Shown here in pieces: positions 1 to 64,000 of a stretch of 64,000 nucleotides of DNA. The stretch comes from Candidatus Omnitrophota bacterium. Its GTDB lineage: Bacteria; Hinthialibacterota; Hinthialibacteria; Hinthialibacterales; JAKPRU01. The translations under genes were made by a program, and so were the position numbers. The notes below the pieces were generated by a model, which made no database searches, was not told where the DNA came from, and saw only the letters and a program-made list of their open reading frames with translations. Where the stretch lies: assembly GCA_029570205.1 (NCBI GenBank), contig JAKQSI010000128.1, forward strand, positions 4,121 through 68,120. The letters are read 5' to 3'. Positions within the stretch are counted from its first letter, which is position 1. Each line of letters opens with the position of its first letter.

Positions 1-1
1 T

Positions 2-1171
2 GCCTGGGGACAACCGATACTGCTGGTTCCGTTTCACTGGCTGGGTAAGGGGCTGGGCCTGTTGTTTGCCGACACTCCCGATGGCGTGGAGAAATGGGCG
101 CTGACAAGCGTGACATTCAGTAGTGTTCTGGTGGGAGCCTTTCTGGTTCTGGCGGTACAGAACCTTGCGTTGGCATTGGGAGCGAACCGAAAGGGAGCTT
201 TGTTTGCCGCGATTGCCGCCGGTTGCGGGAGTTTTCTTTGGGTATACAGTCAGGACCTGTTTCGGAATCCCCTTGCGGCGCTTTTTTTGACACTCTCTGT
301 GGCACAGGTGTTGCGGATTCACGAACAACCGCATTCGCTCCATCTGTCCGGCCTGTTTTTCCTGCTGTTATTGCAGGTAAGAATCGACGGGATTCTGGCG
401 GCGCCGTTTATCCTCCTGTGGGTTGTCGGATCATCCATGGCGAATGGCGAATGGCGGATGGCCGATTATTTCAAATGGGCAAAGATGCGTCCGGTCATTG
501 TATGGGCGGTATGGTGTTTTGCGGGATTGGGACTGTGGGGATTAAACAATTGGATTCGATTCGGGAATCCGTTTCAGCACAAGATGCCGGGAGTCGCGTT
601 CAGCGAAAGCCTTCTGGTTTCCATTCCGGGATTTCTGTGGTCGAGCAACAAATCCATGTTTCTGTATTCTCCGGTGCTTCTGTTGACCCTGGCCGCGTTT
701 CCGTTTCTGTGGCGTAGACGAAGGACCGAGGCATTGCTGATTGCAGCGGTCAGCGTGGCTTACCTGATCTGGTACGGGAAATTTCATCACTGGTTCGGAG
801 GGATTTGCTGGGGGCCTCGTTACACAATCCTGTTCACGCCGTTACTTGTGTCCGTCATTGGTCCATGGCTGTCGGAGGAGATCGAGCGTATTCGTTGGCG
901 TTGGATTGTGTCATGGGCGGTTCTTGCGGCGGGAGTGTTTGTGCAGCTTCCTGCCCTGCTTGTGGAACAGAATGCGCACCCGGGGCTGCACCATCTTGGA
1001 GCAATCTGGGAAGATATCCTGCTCGGCAATCTCGACCCGTGGTGGGCGCGAACGTGGGAATGGAATCCGTGGTGGACAGCAGCTGGCGTTGTGTTGTTGA
1101 TCACGACGGCGGGGATTGGGGCGAGGTGCTTGGTCCGAGAGGAAGAGGGGGGCAGGGAGGTTGAGGGGTAA
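2..1171 (+). CDS. Multi-pass membrane protein, GT-C-type glycosyltransferase-like (5' end outside window)
   Basis: The frame is open to the left edge, so the true start lies upstream; a TTG at 62 is only an internal candidate. The visible 389 codons are mostly hydrophobic, with about eight membrane segments separated by short loops, and carry the WxxN...RFGNPF and CWGPRY loop motifs that I associate with bacterial GT-C/ArnT-like (PMT-type) polyprenyl-phosphate-sugar transferases. Such enzymes sit in the inner membrane and transfer sugars on the periplasmic side. The catalytic first loop, where the acidic residues should be, would be in the missing N-terminus, so the enzymatic role is inference. 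The C-terminus ends in a charged tail (REEEGGREVEG). Confidence 0.6.
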   Translation, partial: AWGQPILLVPFHWLGKGLGLLFADTPDGVEKWALTSVTFSSVLVGAFLVLAVQNLALALGANRKGALFAAIAAGCGSFLWVYSQDLFRNPLAALFLTLSVAQVLRIHEQPHSLHLSGLFFLLLLQVRIDGILAAPFILLWVVGSSMANGEWRMADYFKWAKMRPVIVWAVWCFAGLGLWGLNNWIRFGNPFQHKMPGVAFSESLLVSIPGFLWSSNKSMFLYSPVLLLTLAAFPFLWRRRRTEALLIAAVSVAYLIWYGKFHHWFGGICWGPRYTILFTPLLVSVIGPWLSEEIERIRWRWIVSWAVLAAGVFVQLPALLVEQNAHPGLHHLGAIWEDILLGNLDPWWARTWEWNPWWTAAGVVLLITTAGIGARCLVREEEGGREVEG

Positions 1172-1240
1172 AAGCGGATACGACAGACAGCACGGATAAG
1201 ACAAATGGGAAGTCTCGGATGTAGAATCAATCCGGTGATT

Positions 1241-1280
1241 CCCTCGCCCCGATCCTCTCCCAAGGCGAAGGGAGAAGAGG
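1241..1280. repeat. Dispersed CCCTC/GGGAGA palindromic repeat
   Basis: CCCTCGCCCC followed by TCCTCTCCC and, after a short loop, GGGAGAAGAGG forms an imperfect hairpin. Sister copies lie at 3355-3400, 8264-8306, 16456-16502 and 37955-38022, always intergenic. No T-tract follows, so I treat it as a REP-like repeat and not a terminator. Confidence 0.55.
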
Positions 1281-1374
1281 CGATGTCGGTTACGGGACTC
1301 TAGGAATTCCGTTCGGAGACAATACAATCAGGGGCAAACGGATGGGAACAGGAAGCAATGAAGGAGAATGGACT

Positions 1375-2718
1375 ATGACGCAGTTGAATCGCAGGCGATT
1401 CTTGACCGGGTCCGCCGGCGCGGGGGCGGCGCTTTCCATTCTGGCTCCTGGCCTGAGAGCAGTCGGCGCCAACGAACGAATCCGTGTCGGCGTGATGGGG
1501 GTCGGCGGGCGTGGTAGCTATTTGGCTCCCATGTTCGCCCGTTGCGAGAATGTCGAGATTGCCTGCCTGTGCGATGTCAATCAAAAGGCGTTCGGTAATT
1601 GCATCGACAAGATCGAAGAAGTCCAAGGTAAACGTCCGCGCACAGAAACCGATTTCCGTCGCATGATGGAGGACCCGGAGATTCACGCGATTCTGAACGC
1701 CACTCCGGACCACTGGCACGCTCTGGGAACAATTACCGCCTGCCGGGCCGGAAAGGATGTCTACGTAGAGAAACCGGCGTCGCACAATATCTGGGAAGGT
1801 CGGAAGATGGTGGAGGCGGCACGAAAATACGAGCGAATTGTCCAGGTGGGCACACAAACCCGCAGCGGGGAATATGCCCGCGAGGCCGTGGAACTTCTTC
1901 GCTCCGGCAAAATCGGCAAGATTCCCTTTGTGCGGGTCTCCAACATCCTCTGGAAAGGACCGTTGGAACCACATCCCGATGAGCCGGTCCCGGAAGGATT
2001 GGATTACGATACCTGGCTGGGCGCGGCCCCGCTTCGACCTTACAACCGAAATCGCCACTATGGCGGATGCTGGAACTGGTTCTGGGATTATTCCGGAGGA
2101 GATATCATTAACGACGCGATTCACCAAATCGATCTCGCGCGCTGGGCCATCTGGAAAACATACCCCAAGTCGGTCTCGTCAACCGGCGGACTTTTCGTTT
2201 TGCAGGACGGACGTGATTGCCCGGACACCCAGGTCGCTACCTGTGATTTCGACGATATGACGCTCGTCTTCGAAATGACGATGTGGACAAAGTACATCAT
2301 CAAGACGCCGCAGGAGATCCGCGACAGCCACACGTTAATGCCCGAATGGTCGCACAACGCTACCAAGATCGAATTGTACGGCACGGATGGAATGATGACA
2401 TTGGGCCGTCACGGCGGCGGATACGAGATTTACGGAATCGAGGGACAAGATACGATTTCCCGACCCGGTGACGAATCCACCAAGGCCCATATCCGTAACT
2501 TTTTCGATTGTGTTCGAAGCCGCAAAAGGCCGAATGCGGATATCGAAGAGGGACATTTGTCTACTAACCTGAGCCACCTGGGAAATATCTCGTACCGCGT
2601 GGGCGGCAGGAAACTCGACTACGATGGAGAAGCGGAAAGGTTTATCGATGATCGTGAGGCGAATCGGTTAGTCAAGCGCAAGTACAGAAAGCCATGGGAA
2701 GTGCCGGAGAAGGTATGA
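1375..2718 (+). CDS. Gfo/Idh/MocA-family oxidoreductase with Tat signal
   Basis: A 447-aa NAD(P)-dependent sugar or inositol-type dehydrogenase. I choose ATG 1375 because AAGGAG stands at 1361-1366; the longer frame from ATG 1342 has no ribosome site. The N-terminus NRRRFLTGSAGAGAAL is a twin-arginine signal, so the protein is probably exported folded with its cofactor. A Rossmann motif GVGGRG follows at about residues 42-47, then the family signatures ATPDHWHA and EKPASHNIWE (the latter with the conserved EKP lysine) in the N-terminal half. The C-terminal half is the usual dimerisation/substrate domain. Length is normal. A SIS isomerase and ROK kinase follow in the same direction, suggesting a sugar-processing run. 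The substrate cannot be read from sequence. Confidence 0.88.
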   Translation: MTQLNRRRFLTGSAGAGAALSILAPGLRAVGANERIRVGVMGVGGRGSYLAPMFARCENVEIACLCDVNQKAFGNCIDKIEEVQGKRPRTETDFRRMMEDPEIHAILNATPDHWHALGTITACRAGKDVYVEKPASHNIWEGRKMVEAARKYERIVQVGTQTRSGEYAREAVELLRSGKIGKIPFVRVSNILWKGPLEPHPDEPVPEGLDYDTWLGAAPLRPYNRNRHYGGCWNWFWDYSGGDIINDAIHQIDLARWAIWKTYPKSVSSTGGLFVLQDGRDCPDTQVATCDFDDMTLVFEMTMWTKYIIKTPQEIRDSHTLMPEWSHNATKIELYGTDGMMTLGRHGGGYEIYGIEGQDTISRPGDESTKAHIRNFFDCVRSRKRPNADIEEGHLSTNLSHLGNISYRVGGRKLDYDGEAERFIDDREANRLVKRKYRKPWEVPEKV

Positions 2719-2735
2719 TACAGGATCGGCGATCG

Positions 2736-2762
2736 TGACAGGCTCAGAGACCTGTCCTGCCG
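2736..2762. repeat. Short palindromic repeat (GACAGG...CCTGTC)
   Basis: GACAGG and CCTGTC are separated by eight bases. It resembles the GACAGGC/GCCTGTC cores of the repeats at 24911-25160, 20036-20062 and 49726-49783. No T-run follows. Confidence 0.35.
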
Positions 2763-2786
2763 ACTTCATAAAAACTTGGAGGAATT

Positions 2787-3353
2787 ATGAGCGCCAAAAG
2801 CTATTTTGAGAGACTGAATCGAGAACTCGAAAAACTGGATTTACGCGAGATTGAGGATCTGGTAGACGCCATCCACAAAGCGTACCAGGATGGTCGATTT
2901 GTGTTCATTATCGGAAACGGCGGCAGCGGAGCAAATGCCTCCCATCTGTGCGAGGATCTCGGCAAAGGGACATTGACCGATTTCGAGAAACAGAAACGCC
3001 TCAAGGTCATCAGTCTGACAGACAACAGCCCCTATATTCTCGCGTGGGGCAATGACGAGGGATACGACCGGATTTTTGTGGAGCAGCTCAAGAACCTGGC
3101 ATCGCCGGGGGACTTGTTGATTGCAATCAGCGGTTCCGGCAACAGCCCCAATATCCTTCGGGCGGTTGAATGGGCCAACCGGAACGGGATGATTACATTC
3201 GGTGTGACAGGCTATGATGGCGGGCAGCTGAAAAAGATCGCAAAGAAGAACTGGCATGTGCCCTGTATGGATATGGGCATGGCCGAGGCCGTTCACGGGG
3301 TGGTTTTTCATTACCTGGTGGAGGAGTTGCGGGAGCGGTTTAAAGCGGCGTGA
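2787..3353 (+). CDS. SIS-domain phosphosugar isomerase (GmhA-like)
   Basis: 188 aa, one SIS domain. ATG 2787 has GGAGG at 2778-2782. Motifs are FIIGNGGSGANASH for the phosphate-binding turn and AISGSGNSPNI for the second phosphate loop, in the arrangement of sedoheptulose-7-phosphate isomerases; EDLGKG after the first loop also fits that group. The cytoplasmic enzyme would make heptose-7-phosphate for surface glycans, but SIS proteins are broad and another aldose/ketose phosphate is possible. It sits between a sugar dehydrogenase and a ROK kinase with short gaps (68 and 72 bases), so co-transcription is likely. Confidence 0.82.
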   Translation: MSAKSYFERLNRELEKLDLREIEDLVDAIHKAYQDGRFVFIIGNGGSGANASHLCEDLGKGTLTDFEKQKRLKVISLTDNSPYILAWGNDEGYDRIFVEQLKNLASPGDLLIAISGSGNSPNILRAVEWANRNGMITFGVTGYDGGQLKKIAKKNWHVPCMDMGMAEAVHGVVFHYLVEELRERFKAA

Positions 3354-3354
3354 A

Positions 3355-3400
3355 CCTCACTCCCCGGCCCCTTTCCAAGTATGGAAAGGAAGAGAAGAGG
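3355..3400. repeat. Dispersed CCCTC/GGAAAG palindromic repeat
   Basis: CTCACTCCCCGGCCCCTTTCC, a short loop, then GGAAAGGAAGAGAAGAGG; same architecture as the copies at 1241 and 8264. Confidence 0.5.
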
Positions 3401-3425
3401 GCATCTTTGCGAAGGAGGAGCGTCC

Positions 3426-4373
3426 ATGACGAGATACGGGATTGGTGTTGAGATCGGCGGGACGAAGCTACAGGTGGGAACCGGTCATGGCGGTTCGGAA
3501 CTCACCCGCCGGTGTCGGAAAAAGGTCGATCCCTCCGGCGGCGCGCAACGCATTCTTCAGGACCTGACCGGCATGGTTCCCGAACTCCTTCAGGAAACAG
3601 GGATCTCCCGTTCGGATGTGGCGGGTGTCGGAATCGGATTCGGTGGTCCCGTTGACAGCAAACGCGGATATACCCTGGTTTCGCATCAGATTGATGGATG
3701 GGACTCGTTTCCTCTTCAACAGTGGGCGCAGGAACAGTGGGAATTTCCAACACGTATCCAGAATGATGCCAGTCTCGCCGGGTATGCAGAGGCCATTGCC
3801 GGAGCCGGTAAGGGATGCGAGCGAGTATTTTACATAACCATTGGAAGCGGCATCGGTGGAGGCTGGATTCACAAGGGAATCATCGACGAGGGCCAGGGGC
3901 TTGGAGCGGCGGAGATCGGCCACAATTGGGTTCCCCATCCCGTGACCGGTAAACCCGAAAAACTGGAATGGATTTGCTCCGGCTGGTCCATTGCCAAACG
4001 CGCGGTCGAATACCTGGAAAGCGGCAAGCCCTCGGTAATCACGAACCTGGTGAATGGGAATCTGGAAGAGATTTCTGCAGAGATTGTTTACAAGGCGGCT
4101 GAGATGGACGACCCGCTTGCGCTCACCATCCTTGGCGAAACCTGTGAGACACTCGGCTTGGCCATCGCGAATGTTTTTGCCCTGCTCCACCCCGAAAAGG
4201 TGATTATCGGCGGCGGCGTCTCTCTCATGGGGGACCTGTTCTGGGACCGGTTGAAAGATGCGGTCGGGAGGCGGATATTCGGCCCGTTCCGGGATTCCTG
4301 GTGCATCGCAAGAGCGGCCTTGGGGGAGGATGTGGTCGTGGTGGGGGGAGTGTTGCTGGCGCTCTCAGGGTAA
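3426..4373 (+). CDS. ROK-family sugar kinase / regulator-like protein
   Basis: 315 aa from ATG 3426, which has GAAGGAGGA at 3411-3419; the frame extends to 3381 but lacks a site there. The N-terminal phosphate loop GVEIGGTKLQVG, the central DASLAGYAEA and ITIGSGIGGG segments and C-terminal GGGVS are the ASKHA/ROK hallmarks. There is no N-terminal helix-turn-helix, so a kinase is favoured over a repressor. The usual ROK zinc motif (CxCGxxGC) is absent: EIGHNWV runs on without the cysteine cluster, so this belongs to a zinc-less branch. Probably phosphorylates a hexose or amino sugar made or used by the upstream dehydrogenase and SIS isomerase. Confidence 0.82.
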   Translation: MTRYGIGVEIGGTKLQVGTGHGGSELTRRCRKKVDPSGGAQRILQDLTGMVPELLQETGISRSDVAGVGIGFGGPVDSKRGYTLVSHQIDGWDSFPLQQWAQEQWEFPTRIQNDASLAGYAEAIAGAGKGCERVFYITIGSGIGGGWIHKGIIDEGQGLGAAEIGHNWVPHPVTGKPEKLEWICSGWSIAKRAVEYLESGKPSVITNLVNGNLEEISAEIVYKAAEMDDPLALTILGETCETLGLAIANVFALLHPEKVIIGGGVSLMGDLFWDRLKDAVGRRIFGPFRDSWCIARAALGEDVVVVGGVLLALSG

Positions 4374-4515
4374 GCACAGACACACGGACTGAAGGAAGAA
4401 TGTCTGGCGCAATCCCTTCGGTTTTCTGCATTGATAGAGGGGTGTTGTCATGATACATTCCAAGTAATGATTCAATCCGATGAATTCGACTCCTTTCGTG
4501 AACGGAGCGCTTTTG

Positions 4516-7053
4516 ATGAGACGATGGGTTTGGGTTCTTGTGTCACTGATTTGTTGCAGTGGGGTTTTCGCGGGTGATTCGTATATCTTTCATTTAAAAA
4601 ACGGTCAACGTCTTGTCGGCGAAATCGCGGCTGAAAATGATGCTTCCGTGACGATTGAAACACGGGATGGTCGTGTTACTGTCCGCAAGGAAGAAATTGA
4701 ATCCCGCACTCCCCATTTGGTTGACCGGGAGAAAATCGGGCAGGCCGAGCAATTCGTGGTGGAAAAACGGCATTTGGAGGCGATCCTGCTGTTTCGGGAT
4801 GCGTACAGCGCCGCCCAGGATCCCAAAATCAGAGAAGAGGGACAGCGGAGAATTGAGGAAGTGGCCGACCGGTGGGTCGAGCAGTCTTCCAGGCGTTCCG
4901 GGGCCGAATTGGACTGGTCGGATGCCGACAATCTGGTGAAGATTGAAGGATTGATCGAGTCTGCCGATGTGCTGGAACGGCTGAAAGCGGAGGCCCGGCG
5001 GATTCGTGAAGTGAGAGCCGTGTATCTCGATTCCGTCGCGGAGGGGTTTATGAAGGCGGGGAAATATGCGGAAGCGGCGGAGATATACAGGGATCTACAG
5101 AACCACGGATTTCCCCGCCCGTCCCAGCTGGCCAATGCCTATCTTCGGCAGGCAATTTCTTTAACCGGCCCAACCGACAGGGACCTTTCGAAAGCCTTGC
5201 GCCTGTTAGAGCAGGCGCAAGCGGCCGATCCGAATGTGGTCCTTGTCCATCTGTATCTGGCGCATGTTTATCTGGAATTGGGTGATCTCGATGCCGCGAT
5301 GGGGCAATTCCGTCTGGCGGTTCCTCACTATGCCGAATTTGCCGGGGCGGATAAGAACCTCTTTGACCGAATTTCCGCTCGTCTGGCCCGCGTCTCTCGA
5401 TTTCCTACGTTTGCCCCTATCCCCACGGTTTCTCCGGAGCGGATTGCCAATCCGCAGCGGACCACGAAGCAAAAGGTTCGATTCTGGTTCTGGGATGCGA
5501 AACGGGCCTATTATTCCGGGTCCTGGAAGGATTTTTTCAAGAAACACTGGCTTTACATGGCGGCTGTGATCGGAGCGGTTCTTGTTCTCTGGTATCTGCC
5601 CTGGCGCTATGTCCGGCACGATTTTTCCCGACGCACGATGATGGGGCCAAACTGGAGCACAATAGCGTTCTTCACGGGCATATTCGGTTTCCTGGCTTAC
5701 CTGGTCATGCGGACATTCCAGGAGATTCGTGTGCCCCGCTGCAAGCGTTGCGGATACAACCTGGCCAGAGCGAGCGACTATACGGATTACGATTACCATC
5801 ATTGCCCCAGCTGCAAGGCTCCCATCCGGCCTGTGTTCACCCTCAGCCAGGAAATCGTCGGTCGCGCACGGATGCTGGCAGCGATGGGTTCCGCTTCGTC
5901 CCTGGAAACCGGGTCCGAGGAAGAACTGTTCCAGATTCTTTGTCTTCATGCGTTCCGGTCCCGTGCGCAAGAGGTGGTGATGGAGCCGAACGGGAAGGAC
6001 CTGACTGTTTTTTTTGAGGTGGATGGGATTCGATACCAGGTTTTCCAGATTCCCCAGTCAACCTTGAAGTTCCTTCTTCCTATTGCCCGTAAAAAAGCGA
6101 ATATCGAAGCCTCCGCGCCGTTTCCCCAGAAAGGATATTTCATTTCCAGTCTCGGCGAGGCGGATGTGGAGATCCGCTTGAGTATTACGCCCGGCGATCT
6201 GGGAGAGACATTTCGAATGCGTCTGACAGACCGACGAGAGTCGTTGCCGAACCTGGCGCAAATCGGTTTGAATGATCGTCAGCAAACGATCATCAAGGAA
6301 GAATTGGCAAAGCCGTCAGGGATGATTGTCATTGCTGGGCCGCCAAAATCGGGCAAGACGACTCTGGCGTATGCCATGCTGGCCTATCTCAACGACGGGC
6401 GTCATTACATGGCCTCCATCGAAAAGAGCATTCAGGCGGAGGTTCCGGGGGTTACTCAGATTGAGGAAGGTCGGGGCGGGATGTATGGCAGACAGATCAT
6501 CGAAGCCGTTGTTCGCCAGAATGTGAATGTGCTGTTTGTCGATGAAATTCGGGATCGCGAGAGCGCAGAGTATTTGTTGGGGATTTCCTCCACGAATCGG
6601 CAAACGATTGTTTGCCTGGAGAGCGCCGATACGGTACATGCATTGGAGCGTTTTCTTAACAACGACCTTCCACCGGAAATGCTCGCCAGTAGTCTCAATT
6701 TGATAGTCGCTGTCCGATTGGTTCGAAAATTGTGTCCGGCGTGTAAGACCGAGGGCAAGATAAGGGCGAAGGACCTGGAGCGGCTTGGTCTGTCTCCCGA
6801 TGCTGTTGCCTCCGCGCGGGTGTATGTCCACACAGGTTGTGAGGAGTGTATGCGATCGGGGTACCGTGGCCGAACCGGTGTTTTCGAGGTCTTGTCCATT
6901 TCGGGCGATCTCAAACAGGCCATTGCCGCAAACAGACCCAAAGAAGAGATTCTTCGTATAGCGGCCTCGGCAAGGCCGGGTGTGTTGAAAAGGCATGTAT
7001 TGGAGAAGGTTCTTGCGGGTGTGACGGATTTCGACGCCATAGCCGGTTTCTGA
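4516..7053 (+). CDS. Membrane-anchored GspE/PilB-type ATPase with secreted TPR front end
   Basis: 845 aa from ATG 4516 (GGAG at 4504-4507; a further in-frame ATG at 4480 lacks a good site). Order seen: signal peptide or membrane anchor (1-19, ending FAGDS), a short SH3-like segment IFHLKNGQRLVGEI, TPR-like helices to about residue 290, two membrane segments near 341-363 and 380-403, a zinc ribbon CKRCGYN...CPSCKAP near 408-434, then a GspE N2-like region and the secretion ATPase core. Walker A is GPPKSGKTT (about 608-616), Walker B LFVDEIRDRESAEY, and a C-terminal four-cysteine site CPACK...CEECMRSGYRGRTGVFEVL. The ATPase half would be cytoplasmic and the TPR half periplasmic. Family members are normally soluble, so the fusion is unusual. 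No other pilus or secretion gene is nearby. Confidence 0.8.
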   Translation: MRRWVWVLVSLICCSGVFAGDSYIFHLKNGQRLVGEIAAENDASVTIETRDGRVTVRKEEIESRTPHLVDREKIGQAEQFVVEKRHLEAILLFRDAYSAAQDPKIREEGQRRIEEVADRWVEQSSRRSGAELDWSDADNLVKIEGLIESADVLERLKAEARRIREVRAVYLDSVAEGFMKAGKYAEAAEIYRDLQNHGFPRPSQLANAYLRQAISLTGPTDRDLSKALRLLEQAQAADPNVVLVHLYLAHVYLELGDLDAAMGQFRLAVPHYAEFAGADKNLFDRISARLARVSRFPTFAPIPTVSPERIANPQRTTKQKVRFWFWDAKRAYYSGSWKDFFKKHWLYMAAVIGAVLVLWYLPWRYVRHDFSRRTMMGPNWSTIAFFTGIFGFLAYLVMRTFQEIRVPRCKRCGYNLARASDYTDYDYHHCPSCKAPIRPVFTLSQEIVGRARMLAAMGSASSLETGSEEELFQILCLHAFRSRAQEVVMEPNGKDLTVFFEVDGIRYQVFQIPQSTLKFLLPIARKKANIEASAPFPQKGYFISSLGEADVEIRLSITPGDLGETFRMRLTDRRESLPNLAQIGLNDRQQTIIKEELAKPSGMIVIAGPPKSGKTTLAYAMLAYLNDGRHYMASIEKSIQAEVPGVTQIEEGRGGMYGRQIIEAVVRQNVNVLFVDEIRDRESAEYLLGISSTNRQTIVCLESADTVHALERFLNNDLPPEMLASSLNLIVAVRLVRKLCPACKTEGKIRAKDLERLGLSPDAVASARVYVHTGCEECMRSGYRGRTGVFEVLSISGDLKQAIAANRPKEEILRIAASARPGVLKRHVLEKVLAGVTDFDAIAGF

Positions 7054-7150
7054 TCTCTTGACTGTACGGCAATCTTGACTCAGCGCGTTGCACATCGGTA
7101 GCCTTAAATCGGGCCTGGGAAGGCCCGATCTGATCCCTTCCAGGCGGATT

Positions 7151-8251
7151 ATGAGCATAATCTCCCCAGCAATTTCGTTTTCCCCCGGATTGTCGCCCAG
7201 CAGAAAAACTTCTGTCGGTCTGGCGCAGGTCTGGGAACCGATTGCGGAGGAGATGGTTGCGGCCCAGGACCTTTACCGCGAAATGATTTTGGCATCGTCG
7301 GAACGAAATTACTTTCACGAGATACTTACCGGCAGCGGGGCCTATATTCCGGAAGAGTATCGTCTGGGAATTGTCGAGCGAATCGGGCGTCATTTTCTGG
7401 GCACGGAGGGAAAGTGGATTCGGGCCGGTCTGGTGCTTCTTTCCGCCCATTCGTTTGGTGCGCACAGTCCCTCGGTTCGGAAGGTGGCCGTGGCCGTGGA
7501 ACTTGTCCATCTTGCCACGCTGACTCACGATGATGTAATTGACGAAGCCGAAATGCGGCGGGGGCTTGTCTCGGTTTGTCACGGATGGGGCAATTCCATC
7601 GCCGTGCTGATGGGCGATTTCCTTTTTTCAAAAGCGTTGAAATTGGTCTTGGAGAGCCGTTCGGTTGCCTCTCAAGAGGCTCTGGCGGTCGCGAGCGGTC
7701 AAATGTGTGTCGGGGAGATCAAACAACTGCGTCATGTCCATGGATTTCATACATCGGAGACGGAGTACCTGGAGACCATTGAGAACAAGACGGCTGCGTT
7801 AATGGCCGCCTGCACCCAGTCCGGGGCGGAACTGGCCGGGTGTCGCCCGGGCACGGTTAAGATGTTCTCCCGAATCGGACTGGATATCGGGATGGCTTTT
7901 CAGATTGTCGATGACATCCTTGATTATACCTCCACGTTGCGCACGATGGGCAAAGAGCAGGGAGGCGATCTTCGAAACGGCAAATTGACACTGCCCCTCA
8001 TCCACCTGCTTCAACGACGCCCCGATCTGTTGAAGACAATCCGCGAAGTGGATTATTCGGGCGGATTCGTAGAGAAATTGCGCAAGCAGATGCTGGAGGA
8101 GGGATCGCTGGAATACTCGTATGATCTTGCGCGGCGATATATCGGACGTGCCCGGGAGTCGTTGAACAATTTACGTGAATCGAGTAAGAATCCCGATGGT
8201 ATCGACAGCCTTCTGACCCTCTCGGAATTGATTCTTTCTCGCGATTCGTAG
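7151..8251 (+). CDS. Polyprenyl diphosphate synthase (trans-isoprenyl, IspB/HepT type)
   Basis: 366 aa from ATG 7151; an in-frame TTG at 7088 would add 21 residues but has no ribosome site. First aspartate-rich motif HDDVIDEAEMRRG begins at about D127 and the second, DDILDYT, at D254, both bind magnesium-diphosphate. KWIRAGLVLLSA matches the substrate-binding region though the usual GKRIRP is changed to GKWIRA. The product is most likely a medium-chain (C35-C50) diphosphate for quinone side chains or lipid carriers. The following FemAB-like and glycosyltransferase genes point to envelope synthesis, but polyprenyl synthases are often solitary. Confidence 0.88.
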   Translation: MSIISPAISFSPGLSPSRKTSVGLAQVWEPIAEEMVAAQDLYREMILASSERNYFHEILTGSGAYIPEEYRLGIVERIGRHFLGTEGKWIRAGLVLLSAHSFGAHSPSVRKVAVAVELVHLATLTHDDVIDEAEMRRGLVSVCHGWGNSIAVLMGDFLFSKALKLVLESRSVASQEALAVASGQMCVGEIKQLRHVHGFHTSETEYLETIENKTAALMAACTQSGAELAGCRPGTVKMFSRIGLDIGMAFQIVDDILDYTSTLRTMGKEQGGDLRNGKLTLPLIHLLQRRPDLLKTIREVDYSGGFVEKLRKQMLEEGSLEYSYDLARRYIGRARESLNNLRESSKNPDGIDSLLTLSELILSRDS

Positions 8252-8263
8252 CGGCCCGGAGAG

Positions 8264-8306
8264 TCCCTCACCCCGGCCCTCTCCCGGAGAGAGAGGGAAA
8301 AGAGGG
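8264..8306. repeat. Dispersed CCCTC/GGGAGA palindromic repeat
   Basis: CCCTCACCCCGGCCCTCTCC followed by GGAGAGAGAGGG, a copy of the family at 1241 and 37955, lying between two same-direction genes. Confidence 0.55.
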
Positions 8307-8313
8307 AAGCCAA

Positions 8314-9297
8314 GTGGGTATTTGTGCCATGCCCTCTTTAGAATGTGAGGTGTTCCGCGGCGTATCGGAAGCCGAATGGCTGGCGCACTTGCGTGAAGTG
8401 GGAGTCTATTCCTTTTTTCAAACTCCCGCCTGGTGTAATGCCCTGTGTCGTTTCCATCCCGCCTTTCAGAATGAGACCGTAATTTTCCAATCCGGCGGCG
8501 CCCGATTTCTGCTTCCCCTGGTGTCTGTTCGAAAAGGGCCGGGGATTGTCTCGCTGGAATCTATGCCGTGGGGGACCTATGGTGGATGGATTGCGAAACG
8601 GGTTCCAACCGAGGAGGAAGAACGCCGGTGGATTCAATCGCTTCTGAATATCACTCGACCTCAGGTTTCCATCATTTGTCGCCCCGGGGCTTCATACTCT
8701 GAAAAACCGGATCGGTTCCGCGAGATGGAAACGCATATATTGGACCTGTCTCAGGGGTTTGAGCATATCTGGGAGCATTGCTTTGCAGCGCGGAATCGCA
8801 CAAAAATCCGCAAAGCCGCACGCCATGGGTTGGAGGTATTCATCGACAATAGCGCGCGTGGGATGGAGGCTTACAAAAGGCTTTATCGCCTGTCCATGGA
8901 ACGCTGGGCGGGCGATCTGGCATTTGATCCCGACTTCCTGGATCAATGGATCGACGCACCGGCGGAGCAGGTTTCTTTGTGGTTGTGCAAGTTTCAAGGC
9001 GAGATTGTTGCAGGGACGCTGCTTTTTTATTCACCGACAGAAGCGCATTATTGGAGCGGCGCATCGAACCTGGAGTTCAGCCGAGTTCATGCAAACAACT
9101 TTCTGATCAGCCGTACGATTGAGGATGCGGTTCGGCGGGGATGTCGATCCTACAATTTCGGTTCCAGCGCGGGGCTGGAGGGGGTGATTCAGTTCAAGGA
9201 ACAATTCGGGCCGGAACGGGTTCCGTACCGAAACTCGGTGTTCATGCATCCGGTTTGGCGCGGCCTTTGGAGTCTCAAAGCGTGGCTGAGAAAATGA
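8314..9297 (+). CDS. FemAB/GNAT-fold acyl- or aminoacyl-transferase-like protein
   Basis: 327 aa if GTG 8314 (AGGGAAG just upstream) is used; ATG 8329 would give 322. The sequence has the FemAB/CelD double-GNAT pattern: FFQTPAWCNAL near the N-terminus, a central RNRTKIRKAARHGLEVF segment typical of peptidoglycan-bridge/PEP-CTERM-associated FemAB proteins, and the C-terminal HYWSGAS...NFGSSAGLEGVIQFKEQFG block. No membrane segment is seen, so it acts in the cytoplasm or at the membrane face. Its stop overlaps the start of the next glycosyltransferase by four bases (ATGA), implying translational coupling and a shared surface-polymer role. The acyl group and acceptor are not predictable. Confidence 0.72.
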   Translation: MGICAMPSLECEVFRGVSEAEWLAHLREVGVYSFFQTPAWCNALCRFHPAFQNETVIFQSGGARFLLPLVSVRKGPGIVSLESMPWGTYGGWIAKRVPTEEEERRWIQSLLNITRPQVSIICRPGASYSEKPDRFREMETHILDLSQGFEHIWEHCFAARNRTKIRKAARHGLEVFIDNSARGMEAYKRLYRLSMERWAGDLAFDPDFLDQWIDAPAEQVSLWLCKFQGEIVAGTLLFYSPTEAHYWSGASNLEFSRVHANNFLISRTIEDAVRRGCRSYNFGSSAGLEGVIQFKEQFGPERVPYRNSVFMHPVWRGLWSLKAWLRK

Positions 9298-10382
9298 ATC
9301 TGCGCTTATGTTATATCGCCGACGGTCTTTCGCGGCACAATCACTACATGCTTCCCTGGTTTGCCAAGAGGGGCTGTGAGGTACATCTTCTGACCGACCG
9401 ACCGGCTGAGATGGAGGGTGTGTTTGTACATCGGATTGCGCCGGAAAGGGGTGGCGGACCGTTTCGGCATCTCCTCGCGGCGTATCACGTGCGAAAACGG
9501 ATTGCCGAGATCTGTCCTGATTTAGTACATGGTCACAACCTTACCGGCTACGGGTATTGGGCAGCCATGTCGGGCTTCCACCCGCTTGTCCAAACTGCGT
9601 GGGGGGCGGATGTTTTGGTTCAGCCGAATCAAAGCCGCCCGGTTCGCGCTCTGGTGCGATGGAGCCTGTCGAAAGCGGACCTGATTACCACCGATGCCCG
9701 CGCGCTTTCCCAGGCGGTAACCGATCTGCTGGGGCGTCCGGCGAGAGTTGTGGAGATCCAGTGGGGACTGGAATTGGATCGATATCGAACGGAGCCGACG
9801 CCTGAAGTTTTAAAGCGTTTGAACCCGGAAGGTCACCTGCTGGTTCTTTCCATGCGACGGATGATCCCGTATTTCAACATTGACCGAATCATCCGCGCGT
9901 TTGCGGTCGCCCGAAAATCCGTCCCGAACAGCCGCCTGGTCTGTTTTGCCGAGGGGCCTGAGTGGTTCCGTTGCCTGAAATTGGCGGATGATCTGGGAAT
10001 ATCGGACGCGGTTTTTTTTCTGGACTGGGTAGGGGAAGATGAACTGATCGACTGGCTCTCGGTTTGCGATCTGTTTGTATCGATCCCGGATGTGGACAGC
10101 ACTCCGCATTCGCTTCTGATGGCGTTCGCGGCGGGATTACCTGTAATTGTCAGTGATCTGCCCGCCTATCGGGAATGGGTAAGTCCGCAGGAAAATGGAG
10201 TTTTGGTTCGACCCGATGATGAGCGATCCCTGGCGGACTCGATGATGGAGTTGCTGAGAAATGCGAGTATTCGCCGACAATGGGGAATGCGAAATCGAAA
10301 GTTAGCCGAGCAGAAGGCAAACCGGGATCAGGAGATGACTCGCCTCGCGGCGTTCTATCGCGAGCTGACGGGGAAAGGCTGA
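9294..10382 (+). CDS. Glycosyltransferase family 4-like protein
   Basis: 362 aa. The open frame extends back to 9141, inside the upstream gene, but ATG 9294 overlaps that gene's stop in an ATGA and starts a normal GT-B N-terminus (LRLCYIADGLSRHNHYM). The C-terminal Rossmann half carries LVLSMRRMIPYFNIDRIIRA, DLFVSIPDVDSTPHSLLMAFA and GLPVIVSDLPAYREWV, which is the GT4 nucleotide-sugar site; the usual EGxG glutamate region is altered to DVDSTPHS, which is common in this branch. It would transfer a sugar from a nucleotide donor to a lipid-linked glycan at the inner face of the membrane, together with the coupled FemAB-like gene. Confidence 0.85.
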   Translation: MNLRLCYIADGLSRHNHYMLPWFAKRGCEVHLLTDRPAEMEGVFVHRIAPERGGGPFRHLLAAYHVRKRIAEICPDLVHGHNLTGYGYWAAMSGFHPLVQTAWGADVLVQPNQSRPVRALVRWSLSKADLITTDARALSQAVTDLLGRPARVVEIQWGLELDRYRTEPTPEVLKRLNPEGHLLVLSMRRMIPYFNIDRIIRAFAVARKSVPNSRLVCFAEGPEWFRCLKLADDLGISDAVFFLDWVGEDELIDWLSVCDLFVSIPDVDSTPHSLLMAFAAGLPVIVSDLPAYREWVSPQENGVLVRPDDERSLADSMMELLRNASIRRQWGMRNRKLAEQKANRDQEMTRLAAFYRELTGKG

Positions 10383-10495
10383 GTCGAAGAAATTGCCTGA
10401 TTCGGCGTGACCCCTTGGTTTGGAGATTCGTCAGTAGTATCGGTCCGCTCGATTTGGGTGTAAAATGAGGCATTTGGACAGGAAGGGATCGAACA

Positions 10496-11947
10496 GTGAA
10501 AGGGATGGAAAACGTCATGAGAAGAGAGATATTCCGGTGTCCGTGGTGTTTGGTGATCCTTATCGGTGTCGGCGTGCTTCCTGTGGTGTTGTCAACCAGC
10601 TGCCGGACATCGGGGCGGGGCGGAATTGCGAGCGTACCGGCGGAGGCTCTTGAGAATTCGCCTGCTATGCAGGCGCAACTTACGCTGGAACGTGCTTTGG
10701 ATGCGTTTGCGACGCTCCGTGTCCACGGCGGTTGGCCGATGGCCTATTCGGAGGATCTGACCAAACGGTGGGGCGAGTATAAGGAGTGTGATGAATGGCA
10801 GATCACAGTCCAGCCGCCCGCGACTCCCTCCGTCGGCGAGGTCTATTTGCGGGCGCATCAGGCCACGGGCGAGCGGAGGTTCCTTCGTATTGCCAAAGAA
10901 GCCGCCGATATTCTGCGGGAAGGCCAGCTGGCGAACGGCGGGTGGTGGTATGAAATCCGGCTCGATGCCAAGGGACCCGCCGAATACTACTACCTGAAAG
11001 ATCGGGGCAATCATGAAAAGGCCGACCTGTTCTGCACGGCCACGCTGGATGATCGCACAACGCAGGGCGCTATTGACTTCCTGATGACAATGGCCAGGGA
11101 GACCACGGAACGGGCGTATCACGAGTCCGCCCGGCAGGGGTTGGATTTCCTTCTGGCTGCCCAGTATCCTCAGGGTGGCTGGCCGCAGACTTATCCGGCG
11201 GAGAGTACCGGTTATCAACAGTATCTCACCCTGAACGATCGCGCCGGGACCGATGCCATGCGAACGCTCCTCCGGGGATATCATCAATATGAAGACTCCC
11301 GCTACCTGACGGCTGTTCTGCGCGCCGCCAACTGGCTGATCAAGGCCCAACTGCCGGAACCTCATCCCGGATGGGCACAGCAATATACCCTGGAAGGGGA
11401 ACCGGCCGCCGCGCGGTGGTTCGAACCGCCTGCCTGCTGCTCATCTGTCACAGCCGATGTCATTCAAATCTTGATCGATGTCTACCTGGAAACCGGCGAT
11501 GACCGGTATCTGAAACCCATCCCGGCTGCGATTGCCTGGCTGGAGAAATCCCAGATCGAACCGGGCGTGTGGGCACGGTTCTACGAAATCGGCACAAATC
11601 GCCCCATCTATGTCAACAAAAATCGTGAGATTGTCTATGAGCAGGTTGATCTGCGTCCTAACTATGACTGGACGGTCAATTATGGTGTCAGCGCCATAGA
11701 GAATTACCGAAAACTGACCGAACTGGGAAGGAACGCCTATCTTCGCCAACGGGATTCCATGACCCCCGATCAGGAGAAGGCGCGTTTTGAATCGCTTGAA
11801 AACCAGTTGGGGGGGGTGATTGCGAGTCTTCGGGCGGACGGTTTCTGGGTCCGTGACGGACAGATCTCATGCGGCGAGTTTGTCCACAATGCCAACCTTC
11901 TGTGCGAGTACATCGAACTGTGGGTGAAGATAAATCGGAAAGCATGA
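10496..11947 (+). CDS. Secreted pectate lyase-like protein (PL10-type)
   Basis: 483 aa from GTG 10496; ATG 10505 and ATG 10517 are equally possible starts, the choice not being decided by the weak AGGAAGG/AAGGG sites. A hydrophobic leader is followed by a cysteine (VVLSTSC), so it may be a lipoprotein or Sec-exported, although the lipobox is poor. The body is an alpha/alpha toroid with HGGWPMAYS and QGGWPQTYP repeats and LNDRAGTDAMRTLL, as in the Pel family PL10 pectate lyases. Planctomycete-type genomes carry many such proteins. Calcium-dependent polygalacturonate cleavage is known for the family; activity on another uronan is possible. No sugar importer is adjacent. Confidence 0.75.
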   Translation: MKGMENVMRREIFRCPWCLVILIGVGVLPVVLSTSCRTSGRGGIASVPAEALENSPAMQAQLTLERALDAFATLRVHGGWPMAYSEDLTKRWGEYKECDEWQITVQPPATPSVGEVYLRAHQATGERRFLRIAKEAADILREGQLANGGWWYEIRLDAKGPAEYYYLKDRGNHEKADLFCTATLDDRTTQGAIDFLMTMARETTERAYHESARQGLDFLLAAQYPQGGWPQTYPAESTGYQQYLTLNDRAGTDAMRTLLRGYHQYEDSRYLTAVLRAANWLIKAQLPEPHPGWAQQYTLEGEPAAARWFEPPACCSSVTADVIQILIDVYLETGDDRYLKPIPAAIAWLEKSQIEPGVWARFYEIGTNRPIYVNKNREIVYEQVDLRPNYDWTVNYGVSAIENYRKLTELGRNAYLRQRDSMTPDQEKARFESLENQLGGVIASLRADGFWVRDGQISCGEFVHNANLLCEYIELWVKINRKA

Positions 11948-12005
11948 GGGAAGGCGGCGAGGGAAGTTTGGGTTGAGTTTGTCGGACTTGTCAGCTACTA
12001 CCTGA

Positions 12006-12028
12006 CCTCCCCCGACCTTCGGGGGAGG
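12006..12028. repeat. Strong intergenic hairpin after the lyase gene
   Basis: CCTCCCCCGA and TCGGGGGAGG form a ten-base-pair stem with a three-base loop. It stands between the lyase stop and the next start. There is no T-run, so it is either a dispersed repeat or a weak transcription end. Confidence 0.45.
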
Positions 12029-12063
12029 CAAACATTCCGCTCTTCTGCAGACGATCAAAAAAC

Positions 12064-12969
12064 ATGCACTTTCCCGTATCCGGTGTAGATACTCCGATCT
12101 GGCTGCCGCCATTGGTCGCCATGGTTATTTCCTATTTCACCTCTATGGCGGGTGTTTCGGGTGCGTTCCTGATACTACCCTTTCAAATGAGTGTGTTGGG
12201 ATTTATCAGTCCGGCGGTCAGCGGCACGAACCTCGTTTACAATGTGGTGGCTATTCCCAGTGGGATTTATCGTTATTTTCGCGAAGGGCGGCTCGTGTGG
12301 CCGTTGACCTGGATGGTGGTAGCCGGAACCGGGCCGGGCGTGATTGTGGGTGGCATTATCCGTCTTTCCTGTCTTCCGGATCCGAAGCCGTTCAAGGTGT
12401 TTGTCGGTTGCGTGTTGCTGTACATAGCGGTGCGCCTGCTGCCGGACGTTCTCAAAGCGCGGGCTACGCAACAGGCCGATGTTTCCAACAATCGGGCGAA
12501 TTGGCGAGTCGAAATCAGGGATTTCACCTGGCGGCAGATCGCGTTTGAATTTCAGGATCACACGTACCGGTGCGGTTCGGCGGGGATCTTCATGTTGTCC
12601 TTGATTGTCGGTGTAATCGGCGGGATTTACGGGATCGGTGGCGGGGCGATTATTGCGCCGTTTTTTGTGGCCATTTACGGATTACCGGTTCATGCGGTCG
12701 CCGGAGCGGCGCTCATGGGGACCTTTGTCACGTCGGTTTTGGGCGTCGTGTTTTACGAGGCAGCCGGGGTGTTTTATCAATCGACCGGGATGGCGGTGAC
12801 TCCGGACTGGTTGCTGGGAGGTCTGTTCGGCCTGGGCGGGGTAGTGGGGATGTATTTTGGAGCGAAGACCCAGCGATTTGTCCCGGCCCGGTGGTTGAAG
12901 GTTATGCTGACGGTGATCCTGTTTTATGTGGCAGTTCGGTATATTGGGGAGTACTTTGGAGTCTTCTGA
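12064..12969 (+). CDS. TauE/SafE-family membrane permease
   Basis: 301 aa, ATG 12064. Two related halves of about four membrane segments each, the second beginning FMLSLIVGVIGGIYGIGGGAIIAP, the glycine-rich motif repeated in TauE/SafE (DUF81) carriers; the first half has SMAGVSGAFLILPF. Members export or import sulfonates, sulfite or other organic anions across the inner membrane. The central cytoplasmic loop (about residues 125-165) is longer than usual. Neighbours do not reveal the substrate. Confidence 0.85.
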   Translation: MHFPVSGVDTPIWLPPLVAMVISYFTSMAGVSGAFLILPFQMSVLGFISPAVSGTNLVYNVVAIPSGIYRYFREGRLVWPLTWMVVAGTGPGVIVGGIIRLSCLPDPKPFKVFVGCVLLYIAVRLLPDVLKARATQQADVSNNRANWRVEIRDFTWRQIAFEFQDHTYRCGSAGIFMLSLIVGVIGGIYGIGGGAIIAPFFVAIYGLPVHAVAGAALMGTFVTSVLGVVFYEAAGVFYQSTGMAVTPDWLLGGLFGLGGVVGMYFGAKTQRFVPARWLKVMLTVILFYVAVRYIGEYFGVF

Positions 12970-13112
12970 CTTTGAAGCGGCGATAAGCCAGGGCGAAACG
13001 CAGGGCGGCGAGTCATTGATGATTGCGTGGAATCCGGGAATCAAACACCCGCCGGTTTCTTCTCGTTTTGCACAATGATCTTCGGGTCGAGATTTTTTGC
13101 CGGAGCGGCACT

Positions 13113-13286
13113 TTATGCCAACTCTTGGATGATGTGCTTTGCCGGGTTCTCGTCGATCTCATCATGCCGGGGAATCCGCTGCTTCTTGCCGGTTTTCGGA
13201 TTCCTGTAAAGGTCGTGCCGGGAACCGTGCCGCACTGGGACACATCCTGCAGAGGTGATTCGCCTCAGAAGATCCCTTCTCTTCAT
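13113..13286 (-). CDS. hicA: HicA-type mRNA interferase toxin (57 aa)
   Basis: A short minus-strand gene of 57 codons. It starts MKRRDLLRRITSAGC, continues VRHGSRHDLYRNPKTGKK and QRIPRHDEIDENPAKHII, which is the HicA double-stranded-RNA-binding-like fold with the catalytic histidine in the G-S-R-H turn. Its ATG (13284-13286) overlaps the hicB stop in an ATGA, so the pair is translationally coupled. HicA toxins cleave mRNA when the antitoxin is lost. Order is hicB then hicA, the reverse of the classical arrangement but known. No frame damage is visible, so this pair looks functional. Confidence 0.88.
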   Translation of the reverse strand: MKRRDLLRRITSAGCVPVRHGSRHDLYRNPKTGKKQRIPRHDEIDENPAKHIIQELA

Positions 13287-13480
13287 ACCTTCAAAGCCAG
13301 TTCTTTCACCCCGTGATTTTCAGGAACATCCTCCATGGTCATAAGGATATAGGCGTCCCTCATGTTCTCTTCCAGTTCCTCGAGCGTTTCTCCCTGCGTC
13401 ATGATTTCGGGATGTTCCAGCAGTTTGCCCACCCAGAACTTCTCACTTTTCCAATAGACCATTTTCAATTTCGTTTCCAT
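13283..13480 (-). CDS. hicB: HicB-type antitoxin (65 aa)
   Basis: 65 aa beginning METKLKMVYWKSEKFW with VGKLLEHPEIMTQGETLEEL, the partial RNase-H-like fold of HicB/UPF0150 antitoxins. It lacks the C-terminal ribbon-helix-helix or HTH domain found in long HicBs, as is common when hicB precedes hicA. It would bind and block HicA. Stop overlaps the hicA start by four bases. Confidence 0.85.
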   Translation of the reverse strand: METKLKMVYWKSEKFWVGKLLEHPEIMTQGETLEELEENMRDAYILMTMEDVPENHGVKELALKV

Positions 13481-13560
13481 CTTCTCATTTCCCAGAAAAA
13501 CCGAAATTATTCAACACCTGATACCATGAAATTGCCGGACGCGAGACCTGATGCGCTATC

Positions 13561-13781
13561 CTACCCTGGATTATTCTGCCCAATGATTTTCGCGTCGGGA
13601 TTGAGTGGAGGAAGCGGAAGCCCCTCTTGCCGGAGGATTCTATTATGTTCCTTCATGTTGCATACAGCCTCCAACAGACAATCCTTCACCGAATGCCCGA
13701 TCCCGATGAATTCCTCCGGATGGGGGGAATAGCCGGGTTCGTTGGTGGCTTCGATGATGAGGGAGTAGGGGAGTCAATCAT
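13561..13781 (-). pseudogene. Decayed HicB-like antitoxin, one-base frameshift near the start
   Basis: Reading the minus strand from about 13770 to the TAG at 13561-13563 gives YSLIIEATNEPGYSPHPEEF, then GIGHSVKDCLLEAVCNM and LRQEGLPLPPLNPDAK, a typical HicB-family antitoxin. In this frame a TGA lies just before, and there is no start. ATG at 13781 (MIDSP) is one frame off, and a single added C in its CCCC run would join the two. I read it as a frameshifted gene; a sequencing error would give the same picture. Confidence 0.6.
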
Positions 13782-13828
13782 CGTTGCTCTCTGCCGAAAA
13801 TTCTTTCTCTCACCACTTTGAGGGTCTG

Positions 13829-13864
13829 CTACTTAAGCAGCCGGACCAGTTCGCTGGATTTCAT
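13829..13864 (-). pseudogene. HicA toxin remnant (first 11 codons only)
   Basis: MKSSELVRLLK followed by TAG. This is the characteristic N-terminus of HicA proteins, which normally continue for another 50 residues. It lies directly before the broken hicB above, so the two together look like a dead hicAB pair. Eleven codons are little evidence, but the position supports it. Confidence 0.45.
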
Positions 13865-13964
13865 TTTGGGACTCCAATACGGAGGCCAAAACTTACGACA
13901 CTCCCACCTCTCTGAATGATTCCGATCTCCCAAAAATGGAGTCTCTAATCTGCGAGCATAATCA

Positions 13965-15761
13965 TCATAAAGTATCGAACCAAGTCCTGATCTTCTCCGC
14001 CATGAGTTTGCGTCGCATTTCGAGAAAATCCTCGTAGGGAGGAATAACACCATCCAGGAGGGACTCGGGCAGGCAGTGAATCCGTAAATTCGCGCGCATT
14101 TCGGCTTTGTCCGTGATTCCGCCATATTTCTTTTTCCCGCCGTTGCATTGTTCGGCTAGTTCGCTGAAATACTGATGCGGGGATTTGTCTCCGATGGCGA
14201 TATTGATCTCGCTTTGAGCGAGCACGAAGTTCGCGATCTGATTGTAACTTCCACGAGAAATGCCCTGTGTTTTCAGGTATTTCTTCGGGTATACATGGTG
14301 CACATCGCCGTGATTCATTAGTAAATCACACACGGTGATGTCCCGAGAGAGAAATCCCTTGTCGCCAAGCTTTACCTGCGCCGCTTGGTAAGATAAAAAA
14401 TATGGACTCCTCGACGAAGACGTGTTCATTATCTGCGGCAGCATCCCAGTCCAGAAGCTCTCAGGCAGTTCATTCTCAATCACCAACTCCGCGTAAGCTG
14501 CCAGACCGTGTGACTCAATTTGACGGATATCGAAGTCAAAGGCCGTCTCAGGACTCCCGATGTAGCGACCACGCAGGATGGACATGACATACCATCGGCG
14601 GACTAAACGCTCAATATCGGCCGGAGGGATTTTCTCAGCCTTCCCACGTAAATAAAGAATATAAGCGAAATTGACTGCATTGCAACCGCCAATCAAATTG
14701 CTTGTCACGAAGCCCGCCGAGCGCAAGATCATCGTGATCCGCTCGAAATGTGTCTGGTTGATGAAGGCAAGAATGCCCCTCTTAAGGCGGTGGAAGGATT
14801 CCTCGATGATAGCCTCTTCGTATTGCTTCGTCTCAAAGTTTCGGCCTGAAAGAAGTGCAACCAAGTCTTGAAGCTTGCCGCGTCCAAATTCTGACGTGAA
14901 CGCAACGCGCAGCATATCGGTATAAGTCGGGTCATATATATCGTCGTTTGTGTCTTTGAGCCAACGCATTGGCTGGAAGAACTCCGAGTTTACAAAGGCT
15001 TTGTCATTTTTCTCAATGTTCGGCAGAAACTCGGGCGCAACGGCAAGATGACAGAAGTAATCGATGGCCTTGCGCAGCATGTTCCCACTATAAGTTTCGT
15101 TCACCGCAATTTTCGACATGGCAAAGTCGGCCTGCGATAGTTCGGTTCCTGCCGAGTTCACACGGATAAATATCTCCGTAACTGTCTCGATGTCCAGATC
15201 ATTCGCGAGCTCGATTACTCCAACATGATTATTCGTAATTTTGTGGAGATTCTCGATCGTGTGAGATATGGCGTCTTCTGAGACGTCGGGATTCTTATGG
15301 CAGTAGTCTTTCACGAGTTGGAAGATACTGGACTCCGGCGCAAAGACCTCGGCGATATCGGGAATCCACGCTGTGTCCTTTCGGATGGCCGGATTGACGA
15401 CTTCAAATCGGTTTTCCTGTGGGTGAAATGCAATTCGGATGCGGACCGTTTCGTAGTCCTTCGTCAAGACTTCACGGCCCATCAACGCCGCCATAAGGGC
15501 TGTCACACGCTGCTGGCCGTCTATGAGAATGCGCTTGCCCGCAGCATGCGTGCCATCTTTCAGCCGCACCGTAGGATTGCGCCAAGCGATCAAATAGCCA
15601 ATCGGGTATCCCTGATAGAGCGAATCGAGAAGGTTACGAACCTTGACAGCTTCCCAGACAAATGGGCGTTGGATCTCGGGAATAGCGATTTCGCCGGATT
15701 TGACCCAAGTCAGAATTGTCTCAATGGGGTGTGGAGTAACCGAATAACGCTGTGTTGTCAT
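13965..15761 (-). CDS. Single-chain DUF262/HNH (GmrSD-like) restriction or defence protein
   Basis: 598 aa. The N-terminal DUF262 (GmrS, ParB-like nucleotide hydrolase) domain shows [10 protein letters not shown] at 27-36 and DGQQR at 81-85, the conserved nucleotide-site motifs. The C-terminus has [11 protein letters not shown] from about residue 486, the His-His-Pro pattern of the DUF1524-type HNH nuclease, and [20 protein letters not shown] with the following asparagine positions. Known relatives (GmrSD, BrxU, SspE) cut or nick modified or phage DNA in a nucleotide-dependent way. A solitary gene, so probably a type IV-like system. It lies between two toxin-antitoxin loci on the same strand. 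Target specificity is unknown. Confidence 0.85.
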
Positions 15762-15799
15762 AGCAAGTATCTCCCTCTCAGAGTCTGATTTGTCCTGCT

Positions 15800-16108
15800 C
15801 TATATATTTTTTAGGGACTGCGACAGGGAATTCTGCACACTCTCATCAAATGTCTGCTTTCCAAGTTTCCGGTGACGGCTTCGGCCTCTTCGATTGTGGC
15901 ATTCCCCTACTTCCACCACCCCCACAATCTCCTTGTGCGACCGGATCAGCTCGTTCACCACAGTAGGCACATCCACATTTTTCCGCTGGGCGATTTTCTC
16001 TACAAAAGCGCGATTGGCCTCGTCCAGATATACCGGAACATGGAAAGTCGCATCTTCCTGGAAGAATCGTCCGCGCTCGCCTTCGGAGAAATCGTATTCC
16101 TTCCTCAT
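15800..16108 (-). CDS. BrnA/CopG-type antitoxin partner of a BrnT-like toxin
   Basis: 102 aa from ATG 16108; the frame extends upstream only through the toxin gene. [16 protein letters not shown] then [20 protein letters not shown] is the standard start of antitoxins coded next to DUF497 (BrnT) toxins, and [17 protein letters not shown] matches the ribbon-helix-helix part. The last 30 residues ([16 protein letters not shown]) are unusually basic for the family and could be a read-through extension. The start lies four bases after the toxin stop. Confidence 0.72.
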
Positions 16109-16112
16109 GAGA

Positions 16113-16388
16113 TCATTCCTTATAGGATTCTTGTTCGCGCTTGGTTGCTTTTCGGCTTGATATAATGCGAATGATTGCCCTGTTCCGGTCAAGCCGTTCA
16201 AAAGTATGGTGGACAACAAGCAAATCTCCGGTTGATGAAATGCCGAGGGTCAACTACCTGTCCTCCTTCTCGCTGTGCTCCGTGTCATAGATTGAGATTG
16301 CACCTGGATCGCGGAAGACGCTGACAGATTGTTCGAAAGCCACACCGTGCTTCCTGATCCCGAAACAATCGTCACCGTTCTATCTCAT
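16113..16388 (-). pseudogene. BrnT-type (DUF497) toxin pseudogene with two in-frame stops
   Basis: 92 codons on the minus strand. Recognisable parts are IRKHGVAFEQSVSVFRDPGA, ISIYDTEHSEKEDR and, after a stop, LTLGISSTGDLLVVHHTF and RAIIRIISSRKATKREQE, ending TGA at 16113-16115. This is the BrnT RelE-like fold (KHGVxFEE, RAIxRIISARKAT). TAG codons are at 16380-16382 (third codon) and 16254-16256, the latter where the family has tryptophan (TGG to TAG). The antitoxin just downstream is intact, as expected for a dead toxin. Confidence 0.75.
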
Positions 16389-16455
16389 GGTTTTCCATCC
16401 ACAACGAGATTACCACATCCGCCGATTGCGAGCAATGAATTTTCGCGGGGAAATC

Positions 16456-16502
16456 CCCCTTCACCGCAACCCTCTCCCGGTGGGATATGGGGAAAAGGCG
16501 GC
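16456..16502. repeat. Dispersed CCCTC/CTCTCCC repeat
   Basis: Copy of the family at 1241 and 8264 (CCCCCTTCACCGCAACCCTC then CCCGGTGGGATATGGGG). Confidence 0.45.
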
Positions 16503-16545
16503 AGATGCGCTGCCGCACTCCAAGGGTGCAGGGTTGTATTACAAA

Positions 16546-16565
16546 GGGCGCACAGCCGTGCGCCC
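16546..16565. repeat. Perfect hairpin repeat GGGCGCAC/GTGCGCCC
   Basis: Eight-base-pair perfect stem with loop AGCC in the non-coding gap between the toxin pseudogene and the Asp23 gene. A similar GC-rich perfect palindrome is at 44020-44041. Confidence 0.5.
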
Positions 16566-16641
16566 CTATGGTTCTTGAATCCGCAATCCCTAACCTGCAA
16601 TTGGCAGACTGGGGCGTGACAATTTTAAGAAGTAATTCAAA

Positions 16642-17082
16642 TCAGGAGGGCTGTTCGCCCTCTGCCGGGACGGCCATTTCCGCTTCCGACGGCTCTTTTT
16701 TCTTGTTGGATGCCGGGATGTGCAGATTGACAAGGTTGATATTGACCGACTTGGGACGTGCCCCGGTCATTTTCTCGACCTCCTCCATCACGCGCACTTG
16801 CAGATTGGACGCCAATTGACGGATGTCCCTGCCGTATTCCACGATGATCGAAACGTCGATCACCAGTTTCCCCTCCTCGTCGCGGGTCACGCGGACCCCT
16901 TTCGGGGTATCGCCCTTGCGGACCAACGAAGCGATATCATCCACGATCCCGCCCGTTGTTCCAACCACCCCATCGACTTCCATGGCCTCTTTGAACGCGA
17001 TCAGGGCCACAACACTCTCTGCGACATCGATTTTTCCAATGGTTTCATCGGATTGAACAGTGACTTTTTTTTCAGCGCACAT
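16642..17082 (-). CDS. Asp23/Gls24-family envelope stress protein
   Basis: 146 aa from ATG 17082, which has AGGAGA six bases upstream on the minus strand. IGKIDVAESVVALIAFKEAM, GVVGTTGGIVDDI and VRVTRDEEGKLVIDVSI(IV)EYGRDI are the hallmarks of the DUF322/Asp23 fold. The C-terminal helix NLQVRVMEEVEKMTG and VNINLVNLHI complete the domain. In Gram-positive bacteria such proteins associate with the membrane in cell-wall stress; in other phyla they are common but unstudied. The gene is divergent from folC with about 200 bases between. Confidence 0.85.
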   Translation of the reverse strand: MCAEKKVTVQSDETIGKIDVAESVVALIAFKEAMEVDGVVGTTGGIVDDIASLVRKGDTPKGVRVTRDEEGKLVIDVSIIVEYGRDIRQLASNLQVRVMEEVEKMTGARPKSVNINLVNLHIPASNKKKEPSEAEMAVPAEGEQPS

Positions 17083-17278
17083 GGCAGCTCTCCTGTATTC
17101 CGGCTTTCGTTCGGCTAGGATCCTAAGATCTTTCGCGCATTGTCTCGGTCGGCGAAGATGCCGCTTGGGAAGCGAATATAGCAGAACAAAGCGGCGACCA
17201 ACACCGTGCGGCATCCTATCCCGAACCGGTTCGCGCGTCAATTCCTACCCACAGGTCGGACGGCAGGGTGATTTTTCG

Positions 17279-18640
17279 ATGAAATACGAGGATGCGCTGG
17301 CGTTTCTCCTCTCTTTTGTTTCGTATGAACAGACTTCCAGTTGGAAGTACACGGATACGACATTCGATATGACCGGTTACCGTCGTCTGCTCGATTCGCT
17401 GGGAAATCCGCAATGGTCATACCGGACCGTCCATATTGCAGGCAGCGACGGCAAGGGGTCTGTAGCGGCCATGCTGGCGAGCGTTCTCCGACAGGCAGGG
17501 CTGCGTGTGGGCTTGTATACCTCGCCGCATCTCCATGATGTCCGGGAGCGGATCACCGTCAATCAAGTTCCGATTTCCAAACGTTCCCTGGCATCCATTC
17601 TCACCTTAATGAAGAACCGCCTTGATGTGTACGGGGAGAGCCGGAGAGGGTTTGCGACTTTTTTCGACCTGCTGACGGCGGCCGCATTTGTTTATTTCCA
17701 GCGGGAGAAAGTGGATGTGGCGGTGATTGAAACCGGCCTTGGGGGCAGGCTGGATGCCACCAATGTTCTGCACCCGGAGGCGACCATCATCACTCATCTT
17801 TCCCTGGAACATACCGACAAGCTCGGAGATACCCTGGAGAAGATCGCTGCCGAGAAACTGGCGATTTCTCATCCGAGCGTGCCTTGCATTATCGCCCCGC
17901 AGGTTCCACAACTCCTGCCGTTCATACGAAAATGGCTGAGGGAAAGAGGTGTTCCGGCCCGGTTTGTCCAAAAGGAATACGAGATCCATTCACAGCCACC
18001 GGTGAGATGGCGCCGTTCGATCGTCATCTCAGGAGGGGGAAGAAACCGGCAAATCCGATTGCGTTTGCTGGGGGCCTGCCAGCCGCAGAACGCCGCCGCT
18101 GTTTGCGCAATCATCGATGCACGTGGCGCGCAGTGGGGTCACCATGCTTCCGTCTCGGAACAGGCCTTGCGGACCGGGCTGGAGAACACCGTTTGGCCGG
18201 GCCGATTCGAGATCCTTCCGAGACGAGACACGGGCCGGCCGGTGGATATCGTACTCGATGTCGCGCACACCGAACGCGGCGCGGCCTCGCTGCGTCAAAG
18301 TTTGACCGAAGTGTTCGGTAACAAACCACGGATTATGTTGCTGGGCTTCCTTCGGGGGAAGAACATCCTGGGAATCGCCCGGCAGCTGGTCCGGCGGTCC
18401 GACACACTGATCTGCACAACCGCGCCTTCGCCGCGCGCTGTCCCGGTTGATGAATTGCGCCATGTTCTGCTATGTTCCCCATTACGGGCGAAACGGACGT
18501 GTTGGATTGACGATCCCCTGGAAGCTCTGCAATCGGTTTGCAATGTTGTGGAAAAAGAATCGCTGTTGGTTGTGGCAGGGTCTCTGTATCTGGTCGGATT
18601 CTGCAGGGGAATCCTGATGAATAACATCCGGAGAGACTGA
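17279..18640 (+). CDS. folC: Folylpolyglutamate / dihydrofolate synthase
   Basis: 453 aa from ATG 17279; the frame runs back to 17060 but that part overlaps the Asp23 start and is unlikely. The phosphate loop is HIAGSDGKGSVAAML (G55 onward), followed by GLYTSPHLHDVRERI, DLLTAAAFVYF and ETGLGGRLDATNV, all Mur-ligase/FolC motifs. SLEHTDKLGDTLEKIAAEKL matches the metal and folate-binding region, and PGRFEILPR and DVAHTERGAASL the C-terminal domain. It adds glutamate to folate in the cytoplasm. Whether it also has dihydrofolate synthase activity cannot be told. Confidence 0.9.
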   Translation: MKYEDALAFLLSFVSYEQTSSWKYTDTTFDMTGYRRLLDSLGNPQWSYRTVHIAGSDGKGSVAAMLASVLRQAGLRVGLYTSPHLHDVRERITVNQVPISKRSLASILTLMKNRLDVYGESRRGFATFFDLLTAAAFVYFQREKVDVAVIETGLGGRLDATNVLHPEATIITHLSLEHTDKLGDTLEKIAAEKLAISHPSVPCIIAPQVPQLLPFIRKWLRERGVPARFVQKEYEIHSQPPVRWRRSIVISGGGRNRQIRLRLLGACQPQNAAAVCAIIDARGAQWGHHASVSEQALRTGLENTVWPGRFEILPRRDTGRPVDIVLDVAHTERGAASLRQSLTEVFGNKPRIMLLGFLRGKNILGIARQLVRRSDTLICTTAPSPRAVPVDELRHVLLCSPLRAKRTCWIDDPLEALQSVCNVVEKESLLVVAGSLYLVGFCRGILMNNIRRD

Positions 18641-18661
18641 AAGGCGCTTGAGGAGTTGAAG

Positions 18662-19774
18662 ATGAAGTCGATGACCTCACGTGAACGACTGGTCGGCCTG
18701 TTGAATTGGGAGCCGATTGACCGAGTTCCGATTTCCTCTTACGAGATCAACCCGTGGGATCGGGAGAACTGGTATGCCCGGCAGCCGTCCTACGCAAGGC
18801 TGTGCGAATATATCCGCTCTCATGCCGATTGCCTCTGGATGGTCGGAGCGCCGGGGATCAACAAGGCGGAATGCCCGGAAACCGTAACTGAGTGGCGGGA
18901 CGGCAAGAGCGTGCATACCAAACGCATTGTCCATACCCCAAAGGGAGACCTTCAGACTGTTACGCGGGTAGATGACGACTTGCACACGACCTGGATAGTC
19001 GAGCATCCGTTCAAGAGCATCGGGGATGTAGATCGTTACCTTTCGATTCCCTGGGAATTCGGCGGATGTGACATGTCCGAGATCGAACGTGCCAAACGGG
19101 AGATCGGTGACAACGGCATTCTCTTGTGCGATATCTCCGATCCGATCTGTACACCGCCGGACCTGTTCGAATTCGGGAATTTTCTCGTGGCGGTCTTTGA
19201 GCATCGCAACAAATTGCGGGAGTTGATGGATTTCCTTCAGGAGCGGATTCTGACGGAGTTGGAATATCAACTGCAGCACGGAGCGGGACCGTTTTGGCGA
19301 ATGTGCGGCCCGGAATACGCCACACCACCCTATCTTCCACCGGAATTGTTCAAGGAATTGGTGGTAAACTATGATCGCCCGATCATTGATTTGATACACC
19401 GGTATGGGGGCAAAGTGCGTCTCCATTGTCATGGAAGGATTTCGGAGGTTCTGGACTGTTTTGTGGAGATGGGGGCCGATGCCACCGATCCCATCGAACC
19501 GCCACCGCAAGGCGACATTGAACTGGCAGAGGTGAAACGACGGGTGGGCGACAAAATGATCCTGTTCGGCAATATGGAACTATGTTGGCTGGAGTACTGC
19601 ACACCTCAAGGAATCGATGAACATGTTCGTGTCATGATGGAGAGCGCCAAAGAGGGTGGGGGATATGCCATTCTGCCGACTGCCGCACCGATCAACATCC
19701 CTCTGAAGAAGGAAACGGAACGCAATTATATCCAAATGATCGATTCGGCGCTGAAATACGGTCCGTATGAATAA
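18662..19774 (+). CDS. Uroporphyrinogen decarboxylase-family (corrinoid methyltransferase-like) protein 1
   Basis: 370 aa from ATG 18662, GAGGAG at 18650-18655. Starts MTSRERLVGLLNWEPIDRVPI, the usual N-terminus of the UroD/MtaA superfamily. The C-terminal barrel has VRLHCHG (His-Cys-His, a likely zinc site of methyltransferases) and DPIEPPPQGDI followed by LFGNMEL. True HemE active-site residues are not all present, so a methylcobamide-dependent methyltransferase or unknown activity is more likely than heme synthesis. Such paralogues are expanded in anaerobic candidate phyla; a second one lies at 25177-26352. No corrinoid protein gene is adjacent. Confidence 0.78.
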   Translation: MKSMTSRERLVGLLNWEPIDRVPISSYEINPWDRENWYARQPSYARLCEYIRSHADCLWMVGAPGINKAECPETVTEWRDGKSVHTKRIVHTPKGDLQTVTRVDDDLHTTWIVEHPFKSIGDVDRYLSIPWEFGGCDMSEIERAKREIGDNGILLCDISDPICTPPDLFEFGNFLVAVFEHRNKLRELMDFLQERILTELEYQLQHGAGPFWRMCGPEYATPPYLPPELFKELVVNYDRPIIDLIHRYGGKVRLHCHGRISEVLDCFVEMGADATDPIEPPPQGDIELAEVKRRVGDKMILFGNMELCWLEYCTPQGIDEHVRVMMESAKEGGGYAILPTAAPINIPLKKETERNYIQMIDSALKYGPYE

Positions 19775-20208
19775 TCCAGTTTCCGAACCGGGAAATAACC
19801 ATATTATTTGGAAATCGCTCAGATTGGGCGTATACTGAAATCCGGCGTGAGATAGGAAGTTCATAAACAATATAAAATCCGTCCTTCCCTGCGCCCGGTG
19901 AAACTCGGTCGGCCGCGAGGTTATCGGATTGCACCGAGCGTGACGTCGGCAGGGCCGGTAATTGGGTGAAGAAAGCGTGCTTTCGACCTTTCTTTGCCGG
20001 GCAGAAACCCTTGGCCCACCGGCGTAATAATCACGGTGGGACAGGCCTCCGTGCCTGTCGATGGCCGGAGAGGATGGGGATGAGGGGCGTCGAACCGGCG
20101 AGAGTTGGATGGCCCGTAAAGAACAGGTGGATTTGACAGGATCTGCCTGTTTTGTTCTCAAATCCATCGTGCTCCGGGTTTCCCAGCCCATTGGAGCGGA
20201 GGCTGGCA
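19775..20208. other. 434-base intergenic region with dispersed repeats
   Basis: No credible gene. It contains a TTGGGTGAAGAAAG-type repeat at about 19920-20000, matched at 49650-49740, a GGGACAGGCCTCCGTGCCTG unit at 20038-20057, and a TTGACA at 20133 that could be a -35 box for the histidine kinase, though no good -10 follows. Confidence 0.5.
20036..20062. repeat. GGGACAGGC...GCCTGTCGA repeat unit
   Basis: Single copy of the repeat that is tandem at 24911-25160 and single at 49726-49783. Confidence 0.5.
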
Positions 20209-22962
20209 ATGGGCGGTTTTGACATGGCTGTCGTTGCGGATTACTTCTGGTTTGCACTGTTTTCCGCACTGATTGGAGTGGCGCTGTTCGCTCATCGACG
20301 GTCGGTTTTTCTGCACCCATGGCCTTTATTCCTTGGTCTTTCACTTCTATGGATTTACGGGTTGTCGAATGTGCTCAATACGGTTCCTGCACTGCGGACT
20401 ATTCCGATTTTGGGAACCGGAAACACTCATAACCTGCTGCATGATTTCGTTTTTCCCTTTTTCGGGAGCCTCGCATCGGTCTCAGCCCTGATCTGGGAAA
20501 GCGTGAGCCGATCGCATCATGTCAAAGATATCTCGACCCGCGTTCAGCAGCTCTTCAACAATATCCTCGCGAATTCACCGGAAGCCGTTGTGGTCTATGA
20601 TCGCCGGAATCATGTGACTTTGTGGAATGACGAGGCGGAACGGCTTTTTGGTTATTCCCGCGAAGAGGTTCTCGGACGGGATGTCTGGGGTGATCTGGTG
20701 GCGCCGGAATTCCGGAGGAGGCAGATAAATGTCTGGAACTATTTAAGGTCGAAAGGCCCGATTGTGGATTATCCGACGCCGATGGTGTCGCGGGATGAGA
20801 GATTGCTGGATTTGCGGGTTTCTGTATTTCCCGTTAAGGATGAGAAGGGAGAGATCATCGGACGTATCAGCATTTATCGCCGGGGTGATGAAGAGACGCA
20901 GTTAGTTTTCTGGGTCGGTTCTTTCCGGTCCAGTCTGGATGTCCGACGGGGTTTGCGGGAACTGTCCGGGCATTTTCGCACAATGGTTCCTCACGATGAG
21001 ATGATTCTTTTTGCACGGGACGAGATGGATGAGACTCTTCATCTCTATGTTTCCACGGAGACAATCGCTCATTTGGATCTGTTGCCCGTGTCTTCGTCAC
21101 CGACCAGCTTTTTAACTCGGGCGTTGCACGGTGATATCAAGTGGGTCGCGGAAAGCTCGGAGTTGTTGGACCCGGCCGAGCGGATGGTGTTTGAGACGGC
21201 GCGGATTAATTCCTGCGTTGCTGTGCCCTTGCGGGACAATAAGAGGTTTGTGGGAGTCATGGCCTTGTTTGCCGGGAAGCCTCATGCATTTCAAAGTGAC
21301 CATGAAAGGGTCCTGCTTCTGCTTGCGCAGCACTTGGGTCCGGCCCTTTCAAACATGCGTCTCTTCTCGATCTATTCCTCTCTGGAAGAATCGTCCGGCC
21401 GATCATGGGAGGAGGCAGAATATGCTGTGGCCCTCGTGTCGTTGGAAGACGGGAAAATGGTTTCCGGTAACCGAACCATCTGCCTTATGCTGGACATTGC
21501 ATCGGAAGAAATCAGCCGTCACTGCCTGAAAGACCTGATTGCCCTTGAAAGTCGGAGCAAGTTCGACCATCTCCTCCGAAGAAGTCAGCAGGGAGAAACC
21601 GTTGTCGAAGAAATTCGGTTGATCTCGCTGACCGGACGTTCCGTGTGGGCGGAGATGCGTGGAAAGGTTCTAACTCACAAGGGGCATACGCATGTCTTGT
21701 TTATGCTTCGGGATTTGACGGAACGCAGGCAGTTGTTCAATGAGCTGGCCGAGCGGGAGCAGCGGTATCGGTTTTTGCTGGAGAGTGTCGGGGAGATCAA
21801 CGATATTGTCTACATGGTGGATAGTCGGGGGGATTATCTGTACTGCAACAAGTCTTTCGAGGAAACACTGGGATACGGGATTGAGGAATTTGCCGCGAAC
21901 CGGCAGAAACATCTCACAGATAATCCGCTCAACAAGATCCTGACCGAAAAACAGGGAGAACCTTTCGAGTTGCGGGACGGCAAGCCGTACCTGCTGGAGA
22001 TTTATGATTCTCAGCAACGGCGTGTTCTGTTTGAGGTTACCGAAAAACCTCTCCAGTTGCAGGATGGGTCCACGGGACTTCTTGGTGTCATGCGGAATAT
22101 CACAGAGCGTCGTCTTCTGGAGGAACGAATCCTGCAGGATAACCAGGAATTGACTTTGTTAAACGAGCGTCTGGAGCGGCTGGCCAGGGTCAAGGATGAA
22201 TTTCTGGCGAATACCTCGCATGAACTTCGAACCCCGCTTAATTCGATCCTCGGATTTACGACCCTGCTCCTGGAGGAACCTGTTTTGTCCCGGGAAGAGA
22301 CCATGGAGTTCCTGGGAAGTATCCTCCGGAGTTCCCGTCACCTTCTGGGGCTGATCAACGACATACTGGACATCGCCAAGTTGGAGTCTTCGGAAGTGCC
22401 GGTGGATCTCCAACCGGTTTCGCTTGACGAAGTGTTTTCGGAGGTTCGGTCGATCAGTCATGTGCAGGCGCGGGAAAAAGGGCTGGTGTTGGAGTTCGAG
22501 AAAATCCCCCCGGATAGACCGCTCATACTTGGGGACCGGGAGAAACTGATTCGAGTCTTGCTTAACCTGGTATCCAATGCCGTTAAGTTTACGCCGGAAG
22601 GCCAAATCAGGGTCCGGGCGGTCTATGAACAGGAACCGGGTTACGTCCGGGTTGAAGTGAGAGACACCGGAATCGGAATTCCCAAAGAGATGCAGGAGCT
22701 GGTTTTTGAGGCATTTCGGCAAGTGGATGGATCCTCAACACGTTTACACGGGGGTACCGGATTGGGCTTGGCCATCTGTAAACAGCTGGTCAAATTGATG
22801 GGCGGGCGGATTTGGATTGAAAGCGAAGGGACCGGGCGGGGAACGACCGTTCAATTTACTCTTCCCCTTGTCTCCACGGATACGGCTCACAATATGGATT
22901 CCCTTGCGCTCCTGGCTCCCGCAAAACCGGAAAAAATGGATTTGCACAACAGGGCTGATTAA
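20209..22962 (+). CDS. Membrane-bound multi-PAS/GAF sensor histidine kinase
   Basis: 917 aa from ATG 20209 (GGAGG about ten bases upstream; the frame extends to 20152). Three membrane segments in the first 110 residues, then PAS (NILANSPEAVVVYDRRNHVT), a GAF region, two more PAS-like domains (the last with EINDIVYMVDSRGDYLYCNK), coiled linker, HisKA with phospho-acceptor H671 in TSHELRTPLNS, and HATPase with NLVSNAVKF (N box), DTGIGIP (G1) and GGTGLGLAICKQL (G2). It ends without a receiver domain. A response regulator is not nearby; a 65-aa DHp-only protein follows. Ligand unknown. Confidence 0.9.
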   Translation: MGGFDMAVVADYFWFALFSALIGVALFAHRRSVFLHPWPLFLGLSLLWIYGLSNVLNTVPALRTIPILGTGNTHNLLHDFVFPFFGSLASVSALIWESVSRSHHVKDISTRVQQLFNNILANSPEAVVVYDRRNHVTLWNDEAERLFGYSREEVLGRDVWGDLVAPEFRRRQINVWNYLRSKGPIVDYPTPMVSRDERLLDLRVSVFPVKDEKGEIIGRISIYRRGDEETQLVFWVGSFRSSLDVRRGLRELSGHFRTMVPHDEMILFARDEMDETLHLYVSTETIAHLDLLPVSSSPTSFLTRALHGDIKWVAESSELLDPAERMVFETARINSCVAVPLRDNKRFVGVMALFAGKPHAFQSDHERVLLLLAQHLGPALSNMRLFSIYSSLEESSGRSWEEAEYAVALVSLEDGKMVSGNRTICLMLDIASEEISRHCLKDLIALESRSKFDHLLRRSQQGETVVEEIRLISLTGRSVWAEMRGKVLTHKGHTHVLFMLRDLTERRQLFNELAEREQRYRFLLESVGEINDIVYMVDSRGDYLYCNKSFEETLGYGIEEFAANRQKHLTDNPLNKILTEKQGEPFELRDGKPYLLEIYDSQQRRVLFEVTEKPLQLQDGSTGLLGVMRNITERRLLEERILQDNQELTLLNERLERLARVKDEFLANTSHELRTPLNSILGFTTLLLEEPVLSREETMEFLGSILRSSRHLLGLINDILDIAKLESSEVPVDLQPVSLDEVFSEVRSISHVQAREKGLVLEFEKIPPDRPLILGDREKLIRVLLNLVSNAVKFTPEGQIRVRAVYEQEPGYVRVEVRDTGIGIPKEMQELVFEAFRQVDGSSTRLHGGTGLGLAICKQLVKLMGGRIWIESEGTGRGTTVQFTLPLVSTDTAHNMDSLALLAPAKPEKMDLHNRAD

Positions 22963-22971
22963 GGGTATAAT
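22942..22971 (+). promoter_or_regulatory. Putative sigma-70 promoter for the DHp-only gene
   Basis: TTGCAC at 22942-22947, 18 bases, then TATAAT at 22966-22971, inside and just after the end of the kinase gene, 43 bases before the small gene's ATG. Confidence 0.5.
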
Positions 22972-23013
22972 GCGATTTGATGCAATTCTGAATGGAAAGA
23001 AGTTGGGTGAACA

Positions 23014-23211
23014 ATGTCTCTAAACGACCAGGAAATCCATACCCTGAAGACTCCTTTGACTGTGGTCATCGGATACGCGGAAGCCCTTCGGTCGGGAGAT
23101 TACGGGGCGATTACCTCAGACCAGCGTGAAGCGATCGATGTAATTGTGAACCGATCCCGTGAAATGCTCAAGATGCTGAGCGATATCTACGAAGGAGCGG
23201 CAGTCAGATAA
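23014..23211 (+). CDS. Stand-alone histidine phosphotransfer (DHp/HisKA-only) protein, 65 aa
   Basis: 65 aa, ATG 23014. IHTLKTPLTVVIGYAEALRS is a histidine-kinase H box with H9 followed by the LKTPL pattern, then helix two (REAIDVIVNRSREMLKM LSDIYEG by eye) of a dimerisation domain. There is no ATPase, receiver or membrane part and the gene ends there, with no frame continuing into the next 128 bases. It could dimerise with or accept phosphate from the kinase upstream. It may also be a remnant of a longer kinase; the good promoter and intact short frame argue against that. Confidence 0.7.
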   Translation: MSLNDQEIHTLKTPLTVVIGYAEALRSGDYGAITSDQREAIDVIVNRSREMLKMLSDIYEGAAVR

Positions 23212-23339
23212 GGCCGACGCAGTCAGACCGATCTTTCTGGGTCCATTTGTCCCCTCAAACCAACTGCGGAATGAGCGGTTTGAGATACCGGTATCCCACT
23301 GGAAATCTTTTATCAAACTCGGGGCCGAGATGCTGCTAT

Positions 23340-24794
<1,455 letters not shown>

Positions 24795-24910
24795 TCATTT
24801 GGAGAAGAAAATCGTGGCGACAAAACGGGGTACGGTCAATAGTGGTGACCGGTTGTCTGCAACGCGCTGTAACCGTGTTGCATTGCGATTCCGAATAACC
24901 ACCGGCAAAA

Positions 24911-25160
24911 TGCGCAGGTCTGTAGAGTGCCAGGCAGAGACGCCTGGCCTACTGGTGGGACAGGCCTCTGTGCCTGTCGAGGGGCAAATCTCAATGCGCA
25001 GGTCTGTAGAGTGCCAGGAGAGACGCCTGGCCTACTGGTGGGACAGGCCTCTGTGCCTGTCGAGGGGCAAATCTCAATGCGCAGGTCTGTAGAGTGCCAG
25101 GCAGAGACGCCTGGCCTACTGGTGGGACAGGCCTCTGTGCCTGTCGAGGGGCAAATCTCA
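24911..25160. repeat. Tandem repeat, three copies of 83-84 bases
   Basis: Units start at 24911, 24995 and 25078; each contains GTCTGTAGAGTGCCAGG, AGACGCCTGGCCTACTGGTG, GGACAGGCCTCTGTGCCTG and GAGGGGCAAATCTCA. The middle copy lacks one base near its 5' end. Units hold internal short palindromes (GCCAGGC/GCCTGGC, GACAGGC/GCCTGTC). Single copies of parts occur elsewhere in the window. The 24771-24910 stretch before it holds nothing I can identify. Confidence 0.9.
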
Positions 25161-25176
25161 GCGAGGTGGAGGAAGA

Positions 25177-26352
25177 ATGAATTCACGCGAACGAGTCCTG
25201 ACTACGCTTCGTCACCGTGAACCGGACAAAGTCCCATTTGATATGGCCGGAACCAATGTGACCGGGATTCATGTTCAGGCGTACCGGAACCTTCGGGCCT
25301 GCCTGGGGCTGCCGGAAATGCCGCCGAAATTCTCGGACGTGGTGCAGCAGATCGTGATCCCCGATGAAGATATTTTCGAGCGGCTTGAAATCGACACGCG
25401 AGGGCTGTTTCCCCGAACCGGCAGTAATTGGAACATTACGAACGAAGATATGGGTGACCGCCTGCGCTATGTGGATGACTGGGGGCTTGTGCTGGAGTTT
25501 CCCAAAGATGGGGGCCACTGGTATTCCCTGGTGAAAAGCCCCATCGATGACCCCGAGACCACGGTGGAAGCGGTGGAAAATCATACCTGGCCAAAATCGG
25601 ATCAGCCGGAGCGACTCGAGGGGCTGCGGGATCAGGCCATTCAGTTTCGCAGCGAAGGGAAGGTTGTGATTCTGAAAGGATTCTGCGCGGGCTTGGTGGA
25701 AATGGGAGAGCGTGTGCGGGGCATGGAGAACTTTCTGTGCGATATTCTTCTCGCTCCGAAAGTGGCTGTAGCGGTCATGGAGAAAGTCCTTGAATTGAAA
25801 ATCCGGTTCTGGGAAATGGCGCTCGATGCCTTAGGGGATGTAATCGATATTGTCCATGAGGCCGATGATTTCGGAACCCAGGAATCCCAACTCATCTCTC
25901 CGGAGAAGTATCGGGAACTGGTCAAGCCGAGAGAGGTGGAATTGTTCGGGTTTTTGCGTCGGAAACTGGAGGAGACCAAAGCGCCGGGGGAGGACCGTTA
26001 TATCTTCTTTCACTCCTGCGGCAACATCCGGCCGTTCCTGCCGGATTTTGACGAGTTGGGGATCGACATTCTGAATCCCGTGCATACCACGGTTCCTGAG
26101 ATGGAGCCGAATGCGCTGAAACGGGATTTCGGGTCTCGATTCACGTTCTGGGGCGGGGGAGTGGATACCCAGGGGATTCTGCCATCCGGGTCGCCGGAGC
26201 AGGTTCGAGAGAATGTGAGACGGAATGTGGAGGCGCTTGCGCCCGGCGGCGGGTATGTGTTCAATACGATTCACAACATTCAGGGCGAAGTGCCGCCGGA
26301 GAATATCATGGCGATGTGGGATGCATTGCAGGAGTATGGAGTTTACTCCTGA
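25177..26352 (+). CDS. Uroporphyrinogen decarboxylase-family (corrinoid methyltransferase-like) protein 2
   Basis: 391 aa from ATG 25177, GAGG at 25161-25170. MNSRERVLTTLRHREPDKVP is the superfamily N-terminus. FFHSCGNIRPFLPDFDELG supplies the His-X-Cys zinc-like motif, followed by DILNPVHT and, near the end, FWGGGVDTQGILPSGSPEQV and GGGYVFNTIHNIQ(GEV)PPEN, which is typical of COG0407 proteins from anaerobes. As with the 18662 gene, a demethylase/methyltransferase role is inferred; HemE function is unlikely. It is only distantly related to that first copy, so not a recent duplication. Confidence 0.8.
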   Translation: MNSRERVLTTLRHREPDKVPFDMAGTNVTGIHVQAYRNLRACLGLPEMPPKFSDVVQQIVIPDEDIFERLEIDTRGLFPRTGSNWNITNEDMGDRLRYVDDWGLVLEFPKDGGHWYSLVKSPIDDPETTVEAVENHTWPKSDQPERLEGLRDQAIQFRSEGKVVILKGFCAGLVEMGERVRGMENFLCDILLAPKVAVAVMEKVLELKIRFWEMALDALGDVIDIVHEADDFGTQESQLISPEKYRELVKPREVELFGFLRRKLEETKAPGEDRYIFFHSCGNIRPFLPDFDELGIDILNPVHTTVPEMEPNALKRDFGSRFTFWGGGVDTQGILPSGSPEQVRENVRRNVEALAPGGGYVFNTIHNIQGEVPPENIMAMWDALQEYGVYS

Positions 26353-26373
26353 GTCGGCACAAAAGGATGAACG

Positions 26374-27144
26374 ATGCGACTGGTTGAGGCGCGGATTTTT
26401 CAGGGAATCTCATGGATTCGGCATGGGGTGCTGGCTCCATCGTGGCGGGACGGAAAACCGGACCCGGCGGATAATCTCAGTTTCAAGTCCGGCGCGGAAT
26501 CTCAGGTTCGCCAAGCCAGGGCGCTTGCGGGTGAATTGCTCGGAGTGAATCCCGCGCATTTTACATATATGTATCAGGTTCACAGCGCTATGGTCTTCCG
26601 AGTAACGAGAGCAGATCGGGGAAAGGGGGCATTTCCCAACATTCCTCAGGTTGGAAATGGCGACGCGATGGTGACGGATACGACGAATGTTCCGATATCC
26701 ATTCTTGTTGCGGATTGCATTCCGATTTTCTTGGTCGATCCACATAACCGGGCAATCGGACTGGCTCATGCCGGATGGCGGGGGACAGTGGAACGCATTG
26801 TTGCGGAGACGATTCGAAAAATGCACGAGTGTTTCAACACCGATCCGGGCGATATTCTGGTTTGGATCGGGCCGGGGATCGACCGTTGCTGTTTTGAGGT
26901 GGGGCCGGAAGTCATGGCGCAGTTTCAGGACTCGTTTCCCGGCTGGGAGCTTTACTGGCTCGACCGGTCCGGGAACATCAACCTGAAAGAGATCAATCTA
27001 CGAATCGCCCTGGCGGAGGGAGTCCGCCCGGAAAATATAGAGATTTCGGGGGATTGCACATTTTGCGGGGAAGGCTATTTCTCCTATCGGCGAGACGGGG
27101 CACGAACCGGGCACAACCTGTGCGCGTTGGCCATTGTGGAATGA
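26374..27144 (+). CDS. pgeF: Peptidoglycan editing factor PgeF / YfiH (laccase-like domain)
   Basis: 256 aa. Zinc and active-site motifs in order: QVHSAMVFRVT, NGDAMVTD, VADCIPIFLVDP, IGLAHAGWRGTVERIVAETI, and GPGIDRCCFEVG. These give the His and Cys ligands of the YfiH/DUF152 fold. The enzymes remove misincorporated peptidoglycan precursors or oxidise phenols; purine nucleoside activity is known for relatives. ATG 26374 has AAAGGA about seven bases before it. Nearby genes are unrelated. Confidence 0.9.
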   Translation: MRLVEARIFQGISWIRHGVLAPSWRDGKPDPADNLSFKSGAESQVRQARALAGELLGVNPAHFTYMYQVHSAMVFRVTRADRGKGAFPNIPQVGNGDAMVTDTTNVPISILVADCIPIFLVDPHNRAIGLAHAGWRGTVERIVAETIRKMHECFNTDPGDILVWIGPGIDRCCFEVGPEVMAQFQDSFPGWELYWLDRSGNINLKEINLRIALAEGVRPENIEISGDCTFCGEGYFSYRRDGARTGHNLCALAIVE

Positions 27145-27145
27145 A

Positions 27146-27448
27146 TCACCCAAATCCGTGCTTGCGCAGCTTCTCCTCTAAAGTCAATTTCGCATCAATT
27201 TCCTCGCCGACCACCCAGGGGGTATAGTGTTTCGTTTCCGGACTGTTGGGGTCCTCGACAACGGACAAGCCGATCATCTCGCCGACATTGTACCGGCGGG
27301 TGATAGGACTGGCGTGTTCCAGGCCGCATAACACAGCGCCCTTTTCTGTCGCCTCCATCCTCACCGGGGTCACATGACGCCACATCCCCCGATATAGAAA
27401 ACGCACCATCTGTTTTCGCATGACCGCCTGAAAAAGAACACCGACCAT
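27146..27448 (-). CDS. Small WYL-like single-domain protein
   Basis: 100 aa. From ATG 27448, GGAG is nine bases upstream. VMRKQMVRFLYRG(MW)RHVTPVRM followed by a predicted second strand pair AVLCGLEHASP and RRYNVGEMIGLSVVED is the pattern of WYL Sm-like ligand-binding domains, seen here without HTH partner. I do not recognise a named family, so the WYL assignment is tentative. Ends two bases from the pgeF stop, convergent. Confidence 0.5.
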   Translation of the reverse strand: MVGVLFQAVMRKQMVRFLYRGMWRHVTPVRMEATEKGAVLCGLEHASPITRRYNVGEMIGLSVVEDPNSPETKHYTPWVVGEEIDAKLTLEEKLRKHGFG

Positions 27449-27502
27449 ATCAAACTCTCCAAATTGAGATTTGAAGGTAGTATAGAGCGCCCGCCGGCAG
27501 GT

Positions 27503-27580
27503 ACGGAGGTCTGTCCTGCCATTTTTCCCCCAGCAGGTCAGGCGTCCCTGCCTGACGGCATCCCCGCCTGACGGCAGACC
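27503..27580. repeat. Degenerate GTCAGGC/GCCTGAC repeat region
   Basis: GTACGGAGGTCTGTCCTGCC, CAGCAGGTCAGGCGTCCCTG and a second GCCTGACGGC; related to the 24911 repeats. Confidence 0.4.
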
Positions 27581-27609
27581 GGTCTTTTGTTATCATAAGA
27601 ACAGGGAAA

Positions 27610-27930
27610 ATGAAGCATATCGGATCCATGAAAATCGAGGAAATTCTTCTGAACGGGATTCTCGAAGACGAGACCGACCGGTACTACCATATCTGCTTTT
27701 TCGGGGCAAAGGGGCCGGATCGCGAGCAGTTGGAAAACTACGTGTTTGTTCCAAAGGTGGTCTGCCGGGTGTTGACCGGCCGGACGGTTGCAATTCAGGA
27801 ATGGTATGCCCGGCAGCATAAACTAACGCGTTTTGCGCAGCCGTATCGGCGGGAGAACCTGGAGATCGATATCGACAAGATTCGCCTTCGGCAGGCGCTC
27901 AAAAACATGCGGCGGCGGACAGAGGAATAA
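27610..27930 (+). CDS. Conserved-looking hypothetical protein, 106 aa
   Basis: 106 aa from ATG 27610 (AGGGAAA just before; ATG 27628 is an alternative). Mixed charged protein without membrane segments, containing YYHICFFGAKGPDRE and a basic C-terminal helix KIRLRQALKNMRRR. I do not recognise it. It is separated from neighbours by repeat sequence upstream and about 110 bases downstream. Confidence 0.55.
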   Translation: MKHIGSMKIEEILLNGILEDETDRYYHICFFGAKGPDREQLENYVFVPKVVCRVLTGRTVAIQEWYARQHKLTRFAQPYRRENLEIDIDKIRLRQALKNMRRRTEE

Positions 27931-28043
27931 CGGCCTTGGATCCCCTGGATTGACTTGCCTGCTGATAGGGACTAAAGTTTCGCCCGACAAATGCCGGACC
28001 TTCTTTGAAAAGAGAACTCCCATAATCCGACCAAGGCGGTGTG

Positions 28044-29483
28044 ATGATGCCCAACGAGACAAACAATCATTTGGAGAGAGATGTCAGCTGGTGGCAGCCG
28101 GTTTTGTTTGCTGCCATGGCGGGCGGCATGGGATGGGGTATTCGCGGACAATACGGTCACGAGACTGGTGCGATGATCGCCGGGCTTCTCGTGAGTCTTG
28201 TGTTGACCCATTTGTTCTGCAAGAGTGCACCGGCGCTGTGGGTAGCGCGTGCGGCGGCTCTGGGCACGGCCGGGATTTGTTTCGGCGGCTCGATGACTTA
28301 TGGGCAGACAGTCGGATTGACCCATGATCTCGGCCTGGTTGGCAACTGGGCGGCGTTGCGCTGGGGAATGCTGGGGCTGTCGATCAAGGGCGCAGTGTGG
28401 ATCGGTTTCGCAGGAGTTTTTCTAGGCATGGGACTTGGCGGGATCCGGTATCGTTTCCGCGATATGCTGCTCCTGATGTTTGCCTTGCTTGGCGCCTGCT
28501 ATATCGGCATCGAGATTTTTAACAATCCTTTTGATCCTGACCATAGAATCCTTCCCCGGATTTACTTCTCCGGCGACTGGTATTGGCAGCCGGATAAGGC
28601 CGACTTGCTGCCGCGTCGCGAGTGCTGGGGTGGACTATGGCTTGCGCTTCTGGCGGCGATTGCCTATGTCAGCTGGTTTCAAAAGGACCGCCTGGCACGG
28701 AATCTCGCTTTCTGGGGAATATTGGGCGGCGCCATCGGGTTTCCCCTCGGGCAATCTCTCCAGGCCTACCATGCCTGGAACCTGGACCTGTTTAAAGAGG
28801 GATTCTGGGTAACGCTCGATCCTTGCATGAATTGGTGGAATTGGATGGAAACCACATTCGGCGCGACAATGGGCGCTTCACTCGGACTTGGCCTCTGGCT
28901 CAATCGAAAACACATTCGGCCATATCCCGACGTGGAAAAGGACGTGATTCCATCCGGCATCGAGTGGACCCTGTTTGCTGTTCATGTAGCCTTCTTGGTC
29001 GGCGCGGAGTTCCTTGGACTTGGGGTACTGGAGCGGTTGTACGGATTCGGCCTCATTATGGGAATTATTCCAATGGCTGCAATCGTCGGTGGACGCTGGT
29101 GGCCGTATCTGTTGGTTCTGCCGGTGACGCTTGTACCCATTACAGGGAAGACTGTCAGGGAGCTTGTGTATAACAGACCGGTGGTTGACCCGATGTTGGG
29201 GTGGACTGTCTACTTAATTATTCCGTTACTCATTGCCCTGGCCGCGTCTGTCTGGTTTGCTCAAAAAGGGAAGGCGGGACAGGTTGGATTCGGGTTCACA
29301 CGCCCTGTGCTATTGCTGAATACCTGGTTGTATTTCTTTCTTAACTTTGCGTTTTTCCGTTATCCGTGGCCCTGGGCCGAGTGGACCGTCCGCACACCAA
29401 ACGCGATCGTGTTTACGATCTGTGCCCTCGGTCTGACTGTAGCCGCCTTCATGGGACGGCCCAAGCGATCCGTAGTGCCATAA
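28044..29483 (+). CDS. Multi-pass membrane protein of unknown function
   Basis: 479 aa from ATG 28044 (AAGGCGG at 28032-28038; GTG 28041 and ATG 28047 also possible). About twelve hydrophobic segments. N-terminal region has a glycine-rich stretch AAMAGGMGWGIRGQYGHETG, followed by pairs such as GGSMTYGQTVGLTHD and FLGMGLGGIRYRF. Proteins of this general type are frequent in Planctomycetota/Lentisphaerota-like genomes next to sugar genes, but I know of no function. Inner-membrane location is certain; transport is a guess. Confidence 0.7.
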   Translation: MMPNETNNHLERDVSWWQPVLFAAMAGGMGWGIRGQYGHETGAMIAGLLVSLVLTHLFCKSAPALWVARAAALGTAGICFGGSMTYGQTVGLTHDLGLVGNWAALRWGMLGLSIKGAVWIGFAGVFLGMGLGGIRYRFRDMLLLMFALLGACYIGIEIFNNPFDPDHRILPRIYFSGDWYWQPDKADLLPRRECWGGLWLALLAAIAYVSWFQKDRLARNLAFWGILGGAIGFPLGQSLQAYHAWNLDLFKEGFWVTLDPCMNWWNWMETTFGATMGASLGLGLWLNRKHIRPYPDVEKDVIPSGIEWTLFAVHVAFLVGAEFLGLGVLERLYGFGLIMGIIPMAAIVGGRWWPYLLVLPVTLVPITGKTVRELVYNRPVVDPMLGWTVYLIIPLLIALAASVWFAQKGKAGQVGFGFTRPVLLLNTWLYFFLNFAFFRYPWPWAEWTVRTPNAIVFTICALGLTVAAFMGRPKRSVVP

Positions 29484-29618
29484 CGCAGGATGGACCCGGG
29501 ATTCCGGTTTTCCCCGCCCGGAATGACGATGAAGAATAACGTTTTGCGTCCCTCCGAGAGTGGGGCCGAGGGAGGGTTGTGGGATTGTCGCCTTTATATG
29601 GAACCGCTCACCTGGCGA

Positions 29619-32414
29619 TCATTCATCCGTAATCGTTACGGGATAGATCCTCATATCATCGAATGCCACAGAGACCGTGCCGGTTCCCGAGGAATTGGCA
29701 ATCTGAAAAATCGGCAGCACACCGCCGGACCGGGGCCTAAAACAGGCGTGGATGGTTGACCAGGCGCCCTGATAGACTTCGCTGTCGATGTGTGACAGAT
29801 AGCCGATGCTGCCGTCGAATGTCTGTTCAACTAACCCGGCAACCACGGTGGCTCCGGGACCGGAAGCGGTTACCCGGACGGAAAGAAAGACGTCTGTATC
29901 TGCCCGGACGGGCTTTGCCGAGTCCAGGACAACCGTAACGACTTCACCCGGATCGGCGCTCAGAACGAGGCTACTCCCCGTAACGCCGGAGGTATCTGCC
30001 CAACCGGGTGTGTTCAAGGCAACTGTCCCGCCGGGAGATGTCCTATCGAGGCCGCCCGGATGGGTAATGTACCCGATGTCTTCGAGCCGTGTACGCTCGA
30101 ACTCCTCTCGATACAACACATTGTCGCTTCGGAATCGGATGGGATATGGCCACGGGTCTACGGAATCCGCTGTCACGATACCCAGCGCCCAGCGTTTTAG
30201 ACTTCCTGTATCCGCGGCAGATGTGTCGACGATTGTGAGTTTCCAGGTACCGTACGCTTCTTCGCCCAGAAACGAGCGGATTTCCGTGGGGTCGGTGGTT
30301 GTCTTGTTTGCATAAAAGAGAACCTCCAAATCCCTGCCGGGTTTGGAGGATGCCGAGATCAGGGTGCATCGGGTTCCAACAGGGGAGGTTAATTCGACTC
30401 GAAGATCACCCCGGTAAGTATGGTCGGCATCCACATACAACAGGATCTGGGTAACCGGCCCGGTTCCGGAGAAATAGACGGTTCGCGTGATCCCTTGCTC
30501 GTAATCGTCCGGAATCGAAACAGGACTGTCGGGAGCATCGAACAGCACGCCGTCTCCAAAGACGGTCACAGTAAGGTCGTTGTAGGATACAATATTTCCG
30601 TTCCGCTCCGCAAACAGGCGGAAGACCAAATCCGACATCAGAGCGCCGGCGGACGGTTCGGGAGCGATAAACGAAAGAGAGTCATTGGTTACCGAATAAT
30701 TCAATGCGGACGGGCCGGAAATCTGTTCCCATCGAAATTGCGCCGGGCTTCCCAGAATAAATTTTTGATAAGGAATGACTACCAATTCCCCCCCAAGAAC
30801 GCTGAGATGCGTGGTGGACAGGGTCGATGCGGCCAGTCCGCGCTGATCGAAGATATTGAAAATCTCCTCCAGATGTGCGCCGCCATACAGAATCCGGTCG
30901 GCTTCATAGATAGCCTGCGCCGCGTCGAACATGGAGGCATCCGGCCCTAATATGAAATGGGACTCCAATACAAGCGTATCGGCTATGGTCTTGCCGAGGG
31001 AGTTCCAGAGTCCATAGAGCGATCGGGACCAGATCCGTCCGTCCTCGTGAAAGTCGTTGACCAGATCATCGGGATATCGCAAATCTTCATCGACACGGCG
31101 CAAATACGGCGGTTCAGTCTCCGCATAGGCCGTGGCATCCCATTCTCCGATCAGTTCGCGGTGGAATGTGCCGTCCTGGTCGTTTGTAAAGGCCCAGTAA
31201 TCGGCAAAACCTTCACCAAGCGCAATGGATTCGTCACTTGAGCCAAATTCGGGGATCTGGTCGTGTTGAATGGCATGGGCGTATTCATGCAGGATGATAT
31301 CCGCATCCTCGGCGTCATCCACTCCGCCGCTTCCAAACGTGATCCGGTTCAGATACTCGCTGTAATAGGACTGATCATCCGGATAATTGTTTGTGATCAC
31401 CGTAATAGCAAAGTTGGCCACAGAATCGTAGCCGAGGCCGGTGAGGTATCGGTGGTTCCGGTCGATATGGTAATACGCCATCACCTGCTCAAACCAGACG
31501 TCGCTTCGATTATACAGAAATTTCAATTCCGGCTCCCATGCACGATCGGTGACTCCGATCACATTGACATACGGTCCGTAAAGATACCCGGACGGATCGA
31601 TGTCTTTCAGAGTCACTGTTTTGTACGCCTCCTGGGGAACGGCGTCCGGAGAATCTCCCAAATCGCGCAAAGTAAAATCGCGCATGGTTACAATCGGATT
31701 CGGATCGAAAACAAGTCCGACACCGTCCGCATGACAGAGGTAATCCCGCTTTCGAAGCAGGCGTCCTGTTTCAGCATCGACCAGGACCTGGAAATCCCCC
31801 AGTGGCTCAGATGCAGGGATGCGGACTTCCCAGATTTCTTTTGGCGTACCATTTTCTGACCAGATTGCGCGTTCGGCGGAAGCCGCACCGCGCAATGACC
31901 GGATTCGGAGACCCTGCATAGCGGCCGAAATTGCATCTTGCGAAGCGATCATTGTGGTGGACCGCCGCGTGGTTGTGTCTGCCGGAGGTTGCAGGGAACT
32001 GAACAGGCTTCGTACGGAACCCCCGCGATCCACTGCCAGAACGAGACGGCCATCAACCACTCGAAGCCCCCGGCAGACCTGGTCGTAATCCAGCCGGATC
32101 AATAACTTCCCCTGTTTGACCGATCGCAGCCGTGTTTCGGCTGAGGGATCGGTTAGCCCGACCACTCCACCATAGGCTTCCAGGAATCGTCTGCCTGTAT
32201 CGACGGCATCGGTTCCGTTCATGCGGATGGAACCGGCGATCAATTGTCGAACGCGATCTCCGGTCCAGACCACATTCCACTTAGTTTGACTGTCAGACTG
32301 CAAGGCTGCCACGGATTGAGATACGGCCCCATTGGTCGGCTGTGCAGCTTGGCCGAGCGAAGGTATCATCAGCAGTGCAAGAGAGAAGAAAACTGCAAAA
32401 TATACCCGATCCAT
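29619..32414 (-). CDS. Large secreted metalloprotease with P domain
   Basis: 931 aa. Signal peptide 1-23 (SLALLMIPSLGQAA), FTP/PepSY-like propeptide region (DAETGRLLRKRDYL), then a thermolysin/fungalysin-like catalytic part with H376-E-Y-A-H380 (IILHEYAHAIQ) and LGEGFADYWAF about 30 residues later, giving the third zinc ligand. A proprotein-convertase P domain follows (FSGTGPVTQILLYVDADHTY, AYGTWKLTIVDTSAAD). The last 150 residues look like a carbohydrate-binding-type beta sandwich (FDDMRIYPV). It is probably exported to the periplasm or outside. No neighbour relates; divergent from thiS. Confidence 0.85.
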   Translation of the reverse strand: MDRVYFAVFFSLALLMIPSLGQAAQPTNGAVSQSVAALQSDSQTKWNVVWTGDRVRQLIAGSIRMNGTDAVDTGRRFLEAYGGVVGLTDPSAETRLRSVKQGKLLIRLDYDQVCRGLRVVDGRLVLAVDRGGSVRSLFSSLQPPADTTTRRSTTMIASQDAISAAMQGLRIRSLRGAASAERAIWSENGTPKEIWEVRIPASEPLGDFQVLVDAETGRLLRKRDYLCHADGVGLVFDPNPIVTMRDFTLRDLGDSPDAVPQEAYKTVTLKDIDPSGYLYGPYVNVIGVTDRAWEPELKFLYNRSDVWFEQVMAYYHIDRNHRYLTGLGYDSVANFAITVITNNYPDDQSYYSEYLNRITFGSGGVDDAEDADIILHEYAHAIQHDQIPEFGSSDESIALGEGFADYWAFTNDQDGTFHRELIGEWDATAYAETEPPYLRRVDEDLRYPDDLVNDFHEDGRIWSRSLYGLWNSLGKTIADTLVLESHFILGPDASMFDAAQAIYEADRILYGGAHLEEIFNIFDQRGLAASTLSTTHLSVLGGELVVIPYQKFILGSPAQFRWEQISGPSALNYSVTNDSLSFIAPEPSAGALMSDLVFRLFAERNGNIVSYNDLTVTVFGDGVLFDAPDSPVSIPDDYEQGITRTVYFSGTGPVTQILLYVDADHTYRGDLRVELTSPVGTRCTLISASSKPGRDLEVLFYANKTTTDPTEIRSFLGEEAYGTWKLTIVDTSAADTGSLKRWALGIVTADSVDPWPYPIRFRSDNVLYREEFERTRLEDIGYITHPGGLDRTSPGGTVALNTPGWADTSGVTGSSLVLSADPGEVVTVVLDSAKPVRADTDVFLSVRVTASGPGATVVAGLVEQTFDGSIGYLSHIDSEVYQGAWSTIHACFRPRSGGVLPIFQIANSSGTGTVSVAFDDMRIYPVTITDE

Positions 32415-32610
32415 TTTTCCGGTAGAACCTTTCTATTGTCAAAGAATATATAATAGCGGCTTTTTTTTGTCCAACCAATGGGTTGCCCTTCTTAAAAAAT
32501 CCCGGAGATTCCGCAACATTCGTTCGGTATCGCCCACCACACAACGTTTGAACGGTTCCGTTGACCCGGGCGGGCCGCGAAAGGACAATGAAATTCAGGG
32601 AAACGAAATC

Positions 32611-32811
32611 ATGAGAGTAATACTGAACGGCAAAGAGCGGGACATACCGAACGGGTTGACGGTGGATGGCCTTTTGAATCATCTGGATGTGCGTCCGCAA
32701 CGGGTGGCGGTTGAAATTAACCGGGTGATTGTCAAAAGGGACCGATTTGCTGAGACTTATGTGCAGCCGGGCGACACGATTGAGATCCTGCAATTTGTCG
32801 GCGGCGGTTGA
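32611..32811 (+). CDS. thiS: Sulfur carrier protein ThiS
   Basis: 66 aa from ATG 32611; the longer frame to 32332 lies in the intergenic zone. [15 protein letters not shown] and ends ILQFVGGG with the C-terminal Gly-Gly that is adenylated and thiocarboxylated in thiazole synthesis. Beta-grasp size is normal. Followed by thiG after 23 bases. Confidence 0.9.
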
Positions 32812-32834
32812 TAGAAAGGATTTGGATACCCATC

Positions 32835-33602
32835 ATGTCGAATAACGATGTTTTGAAAATTGGCGAGATTACGCTTCATTCCAAGCTGATTGTCGGAACG
32901 GGGAAATACGAAACCTTTGAGTTGATGGAACGCGCGTTGGCCGAATCCGGCACAGAGATGGTTACGGTGGCGCTGCGTCGGGTTGATTTCGATGCAAAAG
33001 ATCACCTGATGAATCATATCGATCCGAAGAAATACATCATTTTGCCGAATACGGCGGGGTGCTATAACGCCGAAGAGGCTATCCGTGTGGCTCGCTTGGG
33101 TCGGGAAATGGGTATTGGGGATTTGGTCAAGCTGGAGGTATTGGGTGATCCCGACACGCTTCTGCCGGATCCGGTCGGCAGTTTGCAGGCGACGCAAGTC
33201 CTCGTTAAAGAAGGATTTACGGTGATGGCATACACCAGCGATGATCCGGTAGTGGCAAAACGCCTGGCGCAAGAGGGAGCAACGGTGGTGATGCCGGCCG
33301 GTGCGCCGATCGGTTCAGGGCAGGGGATTCTTAATCCCAACAACATCCGGATCATCCTGGAGCAGGCCACAACGCCCATTATTGTAGATGCGGGAGTTGG
33401 GACGGCTTCGGATGTTTCCCGCGCGTTGGAGTTGGGCGCCGACGCAGTTCTGCTGAACACAGGGATAGCCGGTGCGAAAGACCCTGTGCGCATGGCTCGC
33501 GCCATGAAACATGCCGCAATTGCAGGCCGGGAAGCCTACCTTGCCGGACGGATTCCCCGCAAGCTGTATGCAACCGCCAGCAGCCCCCTGCTGGATTTTT
33601 AA
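32835..33602 (+). CDS. thiG: Thiazole synthase ThiG
   Basis: 255 aa from ATG 32835; an in-frame TTG at 32808 overlaps the thiS stop and is less likely. [36 protein letters not shown], then [18 protein letters not shown] with the Schiff-base lysine in [19 protein letters not shown], and [20 protein letters not shown]. This is the full (beta/alpha)8 barrel. Converts deoxyxylulose phosphate, the ThiS thiocarboxylate and dehydroglycine to the thiazole of thiamine. No thiH/thiO or thiF is next to it, so the dehydroglycine source is elsewhere. Confidence 0.95.
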
Positions 33603-33638
33603 ACAACGTGTCGGACCGATTCCATCGGAACACGTTGT
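33603..33638 (+). terminator. Rho-independent terminator after thiG
   Basis: ACAACGTGT and ACACGTTGT give a nine-base-pair stem enclosing a smaller CCGA/TCGG pair, followed by CTTATATT. Lies directly after the thiG stop. Confidence 0.7.
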
Positions 33639-33672
33639 CTTATATTCCCAACCGAGGTGAACCTATTCATCA

Positions 33673-34734
33673 ATGCTCAATTCAACAGAGCCTTCCCGTG
33701 CGGATTCCACGCTGATCTGCCATCTGATTGTCGCCCCGCAACAACAGTACCCTCTTCAGAAAAACCAGAGAGTTCATTTTGTCGATTCGTTGCATCCTCT
33801 TGCGATTGCGCCACTTCGCGCGTGGGATCGGATTCGTCGCGCGGAGGGGCGTCCGCCGACCCTTGAGGAGTTCCTGGAGGCATACTGGCTGGGATTCGGC
33901 TTCCTGCGGTGGCTTGCGGGGCTTGGGGAGTTCTTTAAATGTGGGAAATGCAATCAATGGATAGAGAAAAAAGATCTGGCGACCCACGCGGAGCGTTGTG
34001 CCCTGACTGTAACTCAGCGGGAGAATGTCATTCCCGACCCGCCGGAAGAGATTTACCTGTGCCCGGATGAGGAATGCGGATACTGGGACACGGGATACAC
34101 GAAAATCCGCGCTCCACACCGATCCAAGGCGCACGGCGGAACCCATATCAGCCAGTCTTTTATCCTGGAAAACGACCCGGATGTTATCCTGGACCTCTGG
34201 ATGCGACGGTATAACAGCGGAGTGCGCGACATTTTTCGCTGCGAGCTGTGCGACACCACGATCAGCGATTCTACCGCTGCCCTGAAGCATTTTTTGGAAC
34301 ATCATACAACAGCGCTTTCCCAGGACGATGTGTGGGGACAATTAATTGCTTCCAAGGAGCGCCAGGCCGAGCGGACCTTGGCGGATGCGCTTGCCGGGAG
34401 GATTCGGGAACAGGGAATTGAAGAACTGATTGTCGCATTCTCGCCCTCTTTCCAGCGGAACTACCGCGATGTTATTGCACGCGGCAACCCTGCTGTGGCG
34501 AATGATGCGGATTTTTCCGGAAGTCTGAAGTGGGCCAAACCGGCGCAGTTGCTGATTGATTCATATCTGGCGATGAATCGCTCTTCCCAGTATGCCTCAG
34601 ATGCCGGTTCCTCATTCAAATCCGCTCCGGCTGTCCCATTATCAGGGAAACGGTGTCCGATTCGTTCGCAAACGGGGCGTACCTCCACAATGAAAATCCG
34701 TGTACGCGACCTGATTCATCAATTCTCAAGTTGA
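33673..34734 (+). CDS. Unknown protein with several zinc-knuckle motifs
   Basis: 353 aa from ATG 33673 (GAGGTGA 13 bases upstream, long spacing). Three Cys/His clusters stand out: FKCGKCNQWIEKKDLATHAE with a later Cys, YLCPDEECGYWDTG, and IFRCELCDTTISDSTAALKH with FLEHH. The first and third follow a C-x2-C...H-x3-5-C/H spacing like eukaryotic C2H2 fingers, which is uncommon in bacteria. Remaining parts are soluble and charged. DNA- or RNA-binding is inferred only. I do not recognise the family. Confidence 0.65.
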   Translation: MLNSTEPSRADSTLICHLIVAPQQQYPLQKNQRVHFVDSLHPLAIAPLRAWDRIRRAEGRPPTLEEFLEAYWLGFGFLRWLAGLGEFFKCGKCNQWIEKKDLATHAERCALTVTQRENVIPDPPEEIYLCPDEECGYWDTGYTKIRAPHRSKAHGGTHISQSFILENDPDVILDLWMRRYNSGVRDIFRCELCDTTISDSTAALKHFLEHHTTALSQDDVWGQLIASKERQAERTLADALAGRIREQGIEELIVAFSPSFQRNYRDVIARGNPAVANDADFSGSLKWAKPAQLLIDSYLAMNRSSQYASDAGSSFKSAPAVPLSGKRCPIRSQTGRTSTMKIRVRDLIHQFSS

Positions 34735-34901
34735 ATCCCGTGGGCTACAACCGATGTGCCCAGTGCAACCCCTTTCAACAAAGGTTTTCGGTCGGAAATG
34801 CCGATCTCTCGGCAATGGTGTGGGAGCAATTCAGCATGGGGAACAAGACAAGGGATATTTTTTGCACTGGGATTCTGCCTTTTCCAATGCGCAGGATGGT
34901 T

Positions 34902-35252
34902 TCACCCGTCCTGCCTGTCGGGGGGAGGCGATTGGACGGACCCTTTTTTCCGCGATTCCCACAGGATATCAATCACTCCCCACAAGTACGACGCGATGAT
35001 TAGGAATAGAGGATCTTTCAAATCCCACAGACTGAAGGTCTGACGGATCTCCGTGGCGCGCTCGATCAGATCATCCGTGGGAAGCAGAGGCGTGTTCTGA
35101 ATGCCGGCCATGACAAAGGAAAAAATATCCGCGAACAACCAGCCAAAACCGACCAGGCAGCAAGACAGAATGAGAATTCCTTTCAACAATTCGCGCCGGT
35201 AAATCTGTCCCAATCCCGGCGCGACCAGCGCGGAAAGAAGAAGCGGAGTCAT
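34902..35252 (-). CDS. Small membrane protein, TM2/DUF5683-like
   Basis: 116 aa with two or three membrane segments; LVAPGLGQIYRRELLKGIL is the conserved glycine-rich loop of TM2/DUF5683-type proteins. C-terminal segment LFLIIASYLWGVIDILWESR is the last span. ATG overlaps the stop of the upstream CgeB-like gene (ATGA at 35249-35252), so coupled. Role unknown. Confidence 0.65.
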   Translation of the reverse strand: MTPLLLSALVAPGLGQIYRRELLKGILILSCCLVGFGWLFADIFSFVMAGIQNTPLLPTDDLIERATEIRQTFSLWDLKDPLFLIIASYLWGVIDILWESRKKGSVQSPPPDRQDG

Positions 35253-37159
35253 TGTGTTCCATCCTCTGTAATATCAAACGGCAAATCCAGATTTCGGCTG
35301 GGGTCAAAGCGCTGACGGAGTCGGCGCTGAATGATTCGGAAAAGACCGCGTACCCAGTTTTCATAATGATAGTGTTTTTCCGTTCGGATGCAGCTCCGCC
35401 TCGCTGCTTCCTCGCGTTCAAGCGGGTGATTCAGGTAGTAATCGATCTTTTCTGCCAGATCTTCCTCGCTGCAGAAAGTTGGGACTTCATCCGGGACGGA
35501 ATAAAAATCGCTGAGATTGAGCAACGGATCGCAGAGTTGAAATCCACCCGCCCGGGCGACATTGAACACGCGGTCGCTCGGAGTGTGAGTATTCCCCGGA
35601 GCGTGAAGATTTAGGTTGATCGCGCTGGAGGTATATAATTCGGGAAGAAGTTCCGGATTGATTCTCCCTTTTAAGTAAGGGTGCAAAGGAGACTCGGGAC
35701 CGAGTGCTGGGGATTCTCCCGCGAAAATCCAGGGTTGAAATCGGACAACGGAGTTCAACAGACGTTGCCGATACTGAAGGGATGCAATTCGATTTGTCAG
35801 AAACAGCACAGCCCATTTCGCGTTCAGGGAAAGTGGCGGGTTGAAGTCCCTGAGTGCATTGTCCATCATCTCATACAGCGTTTCCTTTCGTTCGCAGCGG
35901 ACCATGCCTTGAGTCAGTTCTTCAACAACCGCCCATAATCCCGGATAGGCTCCCTCCAATTGCGCGCGTCGCATTTCAATATCTCCCGGCCGGAACTCCG
36001 CGATGCCTCCGACGAAGGAAAGCGGAACCTCATACTCGGCCGTCTTTTTTCCGACCCGGCTCAAGTGGCTGACAACCGGCAAAAAATCCGTCTCCACACC
36101 GGCGTATCTCTCCAGAACGCCGCTCATTTCAGCCAGCATCAACACAACAATGTCGTAGTGACAAAACCGGGTCCAGATCGGAAGTTCATGGTCTACCATA
36201 ATGGACACACGTGGAACCGGAAAGTCTTCAAAAACCTCCGGAGGGAGATATTCCGCCGACCCGAACATGACTGTCATTATCAGATCCGGTTTTATGGCGC
36301 CGATTTGTTGGAATATATGATGTTTCAGTGAGGAAAGATCGGAATAATAAGCGGATTCCTCGCAGATTTCTGCCTCCAGACCAATCTGCTGCATGGCATC
36401 GATGATGGACTTGAGGATCCATCCACCGGGTCGTCGGGGATAAAAGTTCAATCCCAGCACCTTACGGATCCGAAAAAGATCATGGTCCTGATAGTACCGT
36501 CGGATTTCCGGCCCGCTGTTGACAGCCTGAGAGTGATGATACTTGTGGTGTGAGTTCCGTATGATGTCAATCACATCAGATAAAGGTGGAAAACCGGCCT
36601 GGTTTGCCGACAGAGATCCTCCCATGACCAGGTAATACGTCTCACCGGCAAGATCATGCTCCAGAAGGACTGAGGGCAGTTGCTTGTGAATTTCAGGGCC
36701 GAGAAGCCATACGATCTGTTCCGATTCAAACAGGTTCCGAAAATCATACAAAGCCATGCCTGCGAACAGCGGGGTGAGCTCATTCTGAATAACAACTATC
36801 CGCCGTGAGGGGTCCTGATCCAGAAAATGCCGGTTGATCGCAACCGCAAGCCCCATCCCTGTTTGATACAGATAAAGAATCCGTCCACCCCAGTCCCAAA
36901 ATTGTGGAACGGAAGCCAGCAGCCGATCCAGTTCCTGGCGCACGGGCAATTTGTTGCCGTGCACTACAACCCACCCTTCCGGAGTCCGTATTCGGCAGGC
37001 CATCCAGGGAAATTCGTCTTGTCGAACCTCGACCGGTCTCGGCGGTTTACCGGCGAAGAGCGGAGCCAGTTCAGGATGCGTCTTCCGCAAGACGGCCAGG
37101 TTTTCCTGAAACCGCCCTTTCGGAAGACGTTCGAAGGGAATCCACGGCCTTCTGTTCAT
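35249..37159 (-). CDS. CgeB/spore-maturation-like glycosyltransferase
   Basis: 636 aa. The C-terminal 100 residues contain INLNLHAPGNTHTPSDRVFNV, ARAGGFQLCDPLLNLSDF and EREEAARRSCIRTEKHYHYENW, the Glyco_trans_1_2 (CgeB) signature. The N-terminal 350 residues form a GT-B-like donor and acceptor part (LGLEAEICEESAYYSD, KPDLIMTVMFGSAEYLP). Cytoplasmic or peripheral; likely transfers sugar to a surface or flagellin-like acceptor. Its start precedes a divergent DUF2914 gene by about 120 bases. Confidence 0.72.
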   Translation of the reverse strand: MNRRPWIPFERLPKGRFQENLAVLRKTHPELAPLFAGKPPRPVEVRQDEFPWMACRIRTPEGWVVVHGNKLPVRQELDRLLASVPQFWDWGGRILYLYQTGMGLAVAINRHFLDQDPSRRIVVIQNELTPLFAGMALYDFRNLFESEQIVWLLGPEIHKQLPSVLLEHDLAGETYYLVMGGSLSANQAGFPPLSDVIDIIRNSHHKYHHSQAVNSGPEIRRYYQDHDLFRIRKVLGLNFYPRRPGGWILKSIIDAMQQIGLEAEICEESAYYSDLSSLKHHIFQQIGAIKPDLIMTVMFGSAEYLPPEVFEDFPVPRVSIMVDHELPIWTRFCHYDIVVLMLAEMSGVLERYAGVETDFLPVVSHLSRVGKKTAEYEVPLSFVGGIAEFRPGDIEMRRAQLEGAYPGLWAVVEELTQGMVRCERKETLYEMMDNALRDFNPPLSLNAKWAVLFLTNRIASLQYRQRLLNSVVRFQPWIFAGESPALGPESPLHPYLKGRINPELLPELYTSSAINLNLHAPGNTHTPSDRVFNVARAGGFQLCDPLLNLSDFYSVPDEVPTFCSEEDLAEKIDYYLNHPLEREEAARRSCIRTEKHYHYENWVRGLFRIIQRRLRQRFDPSRNLDLPFDITEDGTQ

Positions 37160-37282
37160 GTGGCTGTATCCGGCATTTCCATCGGCCTGGCGTGCGATAT
37201 CCGCATCGGTGACGAAGCACCCTCGAATATGCTATCCTTTCATTGTGGCTACAACCAAACTCACACACGGGAGGACAGAACA

Positions 37283-37846
37283 ATGAATTGCGCTATCCGA
37301 ATCCTTTTCTCAATCGTATCGATCTGCCTTCTGATTTTCACTGCAAATGATAGCCGGGCGCAAGGGGCGGAGCTGGTTTCACTTGAATTGGGAACCGGCT
37401 ATGACAAAGCAACCCGGGCCGTGGTGAACAAGTTGCCGGTCGAGCAGGCAACTGTGAAGCGTTCCGACACCGCTCAGATGGTCTGTGCAACCAGTCTCAA
37501 ATGCGCGGCAAAAACTTACATTTATCATGTCTGGCTGTATCGGGGTGATGGGCAAGTTGGCTCGGCGACAGGGGAGGTTCAAGTTTCGATTTATGACAGC
37601 GAGACTCGCACGACCGAAAAATATCCGCTGGGCGAGCTTCTGAACCGGACGGAGGACCTTCGTGAGCTGAAAGATGTCCGCGCGGCCCTGGTGGTCAAAC
37701 TGCCCGTAAGCCCCGCCCCTGCGTTCCGAACATACAGTGTAAAAAGGATCGACAGCGCCCCTTCGCTGGGCCAGTGGGAATGCCGGGTGTATAGCGTGAA
37801 GGAGAATCTGCTGGGAAAGCAGGCGTTTACAGTTGTTGCGGAATGA
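37283..37846 (+). CDS. DUF2914-type secreted protein
   Basis: 187 aa from ATG 37283, preceded by GGGAGGA at 37269-37275; the open frame goes back to 36827 but that is a shadow of the minus-strand gene. Signal peptide MNCAIRILFSIVSICLLI to ANDSRA. The body has the DUF2914 core: HVWLYRGDGQVGSATGEVQV then GQWECRVYSVKENLLGKQAF, the usual last strand of that domain. Function of DUF2914 is unknown; periplasmic location likely. Confidence 0.75.
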   Translation: MNCAIRILFSIVSICLLIFTANDSRAQGAELVSLELGTGYDKATRAVVNKLPVEQATVKRSDTAQMVCATSLKCAAKTYIYHVWLYRGDGQVGSATGEVQVSIYDSETRTTEKYPLGELLNRTEDLRELKDVRAALVVKLPVSPAPAFRTYSVKRIDSAPSLGQWECRVYSVKENLLGKQAFTVVAE

Positions 37847-38344
37847 AAAGTTGGCGTTCTTCGGGAATTGCGATATACTCTTTTTGTCCTGAATCTGGAT
37901 TGGCTTGACATAGGGCCATGTCGAAAAGACCGCCGGCAGGGTGCCGGTGTACTCTTTCCTCCCTCTGATCCGGGAGAGGGTATCTTTTTCCCCTCTCCCT
38001 TTGGAAGAGGGTTGGAGTGAGGATCCGGTCGTTACAGCCTTTGGGTTTGTGGATAAAATGGACTGGAATCTCGGCAAAGATGTCCAGTTTCGGGATGCCG
38101 ACTCAGGAATCGGTTTCCGATGCCGATACCTGTAACGGATCAGGCGGTTTAGCCGCCGGTTCCGGATTTCTCTGATTTGTGTTGTTCACCGCACGTCATG
38201 CCGGTTCGCGGATAGCGAACCCTCCTTGAGGACTATTTGAGGACGGAGGGCCAACCGGGCGTTTTCTGCCGGGTTCGGCCCATTGTGCACGTTCGCAACT
38301 GGGTTGTTGCGAATCACTGAAGACTTGTGCCCAGGAGTGGTGTC
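37847..38344. other. 498-base leader/intergenic region before ftsK
   Basis: No supported gene. Contains the dispersed CCCTC repeat (37955-38022), a GGCGG/CCGCC hairpin near 38141, a GGTTCGC/GCGAACC hairpin near 38203-38221 and a longer GGGCC...GGCCC stem at about 38249-38282 whose inner arms also pair. The last part could be a structured leader. Confidence 0.5.
37955..38022. repeat. Dispersed CCCTC/GGGAGAGGG repeat, long copy
   Basis: CCTCCCTCTGATCCGGGAGA then CCCCTCTCCC...GGAAGAGGGTTGGAGTGAGG; the longest copy of the family. Confidence 0.55.
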
Positions 38345-40711
38345 ATGCCGAGCATTCGCCCGCACGAGGTTCTGTCAGAAGCGTGGAATGAGATCGAGGA
38401 ACCGCGTCGCAAGGAGATATCGTCTCTGGTTCTATTTGCCACGGCGATTATCTTAGCGCTTGCCCTGGTGACCTCTGATCCTGCCGATATTGCCGGCGCC
38501 GCCGGATCGCAAGACGGGGGTGCGGCGATACACAACTGGATCGGCAAACCGGGCGCTTATCTGGCCTATGCCTGTTTCGCGCTGTTCGGCTGGTGTGGAA
38601 TGGCGCTTCCGATTGCCGTCGGGTATGTTGCGGTATGTCGGTTTCACGGTATCCGACGTCGGCAGATGGGGTGGGCGGAATACGCGGGAATTGTGCTTCT
38701 GCTGGCCTCCAGTTGTTCCTTCCTGTCGGCCTTTCATCTCTTGAGCGATCGCGCCGATTCGGTGGAATCGGCCTGGCATAGCGGCGGGGCGCTCGGATTT
38801 TTCCTGGCTCACCGGGTCCTCACGCTTGGAAAAGTGGGAGGGATGATTATCAATGTAGCGGTCTGGGTGATCGGATTTCTTCTGGCTACACCGTTTCTCA
38901 TTTCCGATCTGTTCCGTCGGTCGTATCGGACCGGTATGGATCTCTATGACCGATGGCGCCGGCCGGTGGATGAAGAGGACATGGAGCACGACCTGGAACC
39001 CCTGGAACCGTTCGACGCGGAACCCTCCATCCGTACAAAGGACTCTTTCGATTCCACCCTTCTCCCCCCCCTGAAAACCGTCGAGGAACTTGAAACGGAA
39101 TCCGCTCTTCCGGAATTCGATGACGAGTCGTCTCCGACATACGGAAATGGAACACCCAAAAAGAAACGCAAGGATGTCGAAGAACTCGAACCGCTGATTG
39201 TGACTAATGACAATCGCCACGCCCCGGAACGTGACCGGAGTGTCAATTATGTCGAGACTCCCAATAATGACAACTATCAACTTCCGCCTCTTGCATTGCT
39301 CAAGAAATCTACCGGCGGGCAACCGGATCTGGCACGGGATGAAATCCTTTACAATTCGCGGATCCTGGAAAGTACCCTGAGTGATTTCGGAATCTCTGCC
39401 CGCGTAGTGGAAGTGAACTACGGACCCACCATTACCTGCTATGAACTGGAACCCGCCCCCGGTATCAAGATCAGTCGGATTGAAAACCTGGCGAACGACA
39501 TTACCCGCGCTCTCAAAGCCTGCACGGTGCGTATTGTGGCGCCTATTCCGGGCAAGGGAACGGTCGGTGTAGAGGTTCCAAACAAGCACCGATCCGATGT
39601 ATTTCTTCGGGATGTTTTGGGATCGGAGGTCTATCAGCGCCATCCGAGCAAACTCAAGATCGCGCTCGGAAAAACCATTACCGGCGAGCCGTTCAGTTTC
39701 GATTTGCGTCAGGCTCCGCACCTGTTGATCGCCGGTGCGACCGGTTCCGGGAAATCGGTCTGCGTCAATTCCATTATCAGCTCGATTCTGTACAACGCGG
39801 CGCCCCATGAGGTGAAACTGCTGCTGATTGATCCCAAACAGGTCGAACTCGCGCTGTATCACGATATCCCGCACCTGCTGGCTCCTGTGGTAACCGATCC
39901 GAAACGGGCGGGCGCGGCGCTGCGCTGGGCGGTAGAGGAAATGGAAAACCGATACCGTTACCTGAAACATGCCGGTGTGCGCAATATCGGCGAATATAAT
40001 GAAAAACGTAAACAGGACTATGCCGACGAGGAAATCGTTGTGCTGCCGTCGTTCCTGCCGTACATCGTCATTCTGATTGATGAGTTAGCCGATTTGATGA
40101 TGATCGCCCGCGCCGAAGTGGAATCCATGATCGCCCGACTGGCGGCCATGGCCCGAGCGGTGGGGATTCACCTGGTATTGGCCACACAGCGCCCGTCGGT
40201 TGATGTTCTAACCGGCGTCATCAAGAATAACTTCCCCGCGCGGATCGCATTCCAGGTTTCTTCCACAACGGATTCCCGAACCATCCTGGATATGAAAGGC
40301 GCCGAATCGCTGATGGGACGCGGGGATATGTTGTTCACGCCCGGCGGCGCAGGCCGACCGGAACGCCTTCAGGGATGTTTTGTTTCCAGCGAAGAGGTTG
40401 CCCATCTCGTAGATTTTGTGAAAAATCAGCAAGAGGTACAGTACATCCAGGATGAATTTGTGCCCATGGACGAGGACAAAGAGAGCGAGTATGGGGAATT
40501 CTCCGATACTGACGATTATGACGAGCTGTTCGACGAGGCAGTGCGGATTGTTCTGGAAAATGACTCCGCCTCTACCTCTCTACTCCAACGTCGAATGAAA
40601 ATCGGCTACGGCCGGGCCGCCCGCCTTCTGGACCTAATGGAGGACAAGCAGATTGTCGGCCCGCCGCGCGGCAGCAAACCCCGCGAAATTATCCTGCGCA
40701 AGACACCATAA
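38345..40711 (+). CDS. ftsK: DNA translocase FtsK/SpoIIIE
   Basis: 788 aa from ATG 38345 (AGGAG at 38332-38336); GTG 38327 is in frame but unsupported. Four membrane segments in the first 190 residues, then a proline/acid-rich linker (to about 300), the alpha domain (YNSRILESTLSDFG, GVEVPNKHRSDV), and the RecA-like beta domain with Walker A GATGSGKS (G464) and Walker B ILIDELADLMM; TQRPSVDVLTGVIKNN follows. The C-terminal gamma winged helix is present (LFDEAVRIVLEND, LLQRRMKIGYGRAARLLDLM). It pumps chromosome ends at the division septum and activates XerCD at dif. Confidence 0.95.
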   Translation: MPSIRPHEVLSEAWNEIEEPRRKEISSLVLFATAIILALALVTSDPADIAGAAGSQDGGAAIHNWIGKPGAYLAYACFALFGWCGMALPIAVGYVAVCRFHGIRRRQMGWAEYAGIVLLLASSCSFLSAFHLLSDRADSVESAWHSGGALGFFLAHRVLTLGKVGGMIINVAVWVIGFLLATPFLISDLFRRSYRTGMDLYDRWRRPVDEEDMEHDLEPLEPFDAEPSIRTKDSFDSTLLPPLKTVEELETESALPEFDDESSPTYGNGTPKKKRKDVEELEPLIVTNDNRHAPERDRSVNYVETPNNDNYQLPPLALLKKSTGGQPDLARDEILYNSRILESTLSDFGISARVVEVNYGPTITCYELEPAPGIKISRIENLANDITRALKACTVRIVAPIPGKGTVGVEVPNKHRSDVFLRDVLGSEVYQRHPSKLKIALGKTITGEPFSFDLRQAPHLLIAGATGSGKSVCVNSIISSILYNAAPHEVKLLLIDPKQVELALYHDIPHLLAPVVTDPKRAGAALRWAVEEMENRYRYLKHAGVRNIGEYNEKRKQDYADEEIVVLPSFLPYIVILIDELADLMMIARAEVESMIARLAAMARAVGIHLVLATQRPSVDVLTGVIKNNFPARIAFQVSSTTDSRTILDMKGAESLMGRGDMLFTPGGAGRPERLQGCFVSSEEVAHLVDFVKNQQEVQYIQDEFVPMDEDKESEYGEFSDTDDYDELFDEAVRIVLENDSASTSLLQRRMKIGYGRAARLLDLMEDKQIVGPPRGSKPREIILRKTP

Positions 40712-40807
40712 TTGTACTCCCTTCACCGCCATAGACACGGGGTTCCATGGCCATGACCAGGGTGGGAGATTTTCCGGTCAACCACGGATGGGCTGCGGCT
40801 TATGGTA

Positions 40808-40832
40808 GAGGCAGGCCTCCGTGCCTGCCTGT
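40808..40832. repeat. GAGGCAGGCCTCCGTGCCTGC repeat
   Basis: GCAGGC...GCCTGC palindrome just beyond the convergent ends of ftsK and the GT2 gene; related to the 24911 family. Confidence 0.45.
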
Positions 40833-40837
40833 CTCCT

Positions 40838-41800
40838 TCATGCAAAATGAATGGTTTCCCGAATCCGGTAAATCGGTTTCTGTTTTGATTCGTGGTAAAT
40901 GCGGGTTAGTAATTCGGCTAACAATCCCAGCATAATCATTTGCGCGCCGAGCAGCGCCAGGAACACCGCCAGCAAAAGAATCGGATTTCGGTGCGCTTTC
41001 TGACCGGTGAGGAACTTGTCTACTAATACCCACACCCCGCACAGGAATCCCGCGCCCATCAGTGTCCCGGCGATGGCTCCGAAGAAATGAATAGGGCGTG
41101 TAATATAACTCCCCAACAGCAGCAACACCAGCAAATCCAGCAGCACCTTCGGTGTCCGCTCTAACCCGTACTTTGCTTTCCCATACCGACGTGGATGATG
41201 GCGAACCGGTATCTCGCAAATCCGCGCTCCGAGTTGCGCCCCATATACCGGAAGGAATCGGTGCATCTCGCCGTATAGCGATACTTCTTTAAGCATATCC
41301 GCTTTGGAGGCGCGCAACGTACAACCGATATCGTGCAATTGCAGGCCGGACACAGCGCGCACAAGTTGATTCGCGGTCCAGGAAGAAAGCCGCCGCAACA
41401 GAGAATCCCGGCGATCTTTCCGCCGACCGCAAACAATATCATATCCCTCGGACATCTTTTCGATCAGGATCGGGATGTCGGCCGGGTCGTTCTGCAAGTC
41501 AGCGTCCAGCGTGACAATAATTTCTCCTTCCGCACAGTCGATGCCCGCCGCCAGAGCCGCTGTCTGGCCGAAATTCTTCCGGAAAACCAGCACGCGAATC
41601 CGGGGGTCTCGCCGTGCCAGCTCGCGCAGGACATCCAGCGAACGGTCCGTGCTTCCGTCATCGATGTACAGCACTTCATACGCTCTGCCGAGCGGCTCAA
41701 GCGCAGCCACCAGCGCGGCATGGAGCGGCGTTAAACTCTGTTCCTCGTTGAACACCGGAATGACGACGGAAATATCCACACTACCGGACGACTCGGCCAT
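40838..41800 (-). CDS. Dolichol-phosphate-mannose-synthase-like GT2 glycosyltransferase with membrane C-terminus
   Basis: 320 aa from ATG 41800 (GGGAGGA eight bases upstream; ATG 41815 is less well placed). Starts DISVVIPVFNEEQSLTPL, with IDDGSTDRSLDVL and TLDADLQNDPADI, the DxD metal site; SSWTANQLVRAVSGLQLHDIG(CTLRA) is the usual acceptor region. Two membrane segments at the end (FFGAIAGTLMGAGFL and LLLAVFLALLGAQMIM). It would build a polyprenyl-phosphate-sugar for GT-C enzymes such as the protein at 2-1171. It is the last host-type gene before the phage-like block. Confidence 0.87.
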   Translation of the reverse strand: MAESSGSVDISVVIPVFNEEQSLTPLHAALVAALEPLGRAYEVLYIDDGSTDRSLDVLRELARRDPRIRVLVFRKNFGQTAALAAGIDCAEGEIIVTLDADLQNDPADIPILIEKMSEGYDIVCGRRKDRRDSLLRRLSSWTANQLVRAVSGLQLHDIGCTLRASKADMLKEVSLYGEMHRFLPVYGAQLGARICEIPVRHHPRRYGKAKYGLERTPKVLLDLLVLLLLGSYITRPIHFFGAIAGTLMGAGFLCGVWVLVDKFLTGQKAHRNPILLLAVFLALLGAQMIMLGLLAELLTRIYHESKQKPIYRIRETIHFA

Positions 41801-41968
41801 CGGAAATCCTCCCATTTCGTAGTCATTCGACTATAGCAAGTCTGCTCCCGAATGCCAATAACAGCCGATCTTTTTCAACAAGTTCCTTTGTGCATCTCCC
41901 CGGAAAATCCAAAAATGTGCGCCGTTTCACTAATCAATAGAAAGGCAATCGAAAAAAAAGGAAAGACG

Positions 41969-42493
41969 ATGGAACAGCCTGCCGCTAACCGAAATGACTC
42001 ACTGCGAATGGGAATGCTGCAAGTCAGAAGTCTCGCGTATGCCTTCGCCGAACAGTCCGAGAATCTCCGAATGCTCCGGCAAGAATACGGCGAATTGGAA
42101 AAGAAACAGGATGCCCTCGAGGCCGGTCAGGAACGATGGCGGGATATCCTCGAATTGGGAAAGCAGTCTCTTCAGCGGATCCGCAAGGAGACGGAGATAC
42201 GAATGCGCACGATTGTCCTCACCACCGGCGAAGAGGAACGTCTTTCGGAACTGCAAAAACATCTCGCCAGGCCGGACCTGACGGTTTCTGAATTGACAAA
42301 TCTTCATGCGCGGATATCCGAGGAGTTTCGGCTTCTATTTCCCACACGTCCCCATTCGTTGACTACCGATCGACAGGCGGCAGTCGATGTGCCCGCCGAT
42401 TTCCTGAACGAATATCGTTTTCGAGGCGAATCACCTCATTCATACATTCCATTAACAGACAAGGAGAACACACATGGCACGGTCCGTAGATAA
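41969..42493 (+). CDS. Phage-like coiled-coil protein (possible scaffold or pre-capsid factor)
   Basis: 174 aa from ATG 41969 (AAGGAAA upstream). Mostly helical with a heptad-rich part LRQEYGELEKKQDALEAG. No named family recognised. Position directly before a decoration protein and capsid suggests a scaffold or minor head protein; the stop overlaps the next start by 20 bases. Start of an uninterrupted plus-strand block to 50762. Confidence 0.6.
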   Translation: MEQPAANRNDSLRMGMLQVRSLAYAFAEQSENLRMLRQEYGELEKKQDALEAGQERWRDILELGKQSLQRIRKETEIRMRTIVLTTGEEERLSELQKHLARPDLTVSELTNLHARISEEFRLLFPTRPHSLTTDRQAAVDVPADFLNEYRFRGESPHSYIPLTDKENTHGTVRR

Positions 42494-42887
42494 CAACGGG
42501 GTCGGGGCCTTATACGCCACGTTTCAGATCGACACGACCGCGGGGGTCTATGACCTCACAATAAACAACTTGGGCGATGCGGTATCGCTGTCCGCGAGTA
42601 ATGAGGTCGACCACGGCTCGGACGGCGGAGTGCTGCTCGGCAGGCTGGAGCATGTCGGCGACGGTCTTGCGACGGTACAGATTGCAGGTGTCGCCCGGTT
42701 TGCCCTGAATACCGACAAGACCGCACCTGTTGTCGGTAACGGTGTCGTTGTGGACGGCGCGGGAAAAGTCTACAAGGCTCCCGCTATAGCCGAGGGTTCC
42801 GATGTCCCCGCCGGGGGAAATCCGGCACGCGGTATGGTCATCGCCGTGGATTCCGTTAACCACACCTGCGATGTCCTTCTGGGTTGA
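42474..42887 (+). CDS. Phage capsid decoration-like protein
   Basis: 137 aa, ATG 42474 with AAGGAG upstream. Beta-rich small protein (GVYDLTINNLGDAVSLSASN, then GRLEHVGDGLATVQIAGVA and GNGVVVDGAGKVYKAP), a pattern like DUF2190/head-decoration proteins that precede capsid genes. Assignment rests on position and composition. Confidence 0.6.
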   Translation: MARSVDNNGVGALYATFQIDTTAGVYDLTINNLGDAVSLSASNEVDHGSDGGVLLGRLEHVGDGLATVQIAGVARFALNTDKTAPVVGNGVVVDGAGKVYKAPAIAEGSDVPAGGNPARGMVIAVDSVNHTCDVLLG

Positions 42888-42930
42888 TCGCATTCCACTC
42901 TATTAGCCATTCAGTCAAGGAGAATTGATC

Positions 42931-43995
42931 ATGTTGATTCCTGAAGAACAACGAACGGGATTGCCCACGCAGTTGCAGCGCGCCGCCGGCATTCCACTGC
43001 ATCCCGGATTGTATAGCGAAGCCCGGCAGCGAGGCGTTCACCTCTCCGGCTACCTGGAGGAACTCGATCCCTCCGGCGCGGAATCGGCCCTGGATGCGTT
43101 CGAGCGACAGCTGGCCCTGGCCGGTATCAAGGTCAGCGGCCCCGAATCCAGCATCATCGACCGATTTTTCGCTACGCAGGAAAGTGCGGTCCTGTTTCCT
43201 GAATTTGTCGCCCGCTCCGTGCGGATCGGCAAAGACGATTTCACCAAATTAGGCAAGATTGTTGCGAATCGCACACGGGTGGATGACAACACTTACAAGG
43301 CGATCTACATGGACGACTCGGTTCTTGCCGACAGCGACAAACGTCTTGCGACAGTAGCCGAAGGCGCGGCCCTTCCGAAAATCGAGCTGGAAACAGCGGA
43401 ACATTCCATCCAACTCTACAAGTACGGCCGTTACCTGGAGGCCACCTACGAGGCCATCCGCCGGAAGCGAGCCAATGTGATTGCGTATTTCCTGCGCGCG
43501 GTCGGGGTACAGATTCAGCGTGACAAGTTCGCCGATGCCGTCGGAGTTCTCATTAACGGTGACGGGAACAACAACGCGGCTTCCGTTGTGGAAACAGCAA
43601 CGAGCGGCACGGTCACATACACAGACTTGGTGAAGTTCAAACTGTCCCTCGACCCATACGAAATGAATGTCCTGGTAATCAGCCAGGAAACGGCAAAAAC
43701 CATTTTGGGCCTGAATGAATTCAAAGAGCCTCTGGTTGCCGAGAAATTCCAGAAGTCCGGTGAAATGATCAGGTTATTCGGCGCCGAGATCCTGGTAGAC
43801 AATTCAGTAACGGACGATTTGATCGTGGGGCTGGATCGTCGATTCGCGCTGGAAGAGGTGTACGAAACCGAGGTTATGACCGAGAGCGAGCGGCTGATCC
43901 GTCAGCAGATCGAAGGGACGGCTATTTCGGAAGTCGCCGGTTTCGCGAAAGTGATCCGATCCGCCTGCAAAGTTCTCGACACGGTTCATGCATAA
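42931..43995 (+). CDS. Phage major capsid protein (HK97-type fold likely)
   Basis: 354 aa from ATG 42931 (AAGGAG at 42917-42922). After an N-terminal extension of about 70 residues, SIIDRFFATQESAVLFPEFV starts the core I associate with capsid proteins of Gram-positive siphophages, followed by YKAIYMDDSV, VAEGAALPKIELETAEHSI and LYKYGRYLEATYEAIRRKR. The C-terminal part LVDNSVTDDLIVGLDRRFAL and a fusion of E/R-rich helices completes it. Encapsulins share the fold but lack the neighbouring decoration and tail genes. Confidence 0.82.
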   Translation: MLIPEEQRTGLPTQLQRAAGIPLHPGLYSEARQRGVHLSGYLEELDPSGAESALDAFERQLALAGIKVSGPESSIIDRFFATQESAVLFPEFVARSVRIGKDDFTKLGKIVANRTRVDDNTYKAIYMDDSVLADSDKRLATVAEGAALPKIELETAEHSIQLYKYGRYLEATYEAIRRKRANVIAYFLRAVGVQIQRDKFADAVGVLINGDGNNNAASVVETATSGTVTYTDLVKFKLSLDPYEMNVLVISQETAKTILGLNEFKEPLVAEKFQKSGEMIRLFGAEILVDNSVTDDLIVGLDRRFALEEVYETEVMTESERLIRQQIEGTAISEVAGFAKVIRSACKVLDTVHA

Positions 43996-44019
43996 TCTTT
44001 CTTTGTAGAGGCGGCGCAA

Positions 44020-44041
44020 GGGGCGACGCATCCGTCGCCCC
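44020..44041. repeat. Perfect hairpin GGGGCGACG/CGTCGCCCC
   Basis: Nine-base-pair stem with loop CATC between two phage-like genes; the type of GC-rich palindrome also seen at 16546. It is a genome-wide-looking repeat inside the phage block. Confidence 0.7.
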
Positions 44042-44080
44042 TGCGATTGCCTGAGATACCTGGAAACAGAGGAACCTACC

Positions 44081-44470
44081 ATGGCGTTTACCAATGAATC
44101 CCTTGTCCGCCAACGGGGCCTGATGCGGCTGTTTGATGAGGTTCCATTCGATTTCGTTAGCCGATGTATCGACACGGCGCATCTGCGAGTGACGGAGGCG
44201 ATTGTCGAAATCTCCGAAAACGAACCGCCCTTGCCTGTCGTTGAAGCGGAAACGGATCTCGCCATGGCAGAGATCATCAGGCGGCTGGCGGTCTCCAGAG
44301 AGATCAATCAACAATCGTATAGAACCCCTGAAATCAGTTTGGAAAGTAGAGATCGGGCCGAGCGATATCTCGCCTTGGCCTCATTGGAAGAATTACAAGC
44401 CTGGAGCCGCCTGCAGCCTTACTTAAAACACCCCGGTCCCCTGCCCTGGGCGATGCAACGCCCGCGCTGA
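44081..44470 (+). CDS. Phage-block hypothetical protein (possible head-tail connector)
   Basis: 129 aa, largely helical, MAFTNESLVRQRGLMRLFDE at the N-terminus. No domain recognised. Small helical protein directly after the capsid gene is where connector/adaptor proteins usually sit; that is inference. Confidence 0.5.
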   Translation: MAFTNESLVRQRGLMRLFDEVPFDFVSRCIDTAHLRVTEAIVEISENEPPLPVVEAETDLAMAEIIRRLAVSREINQQSYRTPEISLESRDRAERYLALASLEELQAWSRLQPYLKHPGPLPWAMQRPR

Positions 44471-44508
44471 GTTAGACATTCCATTCAGCGCAATAAGAAA
44501 GTAGAAGA

Positions 44509-45189
44509 ATGATTCGGATTGGAACCTTTCTGTTTCCCGAAGAATCCTCCTGGTGGCGATCGACTACTCTGGAGGCGCTGTCGAAAGAGCGACGTGAAAT
44601 CGTGATTCGGGCCGTCCTGTCCCATCCCGACGGTCCTCTCGCCTTGCGAAAGCAGCTGGAAACATTGGAGCAGGAAGTCGAGCGTCTGGATCGCGGAGAA
44701 GCGGCGCTGAGTCTTCACTCCGGGCGGTTCTTTGAGGGGCGGCGACGTGAGTTGTCCGTCGTACTGTCCCCACGGGAAGATGCCGCTCGAATCTCCCTCA
44801 AGATGCTGACCCTTGACCGCTTTGAGCGCAGTGATGTGCTGCACCGCCTGAACGCAGACATATCTCCGCCGGGTAATTCCATATACCTCCTGAATCGCGG
44901 CAACTTCCCGACACCGCCGGCGTTTCAAGTTCGGCCGGAGGAAGCGATGACGCGGTTCCGCATCGAGATCGGCACGGAATCATTGAACTACAGCGGATCG
45001 TTGAACTCCGGAGACATACTGAACATTGACTGCGAACACGGGATCGCTCTGTTGAACAACGACGAGAATACCACAAATCTGGTAGATGAATTTCCCCGGC
45101 TTCCAAGCGGATGGAACACGGTTACTTTACGGAGTGAGACCGCTGCGGACGGTACATGGGAGATTCAATACCGCGATCTGTGGGTCTGA
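44509..45189 (+). CDS. Distal tail (Dit-like) protein
   Basis: 226 aa. N-terminal helical part LEQEVERLDRGEAALSLHSG followed by a beta sandwich ending SLNSGDILNIDCEHGIALLN and FPRLPSGWNTVTL, the strand pattern of siphophage distal-tail proteins (GDxLxIDCENGTVxLNG). Located before the fibre genes as expected. Confidence 0.55.
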   Translation: MIRIGTFLFPEESSWWRSTTLEALSKERREIVIRAVLSHPDGPLALRKQLETLEQEVERLDRGEAALSLHSGRFFEGRRRELSVVLSPREDAARISLKMLTLDRFERSDVLHRLNADISPPGNSIYLLNRGNFPTPPAFQVRPEEAMTRFRIEIGTESLNYSGSLNSGDILNIDCEHGIALLNNDENTTNLVDEFPRLPSGWNTVTLRSETAADGTWEIQYRDLWV

Positions 45190-45202
45190 ACGGAGGTCTG
45201 CA

Positions 45203-46144
45203 ATGTACCACTCTTATCGAGCCGCGGAAGTGACCGATAGCCATCTCAACGATACGCAGGCGGATCTCGCGGCGATCAACGCGCTCGCGCAAATGCCTCT
45301 CGGGTTGGAGGACGTCTACATCCGCAGCATGTATCTCTGCTCGGATCAGCCGTGCGAGACCGATTGGTCACAATTTACGCCCAGGGCATTGGAGCAAATC
45401 CGCCGTCTGGTTGTCGGGCAATCGGTAATCGGCGGGCACGACCGGCGCACGCTTCCTCTGGCACGGTTCTTTAAGGCATCTGTTGTGGAAAGGTTCGGCC
45501 CGAGCGGAGAGCGAGCGTTATGGGTGCAAGCCTGGTTTTATTGGTTGCGGAAGACCAGCGGGGCAACCGATCTCCTACTGAACATCGACGGCGGGATATA
45601 TCGGGAAGTTTCCGTTGCCTGGCGATACCGGCATTGGCGGTGTTCAATTTGTGGAAAAGAAGACGGTGTGTGCGGTCACCGTCCGGGTGACCAGGTAGAG
45701 AATGCCCGTTGTCTTCGTCTGATCGACAGCATTGTAGACGTTCTCGAAGGTTCATTTGTCTACAAGGGGGCGGATAAGGGCGCTGTTGTGGCCGGAGCGC
45801 GGAGCATTCCTGCCGACATGAATGAGGAGGCGGTTCTCTGTATTTGGGAACACGGCCATCCGCTCTTCGATCTCCTCTGTCGGGAGGGATTGCTCTCTGA
45901 TGTGAGAGAGGCTTTCCCGGAGGAATTGCAAGCCCTCGAGGGGTCTGCAACTGACATGTGGGTAGACGATCTCGGACGGGCATTCTCCAGCGGCAGGGAA
46001 CTACACCGCCTTCTCGCACCCGGTGGAGCCTTGGTTACCTGCCGGACAGATTCGATCACTTCTCGCATGACAGACCTGCCGAATTTCCTCGTAACTGAAG
46101 AGGAGGCGGAATCCCCGGCATTGATAGTCCGACGATTGGAGTAA
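45203..46144 (+). CDS. Phage prohead-protease-like protein with unusual C-terminal extension
   Basis: 313 aa from ATG 45203 (CGGAGG at 45190-45195; open frame from 45086 overlaps the Dit-like gene). VYIRSMYLCSDQPCETDW, IGGHDRRTLPLARFFKASVV and GGIYREVSVAWRYRHWRCSI with the zinc knuckle CSICGKEDGVCGHRPGDQ are shared with phage proteins usually placed in the prohead-protease region. Putative catalytic His is in GGHDRRTLP. The last 100 residues (MNEEAVLCIWEHG; LHRLLAPGGALVTCR) resemble a methyltransferase C-terminal strand pair. It lies after tail genes, an unusual order. Confidence 0.55.
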   Translation: MYHSYRAAEVTDSHLNDTQADLAAINALAQMPLGLEDVYIRSMYLCSDQPCETDWSQFTPRALEQIRRLVVGQSVIGGHDRRTLPLARFFKASVVERFGPSGERALWVQAWFYWLRKTSGATDLLLNIDGGIYREVSVAWRYRHWRCSICGKEDGVCGHRPGDQVENARCLRLIDSIVDVLEGSFVYKGADKGAVVAGARSIPADMNEEAVLCIWEHGHPLFDLLCREGLLSDVREAFPEELQALEGSATDMWVDDLGRAFSSGRELHRLLAPGGALVTCRTDSITSRMTDLPNFLVTEEEAESPALIVRRLE

Positions 46145-46152
46145 AGAATCCC

Positions 46153-46944
46153 ATGGCAAACCTGGGAAAATACGATCCGACGCGAGAGTCGCACAGTTCA
46201 TCTCTGTTCATTTACGGAGAGGTTCCGGTATCTTCGGCGAAACTGAACCGCTGGAACGCCAATATCGATGCCTCCCTGGAAGCCGTGAACCTAGCGGTCT
46301 CCCGTCTAGTGAACTCGGATCAGAACGCTGTGTTGGATACGGGCTGTGGAGGATCGCTACGGGTCGCCGCTCAACCGACTCCGAATATGACCGTGCGCAT
46401 CCTGACCGGGGTGGGAATCATTCATCCTTATGTTGTTGCCAAAACCACCGTGGAGACTCTTCCCGGCGAGGGAATGATTGAGCCTCCGGTTTCGGCTTCC
46501 AGGATCGACGTTGTCTACGCTCGCCGGGATGGAGAATCGGGAATTGTAACCGGAGCGGAGGACAGTTCCCCGGTCGCGCCCGGTATTCCCACAGGCGCCA
46601 TGGCCCTGGCAGAAATCTATCTTCGTCCTGGATGCACAGCAATTAAAGAATCGGATGACGGCCTGAACGGTTACCTTGTTGATCTTCGCAAACTCGTAAC
46701 CGTCGGGCCGTCCCACCGTCATTCCGTGGATCAAACGCCGCCGGAGGTTCCTGACGGGGAGACGGTTCATTTCAGCACGGCCCTGCCATTCCGGTTGGGG
46801 ACGCTGGAAGTGTTCCTGAATGGCGTGATGCAGGCAGCCGCGGTGGATTATACAGAAGAGGAGACCTGTCGGGGCTACATCTTTCACAGTCCGCCGCCGG
46901 CAGTGTCGATCATTCAACACCGATATCTCATCAAACAGGAGTAA
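46153..46944 (+). CDS. Phage tail/baseplate-like protein
   Basis: 263 aa. The C-terminal part VHFSTALPFRLGTLEVFLNG followed by VDYTEEETCRG matches receptor-binding or fibre-base domains (LEVYLNG...DYTE). N-terminal part NRWNANIDASLEAVNLAVSR is helical. Stop lies six bases before the next small gene. Confidence 0.55.
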   Translation: MANLGKYDPTRESHSSSLFIYGEVPVSSAKLNRWNANIDASLEAVNLAVSRLVNSDQNAVLDTGCGGSLRVAAQPTPNMTVRILTGVGIIHPYVVAKTTVETLPGEGMIEPPVSASRIDVVYARRDGESGIVTGAEDSSPVAPGIPTGAMALAEIYLRPGCTAIKESDDGLNGYLVDLRKLVTVGPSHRHSVDQTPPEVPDGETVHFSTALPFRLGTLEVFLNGVMQAAAVDYTEEETCRGYIFHSPPPAVSIIQHRYLIKQE

Positions 46945-46950
46945 AGAATT

Positions 46951-47085
46951 ATGAATCCGTTTCTACGTCGATTTCTCACGCTTCTCATCCCGCTCATTCT
47001 CGATTGTATCGAAGAAGCCCTGAACCAGAACGTCACTGAGGAAGGAAGACACGAGAGCAATGAACAATCTGAATCCGACAAGTAA
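46951..47085 (+). CDS. Small membrane-like protein, 44 aa, in phage block
   Basis: 44 codons from ATG 46951, AGGAG nine bases upstream. A short hydrophobic stretch FLTLLIPLILDCI precedes an acidic tail. Overlaps the fibre gene by 26 bases in a different frame. Could be a small holin or leader; below usual gene-finder size. Confidence 0.45.
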   Translation: MNPFLRRFLTLLIPLILDCIEEALNQNVTEEGRHESNEQSESDK

Positions 47086-49378
47086 TCCTTTCATGGGTAA
47101 AATGGGCTGGGGCCTGGCAATTCTATTGCCCCTTTGCGCTCTCTGTATGGCCAATCCGCAAACCCTGGCGCGGACACTTATTCACCCCAGTCAGATTGAG
47201 GACGTTTATCTTCGAAATACGGGAGATGTTTCCACCGGCGACATTGTGGCGGCAACCTCCGAGGTAATGGCTGCGACATTTGTTGTGAATGGGAGTGACA
47301 CGGCGGCCCGGATTTTTCTCGCCGATGAACTCCAGGAAAAACTGTGGATTACGACTAACGGTTATGATATCCGTATTGATCCGAATGTAGGAGTGTCTCC
47401 CGAAGCGCCGGCCACGGCGTTCATTCAATTCGGAACGACGGTCCGCTTTGACGATACTGTAGGCGACAAAATCAGACTCTGGTCACATTCGTATAAAATC
47501 GGTGTGTCTCCGTTTGATTTGGACGTTACCTCGGATCGGAATATCAAATTTCACTCCGATACGGTAGAGGACCTGTTCCAAATCCTGGGCGATGAGGGCG
47601 ATATTGTAGTAAAAAACAATGTGATCTCGGGGGCAGATGTATATGCGTCCACGGCCTTTCGATTTATCGAACAGCAGCCCGGCGACAAAATCTATCTGTA
47701 CTATCCAAACTACAAATTCTCCATCTCACCGAACGATCTGGATGTGTTTTCGGATCGCTATATCAAATTCCATTCCGATACGAACGAGGAGGCCATGGTG
47801 CTGGACGCCGACGTCGGCGACCTGGCCGTGGAAGGCCATATCAAAGCGCCGATCGCTGTGTTTGGAGCAACGGACGATCCCCCTGGGGGTTACTCGCTGG
47901 TGGCGGATAACGCCTGGATCGGTCATCTGAGCAGCCCCGGTATTTCAGATCGCGGATGGACCGTATCCGGGGACAATGTGTTTACAAGTGCCGGAGGAAA
48001 TGTCGGAATCGCTACCTCCGAAACGAATGAGAAACTCACATTGAACGGGGCGCTGAGTGTGAGTAACCGGTCGGTCGATCCGGCTACAAGTTCTCATTAT
48101 GGAAAAATCTATTCAGCGCCCAGGCGAGTGCGGCAAATTGCGCCCTATACCTCGCTGTTGCTGCACGCGGAGGGCACCGACGGATCGTCTTCGTTTGCAG
48201 ATAGTGCTGTCTCTGCCCATGTCATGACAGCATACAACGGCGCTCAGATCGATACGGAAGCATTCAGGTTCGGGACAAGCAGCGGGAAATTCGACGGTAC
48301 GAACGACTATCTTGACACACCGGATCACGAGGACTGGAATGTGGGAAGCAACGACTTCACTGTCGATTTCTGGTTCAAGCGTGACGGCGGAGCCGGCGCG
48401 TATCGATACTTCTGCGGTCAATACATTGACACGCCTGCGAGTGGCGGTATTTACCTGTTGATGCGAAACACCAATCTGATCGAGGGAGGGCTTTATTATG
48501 GAAGCTCTTATACCACCTTACAGCACACTTCGGCGATTACGGATGCAAATTGGCACCATGTCGCTTTCTCTCGAAGCGGGAATTATTTGCGTTTGTTTGT
48601 AGACGGTATCAATTCCGCTACTGCGACTGTTACGGGAGTGACGGTGAACAACTCTTCTTCCCGCTTCGCCGTGGCGCGGATGGGCCAATACAACCAGGAC
48701 TACTGGAAAGGCTGGATTGACGAATTCCGTTTCAGCAAGGGCATTGCGCGCTGGACGGAATCGTTCACGCCACCGACCGCTCCTTACCCGGACGGGTATT
48801 TCGATACGAACGCGCTTTATTTTCTCGATGAAAATGGTCGAAAGTATCTGCTGTCGGCGTGGGAAGAAAACGAATCGGGAATGCACTACCAGGGAGGATA
48901 TCTCGGCCTCGGTACGCAGGCTCCGCAACGTGTTCTGGAAATCGGGGCCGGGCAGGGCAACGCGCGTGCCGATGGCTGGGATGTCTGGAGCGCGGCGAAA
49001 TTCAAGAAAGATATTGAGCCTTTGACTCCGGAGGATCGCTCGTCAATGCTCGAAGAATTGCAGAACGCCCGTCTCTTCTATTTCCGTTACAAGGGAGAGC
49101 CGGATACACATCGGAAACGGCTTGGCTTCCTGGTGGAGCAAGCCCCTCGATCCATCGTGTCGCCGGACGGTTTGTCCATCAGCCTGAGTGACGGCCTCGG
49201 CCTGGCTTTCGCGGCGCAGATGGCCATTCTGGATCGGATCGACGCGCTGGAACGGAGTCTTGTGAAAGCCGGGATTCCGCTTGCGACCCCTGTTGCCACA
49301 CCCACTCCGGTATTCACACCGATGCCGACCGCGACGGCTGCTCCCCTGAGTGCGTCACAGGAATCGGAGGGGAATTGA
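47060..49378 (+). CDS. Tail-fibre-like protein with LamG domain and S74 intramolecular chaperone
   Basis: 772 aa from ATG 47060; ATG 47093 would start MGKMGWGLAILLPLCALC. Either start gives a hydrophobic N-terminus like a signal peptide, odd for a fibre. Repeated beta-helix-like units follow (DVTSDRNIKFHSD; DVFSDRYIKFHSD), then a LamG domain at about 357-570 (SSGKFDGTNDYLDTPDHEDW, FTVDFWFKRDGGA) and a peptidase S74 domain near 640-735 (AAKFKKDIEPLTPED, RLGFLVEQAPRSIV, AFAAQMAILDRIDALE). S74 domains trimerise fibres and then cut themselves off. Proline/threonine tail at the end. Confidence 0.75.
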   Translation: MNNLNPTSNPFMGKMGWGLAILLPLCALCMANPQTLARTLIHPSQIEDVYLRNTGDVSTGDIVAATSEVMAATFVVNGSDTAARIFLADELQEKLWITTNGYDIRIDPNVGVSPEAPATAFIQFGTTVRFDDTVGDKIRLWSHSYKIGVSPFDLDVTSDRNIKFHSDTVEDLFQILGDEGDIVVKNNVISGADVYASTAFRFIEQQPGDKIYLYYPNYKFSISPNDLDVFSDRYIKFHSDTNEEAMVLDADVGDLAVEGHIKAPIAVFGATDDPPGGYSLVADNAWIGHLSSPGISDRGWTVSGDNVFTSAGGNVGIATSETNEKLTLNGALSVSNRSVDPATSSHYGKIYSAPRRVRQIAPYTSLLLHAEGTDGSSSFADSAVSAHVMTAYNGAQIDTEAFRFGTSSGKFDGTNDYLDTPDHEDWNVGSNDFTVDFWFKRDGGAGAYRYFCGQYIDTPASGGIYLLMRNTNLIEGGLYYGSSYTTLQHTSAITDANWHHVAFSRSGNYLRLFVDGINSATATVTGVTVNNSSSRFAVARMGQYNQDYWKGWIDEFRFSKGIARWTESFTPPTAPYPDGYFDTNALYFLDENGRKYLLSAWEENESGMHYQGGYLGLGTQAPQRVLEIGAGQGNARADGWDVWSAAKFKKDIEPLTPEDRSSMLEELQNARLFYFRYKGEPDTHRKRLGFLVEQAPRSIVSPDGLSISLSDGLGLAFAAQMAILDRIDALERSLVKAGIPLATPVATPTPVFTPMPTATAAPLSASQESEGN

Positions 49379-49624
49379 ATGAACCGAAGGCCGAGTTACA
49401 GCCCCGAATATGTGGAATTGCGCACGGCCATTGAGCATGTAACCGCGCGAGTGGAGGGCATCCAAATGCTCTTGCGGGATATCCAGCGTGACTTTGCGCG
49501 GACCGAGTCCATGGTGTTGAAAAACCGAAGCGATATTGCGGCGATCAAAATCACCGCCTCGCTTCTTGGAGCCGCTGCCGGGGCATTTATCGGCCTGTTC
49601 GGCAAATCCTGGTGGCCGTTCTGA
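49379..49624 (+). CDS. Holin/XhlA-like small membrane protein
   Basis: 81 aa, ATG touches the preceding TGA. Coiled-coil helix (VEGIQMLLRDIQRDFARTES) followed by one C-terminal membrane span SLLGAAAGAFIGLFG and WWPF. XhlA/haemolysin-type proteins of phage lysis cassettes have this layout. Confidence 0.6.
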   Translation: MNRRPSYSPEYVELRTAIEHVTARVEGIQMLLRDIQRDFARTESMVLKNRSDIAAIKITASLLGAAAGAFIGLFGKSWWPF

Positions 49625-49649
49625 CTGATGGACTCGTAGGAAAGATCTC

Positions 49650-49740
49650 GTGCGCCTGTCATTCCGAGTGCGACTCCGGCAGAGTCGGTGATTGGGTGAA
49701 GAAAGCCCCGCTTCCCACCCTTCTTAGCCAGGCAGAGACG
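49650..49740. repeat. TTGGGTGAAGAAAG dispersed repeat, shared with 19920-20000
   Basis: GACTCCGGCAGAGTCGGTGA, TTGGGTGAAGAAAG and CCACCCTTCTTAGCCAGGC; the 19918-20010 region has the same order (GTCGGCAGGGCCGGTAA, TTGGGTGAAGAAAG, CTTTCTTTGCCGGGC). Confidence 0.6.
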
Positions 49741-49783
49741 CCTGGCCTACTGGTGGGGACAGGCGTCCCTGCCTGTCGATGGG
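49726..49783. repeat. Repeat unit related to the 24911 tandem array
   Basis: GCCAGGCAGAGACGCCTGGCC, CTACTGGTGGGGACAGGCGT and GCCTGTCGATGGG inside the phage block. Confidence 0.65.
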
Positions 49784-49808
49784 CGAAGAATCTTAAGGAG
49801 ACAAAATA

Positions 49809-49958
49809 ATGGCGGATTCTCAAGACAGTCCCACATCCCTTGCCGAAAACGAAGGAACCACCGGATTGGCGCCTGAATCCGATGCAGCGATACCCGCCAT
49901 CGAGCTGACTGTCCGGTTTCCCGAGAACGGCGTTCATCCTGTTTATTTCCTTGCATGA
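49809..49958 (+). CDS. Small hypothetical protein, 49 aa, in phage block
   Basis: 49 codons from ATG 49809 with AAGGAG eight bases upstream. MADSQDSPTSLAENEGTTGL is disordered; the end is VRFPENGVHPVYF. No family recognised. Confidence 0.5.
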   Translation: MADSQDSPTSLAENEGTTGLAPESDAAIPAIELTVRFPENGVHPVYFLA

Positions 49959-49974
49959 TTGGAGAGCATGAAAC

Positions 49975-50286
49975 ATGACCACGACCATTTTGTTGACCCG
50001 AAACGATCATGGAATCCAGCTGCGATTCACCTGCCAGGACCGTGAAGGCAATCCGATCGATCTGACGGACCGCGAAGTCCATTTCCTTCTGGAATCCGAA
50101 GGAGAGATTCTGAATACGGATCGGAGCCTCTGTGAGAATATCGATCTACCGGCGGGCAAAGCCGCTTACACGGTGGATGCGGCCGATACGGCTCAGACGG
50201 GAATCCTGAAAGGACGCCTGCGCTTGCAGAATGAAAGCTTTCAGGTGGAAAACCTTGAACCCATTGCCGTCCAGGTGAAAGAATGA
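49975..50286 (+). CDS. BppU-like baseplate/fibre adaptor protein
   Basis: 103 aa. MTTTILLTRNDHGIQLRFTC then IDLTDREVHFLLESEG and GKAAYTVDAADTAQTGILKG, the pattern of phage BppU N-terminal (DUF2479-type) domains. Its stop overlaps the next ATG by four bases. Confidence 0.6.
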   Translation: MTTTILLTRNDHGIQLRFTCQDREGNPIDLTDREVHFLLESEGEILNTDRSLCENIDLPAGKAAYTVDAADTAQTGILKGRLRLQNESFQVENLEPIAVQVKE

Positions 50287-50762
50287 AGCGCAACGAGATC
50301 CGCCTGACAGATCATTTCTTCCTCTCCGAGTTTGAGGATAAGGCCACCGGATTGGTGTGTATTCATCCTCTGCTTCCATTGCGTTTGGAACAGATGCGCA
50401 TCCGGCTGGGTGTTCCGTTGAGGATTACATCTTCCTGTCGAACTTGGCCGGAACATCGTCGGATTTACCGGCAGCAATACGGAGAAAGGTGGGCGGAGGA
50501 GATCAGCCTTGGAAGCCGTCATCTCTTGTGCGGCCCGGATGAAGAGGATTTTCAGAAATATCCCGTGCTGATGGAACGACTTGGAGAAATGACGTATCTG
50601 CCTGCAAAATCAAATCTTACCTGTTGTGCTGCTGACGTTCGCCGACCGGAGGAGGTGTCGTCAAGAACTTTTGAATTGGTTGCCCGTTCTCTCTTTGATT
50701 TTGTGAAGCCCTATCCATGGGGGCTTCATGTCGATCTGCGTCACACCTCCCTGGATAAGTAG
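50283..50762 (+). CDS. Peptidase M15A-type endolysin / D-Ala-D-Ala carboxypeptidase
   Basis: 159 aa. Zinc site: H80 in SRHLL, D118 in AADVR, and H149 in GLHVDLR, matching M15 spacing; N-terminal NEIRLTDHFFLSEF as in family members from phages. Not preceded by a signal peptide, so it would need a holin to reach the wall, and one lies at 49379. Last gene of the phage-like block. Confidence 0.75.
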   Translation: MKRNEIRLTDHFFLSEFEDKATGLVCIHPLLPLRLEQMRIRLGVPLRITSSCRTWPEHRRIYRQQYGERWAEEISLGSRHLLCGPDEEDFQKYPVLMERLGEMTYLPAKSNLTCCAADVRRPEEVSSRTFELVARSLFDFVKPYPWGLHVDLRHTSLDK

Positions 50763-50897
50763 CCTGCAGAAAATCTCTTTCCCCCGCCCGGCCTGTTTCG
50801 ATCCGATGGAAATATATTGCGATTCCATTGGAGATTTTCGGACCTAAATCAAGTAAGCCAAGGTGGTTAGTTACGATCCCGGCATGATGTTCATTTT

Positions 50898-50943
50898 ACA
50901 ACATATAGGTGATCGGGCATAAAAAAAACACGATATGTGGTAA
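50898..50943 (+). promoter_or_regulatory. Possible tandem NrdR boxes
   Basis: ACAACATATAGGTGAT at 50898-50913 and ACACGATATGTGGTAA at 50928-50943, starts 30 bases apart; compared with the NrdR consensus (ACACWATATATWGTGT) they match at 9 and 11 of 16 positions. The second ends eight bases before the -35 box. Confidence 0.45.
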
Positions 50944-50950
50944 AATGAGC

Positions 50951-50979
50951 TTGACAGGCGGTGCGAGAACTCGTATGGT
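50951..50979 (+). promoter_or_regulatory. sigma-70 promoter of nrdJ
   Basis: TTGACA at 50951-50956, a 17-base spacer, TATGGT at 50974-50979. Transcription would start near 50986. Confidence 0.75.
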
Positions 50980-51015
50980 GAAGTCCACCTGAAAATGCAC
51001 TGACGGAGATCCTTG

Positions 51016-51045
51016 AACACACTCGGTATGAGGGTGTGTTTTTTT
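51016..51045 (+). terminator. Terminator-like hairpin in the nrdJ leader
   Basis: AACACAC at 51016-51022 and GTGTGTT at 51034-51040, followed by TTTTT. It lies between the promoter and the coding start, so it can act as an attenuator. Confidence 0.6.
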
Positions 51046-51117
51046 CACTTACTGCTTGTGGCGGCAGGCCCACATGGCGGGCCGACAAATACATGTTGAG
51101 GGATCGGAGAGAAAATC

Positions 51118-53907
51118 GTGGGTGAATTGGCAATTACCGATAACGGCGATCTGGTTCAGACCAACGAAAACGAAGTCACATCCGCCTTGGGGATTGTCCC
51201 CGTCGAAGGCGGATTGAAGGTTCCGAGGCGGTGGACTTCGCCCGGACGGAATCCTTTCGATCAGGTCAAGTGGGAGACCCGCAAGGCCACCATCACCAAT
51301 GAAAAAGGCGAGGCGGTATTCGAACAGGAGAATGTCGAAGTTCCCTCTTTCTGGTCACAGATGGCCACAAATGTGGTGGTCTCGAAGTATTTTCGCGGCA
51401 AGGTCGGCGCACCGGGCCGGGAAAGGAGCGTCCGGGAGCTGATCGGCCGAGTTGTGCGAACTCTGCACGAGTGGGGCACAAAACAGGGCTATTTTGCGAC
51501 GGAAGAAGACGGACAAGCCTTCGAGGATGAATTGGCCGCCATCTTGCTCACACAGAAAGCCTCGTTCAACAGCCCGGTCTGGTTCAACCTGGGGGTGGAA
51601 GAACACCCGCAATGCTCCGCGTGTTTCATCAATTCTGTCCAGGATACCATGGAATCCATTCTGAACCTGGCGAAGATTGAAGGGATGCTGTTCAAATACG
51701 GTTCCGGGACAGGGACGAATTTTTCAACGTTGCGTTCCTCCAAAGAGCATGTCACCGGCGGCGGAACGGCCTCCGGTCCGGTCTCATTTATGAAGGGATA
51801 TGATGCGTTCGCGGGAGTAATCAAGTCCGGCGGCAAGACCCGTCGCGCCGCCAAAATGGTCATTCTGAATATCGACCATCCGGATATAGTCGAGTTCATC
51901 AACTGCAAGGTCACCGAAGAGAAAAAGGCTTGGGCGCTGATTGAGCAGGGATACGACGGGTCTTTCAATGGGGAAGCCTATTCCTCCGTATTTTTTCAGA
52001 ACTCCAACAACAGTGTCCGTGTAACCGATGAGTTCATGGTCGCTGTCGAGAAAGACCTGCCGTGGAACACCCGCGCCGTGGTTACCGGCGAGATTATGGA
52101 TACGTACCGCGCGCGGGACCTGATGCGCATGATCGCCGAGGGGACATATATTTGCGGCGACCCGGGGATGCAGTTTCATTCGACGGTCAACAAGTGGCAT
52201 ACCAGCCCGGCTACCGGCCCGATTAACGCCTCTAATCCCTGTTCGGAATTCATGTTCCTGGACAATTCCGCCTGTAACCTGGCCTCATTGAACCTGCTGG
52301 GATTTCAACGTTCAGATGGGCAATTCGATGTGGATGGGTTCCGTCATGCGGTGAATATTATTTTTCTGGCGCAGGAAATTATCATAGATAACGGCAGCTA
52401 CCCGACTAATCCCATTCAGGTACGCAGCCACGAGTTTCGCCCTCTAGGGCTGGGCTATGCCAACCTGGGGGCGTTGCTGATGTCGGTCGGATTACCCTAC
52501 GACAGCGATGCGGGGCGGGCGTATGCGGCAACGATTACGGCTCTGATGACCGGTGAGGCTTATGCCACCAGCGCAAAAATAGCCCGCCGGATGGGAACAT
52601 TTAAACATTACGAAGTCAATAAGGAGCCGATGCTGAATGTCATCGGAATGCACAGGGACACATTGAAGAATGTATCAAAAGACCTGGTGCCCGATTCCCT
52701 CTACAAGGCTGCCGAAGCGGCGTGGGAACGCGCACAAACTCTGGGTCGGGAATACGGATTTCGGAATGCGCAGGCGACGCTTCTGGCTCCCACCGGAACC
52801 ATTGCTTTTATGATGGATTGCGATACGACCGGCATTGAACCGGATATTGCCCTTGTCAAATACAAGAAACTTGTGGGGGGCGGCCTTCTGAAAATCGTTA
52901 ATCAAACCGTACCGAGAGCGCTCAAGCGACTCGGCTACTCATCTGAGCAGATCAAGGAAATCATCGCGTATATTGATGCGAAGGATACCATTGAAGGGGC
53001 TCCTCACCTGAAAGAGGAACATCTGCCGGTATTCGATTGCGCGTTCAGACCGGCAAACGGGAATCGGTCCATTGATTACATGGGACATCTCCGCATGATG
53101 AGCGCGGTGCAACCGTTCCTGTCCGGGGCAATTTCCAAGACGGTGAACATGCCGAATGAGGCCACCGTTGAGGACATTATGAAAACCTACATCGAGGGCT
53201 GGAAACTCGGACTGAAAGCCGTGGCCATTTACCGGGACGGCTGCAAACGCACCCAGCCACTCAACACCAGCCTGGCGGACAGAAAAGACAGGTCGGGTTT
53301 CCCCCCGGCCCAACCATACCGGAGACGGCTACCCGATACACGTAAAGCCATTACCCACAAGTTCAGTGTCGGCGGGCATGAGGGCTATCTCACGGTCGGC
53401 ATGTATGAGGACGGGAAACCCGGCGAGATTTTCCTGACCATGTCAAAAGAGGGAAGTGTCGTTTCCGGGCTGGTAGACTGCTTTGCAACAGCCATTTCCA
53501 TGACCCTGCAATACGGCGTTCCGCTTCCGGTGCTGGTACAAAAATTCAGTCACATGCGTTTTGAACCGTCCGGGTGGACCAGCAATCCGAGGATTCGGGT
53601 AGCCAAATCCATTATCGACTACATTTTCCGCTGGCTGGCCTCCGAATTTCTATCCCCGGAGGAATGCGAACGACTCGGAATTCTAAGTGATAACAAGAAC
53701 GGTTCCGGAAAGGTGGACGATGAAGAGAACGGTTTTGGTTCTTCTTCTCCCGGCGCGGCTGCATTGACCTCTACCATATCGTCGGAAAGTGTAACATTCC
53801 AGACGCAGGAGGATGCTCCGCCGTGCGCGGAGTGTGGCGCAATTATGGTGCGAAGCGGAACCTGCTACAAATGCCTGAATTGCGGCGCAACCAGCGGCTG
53901 CTCGTGA
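51118..53907 (+). CDS. nrdJ: Adenosylcobalamin-dependent (class II) ribonucleotide reductase
   Basis: 929 aa from GTG 51118 with GGAG about ten bases upstream. Motifs include PVWFNLGVEEHPQCSACFIN, FKYGSGTGTNFSTLRSSKE, NPCSEFMFLDNSACNLASLN with the catalytic cysteine region, and LLAPTGTIAFMMDCDTTGIE. The C-terminal TSCPD domain (FLTMSKEGSVVSGLVDCFA) and zinc ribbon CAECG...CYKCLNCGATSGCS are the usual NrdJ end. Makes deoxynucleotides from ribonucleoside di/triphosphates with B12. No class I or III genes are in the window. Confidence 0.95.
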   Translation: MGELAITDNGDLVQTNENEVTSALGIVPVEGGLKVPRRWTSPGRNPFDQVKWETRKATITNEKGEAVFEQENVEVPSFWSQMATNVVVSKYFRGKVGAPGRERSVRELIGRVVRTLHEWGTKQGYFATEEDGQAFEDELAAILLTQKASFNSPVWFNLGVEEHPQCSACFINSVQDTMESILNLAKIEGMLFKYGSGTGTNFSTLRSSKEHVTGGGTASGPVSFMKGYDAFAGVIKSGGKTRRAAKMVILNIDHPDIVEFINCKVTEEKKAWALIEQGYDGSFNGEAYSSVFFQNSNNSVRVTDEFMVAVEKDLPWNTRAVVTGEIMDTYRARDLMRMIAEGTYICGDPGMQFHSTVNKWHTSPATGPINASNPCSEFMFLDNSACNLASLNLLGFQRSDGQFDVDGFRHAVNIIFLAQEIIIDNGSYPTNPIQVRSHEFRPLGLGYANLGALLMSVGLPYDSDAGRAYAATITALMTGEAYATSAKIARRMGTFKHYEVNKEPMLNVIGMHRDTLKNVSKDLVPDSLYKAAEAAWERAQTLGREYGFRNAQATLLAPTGTIAFMMDCDTTGIEPDIALVKYKKLVGGGLLKIVNQTVPRALKRLGYSSEQIKEIIAYIDAKDTIEGAPHLKEEHLPVFDCAFRPANGNRSIDYMGHLRMMSAVQPFLSGAISKTVNMPNEATVEDIMKTYIEGWKLGLKAVAIYRDGCKRTQPLNTSLADRKDRSGFPPAQPYRRRLPDTRKAITHKFSVGGHEGYLTVGMYEDGKPGEIFLTMSKEGSVVSGLVDCFATAISMTLQYGVPLPVLVQKFSHMRFEPSGWTSNPRIRVAKSIIDYIFRWLASEFLSPEECERLGILSDNKNGSGKVDDEENGFGSSSPGAAALTSTISSESVTFQTQEDAPPCAECGAIMVRSGTCYKCLNCGATSGCS

Positions 53908-53991
53908 GGATCGTACAGAGCAGGCACGGGGGCTTGCCCCATATCAGCGACATGACCCGTAGGGGTAACGTCCTGTAGTTGCCCTTTATGT

Positions 53992-54717
53992 CTATTTCCG
54001 CATCCCCTCTTGTTGCAGACGGCGGCAGAATTCAAGGAGCGCAAGGAAATAATTCCAGCTGTCGCGGAGAGGTTTCACTGTGGACTTACAGTCCCAGCGT
54101 CGGATAAATGTACAAGGGATCTCCTGAATGACAAGGCCGGAATGATAAGCGAGGGCCATGATCTCCGTATCCCAGAACCACTGTTTATTCTTACACCGCT
54201 GCAGGATGGGAAGAATGGCCTCGCGGCGAAAGAACTTATAGCCCGCTTCGGTGTCTTTCAGCGGAAGGTGGAGAAGACGGCGAACCAGCCAACGATACCC
54301 GACGCTGAGAACATCCCGGAAAATATCGTCGAAACAGAGCTGCACCTTGTAGATACGGTAGGCGGAGGCGACATCCGCGCCGTCCTCCAGGGCGTTCAAC
54401 ATGCTGGGGATGTACCGGGCATGAACCTCCAGGTCGATATCCAGAAATCCGACATATTTCCCCGTGGCTGCGCGGAAGCCATCCATGACTGTTCCGCCGC
54501 GACCGACATTGCTTTCGTGAAAAATTGAACGCCTTCGAGGATCGCTTTCGCACAGAGCGGCGATAATCTCCCGCGTTCGGTCCCGGCTGCAATCCTCGAC
54601 GAAAATCATCTCGTAGTCGCAATGAATCTGCCGGAGAACACGGTCAATCTCGCCGACACTGGCCTCCAGAACCCGCTCCTCATTGTAGCAGGCGATGACC
54701 ACCGAAAGATCCGGCAT
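53992..54717 (-). CDS. GT2 family glycosyltransferase
   Basis: 241 aa. DLSVVIACYNEERVLEASVG, FVEDCSRDRTREII, VGFLDIDLEVHARYIP (DxD) and TEAGYKFFRREAILP, as in polyprenyl-phosphate glycosyltransferases. No C-terminal membrane anchor, unlike the 40838 enzyme. AGGAG lies 11 bases before the ATG. Donor and acceptor unknown. Confidence 0.85.
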   Translation of the reverse strand: MPDLSVVIACYNEERVLEASVGEIDRVLRQIHCDYEMIFVEDCSRDRTREIIAALCESDPRRRSIFHESNVGRGGTVMDGFRAATGKYVGFLDIDLEVHARYIPSMLNALEDGADVASAYRIYKVQLCFDDIFRDVLSVGYRWLVRRLLHLPLKDTEAGYKFFRREAILPILQRCKNKQWFWDTEIMALAYHSGLVIQEIPCTFIRRWDCKSTVKPLRDSWNYFLALLEFCRRLQQEGMRK

Positions 54718-54881
54718 GGGAACTCGCGCTCCTATCCAAAGCAGATTTTCGAGAGTTTGACACAGGACATGGAAACAGGCCAGTGTCCAATGGACATCGG
54801 CGCAAAAACGTCCTACCCTCCTGACCTGCCCTCAGCGGGGCTGCTTCTCAGAAAAACTCGAAGCCAAGGGAGATCGAACCC

Positions 54882-57425
54882 ATGAACAGGATCTTTGCTT
54901 TTGTTGCAGTTGTGTTTCTTTTCTCATTCCAGGTCGGCGCACAGCCCACTCTGGATTTGAGCGGCGATTGGCGGTTCCAGCCGGACCCGGACAATGTCGG
55001 TGCCGACAAGGGATGGTTTGCCCCCGAGTTCAGCGACGAGCCGTGGAAGATCCTGCAGGGCGGAACGCGATGGGAGGAGCAGGGATTTCCCGAGCTGGAC
55101 GGGTATGGCTGGTATCGGAAATGGATTTCAGTGCCCTCGGAGTGGACCGGCAAGCAAATCTGGCTGCTGCTGGCCGCGGTGAATGACAACTATGTTCTGT
55201 ATTGTAACGGGCAGAAAGTAAATACATTTGGAGATGAGACCGACCGGAGTGTTGCCGAGATTGCAACCGCTGCCGATCTGACGCGGTACCTGAAATGCGG
55301 CGAGCGGAACCTGATTGCGATCCGGGTATTCGATTGGGGCGGGAATGGCGGTTTATGGCGTAAACCGATGTTGTTGACGACCAATCCGGCTGATCTTTCG
55401 GCGCTGAAATTGTGGAATTGTTTTGTGATCTACGACGAGCGGAAGATCGAAGTCGAAACCAGTCTTCATTACTTGGGAAACGAGATGTCCGAAGGAATGA
55501 TTCGCTTTGACCTGTTTCGGCAGGATATCTCCCAACCGGTTGCCGGTCAGGAAGTCCCGTTTCACGCGGGAGAGCAGTGCGAGACGGCGGTGTTCGACCT
55601 TGCCAAGGCGAAATCGGGCGAGCGATACCAATTGAAAGGAACCTTCCTTGACCGAGAGGGAACCACCTTGGTGACAACTACCGTGGACGTGGAATGGCCC
55701 CAAGCGCCTTCCTGGCCGGACCGTTACGGCAAGTTAAAGATTCTGAATAATTTCGTCACGGAACTATCGAGCCGGTCGCTTCCCGATCAAGGCAATGTGG
55801 AATACTCATTTTCCAATCCGCGCGAAGGATGGGTGTTCTTTTCGATCATCTCCGGGCAAAACGAAAAGGAACCACCGATCCTCTACCTGGACGATTCCAT
55901 CGAGCCGCTCGTGATGCGAAGTGAACCGGAGACCAACGCGCCGGAGGCCATGCAATTCCTATCGGAAGGCACGCATCGGCTACTTGTTAAGAATGCCGGG
56001 AAACAACGCCTTGTTATTCGCGCCGTGCCGGAGATGATATACGGCTATCATCCTTCCGGTCCGCATATTACTGCCTATGGCACGTATGACTGGTCCTACC
56101 TGGAGCGGTATGTCCTTTCGAATGCGAATACGATTGTCACCGGCGGCGTGTCGAATCAGGCGGAGTTCGATCAGTGGGTTCGGGAGGGACGGAAATGGTT
56201 GTGCAACAGCAGTCTGCCGGGTCTCGGTGCGCCGACCGCGCCGACCGCGGACGACGTGTACGCGATCTGGGCGCAAAATGCGGGTGTTACTCAACCTCAT
56301 TTCGGCGGCATGATCGTCGATGAGTTTCTCAGCGCCGGTGAGAGTTATTACAGATCCTGGACGGAGGCGTTGCGACGTGTACACGCGAACGAATCTTTTA
56401 AAGGAAAGAAGTTTTATGCCTATTGCGGAAATATCTTCCAGAATCCGGGAGATCCCTCGATTCCGTTCGGCCAGGCAATTCTGCAGTACGGCGATCGGTT
56501 TGCGTTGGAAGCGTACTTACAGGAACAGCCGACACAGGCCGCTGCGCGAAACTACCTACTGAAACAACTCCAGCAGGAACACAAGATTGCCTCAAAAGCG
56601 ATCCCCGGCTGGGCCGAACATCTTGTGATGTGTCTTGGCTACTTGTCCGCACCGCCGGAATCATTGAATATCGACCCAGCAGTCGATTACAAAGTATTCA
56701 TGGATATGCAGTTCTATCTTCTGGCTACCGATCCGACATTCTGGGGACTGTTCGGCATTTATGAATACATGGCCAGCTATGCGGATGAGGAGGATATTCG
56801 CTGGGCGGCGCAACTATTCCGTCATTATTGTATTGAGGGGAAACGCACCCGGTATTCCAGCGATCCATACACGCTCTCACATATAGTCAATCCGGATTTT
56901 GAAGAGGGCATGGGTGGATGGACCGTCGAACCTGCGGAGGCCAACAGCATCGGCATCGAGTTCTTCCGCGAGTTCAGTTACCTGGAAGGGCGCTATCCGA
57001 AGACACCGAAAGGCGACCGGCTATTACGGATGCGTCGGTCAGCCACACGACCGAATCGGATCAGCCAGGATGTGAAGAATCTGGAGCCGGGACGGCTGTA
57101 TTCTCTGAAGTTCTTTTCCGCCGATCTGAAGAATCTCCACCAGAAACAGGAAATGGCCGTTTCCGTGGACTTGGGGAATGTTGAACGGATCGATAAGTAT
57201 TGCTTTCAACACGTATTCCCCAGCTGCTATTCGCACGAGGTGGGAGAGTACACAAAAGACAATCCGGCATACATCAATTTCCATCGAATCGTCTTTCGTC
57301 CGAAACAGGCAACGACGAGGTTGACGATTTCAGATTGGAAGTCCGGCGACAATCATGGCGGCAATGTGGGTCAGGAGACCTCCGTGAACTTCATTGAAAT
57401 ACAGCCGTTTCTGGAGCCGAGATAG
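54882..57425 (+). CDS. Secreted GH2-like multidomain protein
   Basis: 847 aa. Signal peptide MNRIFAFVAVVFLFSFQVG to AQP. The next 170 residues are a galactose-binding-like domain of GH2 type (LSGDWRFQPDPDNVG, GYGWYRKWISVPSEW, FDWGGNGGLWRKP). A central part of unknown fold (IVDEFLSAGESYYRSW; YGDRFALEAYLQEQ) contains acidic residues that could be catalytic, and a C-terminal carbohydrate-binding-like domain begins at IVNPDFEEGMGGW. I cannot place it in a glycosidase family. GGGAG precedes ATG 54882. Confidence 0.72.
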   Translation: MNRIFAFVAVVFLFSFQVGAQPTLDLSGDWRFQPDPDNVGADKGWFAPEFSDEPWKILQGGTRWEEQGFPELDGYGWYRKWISVPSEWTGKQIWLLLAAVNDNYVLYCNGQKVNTFGDETDRSVAEIATAADLTRYLKCGERNLIAIRVFDWGGNGGLWRKPMLLTTNPADLSALKLWNCFVIYDERKIEVETSLHYLGNEMSEGMIRFDLFRQDISQPVAGQEVPFHAGEQCETAVFDLAKAKSGERYQLKGTFLDREGTTLVTTTVDVEWPQAPSWPDRYGKLKILNNFVTELSSRSLPDQGNVEYSFSNPREGWVFFSIISGQNEKEPPILYLDDSIEPLVMRSEPETNAPEAMQFLSEGTHRLLVKNAGKQRLVIRAVPEMIYGYHPSGPHITAYGTYDWSYLERYVLSNANTIVTGGVSNQAEFDQWVREGRKWLCNSSLPGLGAPTAPTADDVYAIWAQNAGVTQPHFGGMIVDEFLSAGESYYRSWTEALRRVHANESFKGKKFYAYCGNIFQNPGDPSIPFGQAILQYGDRFALEAYLQEQPTQAAARNYLLKQLQQEHKIASKAIPGWAEHLVMCLGYLSAPPESLNIDPAVDYKVFMDMQFYLLATDPTFWGLFGIYEYMASYADEEDIRWAAQLFRHYCIEGKRTRYSSDPYTLSHIVNPDFEEGMGGWTVEPAEANSIGIEFFREFSYLEGRYPKTPKGDRLLRMRRSATRPNRISQDVKNLEPGRLYSLKFFSADLKNLHQKQEMAVSVDLGNVERIDKYCFQHVFPSCYSHEVGEYTKDNPAYINFHRIVFRPKQATTRLTISDWKSGDNHGGNVGQETSVNFIEIQPFLEPR

Positions 57426-57477
57426 CACGTACGAATCAGGATGAAACCATTTGAACTCTTCACAGGAGAAAGCGCCA

Positions 57478-57741
57478 ATGAGAACGACAGCGATGGTATC
57501 GGGAATGATTCTATTTGCGTTTATGGGTGTTGCGCCGCGACAGGGAACGATTGATGTAGCGCTACAATGGGCTTTTCCCCCGGATGAGAAGAATGTGGGT
57601 ATCTCGGAGGGGTGGCAGGCCTCTACGTATGATGATTCCGCGTGGGCGAAAATTGCCGCCGGCAGGCAGTGGGAGACACTTTGCGGTTGGACCGTCACCG
57701 CTATCGCCATTCCCAGCGGTGTAGAAAAGCCGGCTTCTTGA
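57478..57741 (+). pseudogene. Truncated paralogue of the 54882 gene
   Basis: From ATG 57478 (ACAGGAG upstream), a signal-like start MRTTAMVSGMILFAFMG is followed by LQWAFPPDEKNVGISEGWQA and DSAWAKIAAGRQWE, aligned with the GH2-like start WRFQPDPDNVGADKGW of the gene just upstream. The frame then reads CGWTVTAIAIPSGVEKPAS and stops, where the family continues with a further 600 residues. A gene fragment of 87 codons. Confidence 0.6.
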
Positions 57742-57868
57742 GGTCCGTCAACTGGGCATCATCAACAAAAAAATACACCCACCCAGCCCGCAGGCACGCA
57801 GGAAATGCCGGATTGCGCGACCCAAATGCTGACCGTCGGGAAAAACCGGCGCGATCTTCGATGATGCC

Positions 57869-58276
57869 TCAGAACCGAACGATGAGCGCCTTGATTTTCC
57901 CACGCTCGACCGTGACGGTTGCGTCCTTTGTCGCGTCCTTTTGGCTGACAGTCACCTTGTATTGACCGTTGGGAAGGTTAACCAGCAGCCAAGGTCCGCA
58001 AACCTGAGTTTTAAGGACTTCTTTGCCCCCGGAATCCACTATCGACACCTGGCCCCTCGACAGGTATTCGCCTTTCTGGTTGGCCAATTCAAGACGGAGG
58101 GTGTATTCCGAAAACACCTTCTTGAGCTCGGCTCGCTCGTCTGAGCCGACTCCGCCTGTAATGAACGCGATCCCGTTCTGGGTTTGTTTAACCATAGGCT
58201 CCACATCTCCCCAGCACAGGGTGGCTGAGGCAAAGAAGATACCTGTGAGCAGAAAAGCAGACAATTTGTTGGCCAT
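57869..58276 (-). CDS. Small secreted protein with carboxypeptidase-regulatory-like fold
   Basis: 135 aa from ATG 58276, AGGAGGCG upstream; the longer frame to 58321 has no site. Signal peptide MANKLSAFLLTGIFF to CWG. Sequence VFSEYTLRLELANQKGEYLS, VSIVDSGGKEVLK and LVNLPNGQYKVTVSQKDATK is a beta-sandwich like a carboxypeptidase regulatory domain. Likely periplasmic; role unknown. Confidence 0.65.
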   Translation of the reverse strand: MANKLSAFLLTGIFFASATLCWGDVEPMVKQTQNGIAFITGGVGSDERAELKKVFSEYTLRLELANQKGEYLSRGQVSIVDSGGKEVLKTQVCGPWLLVNLPNGQYKVTVSQKDATKDATVTVERGKIKALIVRF

Positions 58277-58453
58277 GATAACGCCTCCTGTTACTTTGAC
58301 TGGGATTGGATTTGGAATCACAATTTATTATACAGCCGGATTTCCGTATGGGGAGTCTTGGTGTTGTGTGCCGGGTCTTATCCTGCCCGGGTCTTATCCT
58401 GCAACGCCCAGTGCGGGTACGAGACCCCGACTTTATCAAATGGTCCGCGAGGC

Positions 58454-58459
58454 TATAAT
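58454..58459 (+). promoter_or_regulatory. -10 box upstream of tRNA-Arg
   Basis: TATAAT 27 bases before the tRNA; the -35 (TTTATC at 58432) is weak. Confidence 0.45.
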
Positions 58460-58485
58460 GTCGGCATATCGGTCGCGAGGCCTAT

Positions 58486-58559
58486 GCGCCAGTAGCTCAG
58501 CCGGATAGAGCAGCTGACTTCTAATCAGCAGGCCGCAGGTTCAAGTCCTGCCTGGCGTG
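58486..58559 (+). tRNA. tRNA-Arg (anticodon UCU)
   Basis: 74-base cloverleaf: acceptor GCGCCAG with CTGGCGT (one G-U pair at the end), D arm GCTCAGCCGGATAGAGC, anticodon stem GCTGA/TCAGC with loop CTTCTAA giving UCU, T arm CAGGTTCAAGTCCTG. CCA is not encoded. No variable-arm extension. Confidence 0.93.
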
Positions 58560-58823
58560 GGTTGATTTCATTAGACTTACGAACATAACAGTTTGGCTCA
58601 AGAATCCCTGAAGTAACCAACAAATAACCAGGACAGAACGTATTCCATTCGATTGGGATCGTGATTCTTCGTCCCCAAAAAACCAGCCTTTCGGTCTTTT
58701 GAATCGGCCGGTCATTTTGATATACAGGGTCCATTTTCCGGTCTTGTAGAACTTCGAGACGACTTACTGCCCATTGGTGTGAGAATCCGGGTGGGACAAT
58801 GAGCCGCTTGGGTGTAAGTCAGA

Positions 58824-59438
58824 ATGGTGGGCGTGATGGTGAATGAAACGGATGAGCGGTGATGATGTGCCCGGCGATCATTCACCCGGCGATGGAAAAA
58901 TGCCCGGCGAAAAATCGTCGGGCTATTATCGCCCCGTCCGAAGGACGGACGACAATAGACCACCGTTTCAACGGTGGGTCAAAATGGTGGGCGTGATGGT
59001 GAATGAAACGGATGAGCGGTGATGATGTGCCCGGCGATCATTCACCCGGCGATGGAAAAATGCCCGGCGAAAAATCGTCGGGCTATTATCGCCTCGTCCG
59101 AAGGACGGACGACAATAGACCACCGTTTCAACGGTGGGCATCATGGCGGGCACAACGGTGGGTATGCACCGGACGCGCAACAAACGGATGGACGCACCCG
59201 GCATTATCATGCCCCGGCATTGAAATGCCGGGCTATTATCGCCTCGTCCGAAGGACGGACGACAATAGACCACCGTTTCAACGGTGGGCATCATGGCGGG
59301 CACAACGGTGGGTATGCACCGGACGCGCAACAAACGGATGGACGCACCCGGCATCATCATGCCCCGGCATTGAAATGCCGGTTTATTATCGCCCCGTCCG
59401 AAGGACGGACGACAATAGACCACCGTTTCAACGGTGGG
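58824..59438. repeat. Two linked tandem repeat types upstream of the transposase (REP array)
   Basis: Type A, 160 bases, twice (58824, 58984); type B, 150 bases, twice (from about 59138 and 59288). All four units share a final 57-base block at 58922, 59082, 59232 and 59382, which holds CGTCCGAAGGACG and ACCACCGTTTCAACGGTGGG hairpins. Types differ in the first half (GATGATGTGCCCGGCGATCA versus CGGACGCGCAACAAACGGAT). The 58560-58820 stretch before it has a possible remnant of a calcium-binding repeat protein on the minus strand but no gene. Confidence 0.88.
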
Positions 59439-59475
59439 GAAAATGGCGGAGACAATACCATCGCGAGGGTTAAAA

Positions 59476-59922
59476 ATGTCCCACGTATACGTCAGCCAAT
59501 TGATTCATTGCGTGTTTGCTACCAAGAACCGTGAACCGTTTATCACCCCAGGATTTCGAGAGCGTTTGCACGCATATATCGGCGGGATCGCGCAGAAACA
59601 CAGATTTTGCGCCTTGGCTGTCGGGGGGATAGAAGATCACGTTCATGTCCTCCTGTCGCTTCCCTCCACCCTGTCTCTTTCCAAAGCCGTGCAACTGATC
59701 AAAGGCGGATCTTCCCATTGGGTGCATGAAACATTCCCGGAACGCACGTATTTCCAATGGCAAGAAGGGTACGGAGCGTTCAGCCTGGGAATCTCTCAGC
59801 TGCCAAACACAAGAGCGTATATTGATCGACAAATAGAGCGTCATCAGACCATGGATTACGAGGAAGAATTGCGAGAGATTCTCAACAAACATGAGATGGA
59901 TGTTGCTGAATTGGTTCCGTAA
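59476..59922 (+). CDS. REP-associated tyrosine transposase (IS200-like Y1, RAYT)
   Basis: 148 aa from ATG 59476. VSQLIHCVFATKNREP start; HUH motif H55-V-H57 in EDHVHVLLSLPS; catalytic Tyr Y99 in EGYGAFSLGISQLP. This is the Y1 HUH nuclease of the TnpA_REP group. It is flanked upstream by four copies of the repeat block and downstream at 59930 by an inverted copy, the layout of REPtrons. A C-terminal helix (HEMDVAELVP) is normal. Likely mobilises the short palindromic repeats and not a longer IS. Confidence 0.88.
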   Translation: MSHVYVSQLIHCVFATKNREPFITPGFRERLHAYIGGIAQKHRFCALAVGGIEDHVHVLLSLPSTLSLSKAVQLIKGGSSHWVHETFPERTYFQWQEGYGAFSLGISQLPNTRAYIDRQIERHQTMDYEEELREILNKHEMDVAELVP

Positions 59923-59929
59923 AATCGCG

Positions 59930-59959
59930 CCCACCGTTGAAACGATGGGCTATTGTCGG
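59930..59959. repeat. Inverted downstream copy of the REP block
   Basis: CCCACCGTTGAAACGATGGG then CTATTGTCGG; reverse complement of the CCACCGTTTCAACGGTGGG/CGACAATAG end of the upstream block. Confidence 0.8.
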
Positions 59960-60023
59960 ATGTCCCGGTTGGGACAAGGGATGCGGCGGTTTTGGTACGC
60001 CTGAAGGGCTGAATGAGAATAGA

Positions 60024-60041
60024 CCGGCGATTTATCGCCGG
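60024..60041. repeat. REP-like hairpin CCGGCGA/TCGCCGG
   Basis: Perfect seven-base-pair stem, related in sequence to the CCCGGCGAT elements in the 58824 array. Confidence 0.5.
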
Positions 60042-60079
60042 GCAAATGATGGCCGGGCGAACGGCATTGGGGTTGAAAC

Positions 60080-61378
60080 ATGGCCGGCATCGAATCGCGC
60101 CCGCCGCAAAGCGGCCATTCTCCTTACGTGGACCGGTTTGAGGGAACCTCCCGCGCCGCTTACCTGGCGGAACGTCAATCGCGCCGTGAGAAAGCCATCC
60201 GAGAGGATCGACCTATTCGGCCCCTTTCGCCACCGGAAGAATGCTGTTCCGAAAAGGAAATCCGCGAACGGAATCCGCGAATCCTGCTTACCAATTACCG
60301 GCAACTGGAAATCCTGACTACTCGTATTCCCGATGTGGGTCTTTTTGCAACCGCACCGCTACGGTATTTCGTTTTCGATGAAGCACACACTTACGAAGGG
60401 GCTGTAGGAGCGGAAGTGGCCTGCCTGATCCGGCGGCTGCGACTGCTGGCCGGGAAGCAATCCGATGAAATCATCTGTATCGGGACCTCCGCCACACTGA
60501 CCGCGTCCGACAAAGACGATACCGATGACGAGAGCGCCGCAAAACGGTTCGCCTCGCGGTTCTTCGGAGTGGAAGCTGCAAATGTGACCCTGGTCGGCGA
60601 ATCGTATGTCCGACGGGAATGGCCCAAAGACCGCTACCATCCGGCCCCACCGGAAGGGAATGGAATGGAGCGTCTCGCTCGGTTACTCAAAGCGCTGGAG
60701 GAACCGGTTGATGTAGAGACGGTAAGGAATATCTTTCGTGAACTGACTGGTTGGACTTTCGAGCCGGATTCCTCCTGGCGAACCTCGCTGAATCGACTTC
60801 TGCTTTCCAACGAGTACGTCCACCAATGCGCAAATATCCTGCGCAAACCCCGCGAACTGGATGAGGCCGCCTGGCTGACCTCCCAAGCAGTCGAACATGG
60901 CCGCCTGGTCCAGGGCGAGCGGGCCACCGCTGAACTTCTGACGTATCTCGTTTTAGGTGTAGCGGCCCAGTCCGACGGCCAGCCGCTTCTGAGGCCGAAA
61001 GTCCATTTCTTTATTCGAGGTCTTGACTCCATGGTGGTAGCACTGAATGGAAATGCCGACGAAACGACTCCCGAACTGTTTCTGTCCATCAAGGATGCAA
61101 AAGAACAACACGCGGACCGGCGAGAGGATGCGTTCTTTCCCGTATTGACCTGCACAACCTGCGGACAACATTTCTTTGAAAGGCATTACTTGAACCTGGA
61201 ACTTGAGAAAGACCGTAGTCGGCGCATTAAGGGCCTGGCAAACGGGGATGCTATCGAGTGGGGTGACGGTTCAGTGAGCGGAGTTTGGCCGACCGGTTCG
61301 CCGACAGCCGCCAGGAAGCCGCATTTCAGGCCGGATGGATGCAGGATCATGCGCGACGTATCCGTCTGCGTCGCATGA
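60080..61378 (+). pseudogene. N-terminally truncated SF2 helicase (DEAH) fragment
   Basis: 432 codons. Motif II FVFDEAHTYEGA and motif III GTSATLTASD are clear, but motif I (Walker A) and everything before it are absent; the first ~20 residues have no helicase likeness and lie just downstream of the REP copy. A zinc pair CTTCGQHFFERHY is seen near the end. The frame then runs into a terminator codon at 61378, while the true continuation (FADSRQEAAFQAG, a conserved segment of the same helicase type) is in the frame from 61285. Reminiscent of Lhr/YprA-like helicases used in DNA repair or defence; which system it served is lost. Confidence 0.72.
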
Positions 61379-62169
61379 TTTACCAGGTCATCCGCAAGAC
61401 AAAAACACCGCTGCGACTCTCTGACATTATTGATAAACTCGCCACTCTATTCCGAAATGACAAATACCTGGTGGAGACACTTCTCCCGGAATTGGTCAGT
61501 TCCGAATGGGAGTCCATATTCGGATCGAACCTTGTGAAGAACACCTATACGGCATTGCGGTACATGGTATTACGCGAATTCACAACAGGGATTCGGAGGC
61601 GGATGTTGGAGATGGGGGGATGGGTACTGGAACGGCTGTTGGGGAGTGGAGACGGTGGATACCGGGGAGCGTCGATCGGCTGTGAGTGTGGAGGGACAGC
61701 GCGTTTTGTGGGGTACCGAGAGAAAGCGATACGGACAGCGCTGGGGGGGATGAAAGTGTGGCGGGCATATTATCACTGTTCGGTATGTGGAAGAGGAAGA
61801 ATTCCACAGGATGAGAGATGGGATGTGGTGGGGACGAAATTCAGTCCGGGTGGGCGTCGGCTGATGAACCGAATGGGAGGGAAGGAATCGTTCCGGGAAG
61901 GGCGAGAGGATTTGCAGGAGGTGGCCGGGATTGAGGTGGGGACGAAAGCGGTGGAACGGATGGCGGAGGCGGTTGGGGAAGCGATCCGGGGAGTGGAGGA
62001 GGAGCGAGGGGAGCGAATTTGGAGTGGGAAAGTGGGGCCGTGTTGTGCGCCCGCAGCGGAGAAGATCGTGTACATTGCGGTGGATGGGACGGGTGTGCCG
62101 GTGGTGGGGCGGGAGACGGAGGGCCACCCCGGAAAGGGAGAGGACGGACGGGTGCGGCCGCGTGGGTGA
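61285..62169 (+). pseudogene. Shifted helicase continuation joined to N-half of an ISKra4-type transposase
   Basis: One open frame carries two things. To about residue 95, FADSRQEAAFQAGWMQDHAR and LATLFRNDKYLVETLLPEL are helicase continuation. From about 61585 on, RRMLEMGGWVLERLL, then CECGGTARFVGYREKAIR, GGMKVWRAYYHCSVCGRGR and VYIAVDGTGVPVVGRETEG are the ISKra4 transposase N-terminal and first catalytic segments. Base composition turns strongly G-rich on this strand at the junction. The insertion therefore broke the helicase; afterwards the transposase itself lost its middle. Confidence 0.7.
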
Positions 62170-62510
62170 ACGGACGCATCGAAGAACTGAACCGAGGCGA
62201 CATCGCCTCCCTGTTGGAAGCCATTCGGCAGGCAGCGCTTTCGGCGGAACGCCCGGACCCGGTGATCGAGACGGAAATGGAATACTTTCGGAAAAACGAA
62301 AAGCGAATGCGATAGGCCTATTTTCGAAGCCGGGGTTTTTTCGTCGGATCGGGGGTCGTGGAAGCCGGTTGCAAAACGGTGATCGGGCAACGCCTGAAAC
62401 GGTCGGGCATGCGGTGGACCGTACGGGGAGCGAATAGCATCATCCCATTGCGACGGTGTCTCCAAAGCGGAGAATGGGAAGACTATTGGGCTTCCCGTGC
62501 CACCGCCTGA
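61585..62510 (+). mobile_element. Decayed ISKra4-family insertion sequence remnant
   Basis: N-half in frame from 61585 to 62160, then a jump in frame and content to VNGRIEELNRGDIASLLEAI at 62166 and IETEMEYFRKNEKRMR with a TAG (62313-62315) at the place of a conserved tyrosine, then FVGSGVVEAGCKTVIGQRLK and SGMRWTVRGANSIIPLRRC to TGA at 62508-62510. About 180 central codons are missing. No terminal inverted repeats identified. Confidence 0.75.
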
Positions 62511-62575
62511 CCCGCTTACCTGCATTTATGTCGCACACCCATTGAGATTTTGCGAGATCTGCAGAAAATGATCGT

Positions 62576-63388
62576 TTACAGCCCGTTCCTGCCCGACCGA
62601 ATCAGACGTTTAATAGCCGGATTCAGCGGATCCCTCCGCTGTCGACAAGGTTGTTCTTCCTCAGACGGAAACAAGAATGATGGTTCCTCAACCGGTGAGT
62701 CAATGACATCCCAGGAACCGCACCTGATGGCGCACAGTACAAATGATCTTTTTCCGTCAGACCGATCTTCGATTTGTCCGTTTTGTAACAAAATCTTGCC
62801 CACGGGGAATTGCCATCGCGCCGCACTCGCAGAGATCGTTCGCGTTGTTTCCCCAAGAGGAAACAGAATATGCAGATCTCTCGCCTCAATATCCTGAAAC
62901 ATCCCCGTCTTAAACATGCCGATTCGACCGGGTGAAACCGTGATGCTTCCCACTTCCAATTGCAGGTCCTTTGCCGTAATTGTCAAATCCTCAATTCTCA
63001 ATTTCTGCCAGGAGATCCGCCGAGCGTTTCCTTTATTGGGATCAATGGAATAATCTGTCGGACTGTCGTCTTCCTCGCCAAAAGCCAGAATTAAATCCTT
63101 CATTTCCGCTGCAATGCTGTTGCATGCCGGAACTGCCGCGACCTGCGTCTGCAAGACCACATTCCTGAGAATCGATACGGAATCCGATGATACGGACAAC
63201 TCCCCGGCCGTCAATGTGCCGAGATGCCGGTCTTGGGCATACAGCGTAGCAGTCAGATCGTCAAATCCGATCCGGGTACTGATCGGCATTGAGGGATTCT
63301 CACTCTGATTGACAGGACTCAGGAGAACCCACAAGCCTGGGATGAGGAGAAAAATCCCGAACGGCAGCCAAATCCGAATTGTTCGCAT
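62576..63388 (-). CDS. Membrane-anchored protein of unknown function
   Basis: 270 aa. One N-terminal membrane span IWLPFGIFLLIPGLWVLLS followed by a periplasmic, beta-rich body (RIGFDDLTATLYAQDRHLGT, ILRNVVLQTQVA, DLQLEVGSITVSPGRIGMF) of the kind seen in LptC or AsmA-like proteins; similarity is only of pattern. The last 60 residues are basic and disordered. Six bases after the dockerin-like gene, same strand, likely one transcript. Confidence 0.6.
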   Translation of the reverse strand: MRTIRIWLPFGIFLLIPGLWVLLSPVNQSENPSMPISTRIGFDDLTATLYAQDRHLGTLTAGELSVSSDSVSILRNVVLQTQVAAVPACNSIAAEMKDLILAFGEEDDSPTDYSIDPNKGNARRISWQKLRIEDLTITAKDLQLEVGSITVSPGRIGMFKTGMFQDIEARDLHILFPLGETTRTISASAARWQFPVGKILLQNGQIEDRSDGKRSFVLCAIRCGSWDVIDSPVEEPSFLFPSEEEQPCRQRRDPLNPAIKRLIRSGRNGL

Positions 63389-63394
63389 AGACGA

Positions 63395-63790
63395 TCAACG
63401 GCGATCAGGAAACAGGGTTCCGAGTGTATGTAGATCCCAGGAATCCACACTCGCATCCCCGTTGATGTCGCCACCCGTGACGGCAAGTAATCCTTCAAAA
63501 ACTCGGTCGAGAAGGACGAGGTAGTTCGCCGTGTTGGTTGCGTCGATGGGGTCAAGATAAAAGAGATGCGCTTCCTGGGGCTGGGTACGCCCCCCCATGG
63601 ATATCAGCCCCTTTCGGAACCATGACGAACCTGCCAGCCAACTCTTCAAGGCCGACACAAAAATCTCCTGAATGTCGACTTGTCCGCTCAGTAAATCGGG
63701 ATACTCAACAAGAAATCCCTCAAAGTTGATGGGATCATCCGGACTGGGAAATCGGTCGTGAAGCACCTTTGGCGCCCTCTGTGCCAACAT
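63395..63790 (-). CDS. Short protein with C-terminal dockerin-like calcium repeat
   Basis: 131 aa from ATG 63790; TTG 63802 lies directly behind AGGAGG and is an alternative. No signal peptide. The C-terminus VTGGDINGDASVDSWDLHTL has the D-x-N-x-D-x-x-x-D loop of type I dockerin/EF-hand repeats, once only. Could be the end of a longer secreted protein that lost its front. Confidence 0.55.
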   Translation of the reverse strand: MLAQRAPKVLHDRFPSPDDPINFEGFLVEYPDLLSGQVDIQEIFVSALKSWLAGSSWFRKGLISMGGRTQPQEAHLFYLDPIDATNTANYLVLLDRVFEGLLAVTGGDINGDASVDSWDLHTLGTLFPDRR

Positions 63791-63841
63791 TCCCTGAGAC
63801 AACCTCCTGTGAGAAATTAGTGTAAAAAATGAAGATGATAA

Positions 63842-64000
63842 GAGGACGCAAAGGCGGATCTCGCGCCTTTAACCGATACAAACTCGAATATCACCAAGCT
63901 GCCTTTGGTTTCCGAAGCGATTGGTTCGATCCTTGCTAATAAAACCAAGCAGGAATACATCAGCACGATCGGTCAGGACCAGGTAAAGGCCGAAATTCAG
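63842..64000 (+). CDS. Possible partial coding frame at the right edge
   Basis: Open frame from after a TAA at 63839 to the end, giving SNITKLPLVSEAIGSILANK and TKQEYISTIGQDQVKAEI, which looks like protein, but no ATG, GTG or TTG starts it in a sensible place. A competing frame starts ATG 63828 or 63834 and ends after 36 codons. Either a non-canonical start, a frameshift, or noise. Confidence 0.3.

Follow-up and report, generated by a model that had tools for sequence, protein, structure and literature searches.

A putative lineage-wide variant of the GspE/PilB motor ATPase that carries a predicted membrane anchor and exported arm in one chain, with an active site rebuilt in one genus of Hinthialibacterota

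The gene analysed here lies in a 64,000-nucleotide stretch of DNA from a Candidatus Omnitrophota bacterium (assembly GCA_029570205.1; hereafter, the window) and, judging from its sequence, encodes a GspE/PilB motor variant that is new and lineage-wide: a membrane anchor and an exported arm belong to the same chain as the ATPase, and in the window's genus the active site has been remodelled. The motors of pili and of type II secretion are described as soluble proteins docked via partner proteins. At the level of primary structure, the architecture is fused, is conserved in two phyla (Hinthialibacterota and Sumerlaeota) and belongs to a single clade; the N1 domain has been lost, and the active site is altered but maintained. 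The reading that we consider the best one, with a probability of roughly 0.45, is that of a self-anchored type-IV-filament motor ATPase, whose likeliest cargo would be an orphan set of pseudopilins encoded together with a giant protein and which, in the window's genus, would hold its Mg ion on D676. The core of an earlier note on this DNA, that the gene, located outside any pilus operon, encodes a GspE/PilB-type ATPase fused to a membrane part and an exported arm, holds.

The gene is a single open frame from 4516 to the stop at 7053. The ATG at 4516, the start adopted in the earlier note, is preceded by GGAG and is therefore the better one; the alternative in-frame ATG at 4480, 36 nt upstream, has no such site. 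The features, in window coordinates, are the following.

4516..7053, + strand: whole gene, 845 aa (signal peptide, SH3-like, TPR, TM, zinc ribbon, GspE/PilB-type ATPase)
4516..4572, + strand: signal peptide, residues 1-19 (MRRWVWVLVSLICCSGVFA, then GDS), a hydrophobic segment recognised by inspection of the sequence
4579..4713, + strand: SH3-like beta barrel, residues 22-66 (five strands in the AF2 model; weak NCBIfam Lepto_7_Nterm match at 21-73)
4726..5397, + strand: helical TPR arm, residues 71-294, predicted periplasmic (Pfam TPR_19; AF2 model; TPR structural neighbours)
5548..5613, + strand: TM1, residues 345-366, single predicted span (dG -1.9; helix 337-372 in the AF2 model)
5650..5724, + strand: second helix, short and broken, residues 379-403, probably at the membrane surface (insertion energy, flanking charge, AF2 model)
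5740..5814, + strand: zinc ribbon C409-C412-C430-C433, all four Cys invariant in the family
5908..6231, + strand: N2D of the ATPase, residues 465-572, with arginine fingers R554 and R569 kept and RASDIH and PQDG residues lost
6268..7041, + strand: C-terminal ATPase domain, residues 585-842 (Pfam T2SSE; structural match)
6337..6360, + strand: Walker A GPPKSGKT, residues 608-615
6418..6435, + strand: altered ASP box IEKSIQ, residues 635-640, with Q640 at the position of the Mg-binding Glu of PilB
6529..6546, + strand: altered Walker B VLFVDE, residues 672-677, with D676 in place of the family Gly and the catalytic Glu, E677, kept
6592..6621, + strand: altered HIS box, residues 693-702, with R695 and E702 in place of His and T693 kept
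6733..6849, + strand: tetra-cysteine zinc site C740, C743, C775, C778 (catalytic residue table)

The protein is a member of the T2SSE superfamily according to Pfam (PF00437; E 4e-56, 190.6 bits against a gathering cut-off of 24.9), and the ATPase part of the AF2 model aligns to GspE/PilB with a Z of about 28-29. It remains below the cut-offs of the NCBIfam equivalogs, with 225 bits against 630 for GspE and 220 against 676 for PilB (canonical relatives score 492-509 and 456-479, respectively). With the PilB/GspE extension ATPases (T2SSE, PF00437; TIGR02533, TIGR02538) it shares the N2D and CTD fold, Walker A, the catalytic Glu, both arginine fingers and the tetra-cysteine zinc site; it differs from them in lacking an N1/MshEN-type domain, in the SH3-TPR arm, span and zinc ribbon fused in front, in its location outside a pilus operon and, in the window's genus, in the changed ASP box, HIS box and Walker B Gly. 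No Pfam match to N1 (MshEN/T2SSE_N) was retrieved from the window protein or its relatives; this domain is not universal among T4F ATPases (PMC10191384). The TM, the short helix and the CxxC..CxxC zinc ribbon that distinguish the family stand directly before the T2SSE domain of the window protein, and this anchor replaces the N1 domain of GspE. In the GspE-GspL and PilB-PilM docking pairs a periplasm-reaching part likewise holds a cytosolic motor at the inner membrane, whereas in this family a single chain serves as both motor and anchor, and no known docking family among those searched matched the anchor part. A literature search for membrane-anchored or TPR-fused GspE/PilB proteins gave nothing on point; the protein in one candidate precedent (PMC12943098) is an ordinary MshEN GspE.

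Residue roles and numbering were taken from a PilB structure paper (PMC5424180), fixing the numbering on the chain sequence (E395 is the Glu of GEIRD, and an offset of 20 makes E357 the last Glu of EDPxE), and the window protein and that of its congener G001 were tabulated against 26 other members of the family. All 26 members outside the window's genus carry the canonical catalytic residues, whereas nine catalytic or signature residues are altered within it. In N2D, RASDIH shows D to E and H to V, RxDG R to E, and PQDG D to K; in the ASP box the E is kept, the D is replaced by K and E357 by Q (H in G001); and Gly394, H413 and H420 (PilB numbering) have become D, R and E, respectively. R271 and R286 (PilB numbering), the Walker A Lys, E395, T411 and the four zinc Cys are unchanged. 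In the numbering of the window protein, K614, T615, E677, R554 and R569 (roles from PMC5424180) are in place, together with C740, C743, C775 and C778; the ASP-box glutamate (Q640; H in G001), the Walker B glycine (D676) and the HIS-box histidines (R695, E702) are not. The "complete Walker A/B/C-terminal zinc ATPase" of the earlier note is thus correct for Walker A, the catalytic Glu and the four-Cys zinc site, and incorrect for the ASP box, the HIS box, the Walker B glycine and the N2D signature.

Two readings of this altered site can be depicted. In the first, the window-genus protein would still hydrolyse ATP, which seems to us somewhat better than an even bet. Classical P-loop ATPases have an acidic residue in Walker B ("DE") at the position of D676, and we infer that this acid may compensate for the lost Mg-binding Glu of the ASP box. 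D676, in a classical Walker B, would then take over the Mg ion from the ASP-box Glu, and the motor would go on using ATP with a changed inter-subunit coupling, R695 and E702 replacing the two His. In the second, the protein would be, in this genus, a pseudo-ATPase, i.e., either a nucleotide-binding or structural scaffold without turnover that links the periplasmic TPR arm with a ring in the cytosol, or a sensor; in the sister lineages the motor would still work. We regard this as rather unlikely, since the Walker A Lys and Thr, the catalytic Glu, both Arg fingers and the zinc Cys are kept, the Walker B acid falls exactly at the position of classical P-loop ATPases and purifying selection is strong, even though the HIS box, the ASP-box Mg Glu and Asp and the N2D signature residues have all been replaced, the T2SSE score is 193 bits against 375-426 in relatives, and the branch leading to the ATPase domain of the window's genus is very long (about 5.5 changes per site). 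The dN/dS of the ATPase half between congeners is 0.03-0.11, similar to or below that of the flanking genes, which indicates that the domain is maintained and not decaying. The same values led us to reject a pseudogene, and a fully dead ATPase is not supported, the core residues being still there. For the family at large, a motor is likely, rather than a mere sensor.

As for the genomic context, the window contains no prepilin motif and the contig of the gene neither GspF nor a secretin, in agreement with the lack of pilin and secretin genes remarked on earlier; the pilin plus platform by which a type IV filament locus is recognised are not encoded with this ATPase, whose neighbours in the window include ROK kinase and polyprenyl synthetase genes. 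Elsewhere in the window genome there are four GspF and six secretin matches; platform and secretin were nowhere seen next to the ATPase. One contig of this genome (G000:C86) bears two secretin-domain matches about 1 kb apart (101357-102858) and a third at 64814-65380, and has no T2SSE or T2SSF match. In the closed 3,289,105-bp genome G025 (taken as Ca. Sumerlaea chitinivorans BY40), which also carries the fusion, the GspF genes at C1:1034889 and C1:1821717 have no listed GspE/PilB nearby and could be platforms for the orphan ATPase.

The search for co-occurring genes suggested in the earlier note did reveal partners: in four sister genomes the ATPase gene lies directly downstream, on the same strand, of genes for two secreted proteins, one SH3-TPR and the other TolB-like plus FGE. 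The pair (L112:8887-10970, L096:11426-13656) consists of a secreted SH3-like plus TPR protein followed by a secreted protein with TolB/DUF3280-like and FGE-sulfatase domains, and it is found in the window's taxonomic order only, at a location that changes from genus to genus. All nine genomes of the order have the TolB/FGE gene at full length; the five class relatives without the ATPase do not, and in them the FGE domain alone matched. The nine genomes represent one clade, and the co-occurrence of this gene with the ATPase therefore counts as a single event.

In the window genome (contig G000:C56), and likewise in G001, the pair is located 267 nt ahead of a same-strand pseudopilin cassette. 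This cassette (L112:2-8620) codes for three prepilin-motif proteins, of 215, 488 and 462 aa, and for a giant with a length of at least 1,674 aa, whose N-terminus is GspK-like by inspection, and has no ATPase or GspF beside it. In its three prepilin-motif proteins and GspK-like giant it resembles the GspH-I-J-K minor pseudopilins; its likeness to the Verru_Chthon cassette (TIGR02596, TIGR02599) is weak (27 and 33 bits against cut-offs of 256 and 70), and it is connected with the ATPase indirectly. Most of the sister family has a copy of the giant with 47-49% identity over about 1,050 residues, and weakly similar proteins occur across the class; the same cassette, without an ATPase or GspF of its own, occurs elsewhere in sister genomes, and the giant shares a contig with the TolB/FGE gene in G002. 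Motor and pseudopilin set are both orphans and both are linked to this gene pair, which suggests, via two hops, one machine, and the cassette with its giant would be the likeliest cargo in the window's order.

According to this scheme, six copies of the protein would form the usual hexamer, held under the membrane by six spans and zinc ribbons that would do the job of the GspL/PilM-type docking proteins; ATP-driven movements would be transmitted to a GspF-type platform, pushing pseudopilins out, while the TPR arms would grip the SH3-TPR and TolB-like/FGE proteins in the periplasm. That the motor serves the cassette is tentative, at odds below even, and the proposal as a whole, in which a self-anchored motor lineage drives a distinct pseudopilus-like machine tipped by a giant protein and one genus moved its Mg ligand from the ASP box back to the Walker B acid, is doubtful. 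The self-anchored motor reading has to face several observations: no platform or secretin lies next to the ATPase anywhere seen; the second of the two hops rests on one genus; the giant has weak relatives in class members that lack this ATPase; in Sumerlaeota the TolB/FGE partner is absent (FGE-domain matches only, with one partial exception) and no pilin lies near the ATPase gene; and the periplasmic arm varies, a proline-rich stretch or extra membrane helices replacing TPR in some members. Between the two roles proposed in the earlier note, driving another machine is favoured by the partners found in sister genomes, which flank the pseudopilin cassette in the window's genus; transducing periplasmic signals has no direct support.

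The protein might otherwise serve the ordinary type IV pilus or T2SS of the same cell as an alternative or accessory extension motor, with the GspF platform in common. Several ordinary GspE/PilB and GspF genes exist in every genome checked, BY40 has GspF genes without a listed GspE beside them, and type IV pili have been reported for Sumerlaeota (PMC8092238), all of which fit such a role; it appears unlikely, however, for an ATPase that was never found in a pilus operon, that is lineage-specific and whose partners in the window's order suggest another role.

The self-anchored motor reading depends on the membrane topology. Insertion energies were calculated for 28 members with the Hessa/von Heijne position-specific scale: TM1 was below 0 in 26 of them (median -1.6) and the second helix in five (median +0.8; window copy -0.76). 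Positive charge flanks the second helix on both sides, and both structure models make it short and broken. The AF2 model, built on a five-row alignment (mean pLDDT 68.6), gives the order five-stranded barrel, helical repeats, long helix 337-372, broken helix 379-403 and two ATPase domains. One span would leave the SH3-TPR arm periplasmic and the ATPase cytosolic; a cleaved signal peptide and two spans would imply an ATPase on the periplasmic side. The topology evidence fits one span, with the second helix probably lying in the plane of the membrane surface, and a cytosolic ATPase behind one span is very likely; the predicted arrangement is a PilB/GspE fold, one span, a periplasmic arm and a cytosolic ATPase. 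The two spans of the earlier note are disfavoured: as to whether they are membrane helices at all, TM1 was upheld and the second was not. A protein crossing the membrane twice, with a periplasmic ATPase or else a cytosolic N-terminal arm, is highly improbable, the slightly favourable energy of the window copy being set against a weak second helix in 23 of the 28 members, its positive flanks, its short, broken form in both models and the lack of ATP outside. The zinc ribbon proposed earlier is confirmed as a CxxC...CxxC motif at 409-433, invariant in the family; the Pfam double zinc ribbon match is weak.

The exported parts described in the earlier note were recovered as well, the signal peptide by inspection, the SH3-like part as a five-stranded barrel (residues about 23-66 of the AF2 model) and the TPR part through a Pfam TPR_19 match and helical repeats at 71-294; the VIA-align list of structural neighbours is dominated by the ATPase domain, with few TPR rows. 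The arm is variable across the family, with a proline-rich stretch in family f55 and extra membrane helices in L054. At L102:9356-11416 (G069), several hydrophobic helices replace the exported TPR arm, and the TM-zinc-ribbon-ATPase part is kept.

The profile search for this domain order that had been suggested was carried out with the TM-zinc-ribbon block alone. It retrieved the block from 9/9 genomes of the window's order, from 0/5 genomes of other families in the class and from 31/39 Sumerlaeota genomes (BY40's class), including 19 of 20 good assemblies, and from no other convincing group in 386 sampled genomes; four weak matches in other genomes (E 4.5e-8 to 6.8e-5) fall in frames of 376-541 aa, too short for the fusion. 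A profile from a narrower alignment found four named relatives, among them SURF_12, which belongs to the OLB16 lineage (PMC10066038), i.e., to Hinthialibacterota (PMC11382960). Relatives in sister families are 26-29% identical over nearly the whole length; the sister family has the same domain order in six genomes out of six, five matching almost end to end and G007 being cut off by a contig end. In a quick tree, the ATPase domains of the family fall on one side of a branch, with the ordinary ATPases on the other (SH-aLRT 98). The fusion is almost certainly real, and two separate genes joined through a sequencing or assembly error, which the earlier note had named as fatal to its reading, can be ruled out because independent assemblies of more than 30 species, the closed BY40 genome included, contain the same fusion.

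The motor with its built-in dock is retained by almost all well-assembled Sumerlaeota genomes and by every sampled member of one Hinthialibacterota order, and such a family would offer a one-chain system for studying the coupling between motor and envelope. The rebuilt active site of the window's genus, in turn, allows a direct test of why, in this class of ATPases, an ASP-box Glu and a HIS box stand in for the usual Walker B acid; the moved Mg ligand, if true, would be a natural experiment on the inter-subunit coupling of hydrolysis in these enzymes.

Follow-up and report, generated by a model that had tools for sequence, protein, structure and literature searches.

The window (the whole 64,000-nucleotide stretch of Candidatus Omnitrophota DNA that was analysed) contains a block of at least 11 phage-derived genes at 41969-50762. 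All are intact and on the forward strand. Shine-Dalgarno-like sites are present, and there are overlaps of 20 nt between A and B and of 4 nt between J and K. This bears out the preliminary description, which had reported co-directional structural genes with ribosome sites and overlaps, and without a stop or frameshift. The block lies among host genes, with FtsK and a glycosyltransferase to one side and NrdJ to the other, and its GC content is about that of the flanks. Two starts were corrected; the capsid gene probably begins at ATG 42931 (not TTG 42925) and gene F probably at 45203. Two extra small open reading frames were assigned to the block, both of which are kept in genome G001. The features are as follows.

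A, 41969-42493, forward strand: 174-aa coiled coil, putative scaffold by position alone
B, 42474-42887, forward strand: capsid decoration-like protein (phrog_4588, E=6e-6)
C, 42931-43995, forward strand: HK97-fold major capsid protein (phrog_3922, E=1.2e-80; PF25209, E=1.9e-11; TIGR01554 above cut-off)
D, 44081-44470, forward strand: 129 aa, candidate head-tail adaptor by position
E, 44509-45189, forward strand: protein with a Dit-like C-terminal domain (PF22768, 2.8e-12; phrog_33, 8.7e-14)
F, 45203-46144, forward strand: prohead maturation protease, with H79, S137 and E182 invariant in the alignment
G, 46153-46944, forward strand: tail or fibre adaptor-like protein (mean pLDDT of the model 78)
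Small open reading frame, 46951-47085, forward strand: 44 aa, N-terminal half hydrophobic
H, 47060-49378, forward strand: fibre with a Sec signal-like N-terminus, a LamG-like lectin domain and an S74 chaperone
I, 49379-49624, forward strand: 81 aa, coiled coil and C-terminal hydrophobic segment, holin-like by appearance
Small open reading frame, 49809-49958, forward strand: 49 aa
J, 49975-50286, forward strand: 103 aa, BppU-like, kept in host families f1 and f2
K, 50283-50762, forward strand: possible M15-like protein or endolysin (phrog_894, E=6e-4)

The gap between K and NrdJ (window positions 50951-51048) has a promoter-like site and a terminator-like hairpin with a T run, although the scan gave about as many sites in shuffled sequence.

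The capsid, decoration, Dit-like and S74 fibre genes named in the preliminary description have profile support. In the fibre H, the lectin domain matches PF13385 (3e-19), while the S74 match (PF13884, 2.5e-4) scores 21.7 bits against a 22-bit cut-off. No solved structure was matched by the sequence of the capsid C. Gene B adjoins the capsid gene in the loci of the class, of Zixibacteria and of most Clostridia. Gene A has profile homologues in the f1 and f2 genomes in which the region is assembled and a dN/dS of 0.27; it matched no known family in profile searches and was not recognised in f4. Gene D is without a family match and is kept in all clusters of the class.

The gene described earlier as protease-like is upheld by its structural model, which matches a prohead serine protease in BFVD (E=1.4e-13) and T4 gp21 (Z=8.3, rmsd 3.2 over 126 residues), with herpesvirus assembly proteases ranking next. 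A Foldseek search of the model against the PDB gave no significant match, but the second aligner and BFVD did. On the modelled fold and the invariant H-S-E set, F is a prohead protease. The model of G matches the phi812 baseplate (Z=13), and its C-terminal domain resembles the short-tail adaptor and fibre proteins of LME-1, HRP29 and P-SCSP1u (Z 7-8).

Genes had also been described as holin-like (I), BppU-like (J) and M15 (K). These genes are present, but the labels are without a significant family match. Gene I has a dN/dS of 0.03-0.04. Gene K was found only in the genus of the source genome, where it is present in G001, and has no Pfam match. The 49-aa open reading frame is a possible relative of the 69-aa gene that precedes J in f2, as suggested by its position and similar C-terminus.

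In agreement with the earlier account, the block was found to have no gene for a portal, terminase, tape measure, integrase or repressor. Its immediate flanks are host genes. Nor was a small terminase or a regulator recognised for the gene set. The statement that the system is without packaging genes is wrong for the genome as a whole. An intact portal gene of 433 aa is located at G000:C86:3456-4757 of the source genome; it was found with a Zixibacteria portal as the query, while a PF04860 portal profile search of the same genome gave no match. An intact, solitary TerL gene was found by PF03237 on contig C16. It contains Walker A (GRGAGKS), Walker B (VILDEACYM) and nuclease (GADLALS...HDD) motifs, and its profile matches the solved ATPase and nuclease domains 4zni and 5m1f and T4 gp17, as well as phrog_2 and phrog_3753. 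By sequence, this TerL resembles the terminases of headful packagers. The cluster, portal and TerL are on three contigs, each among host genes. We take the neighbours of the portal and TerL, named by reading their sequences, to include a membrane pyrophosphatase adjacent and FtsH two genes off. A complete prophage would have packaging, integration and regulation in one locus, and here the portal and TerL are elsewhere. Domestication judged from one locus is misleading because packaging genes can stand alone far off.

A second TerL, on the short contig C74 of the source bin (L160), was rejected. It shares 99.8% identity with the TerL of G002, to which the contig itself is nearly identical, and 91% with the copy on C16; therefore, C74 has probably entered the bin as contamination from a sister species. 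The PF03237 matches in G012 and G009 and one of those in G005 seem to be other terminases, and that of G012 is inside an ordinary prophage.

The source genome was compared with 13 further genomes from its class, in host families that include f1, f2, f4 and f5. NCBI names relatives Candidatus Omnitrophota; the group forms a candidate phylum by itself, probably Hinthialibacterota. Of the 13 relatives, 12 carry the capsid cluster, each of them once and with a single capsid gene. The synteny comparison proposed earlier found the gene order A-B-C-D-E-F-G kept across them, and its recurrence in up to 12 other genomes is far above chance. Downstream of A-G, f1 and f2 have a fibre whose N-terminus is signal-like, and f4 has a similar protein. 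The chromosomal flanks of the cluster differ between genera. The portal is present in 12 of 14 class genomes (11 of 13 relatives) and has an open frame in all; G009 has neither capsid nor portal. The portal and TerL are both apart from the capsid cluster in f1 and f2, and the portal is directly upstream of it in f4 and f5. Two f4 genomes have a second type of TerL (phrog_38) some 4 kb downstream of the capsid cluster, and the third f4 genome has it on a different contig. The presence of two types means that the packaging motor has been replaced at least once. Ten of the 13 relatives have a TerL of either type; this count includes G006, in which the match read (on C119) is cut by the contig end. 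The searches gave no TerL in G004 (95% complete, with portal and capsid present) or in G011 (84%).

Phylogenies of B, C, E, F and the portal recover the host families in much the same way as that of FtsK (r=0.85-0.92 between distances), and those of D and G have a lower correlation with FtsK (r=0.77-0.78). The dN/dS of the set ranges from 0.03 to 0.27, and the capsid and portal have a value of 0.05 compared to 0.06 for FtsK. There is no close phage; the best capsid identity is 43% in IMG/VR and 41% in phage records. As judged from these sequences, the set is near-universal in the class, vertically inherited, co-diversifying with the host and under purifying selection. The earlier suggestion of a domesticated system is supported by the dN/dS values, which indicate purifying selection, and by the host-congruent trees.

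A related set, with homologous capsid, decoration protein, protease and portal, is found in Zixibacteria. Among 78 good genomes, the capsid is present in 73, the portal in 70 and TerL in 71; in all 132 genomes the counts are 111, 112 and 115 (their own TerL), nearly always in single copy. As in the present class, the set has the capsid, decoration protein, protease and portal, is near-universal and is often split. In single-contig genomes, the gap between portal and capsid is 6-11 kb in four and 93 kb, 412 kb and 1.3 Mb in three. It differs in its distant TerL (17-19% identity to the TerL here) and in its downstream genes, several of which have hydrophobic signal-like N-termini. The Zixibacteria capsid-portal-TerL set is apparently undescribed. 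In Zixibacteria loci such as L070, L075, L094 and L099, several downstream proteins begin with a signal-like segment, and that of one in L094 has a lipoprotein-like cysteine. In the single-contig genome G136 the capsid gene is in two pieces 600 kb apart, which is either a real rearrangement or an assembly fault.

Capsids of the same family, roughly 37-43% identical, occur in Ruminococcaceae/Oscillospiraceae. There, L116 has a compact element of about 11 kb (5758-16827) with the order TerS-TerL-portal-F-B-C (protease-decoration-capsid), followed by hub and baseplate J genes; no sheath, tube or tape measure was seen in it. About 60 similar Clostridia loci were found (L061-L131). Elements of the L116 type may represent a gene transfer agent (GTA) family wider than Faecalibacterium.

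The block is likely to be the head and fibre locus of a multi-locus, vertically inherited, GTA-like system. Its genes suggest descent from an ancient domesticated phage, and the bacteria probably build predicted virus-like particles that carry their own DNA. On induction, the capsid would assemble on the portal and be matured by F, and TerL would fill the head with pieces of the host chromosome in headful fashion. A short tail of E, G and H would be joined to the head, and a lysis step would free the small particles. Since the element is scattered over the chromosome, a head filled in this way would not be expected to hold it whole, and what the particles spread would be host DNA rather than their own genes.

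Few GTAs are proven, and most of these are alphaproteobacterial. A GTA was one of the options named in the preliminary description, and it is favoured here in the form of a GTA-like system. The definition used is that of PMC9662315. Its first feature, tailed-phage ancestry, is found in the capsid, portal, TerL, protease and Dit-domain protein. The second, full endogenisation, often over multiple loci, is seen in the three contigs and also in the split on single-contig Zixibacteria genomes. The third, mostly vertical inheritance with congruent trees of host and GTA, is seen in the comparison with FtsK. The term GTA-like is used because these three features are present, whereas the packing of mostly random host DNA, the inability to package the whole of the own genome (its loci lie on different contigs) and delivery to other cells are predicted. 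The hosts are all uncultured. In the literature searched, no paper was found linking GTAs to Omnitrophota or Zixibacteria.

The closest known system would be FpGTA, to which the present one is likened by family, gene set and order. The host of FpGTA belongs to Ruminococcaceae/Oscillospiraceae, in which the related capsids and the L116 element occur. FpGTA particles have been purified from Faecalibacterium prausnitzii and packaging of host DNA shown; they are 40 nm in size with about 9 kb of DNA, and the genes are in two separate operons (PMC12946183). Both systems have capsid, portal and TerL, keep some of their structural genes at a locus apart, and contain no replication or integration genes. 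However, in FpGTA a single operon holds TerL, portal and capsid and another holds the fibre and lysis genes, whereas here the capsid and fibre are together, the portal and TerL are each solitary and the particles are predicted only. RcGTA and the alphaproteobacterial type I GTAs (Rhodogtaviriformidae) likewise consist of domesticated tailed-phage genes at multiple loci that co-diversify with the host (PMC9662315). The likeness seen is one of organisation and inheritance, and the present cluster has no siphovirus tail with a tape measure.

Hydrophobic Sec-like N-termini occur on the homologues of H in f1 and f2, on their positional equivalents in f4 and on gene X in f2, several followed by an A-x-A-Q type site. 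To our knowledge, phage fibres normally do not have Sec-like signals. An ordinary cytoplasmic particle would not need the signals of H and gene X, and they count against the GTA-like reading, as do the undetected TerL of G004 and G011, the missing capsid and portal of G009, the replaced motor and the lack of a recognised small terminase or regulator. It is conceivable, but doubtful, that a GTA is near-universal among the species of two candidate phyla (the present one and Zixibacteria), with conservation of a depth and uniformity that we know from no other GTA, and that the fibre is exported here by Sec apart from the head. The particle would then meet its fibre outside the cytoplasm, or the fibre would be a surface receptor of the recipient.

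A PBSX-like or tailocin-like weapon that kills relatives, with any packaged DNA incidental, is an unlikely alternative to the GTA-like system. The adaptor proteins and the fibre with its lectin domain and S74 chaperone would suit such a weapon, and the same doubt has been voiced for FpGTA (PMC12946183). However, the cluster is without sheath, tube and tape measure, and selection maintains the capsid, portal and prohead protease, which would be superfluous for a tailocin. It is also quite improbable that the genes form a protein-filled, encapsulin-like HK97 compartment or some other structure that has given up DNA packing. Encapsulins share the HK97-fold shell, and the Sec signals on H and gene X suggest that part of the set serves a purpose other than that of a phage. 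An encapsulin would have the shell alone; here the capsid belongs to phage capsid families, and portal, prohead protease and TerL are all under selection in the same genomes. Both a tailocin-like system and a capsid compartment had been offered earlier, and they are disfavoured because the portal is conserved, the TerL motifs are intact and the prohead protease is present.

It is very improbable that the genes are remnants of a decaying prophage that survive by chance, or a single prophage broken up by misassembly (the case named earlier as refuting). The genes are scattered and TerL was undetected in G004 and G011, but there are no stops or frameshifts, dN/dS is far below 1, gene order is shared by many genera with host-congruent trees, the solitary portal and TerL recur in independent assemblies of several genera, and the related Zixibacteria sets are split by 93 kb-1.3 Mb on single contigs.

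If the GTA-like reading is true, particle-borne exchange of host DNA would be an ancestral trait of whole candidate phyla. Reads of virus-fraction metagenomes would be expected to cover the host genomes evenly if the system is a GTA.

Elsewhere in the window, 13965-15761 encodes a protein with a GmrSD-type restriction endonuclease N-terminal domain. The gene at 4480-7053 encodes a PilB-type type II/IV secretion ATPase, which, speculatively, could also serve DNA uptake in recipients.
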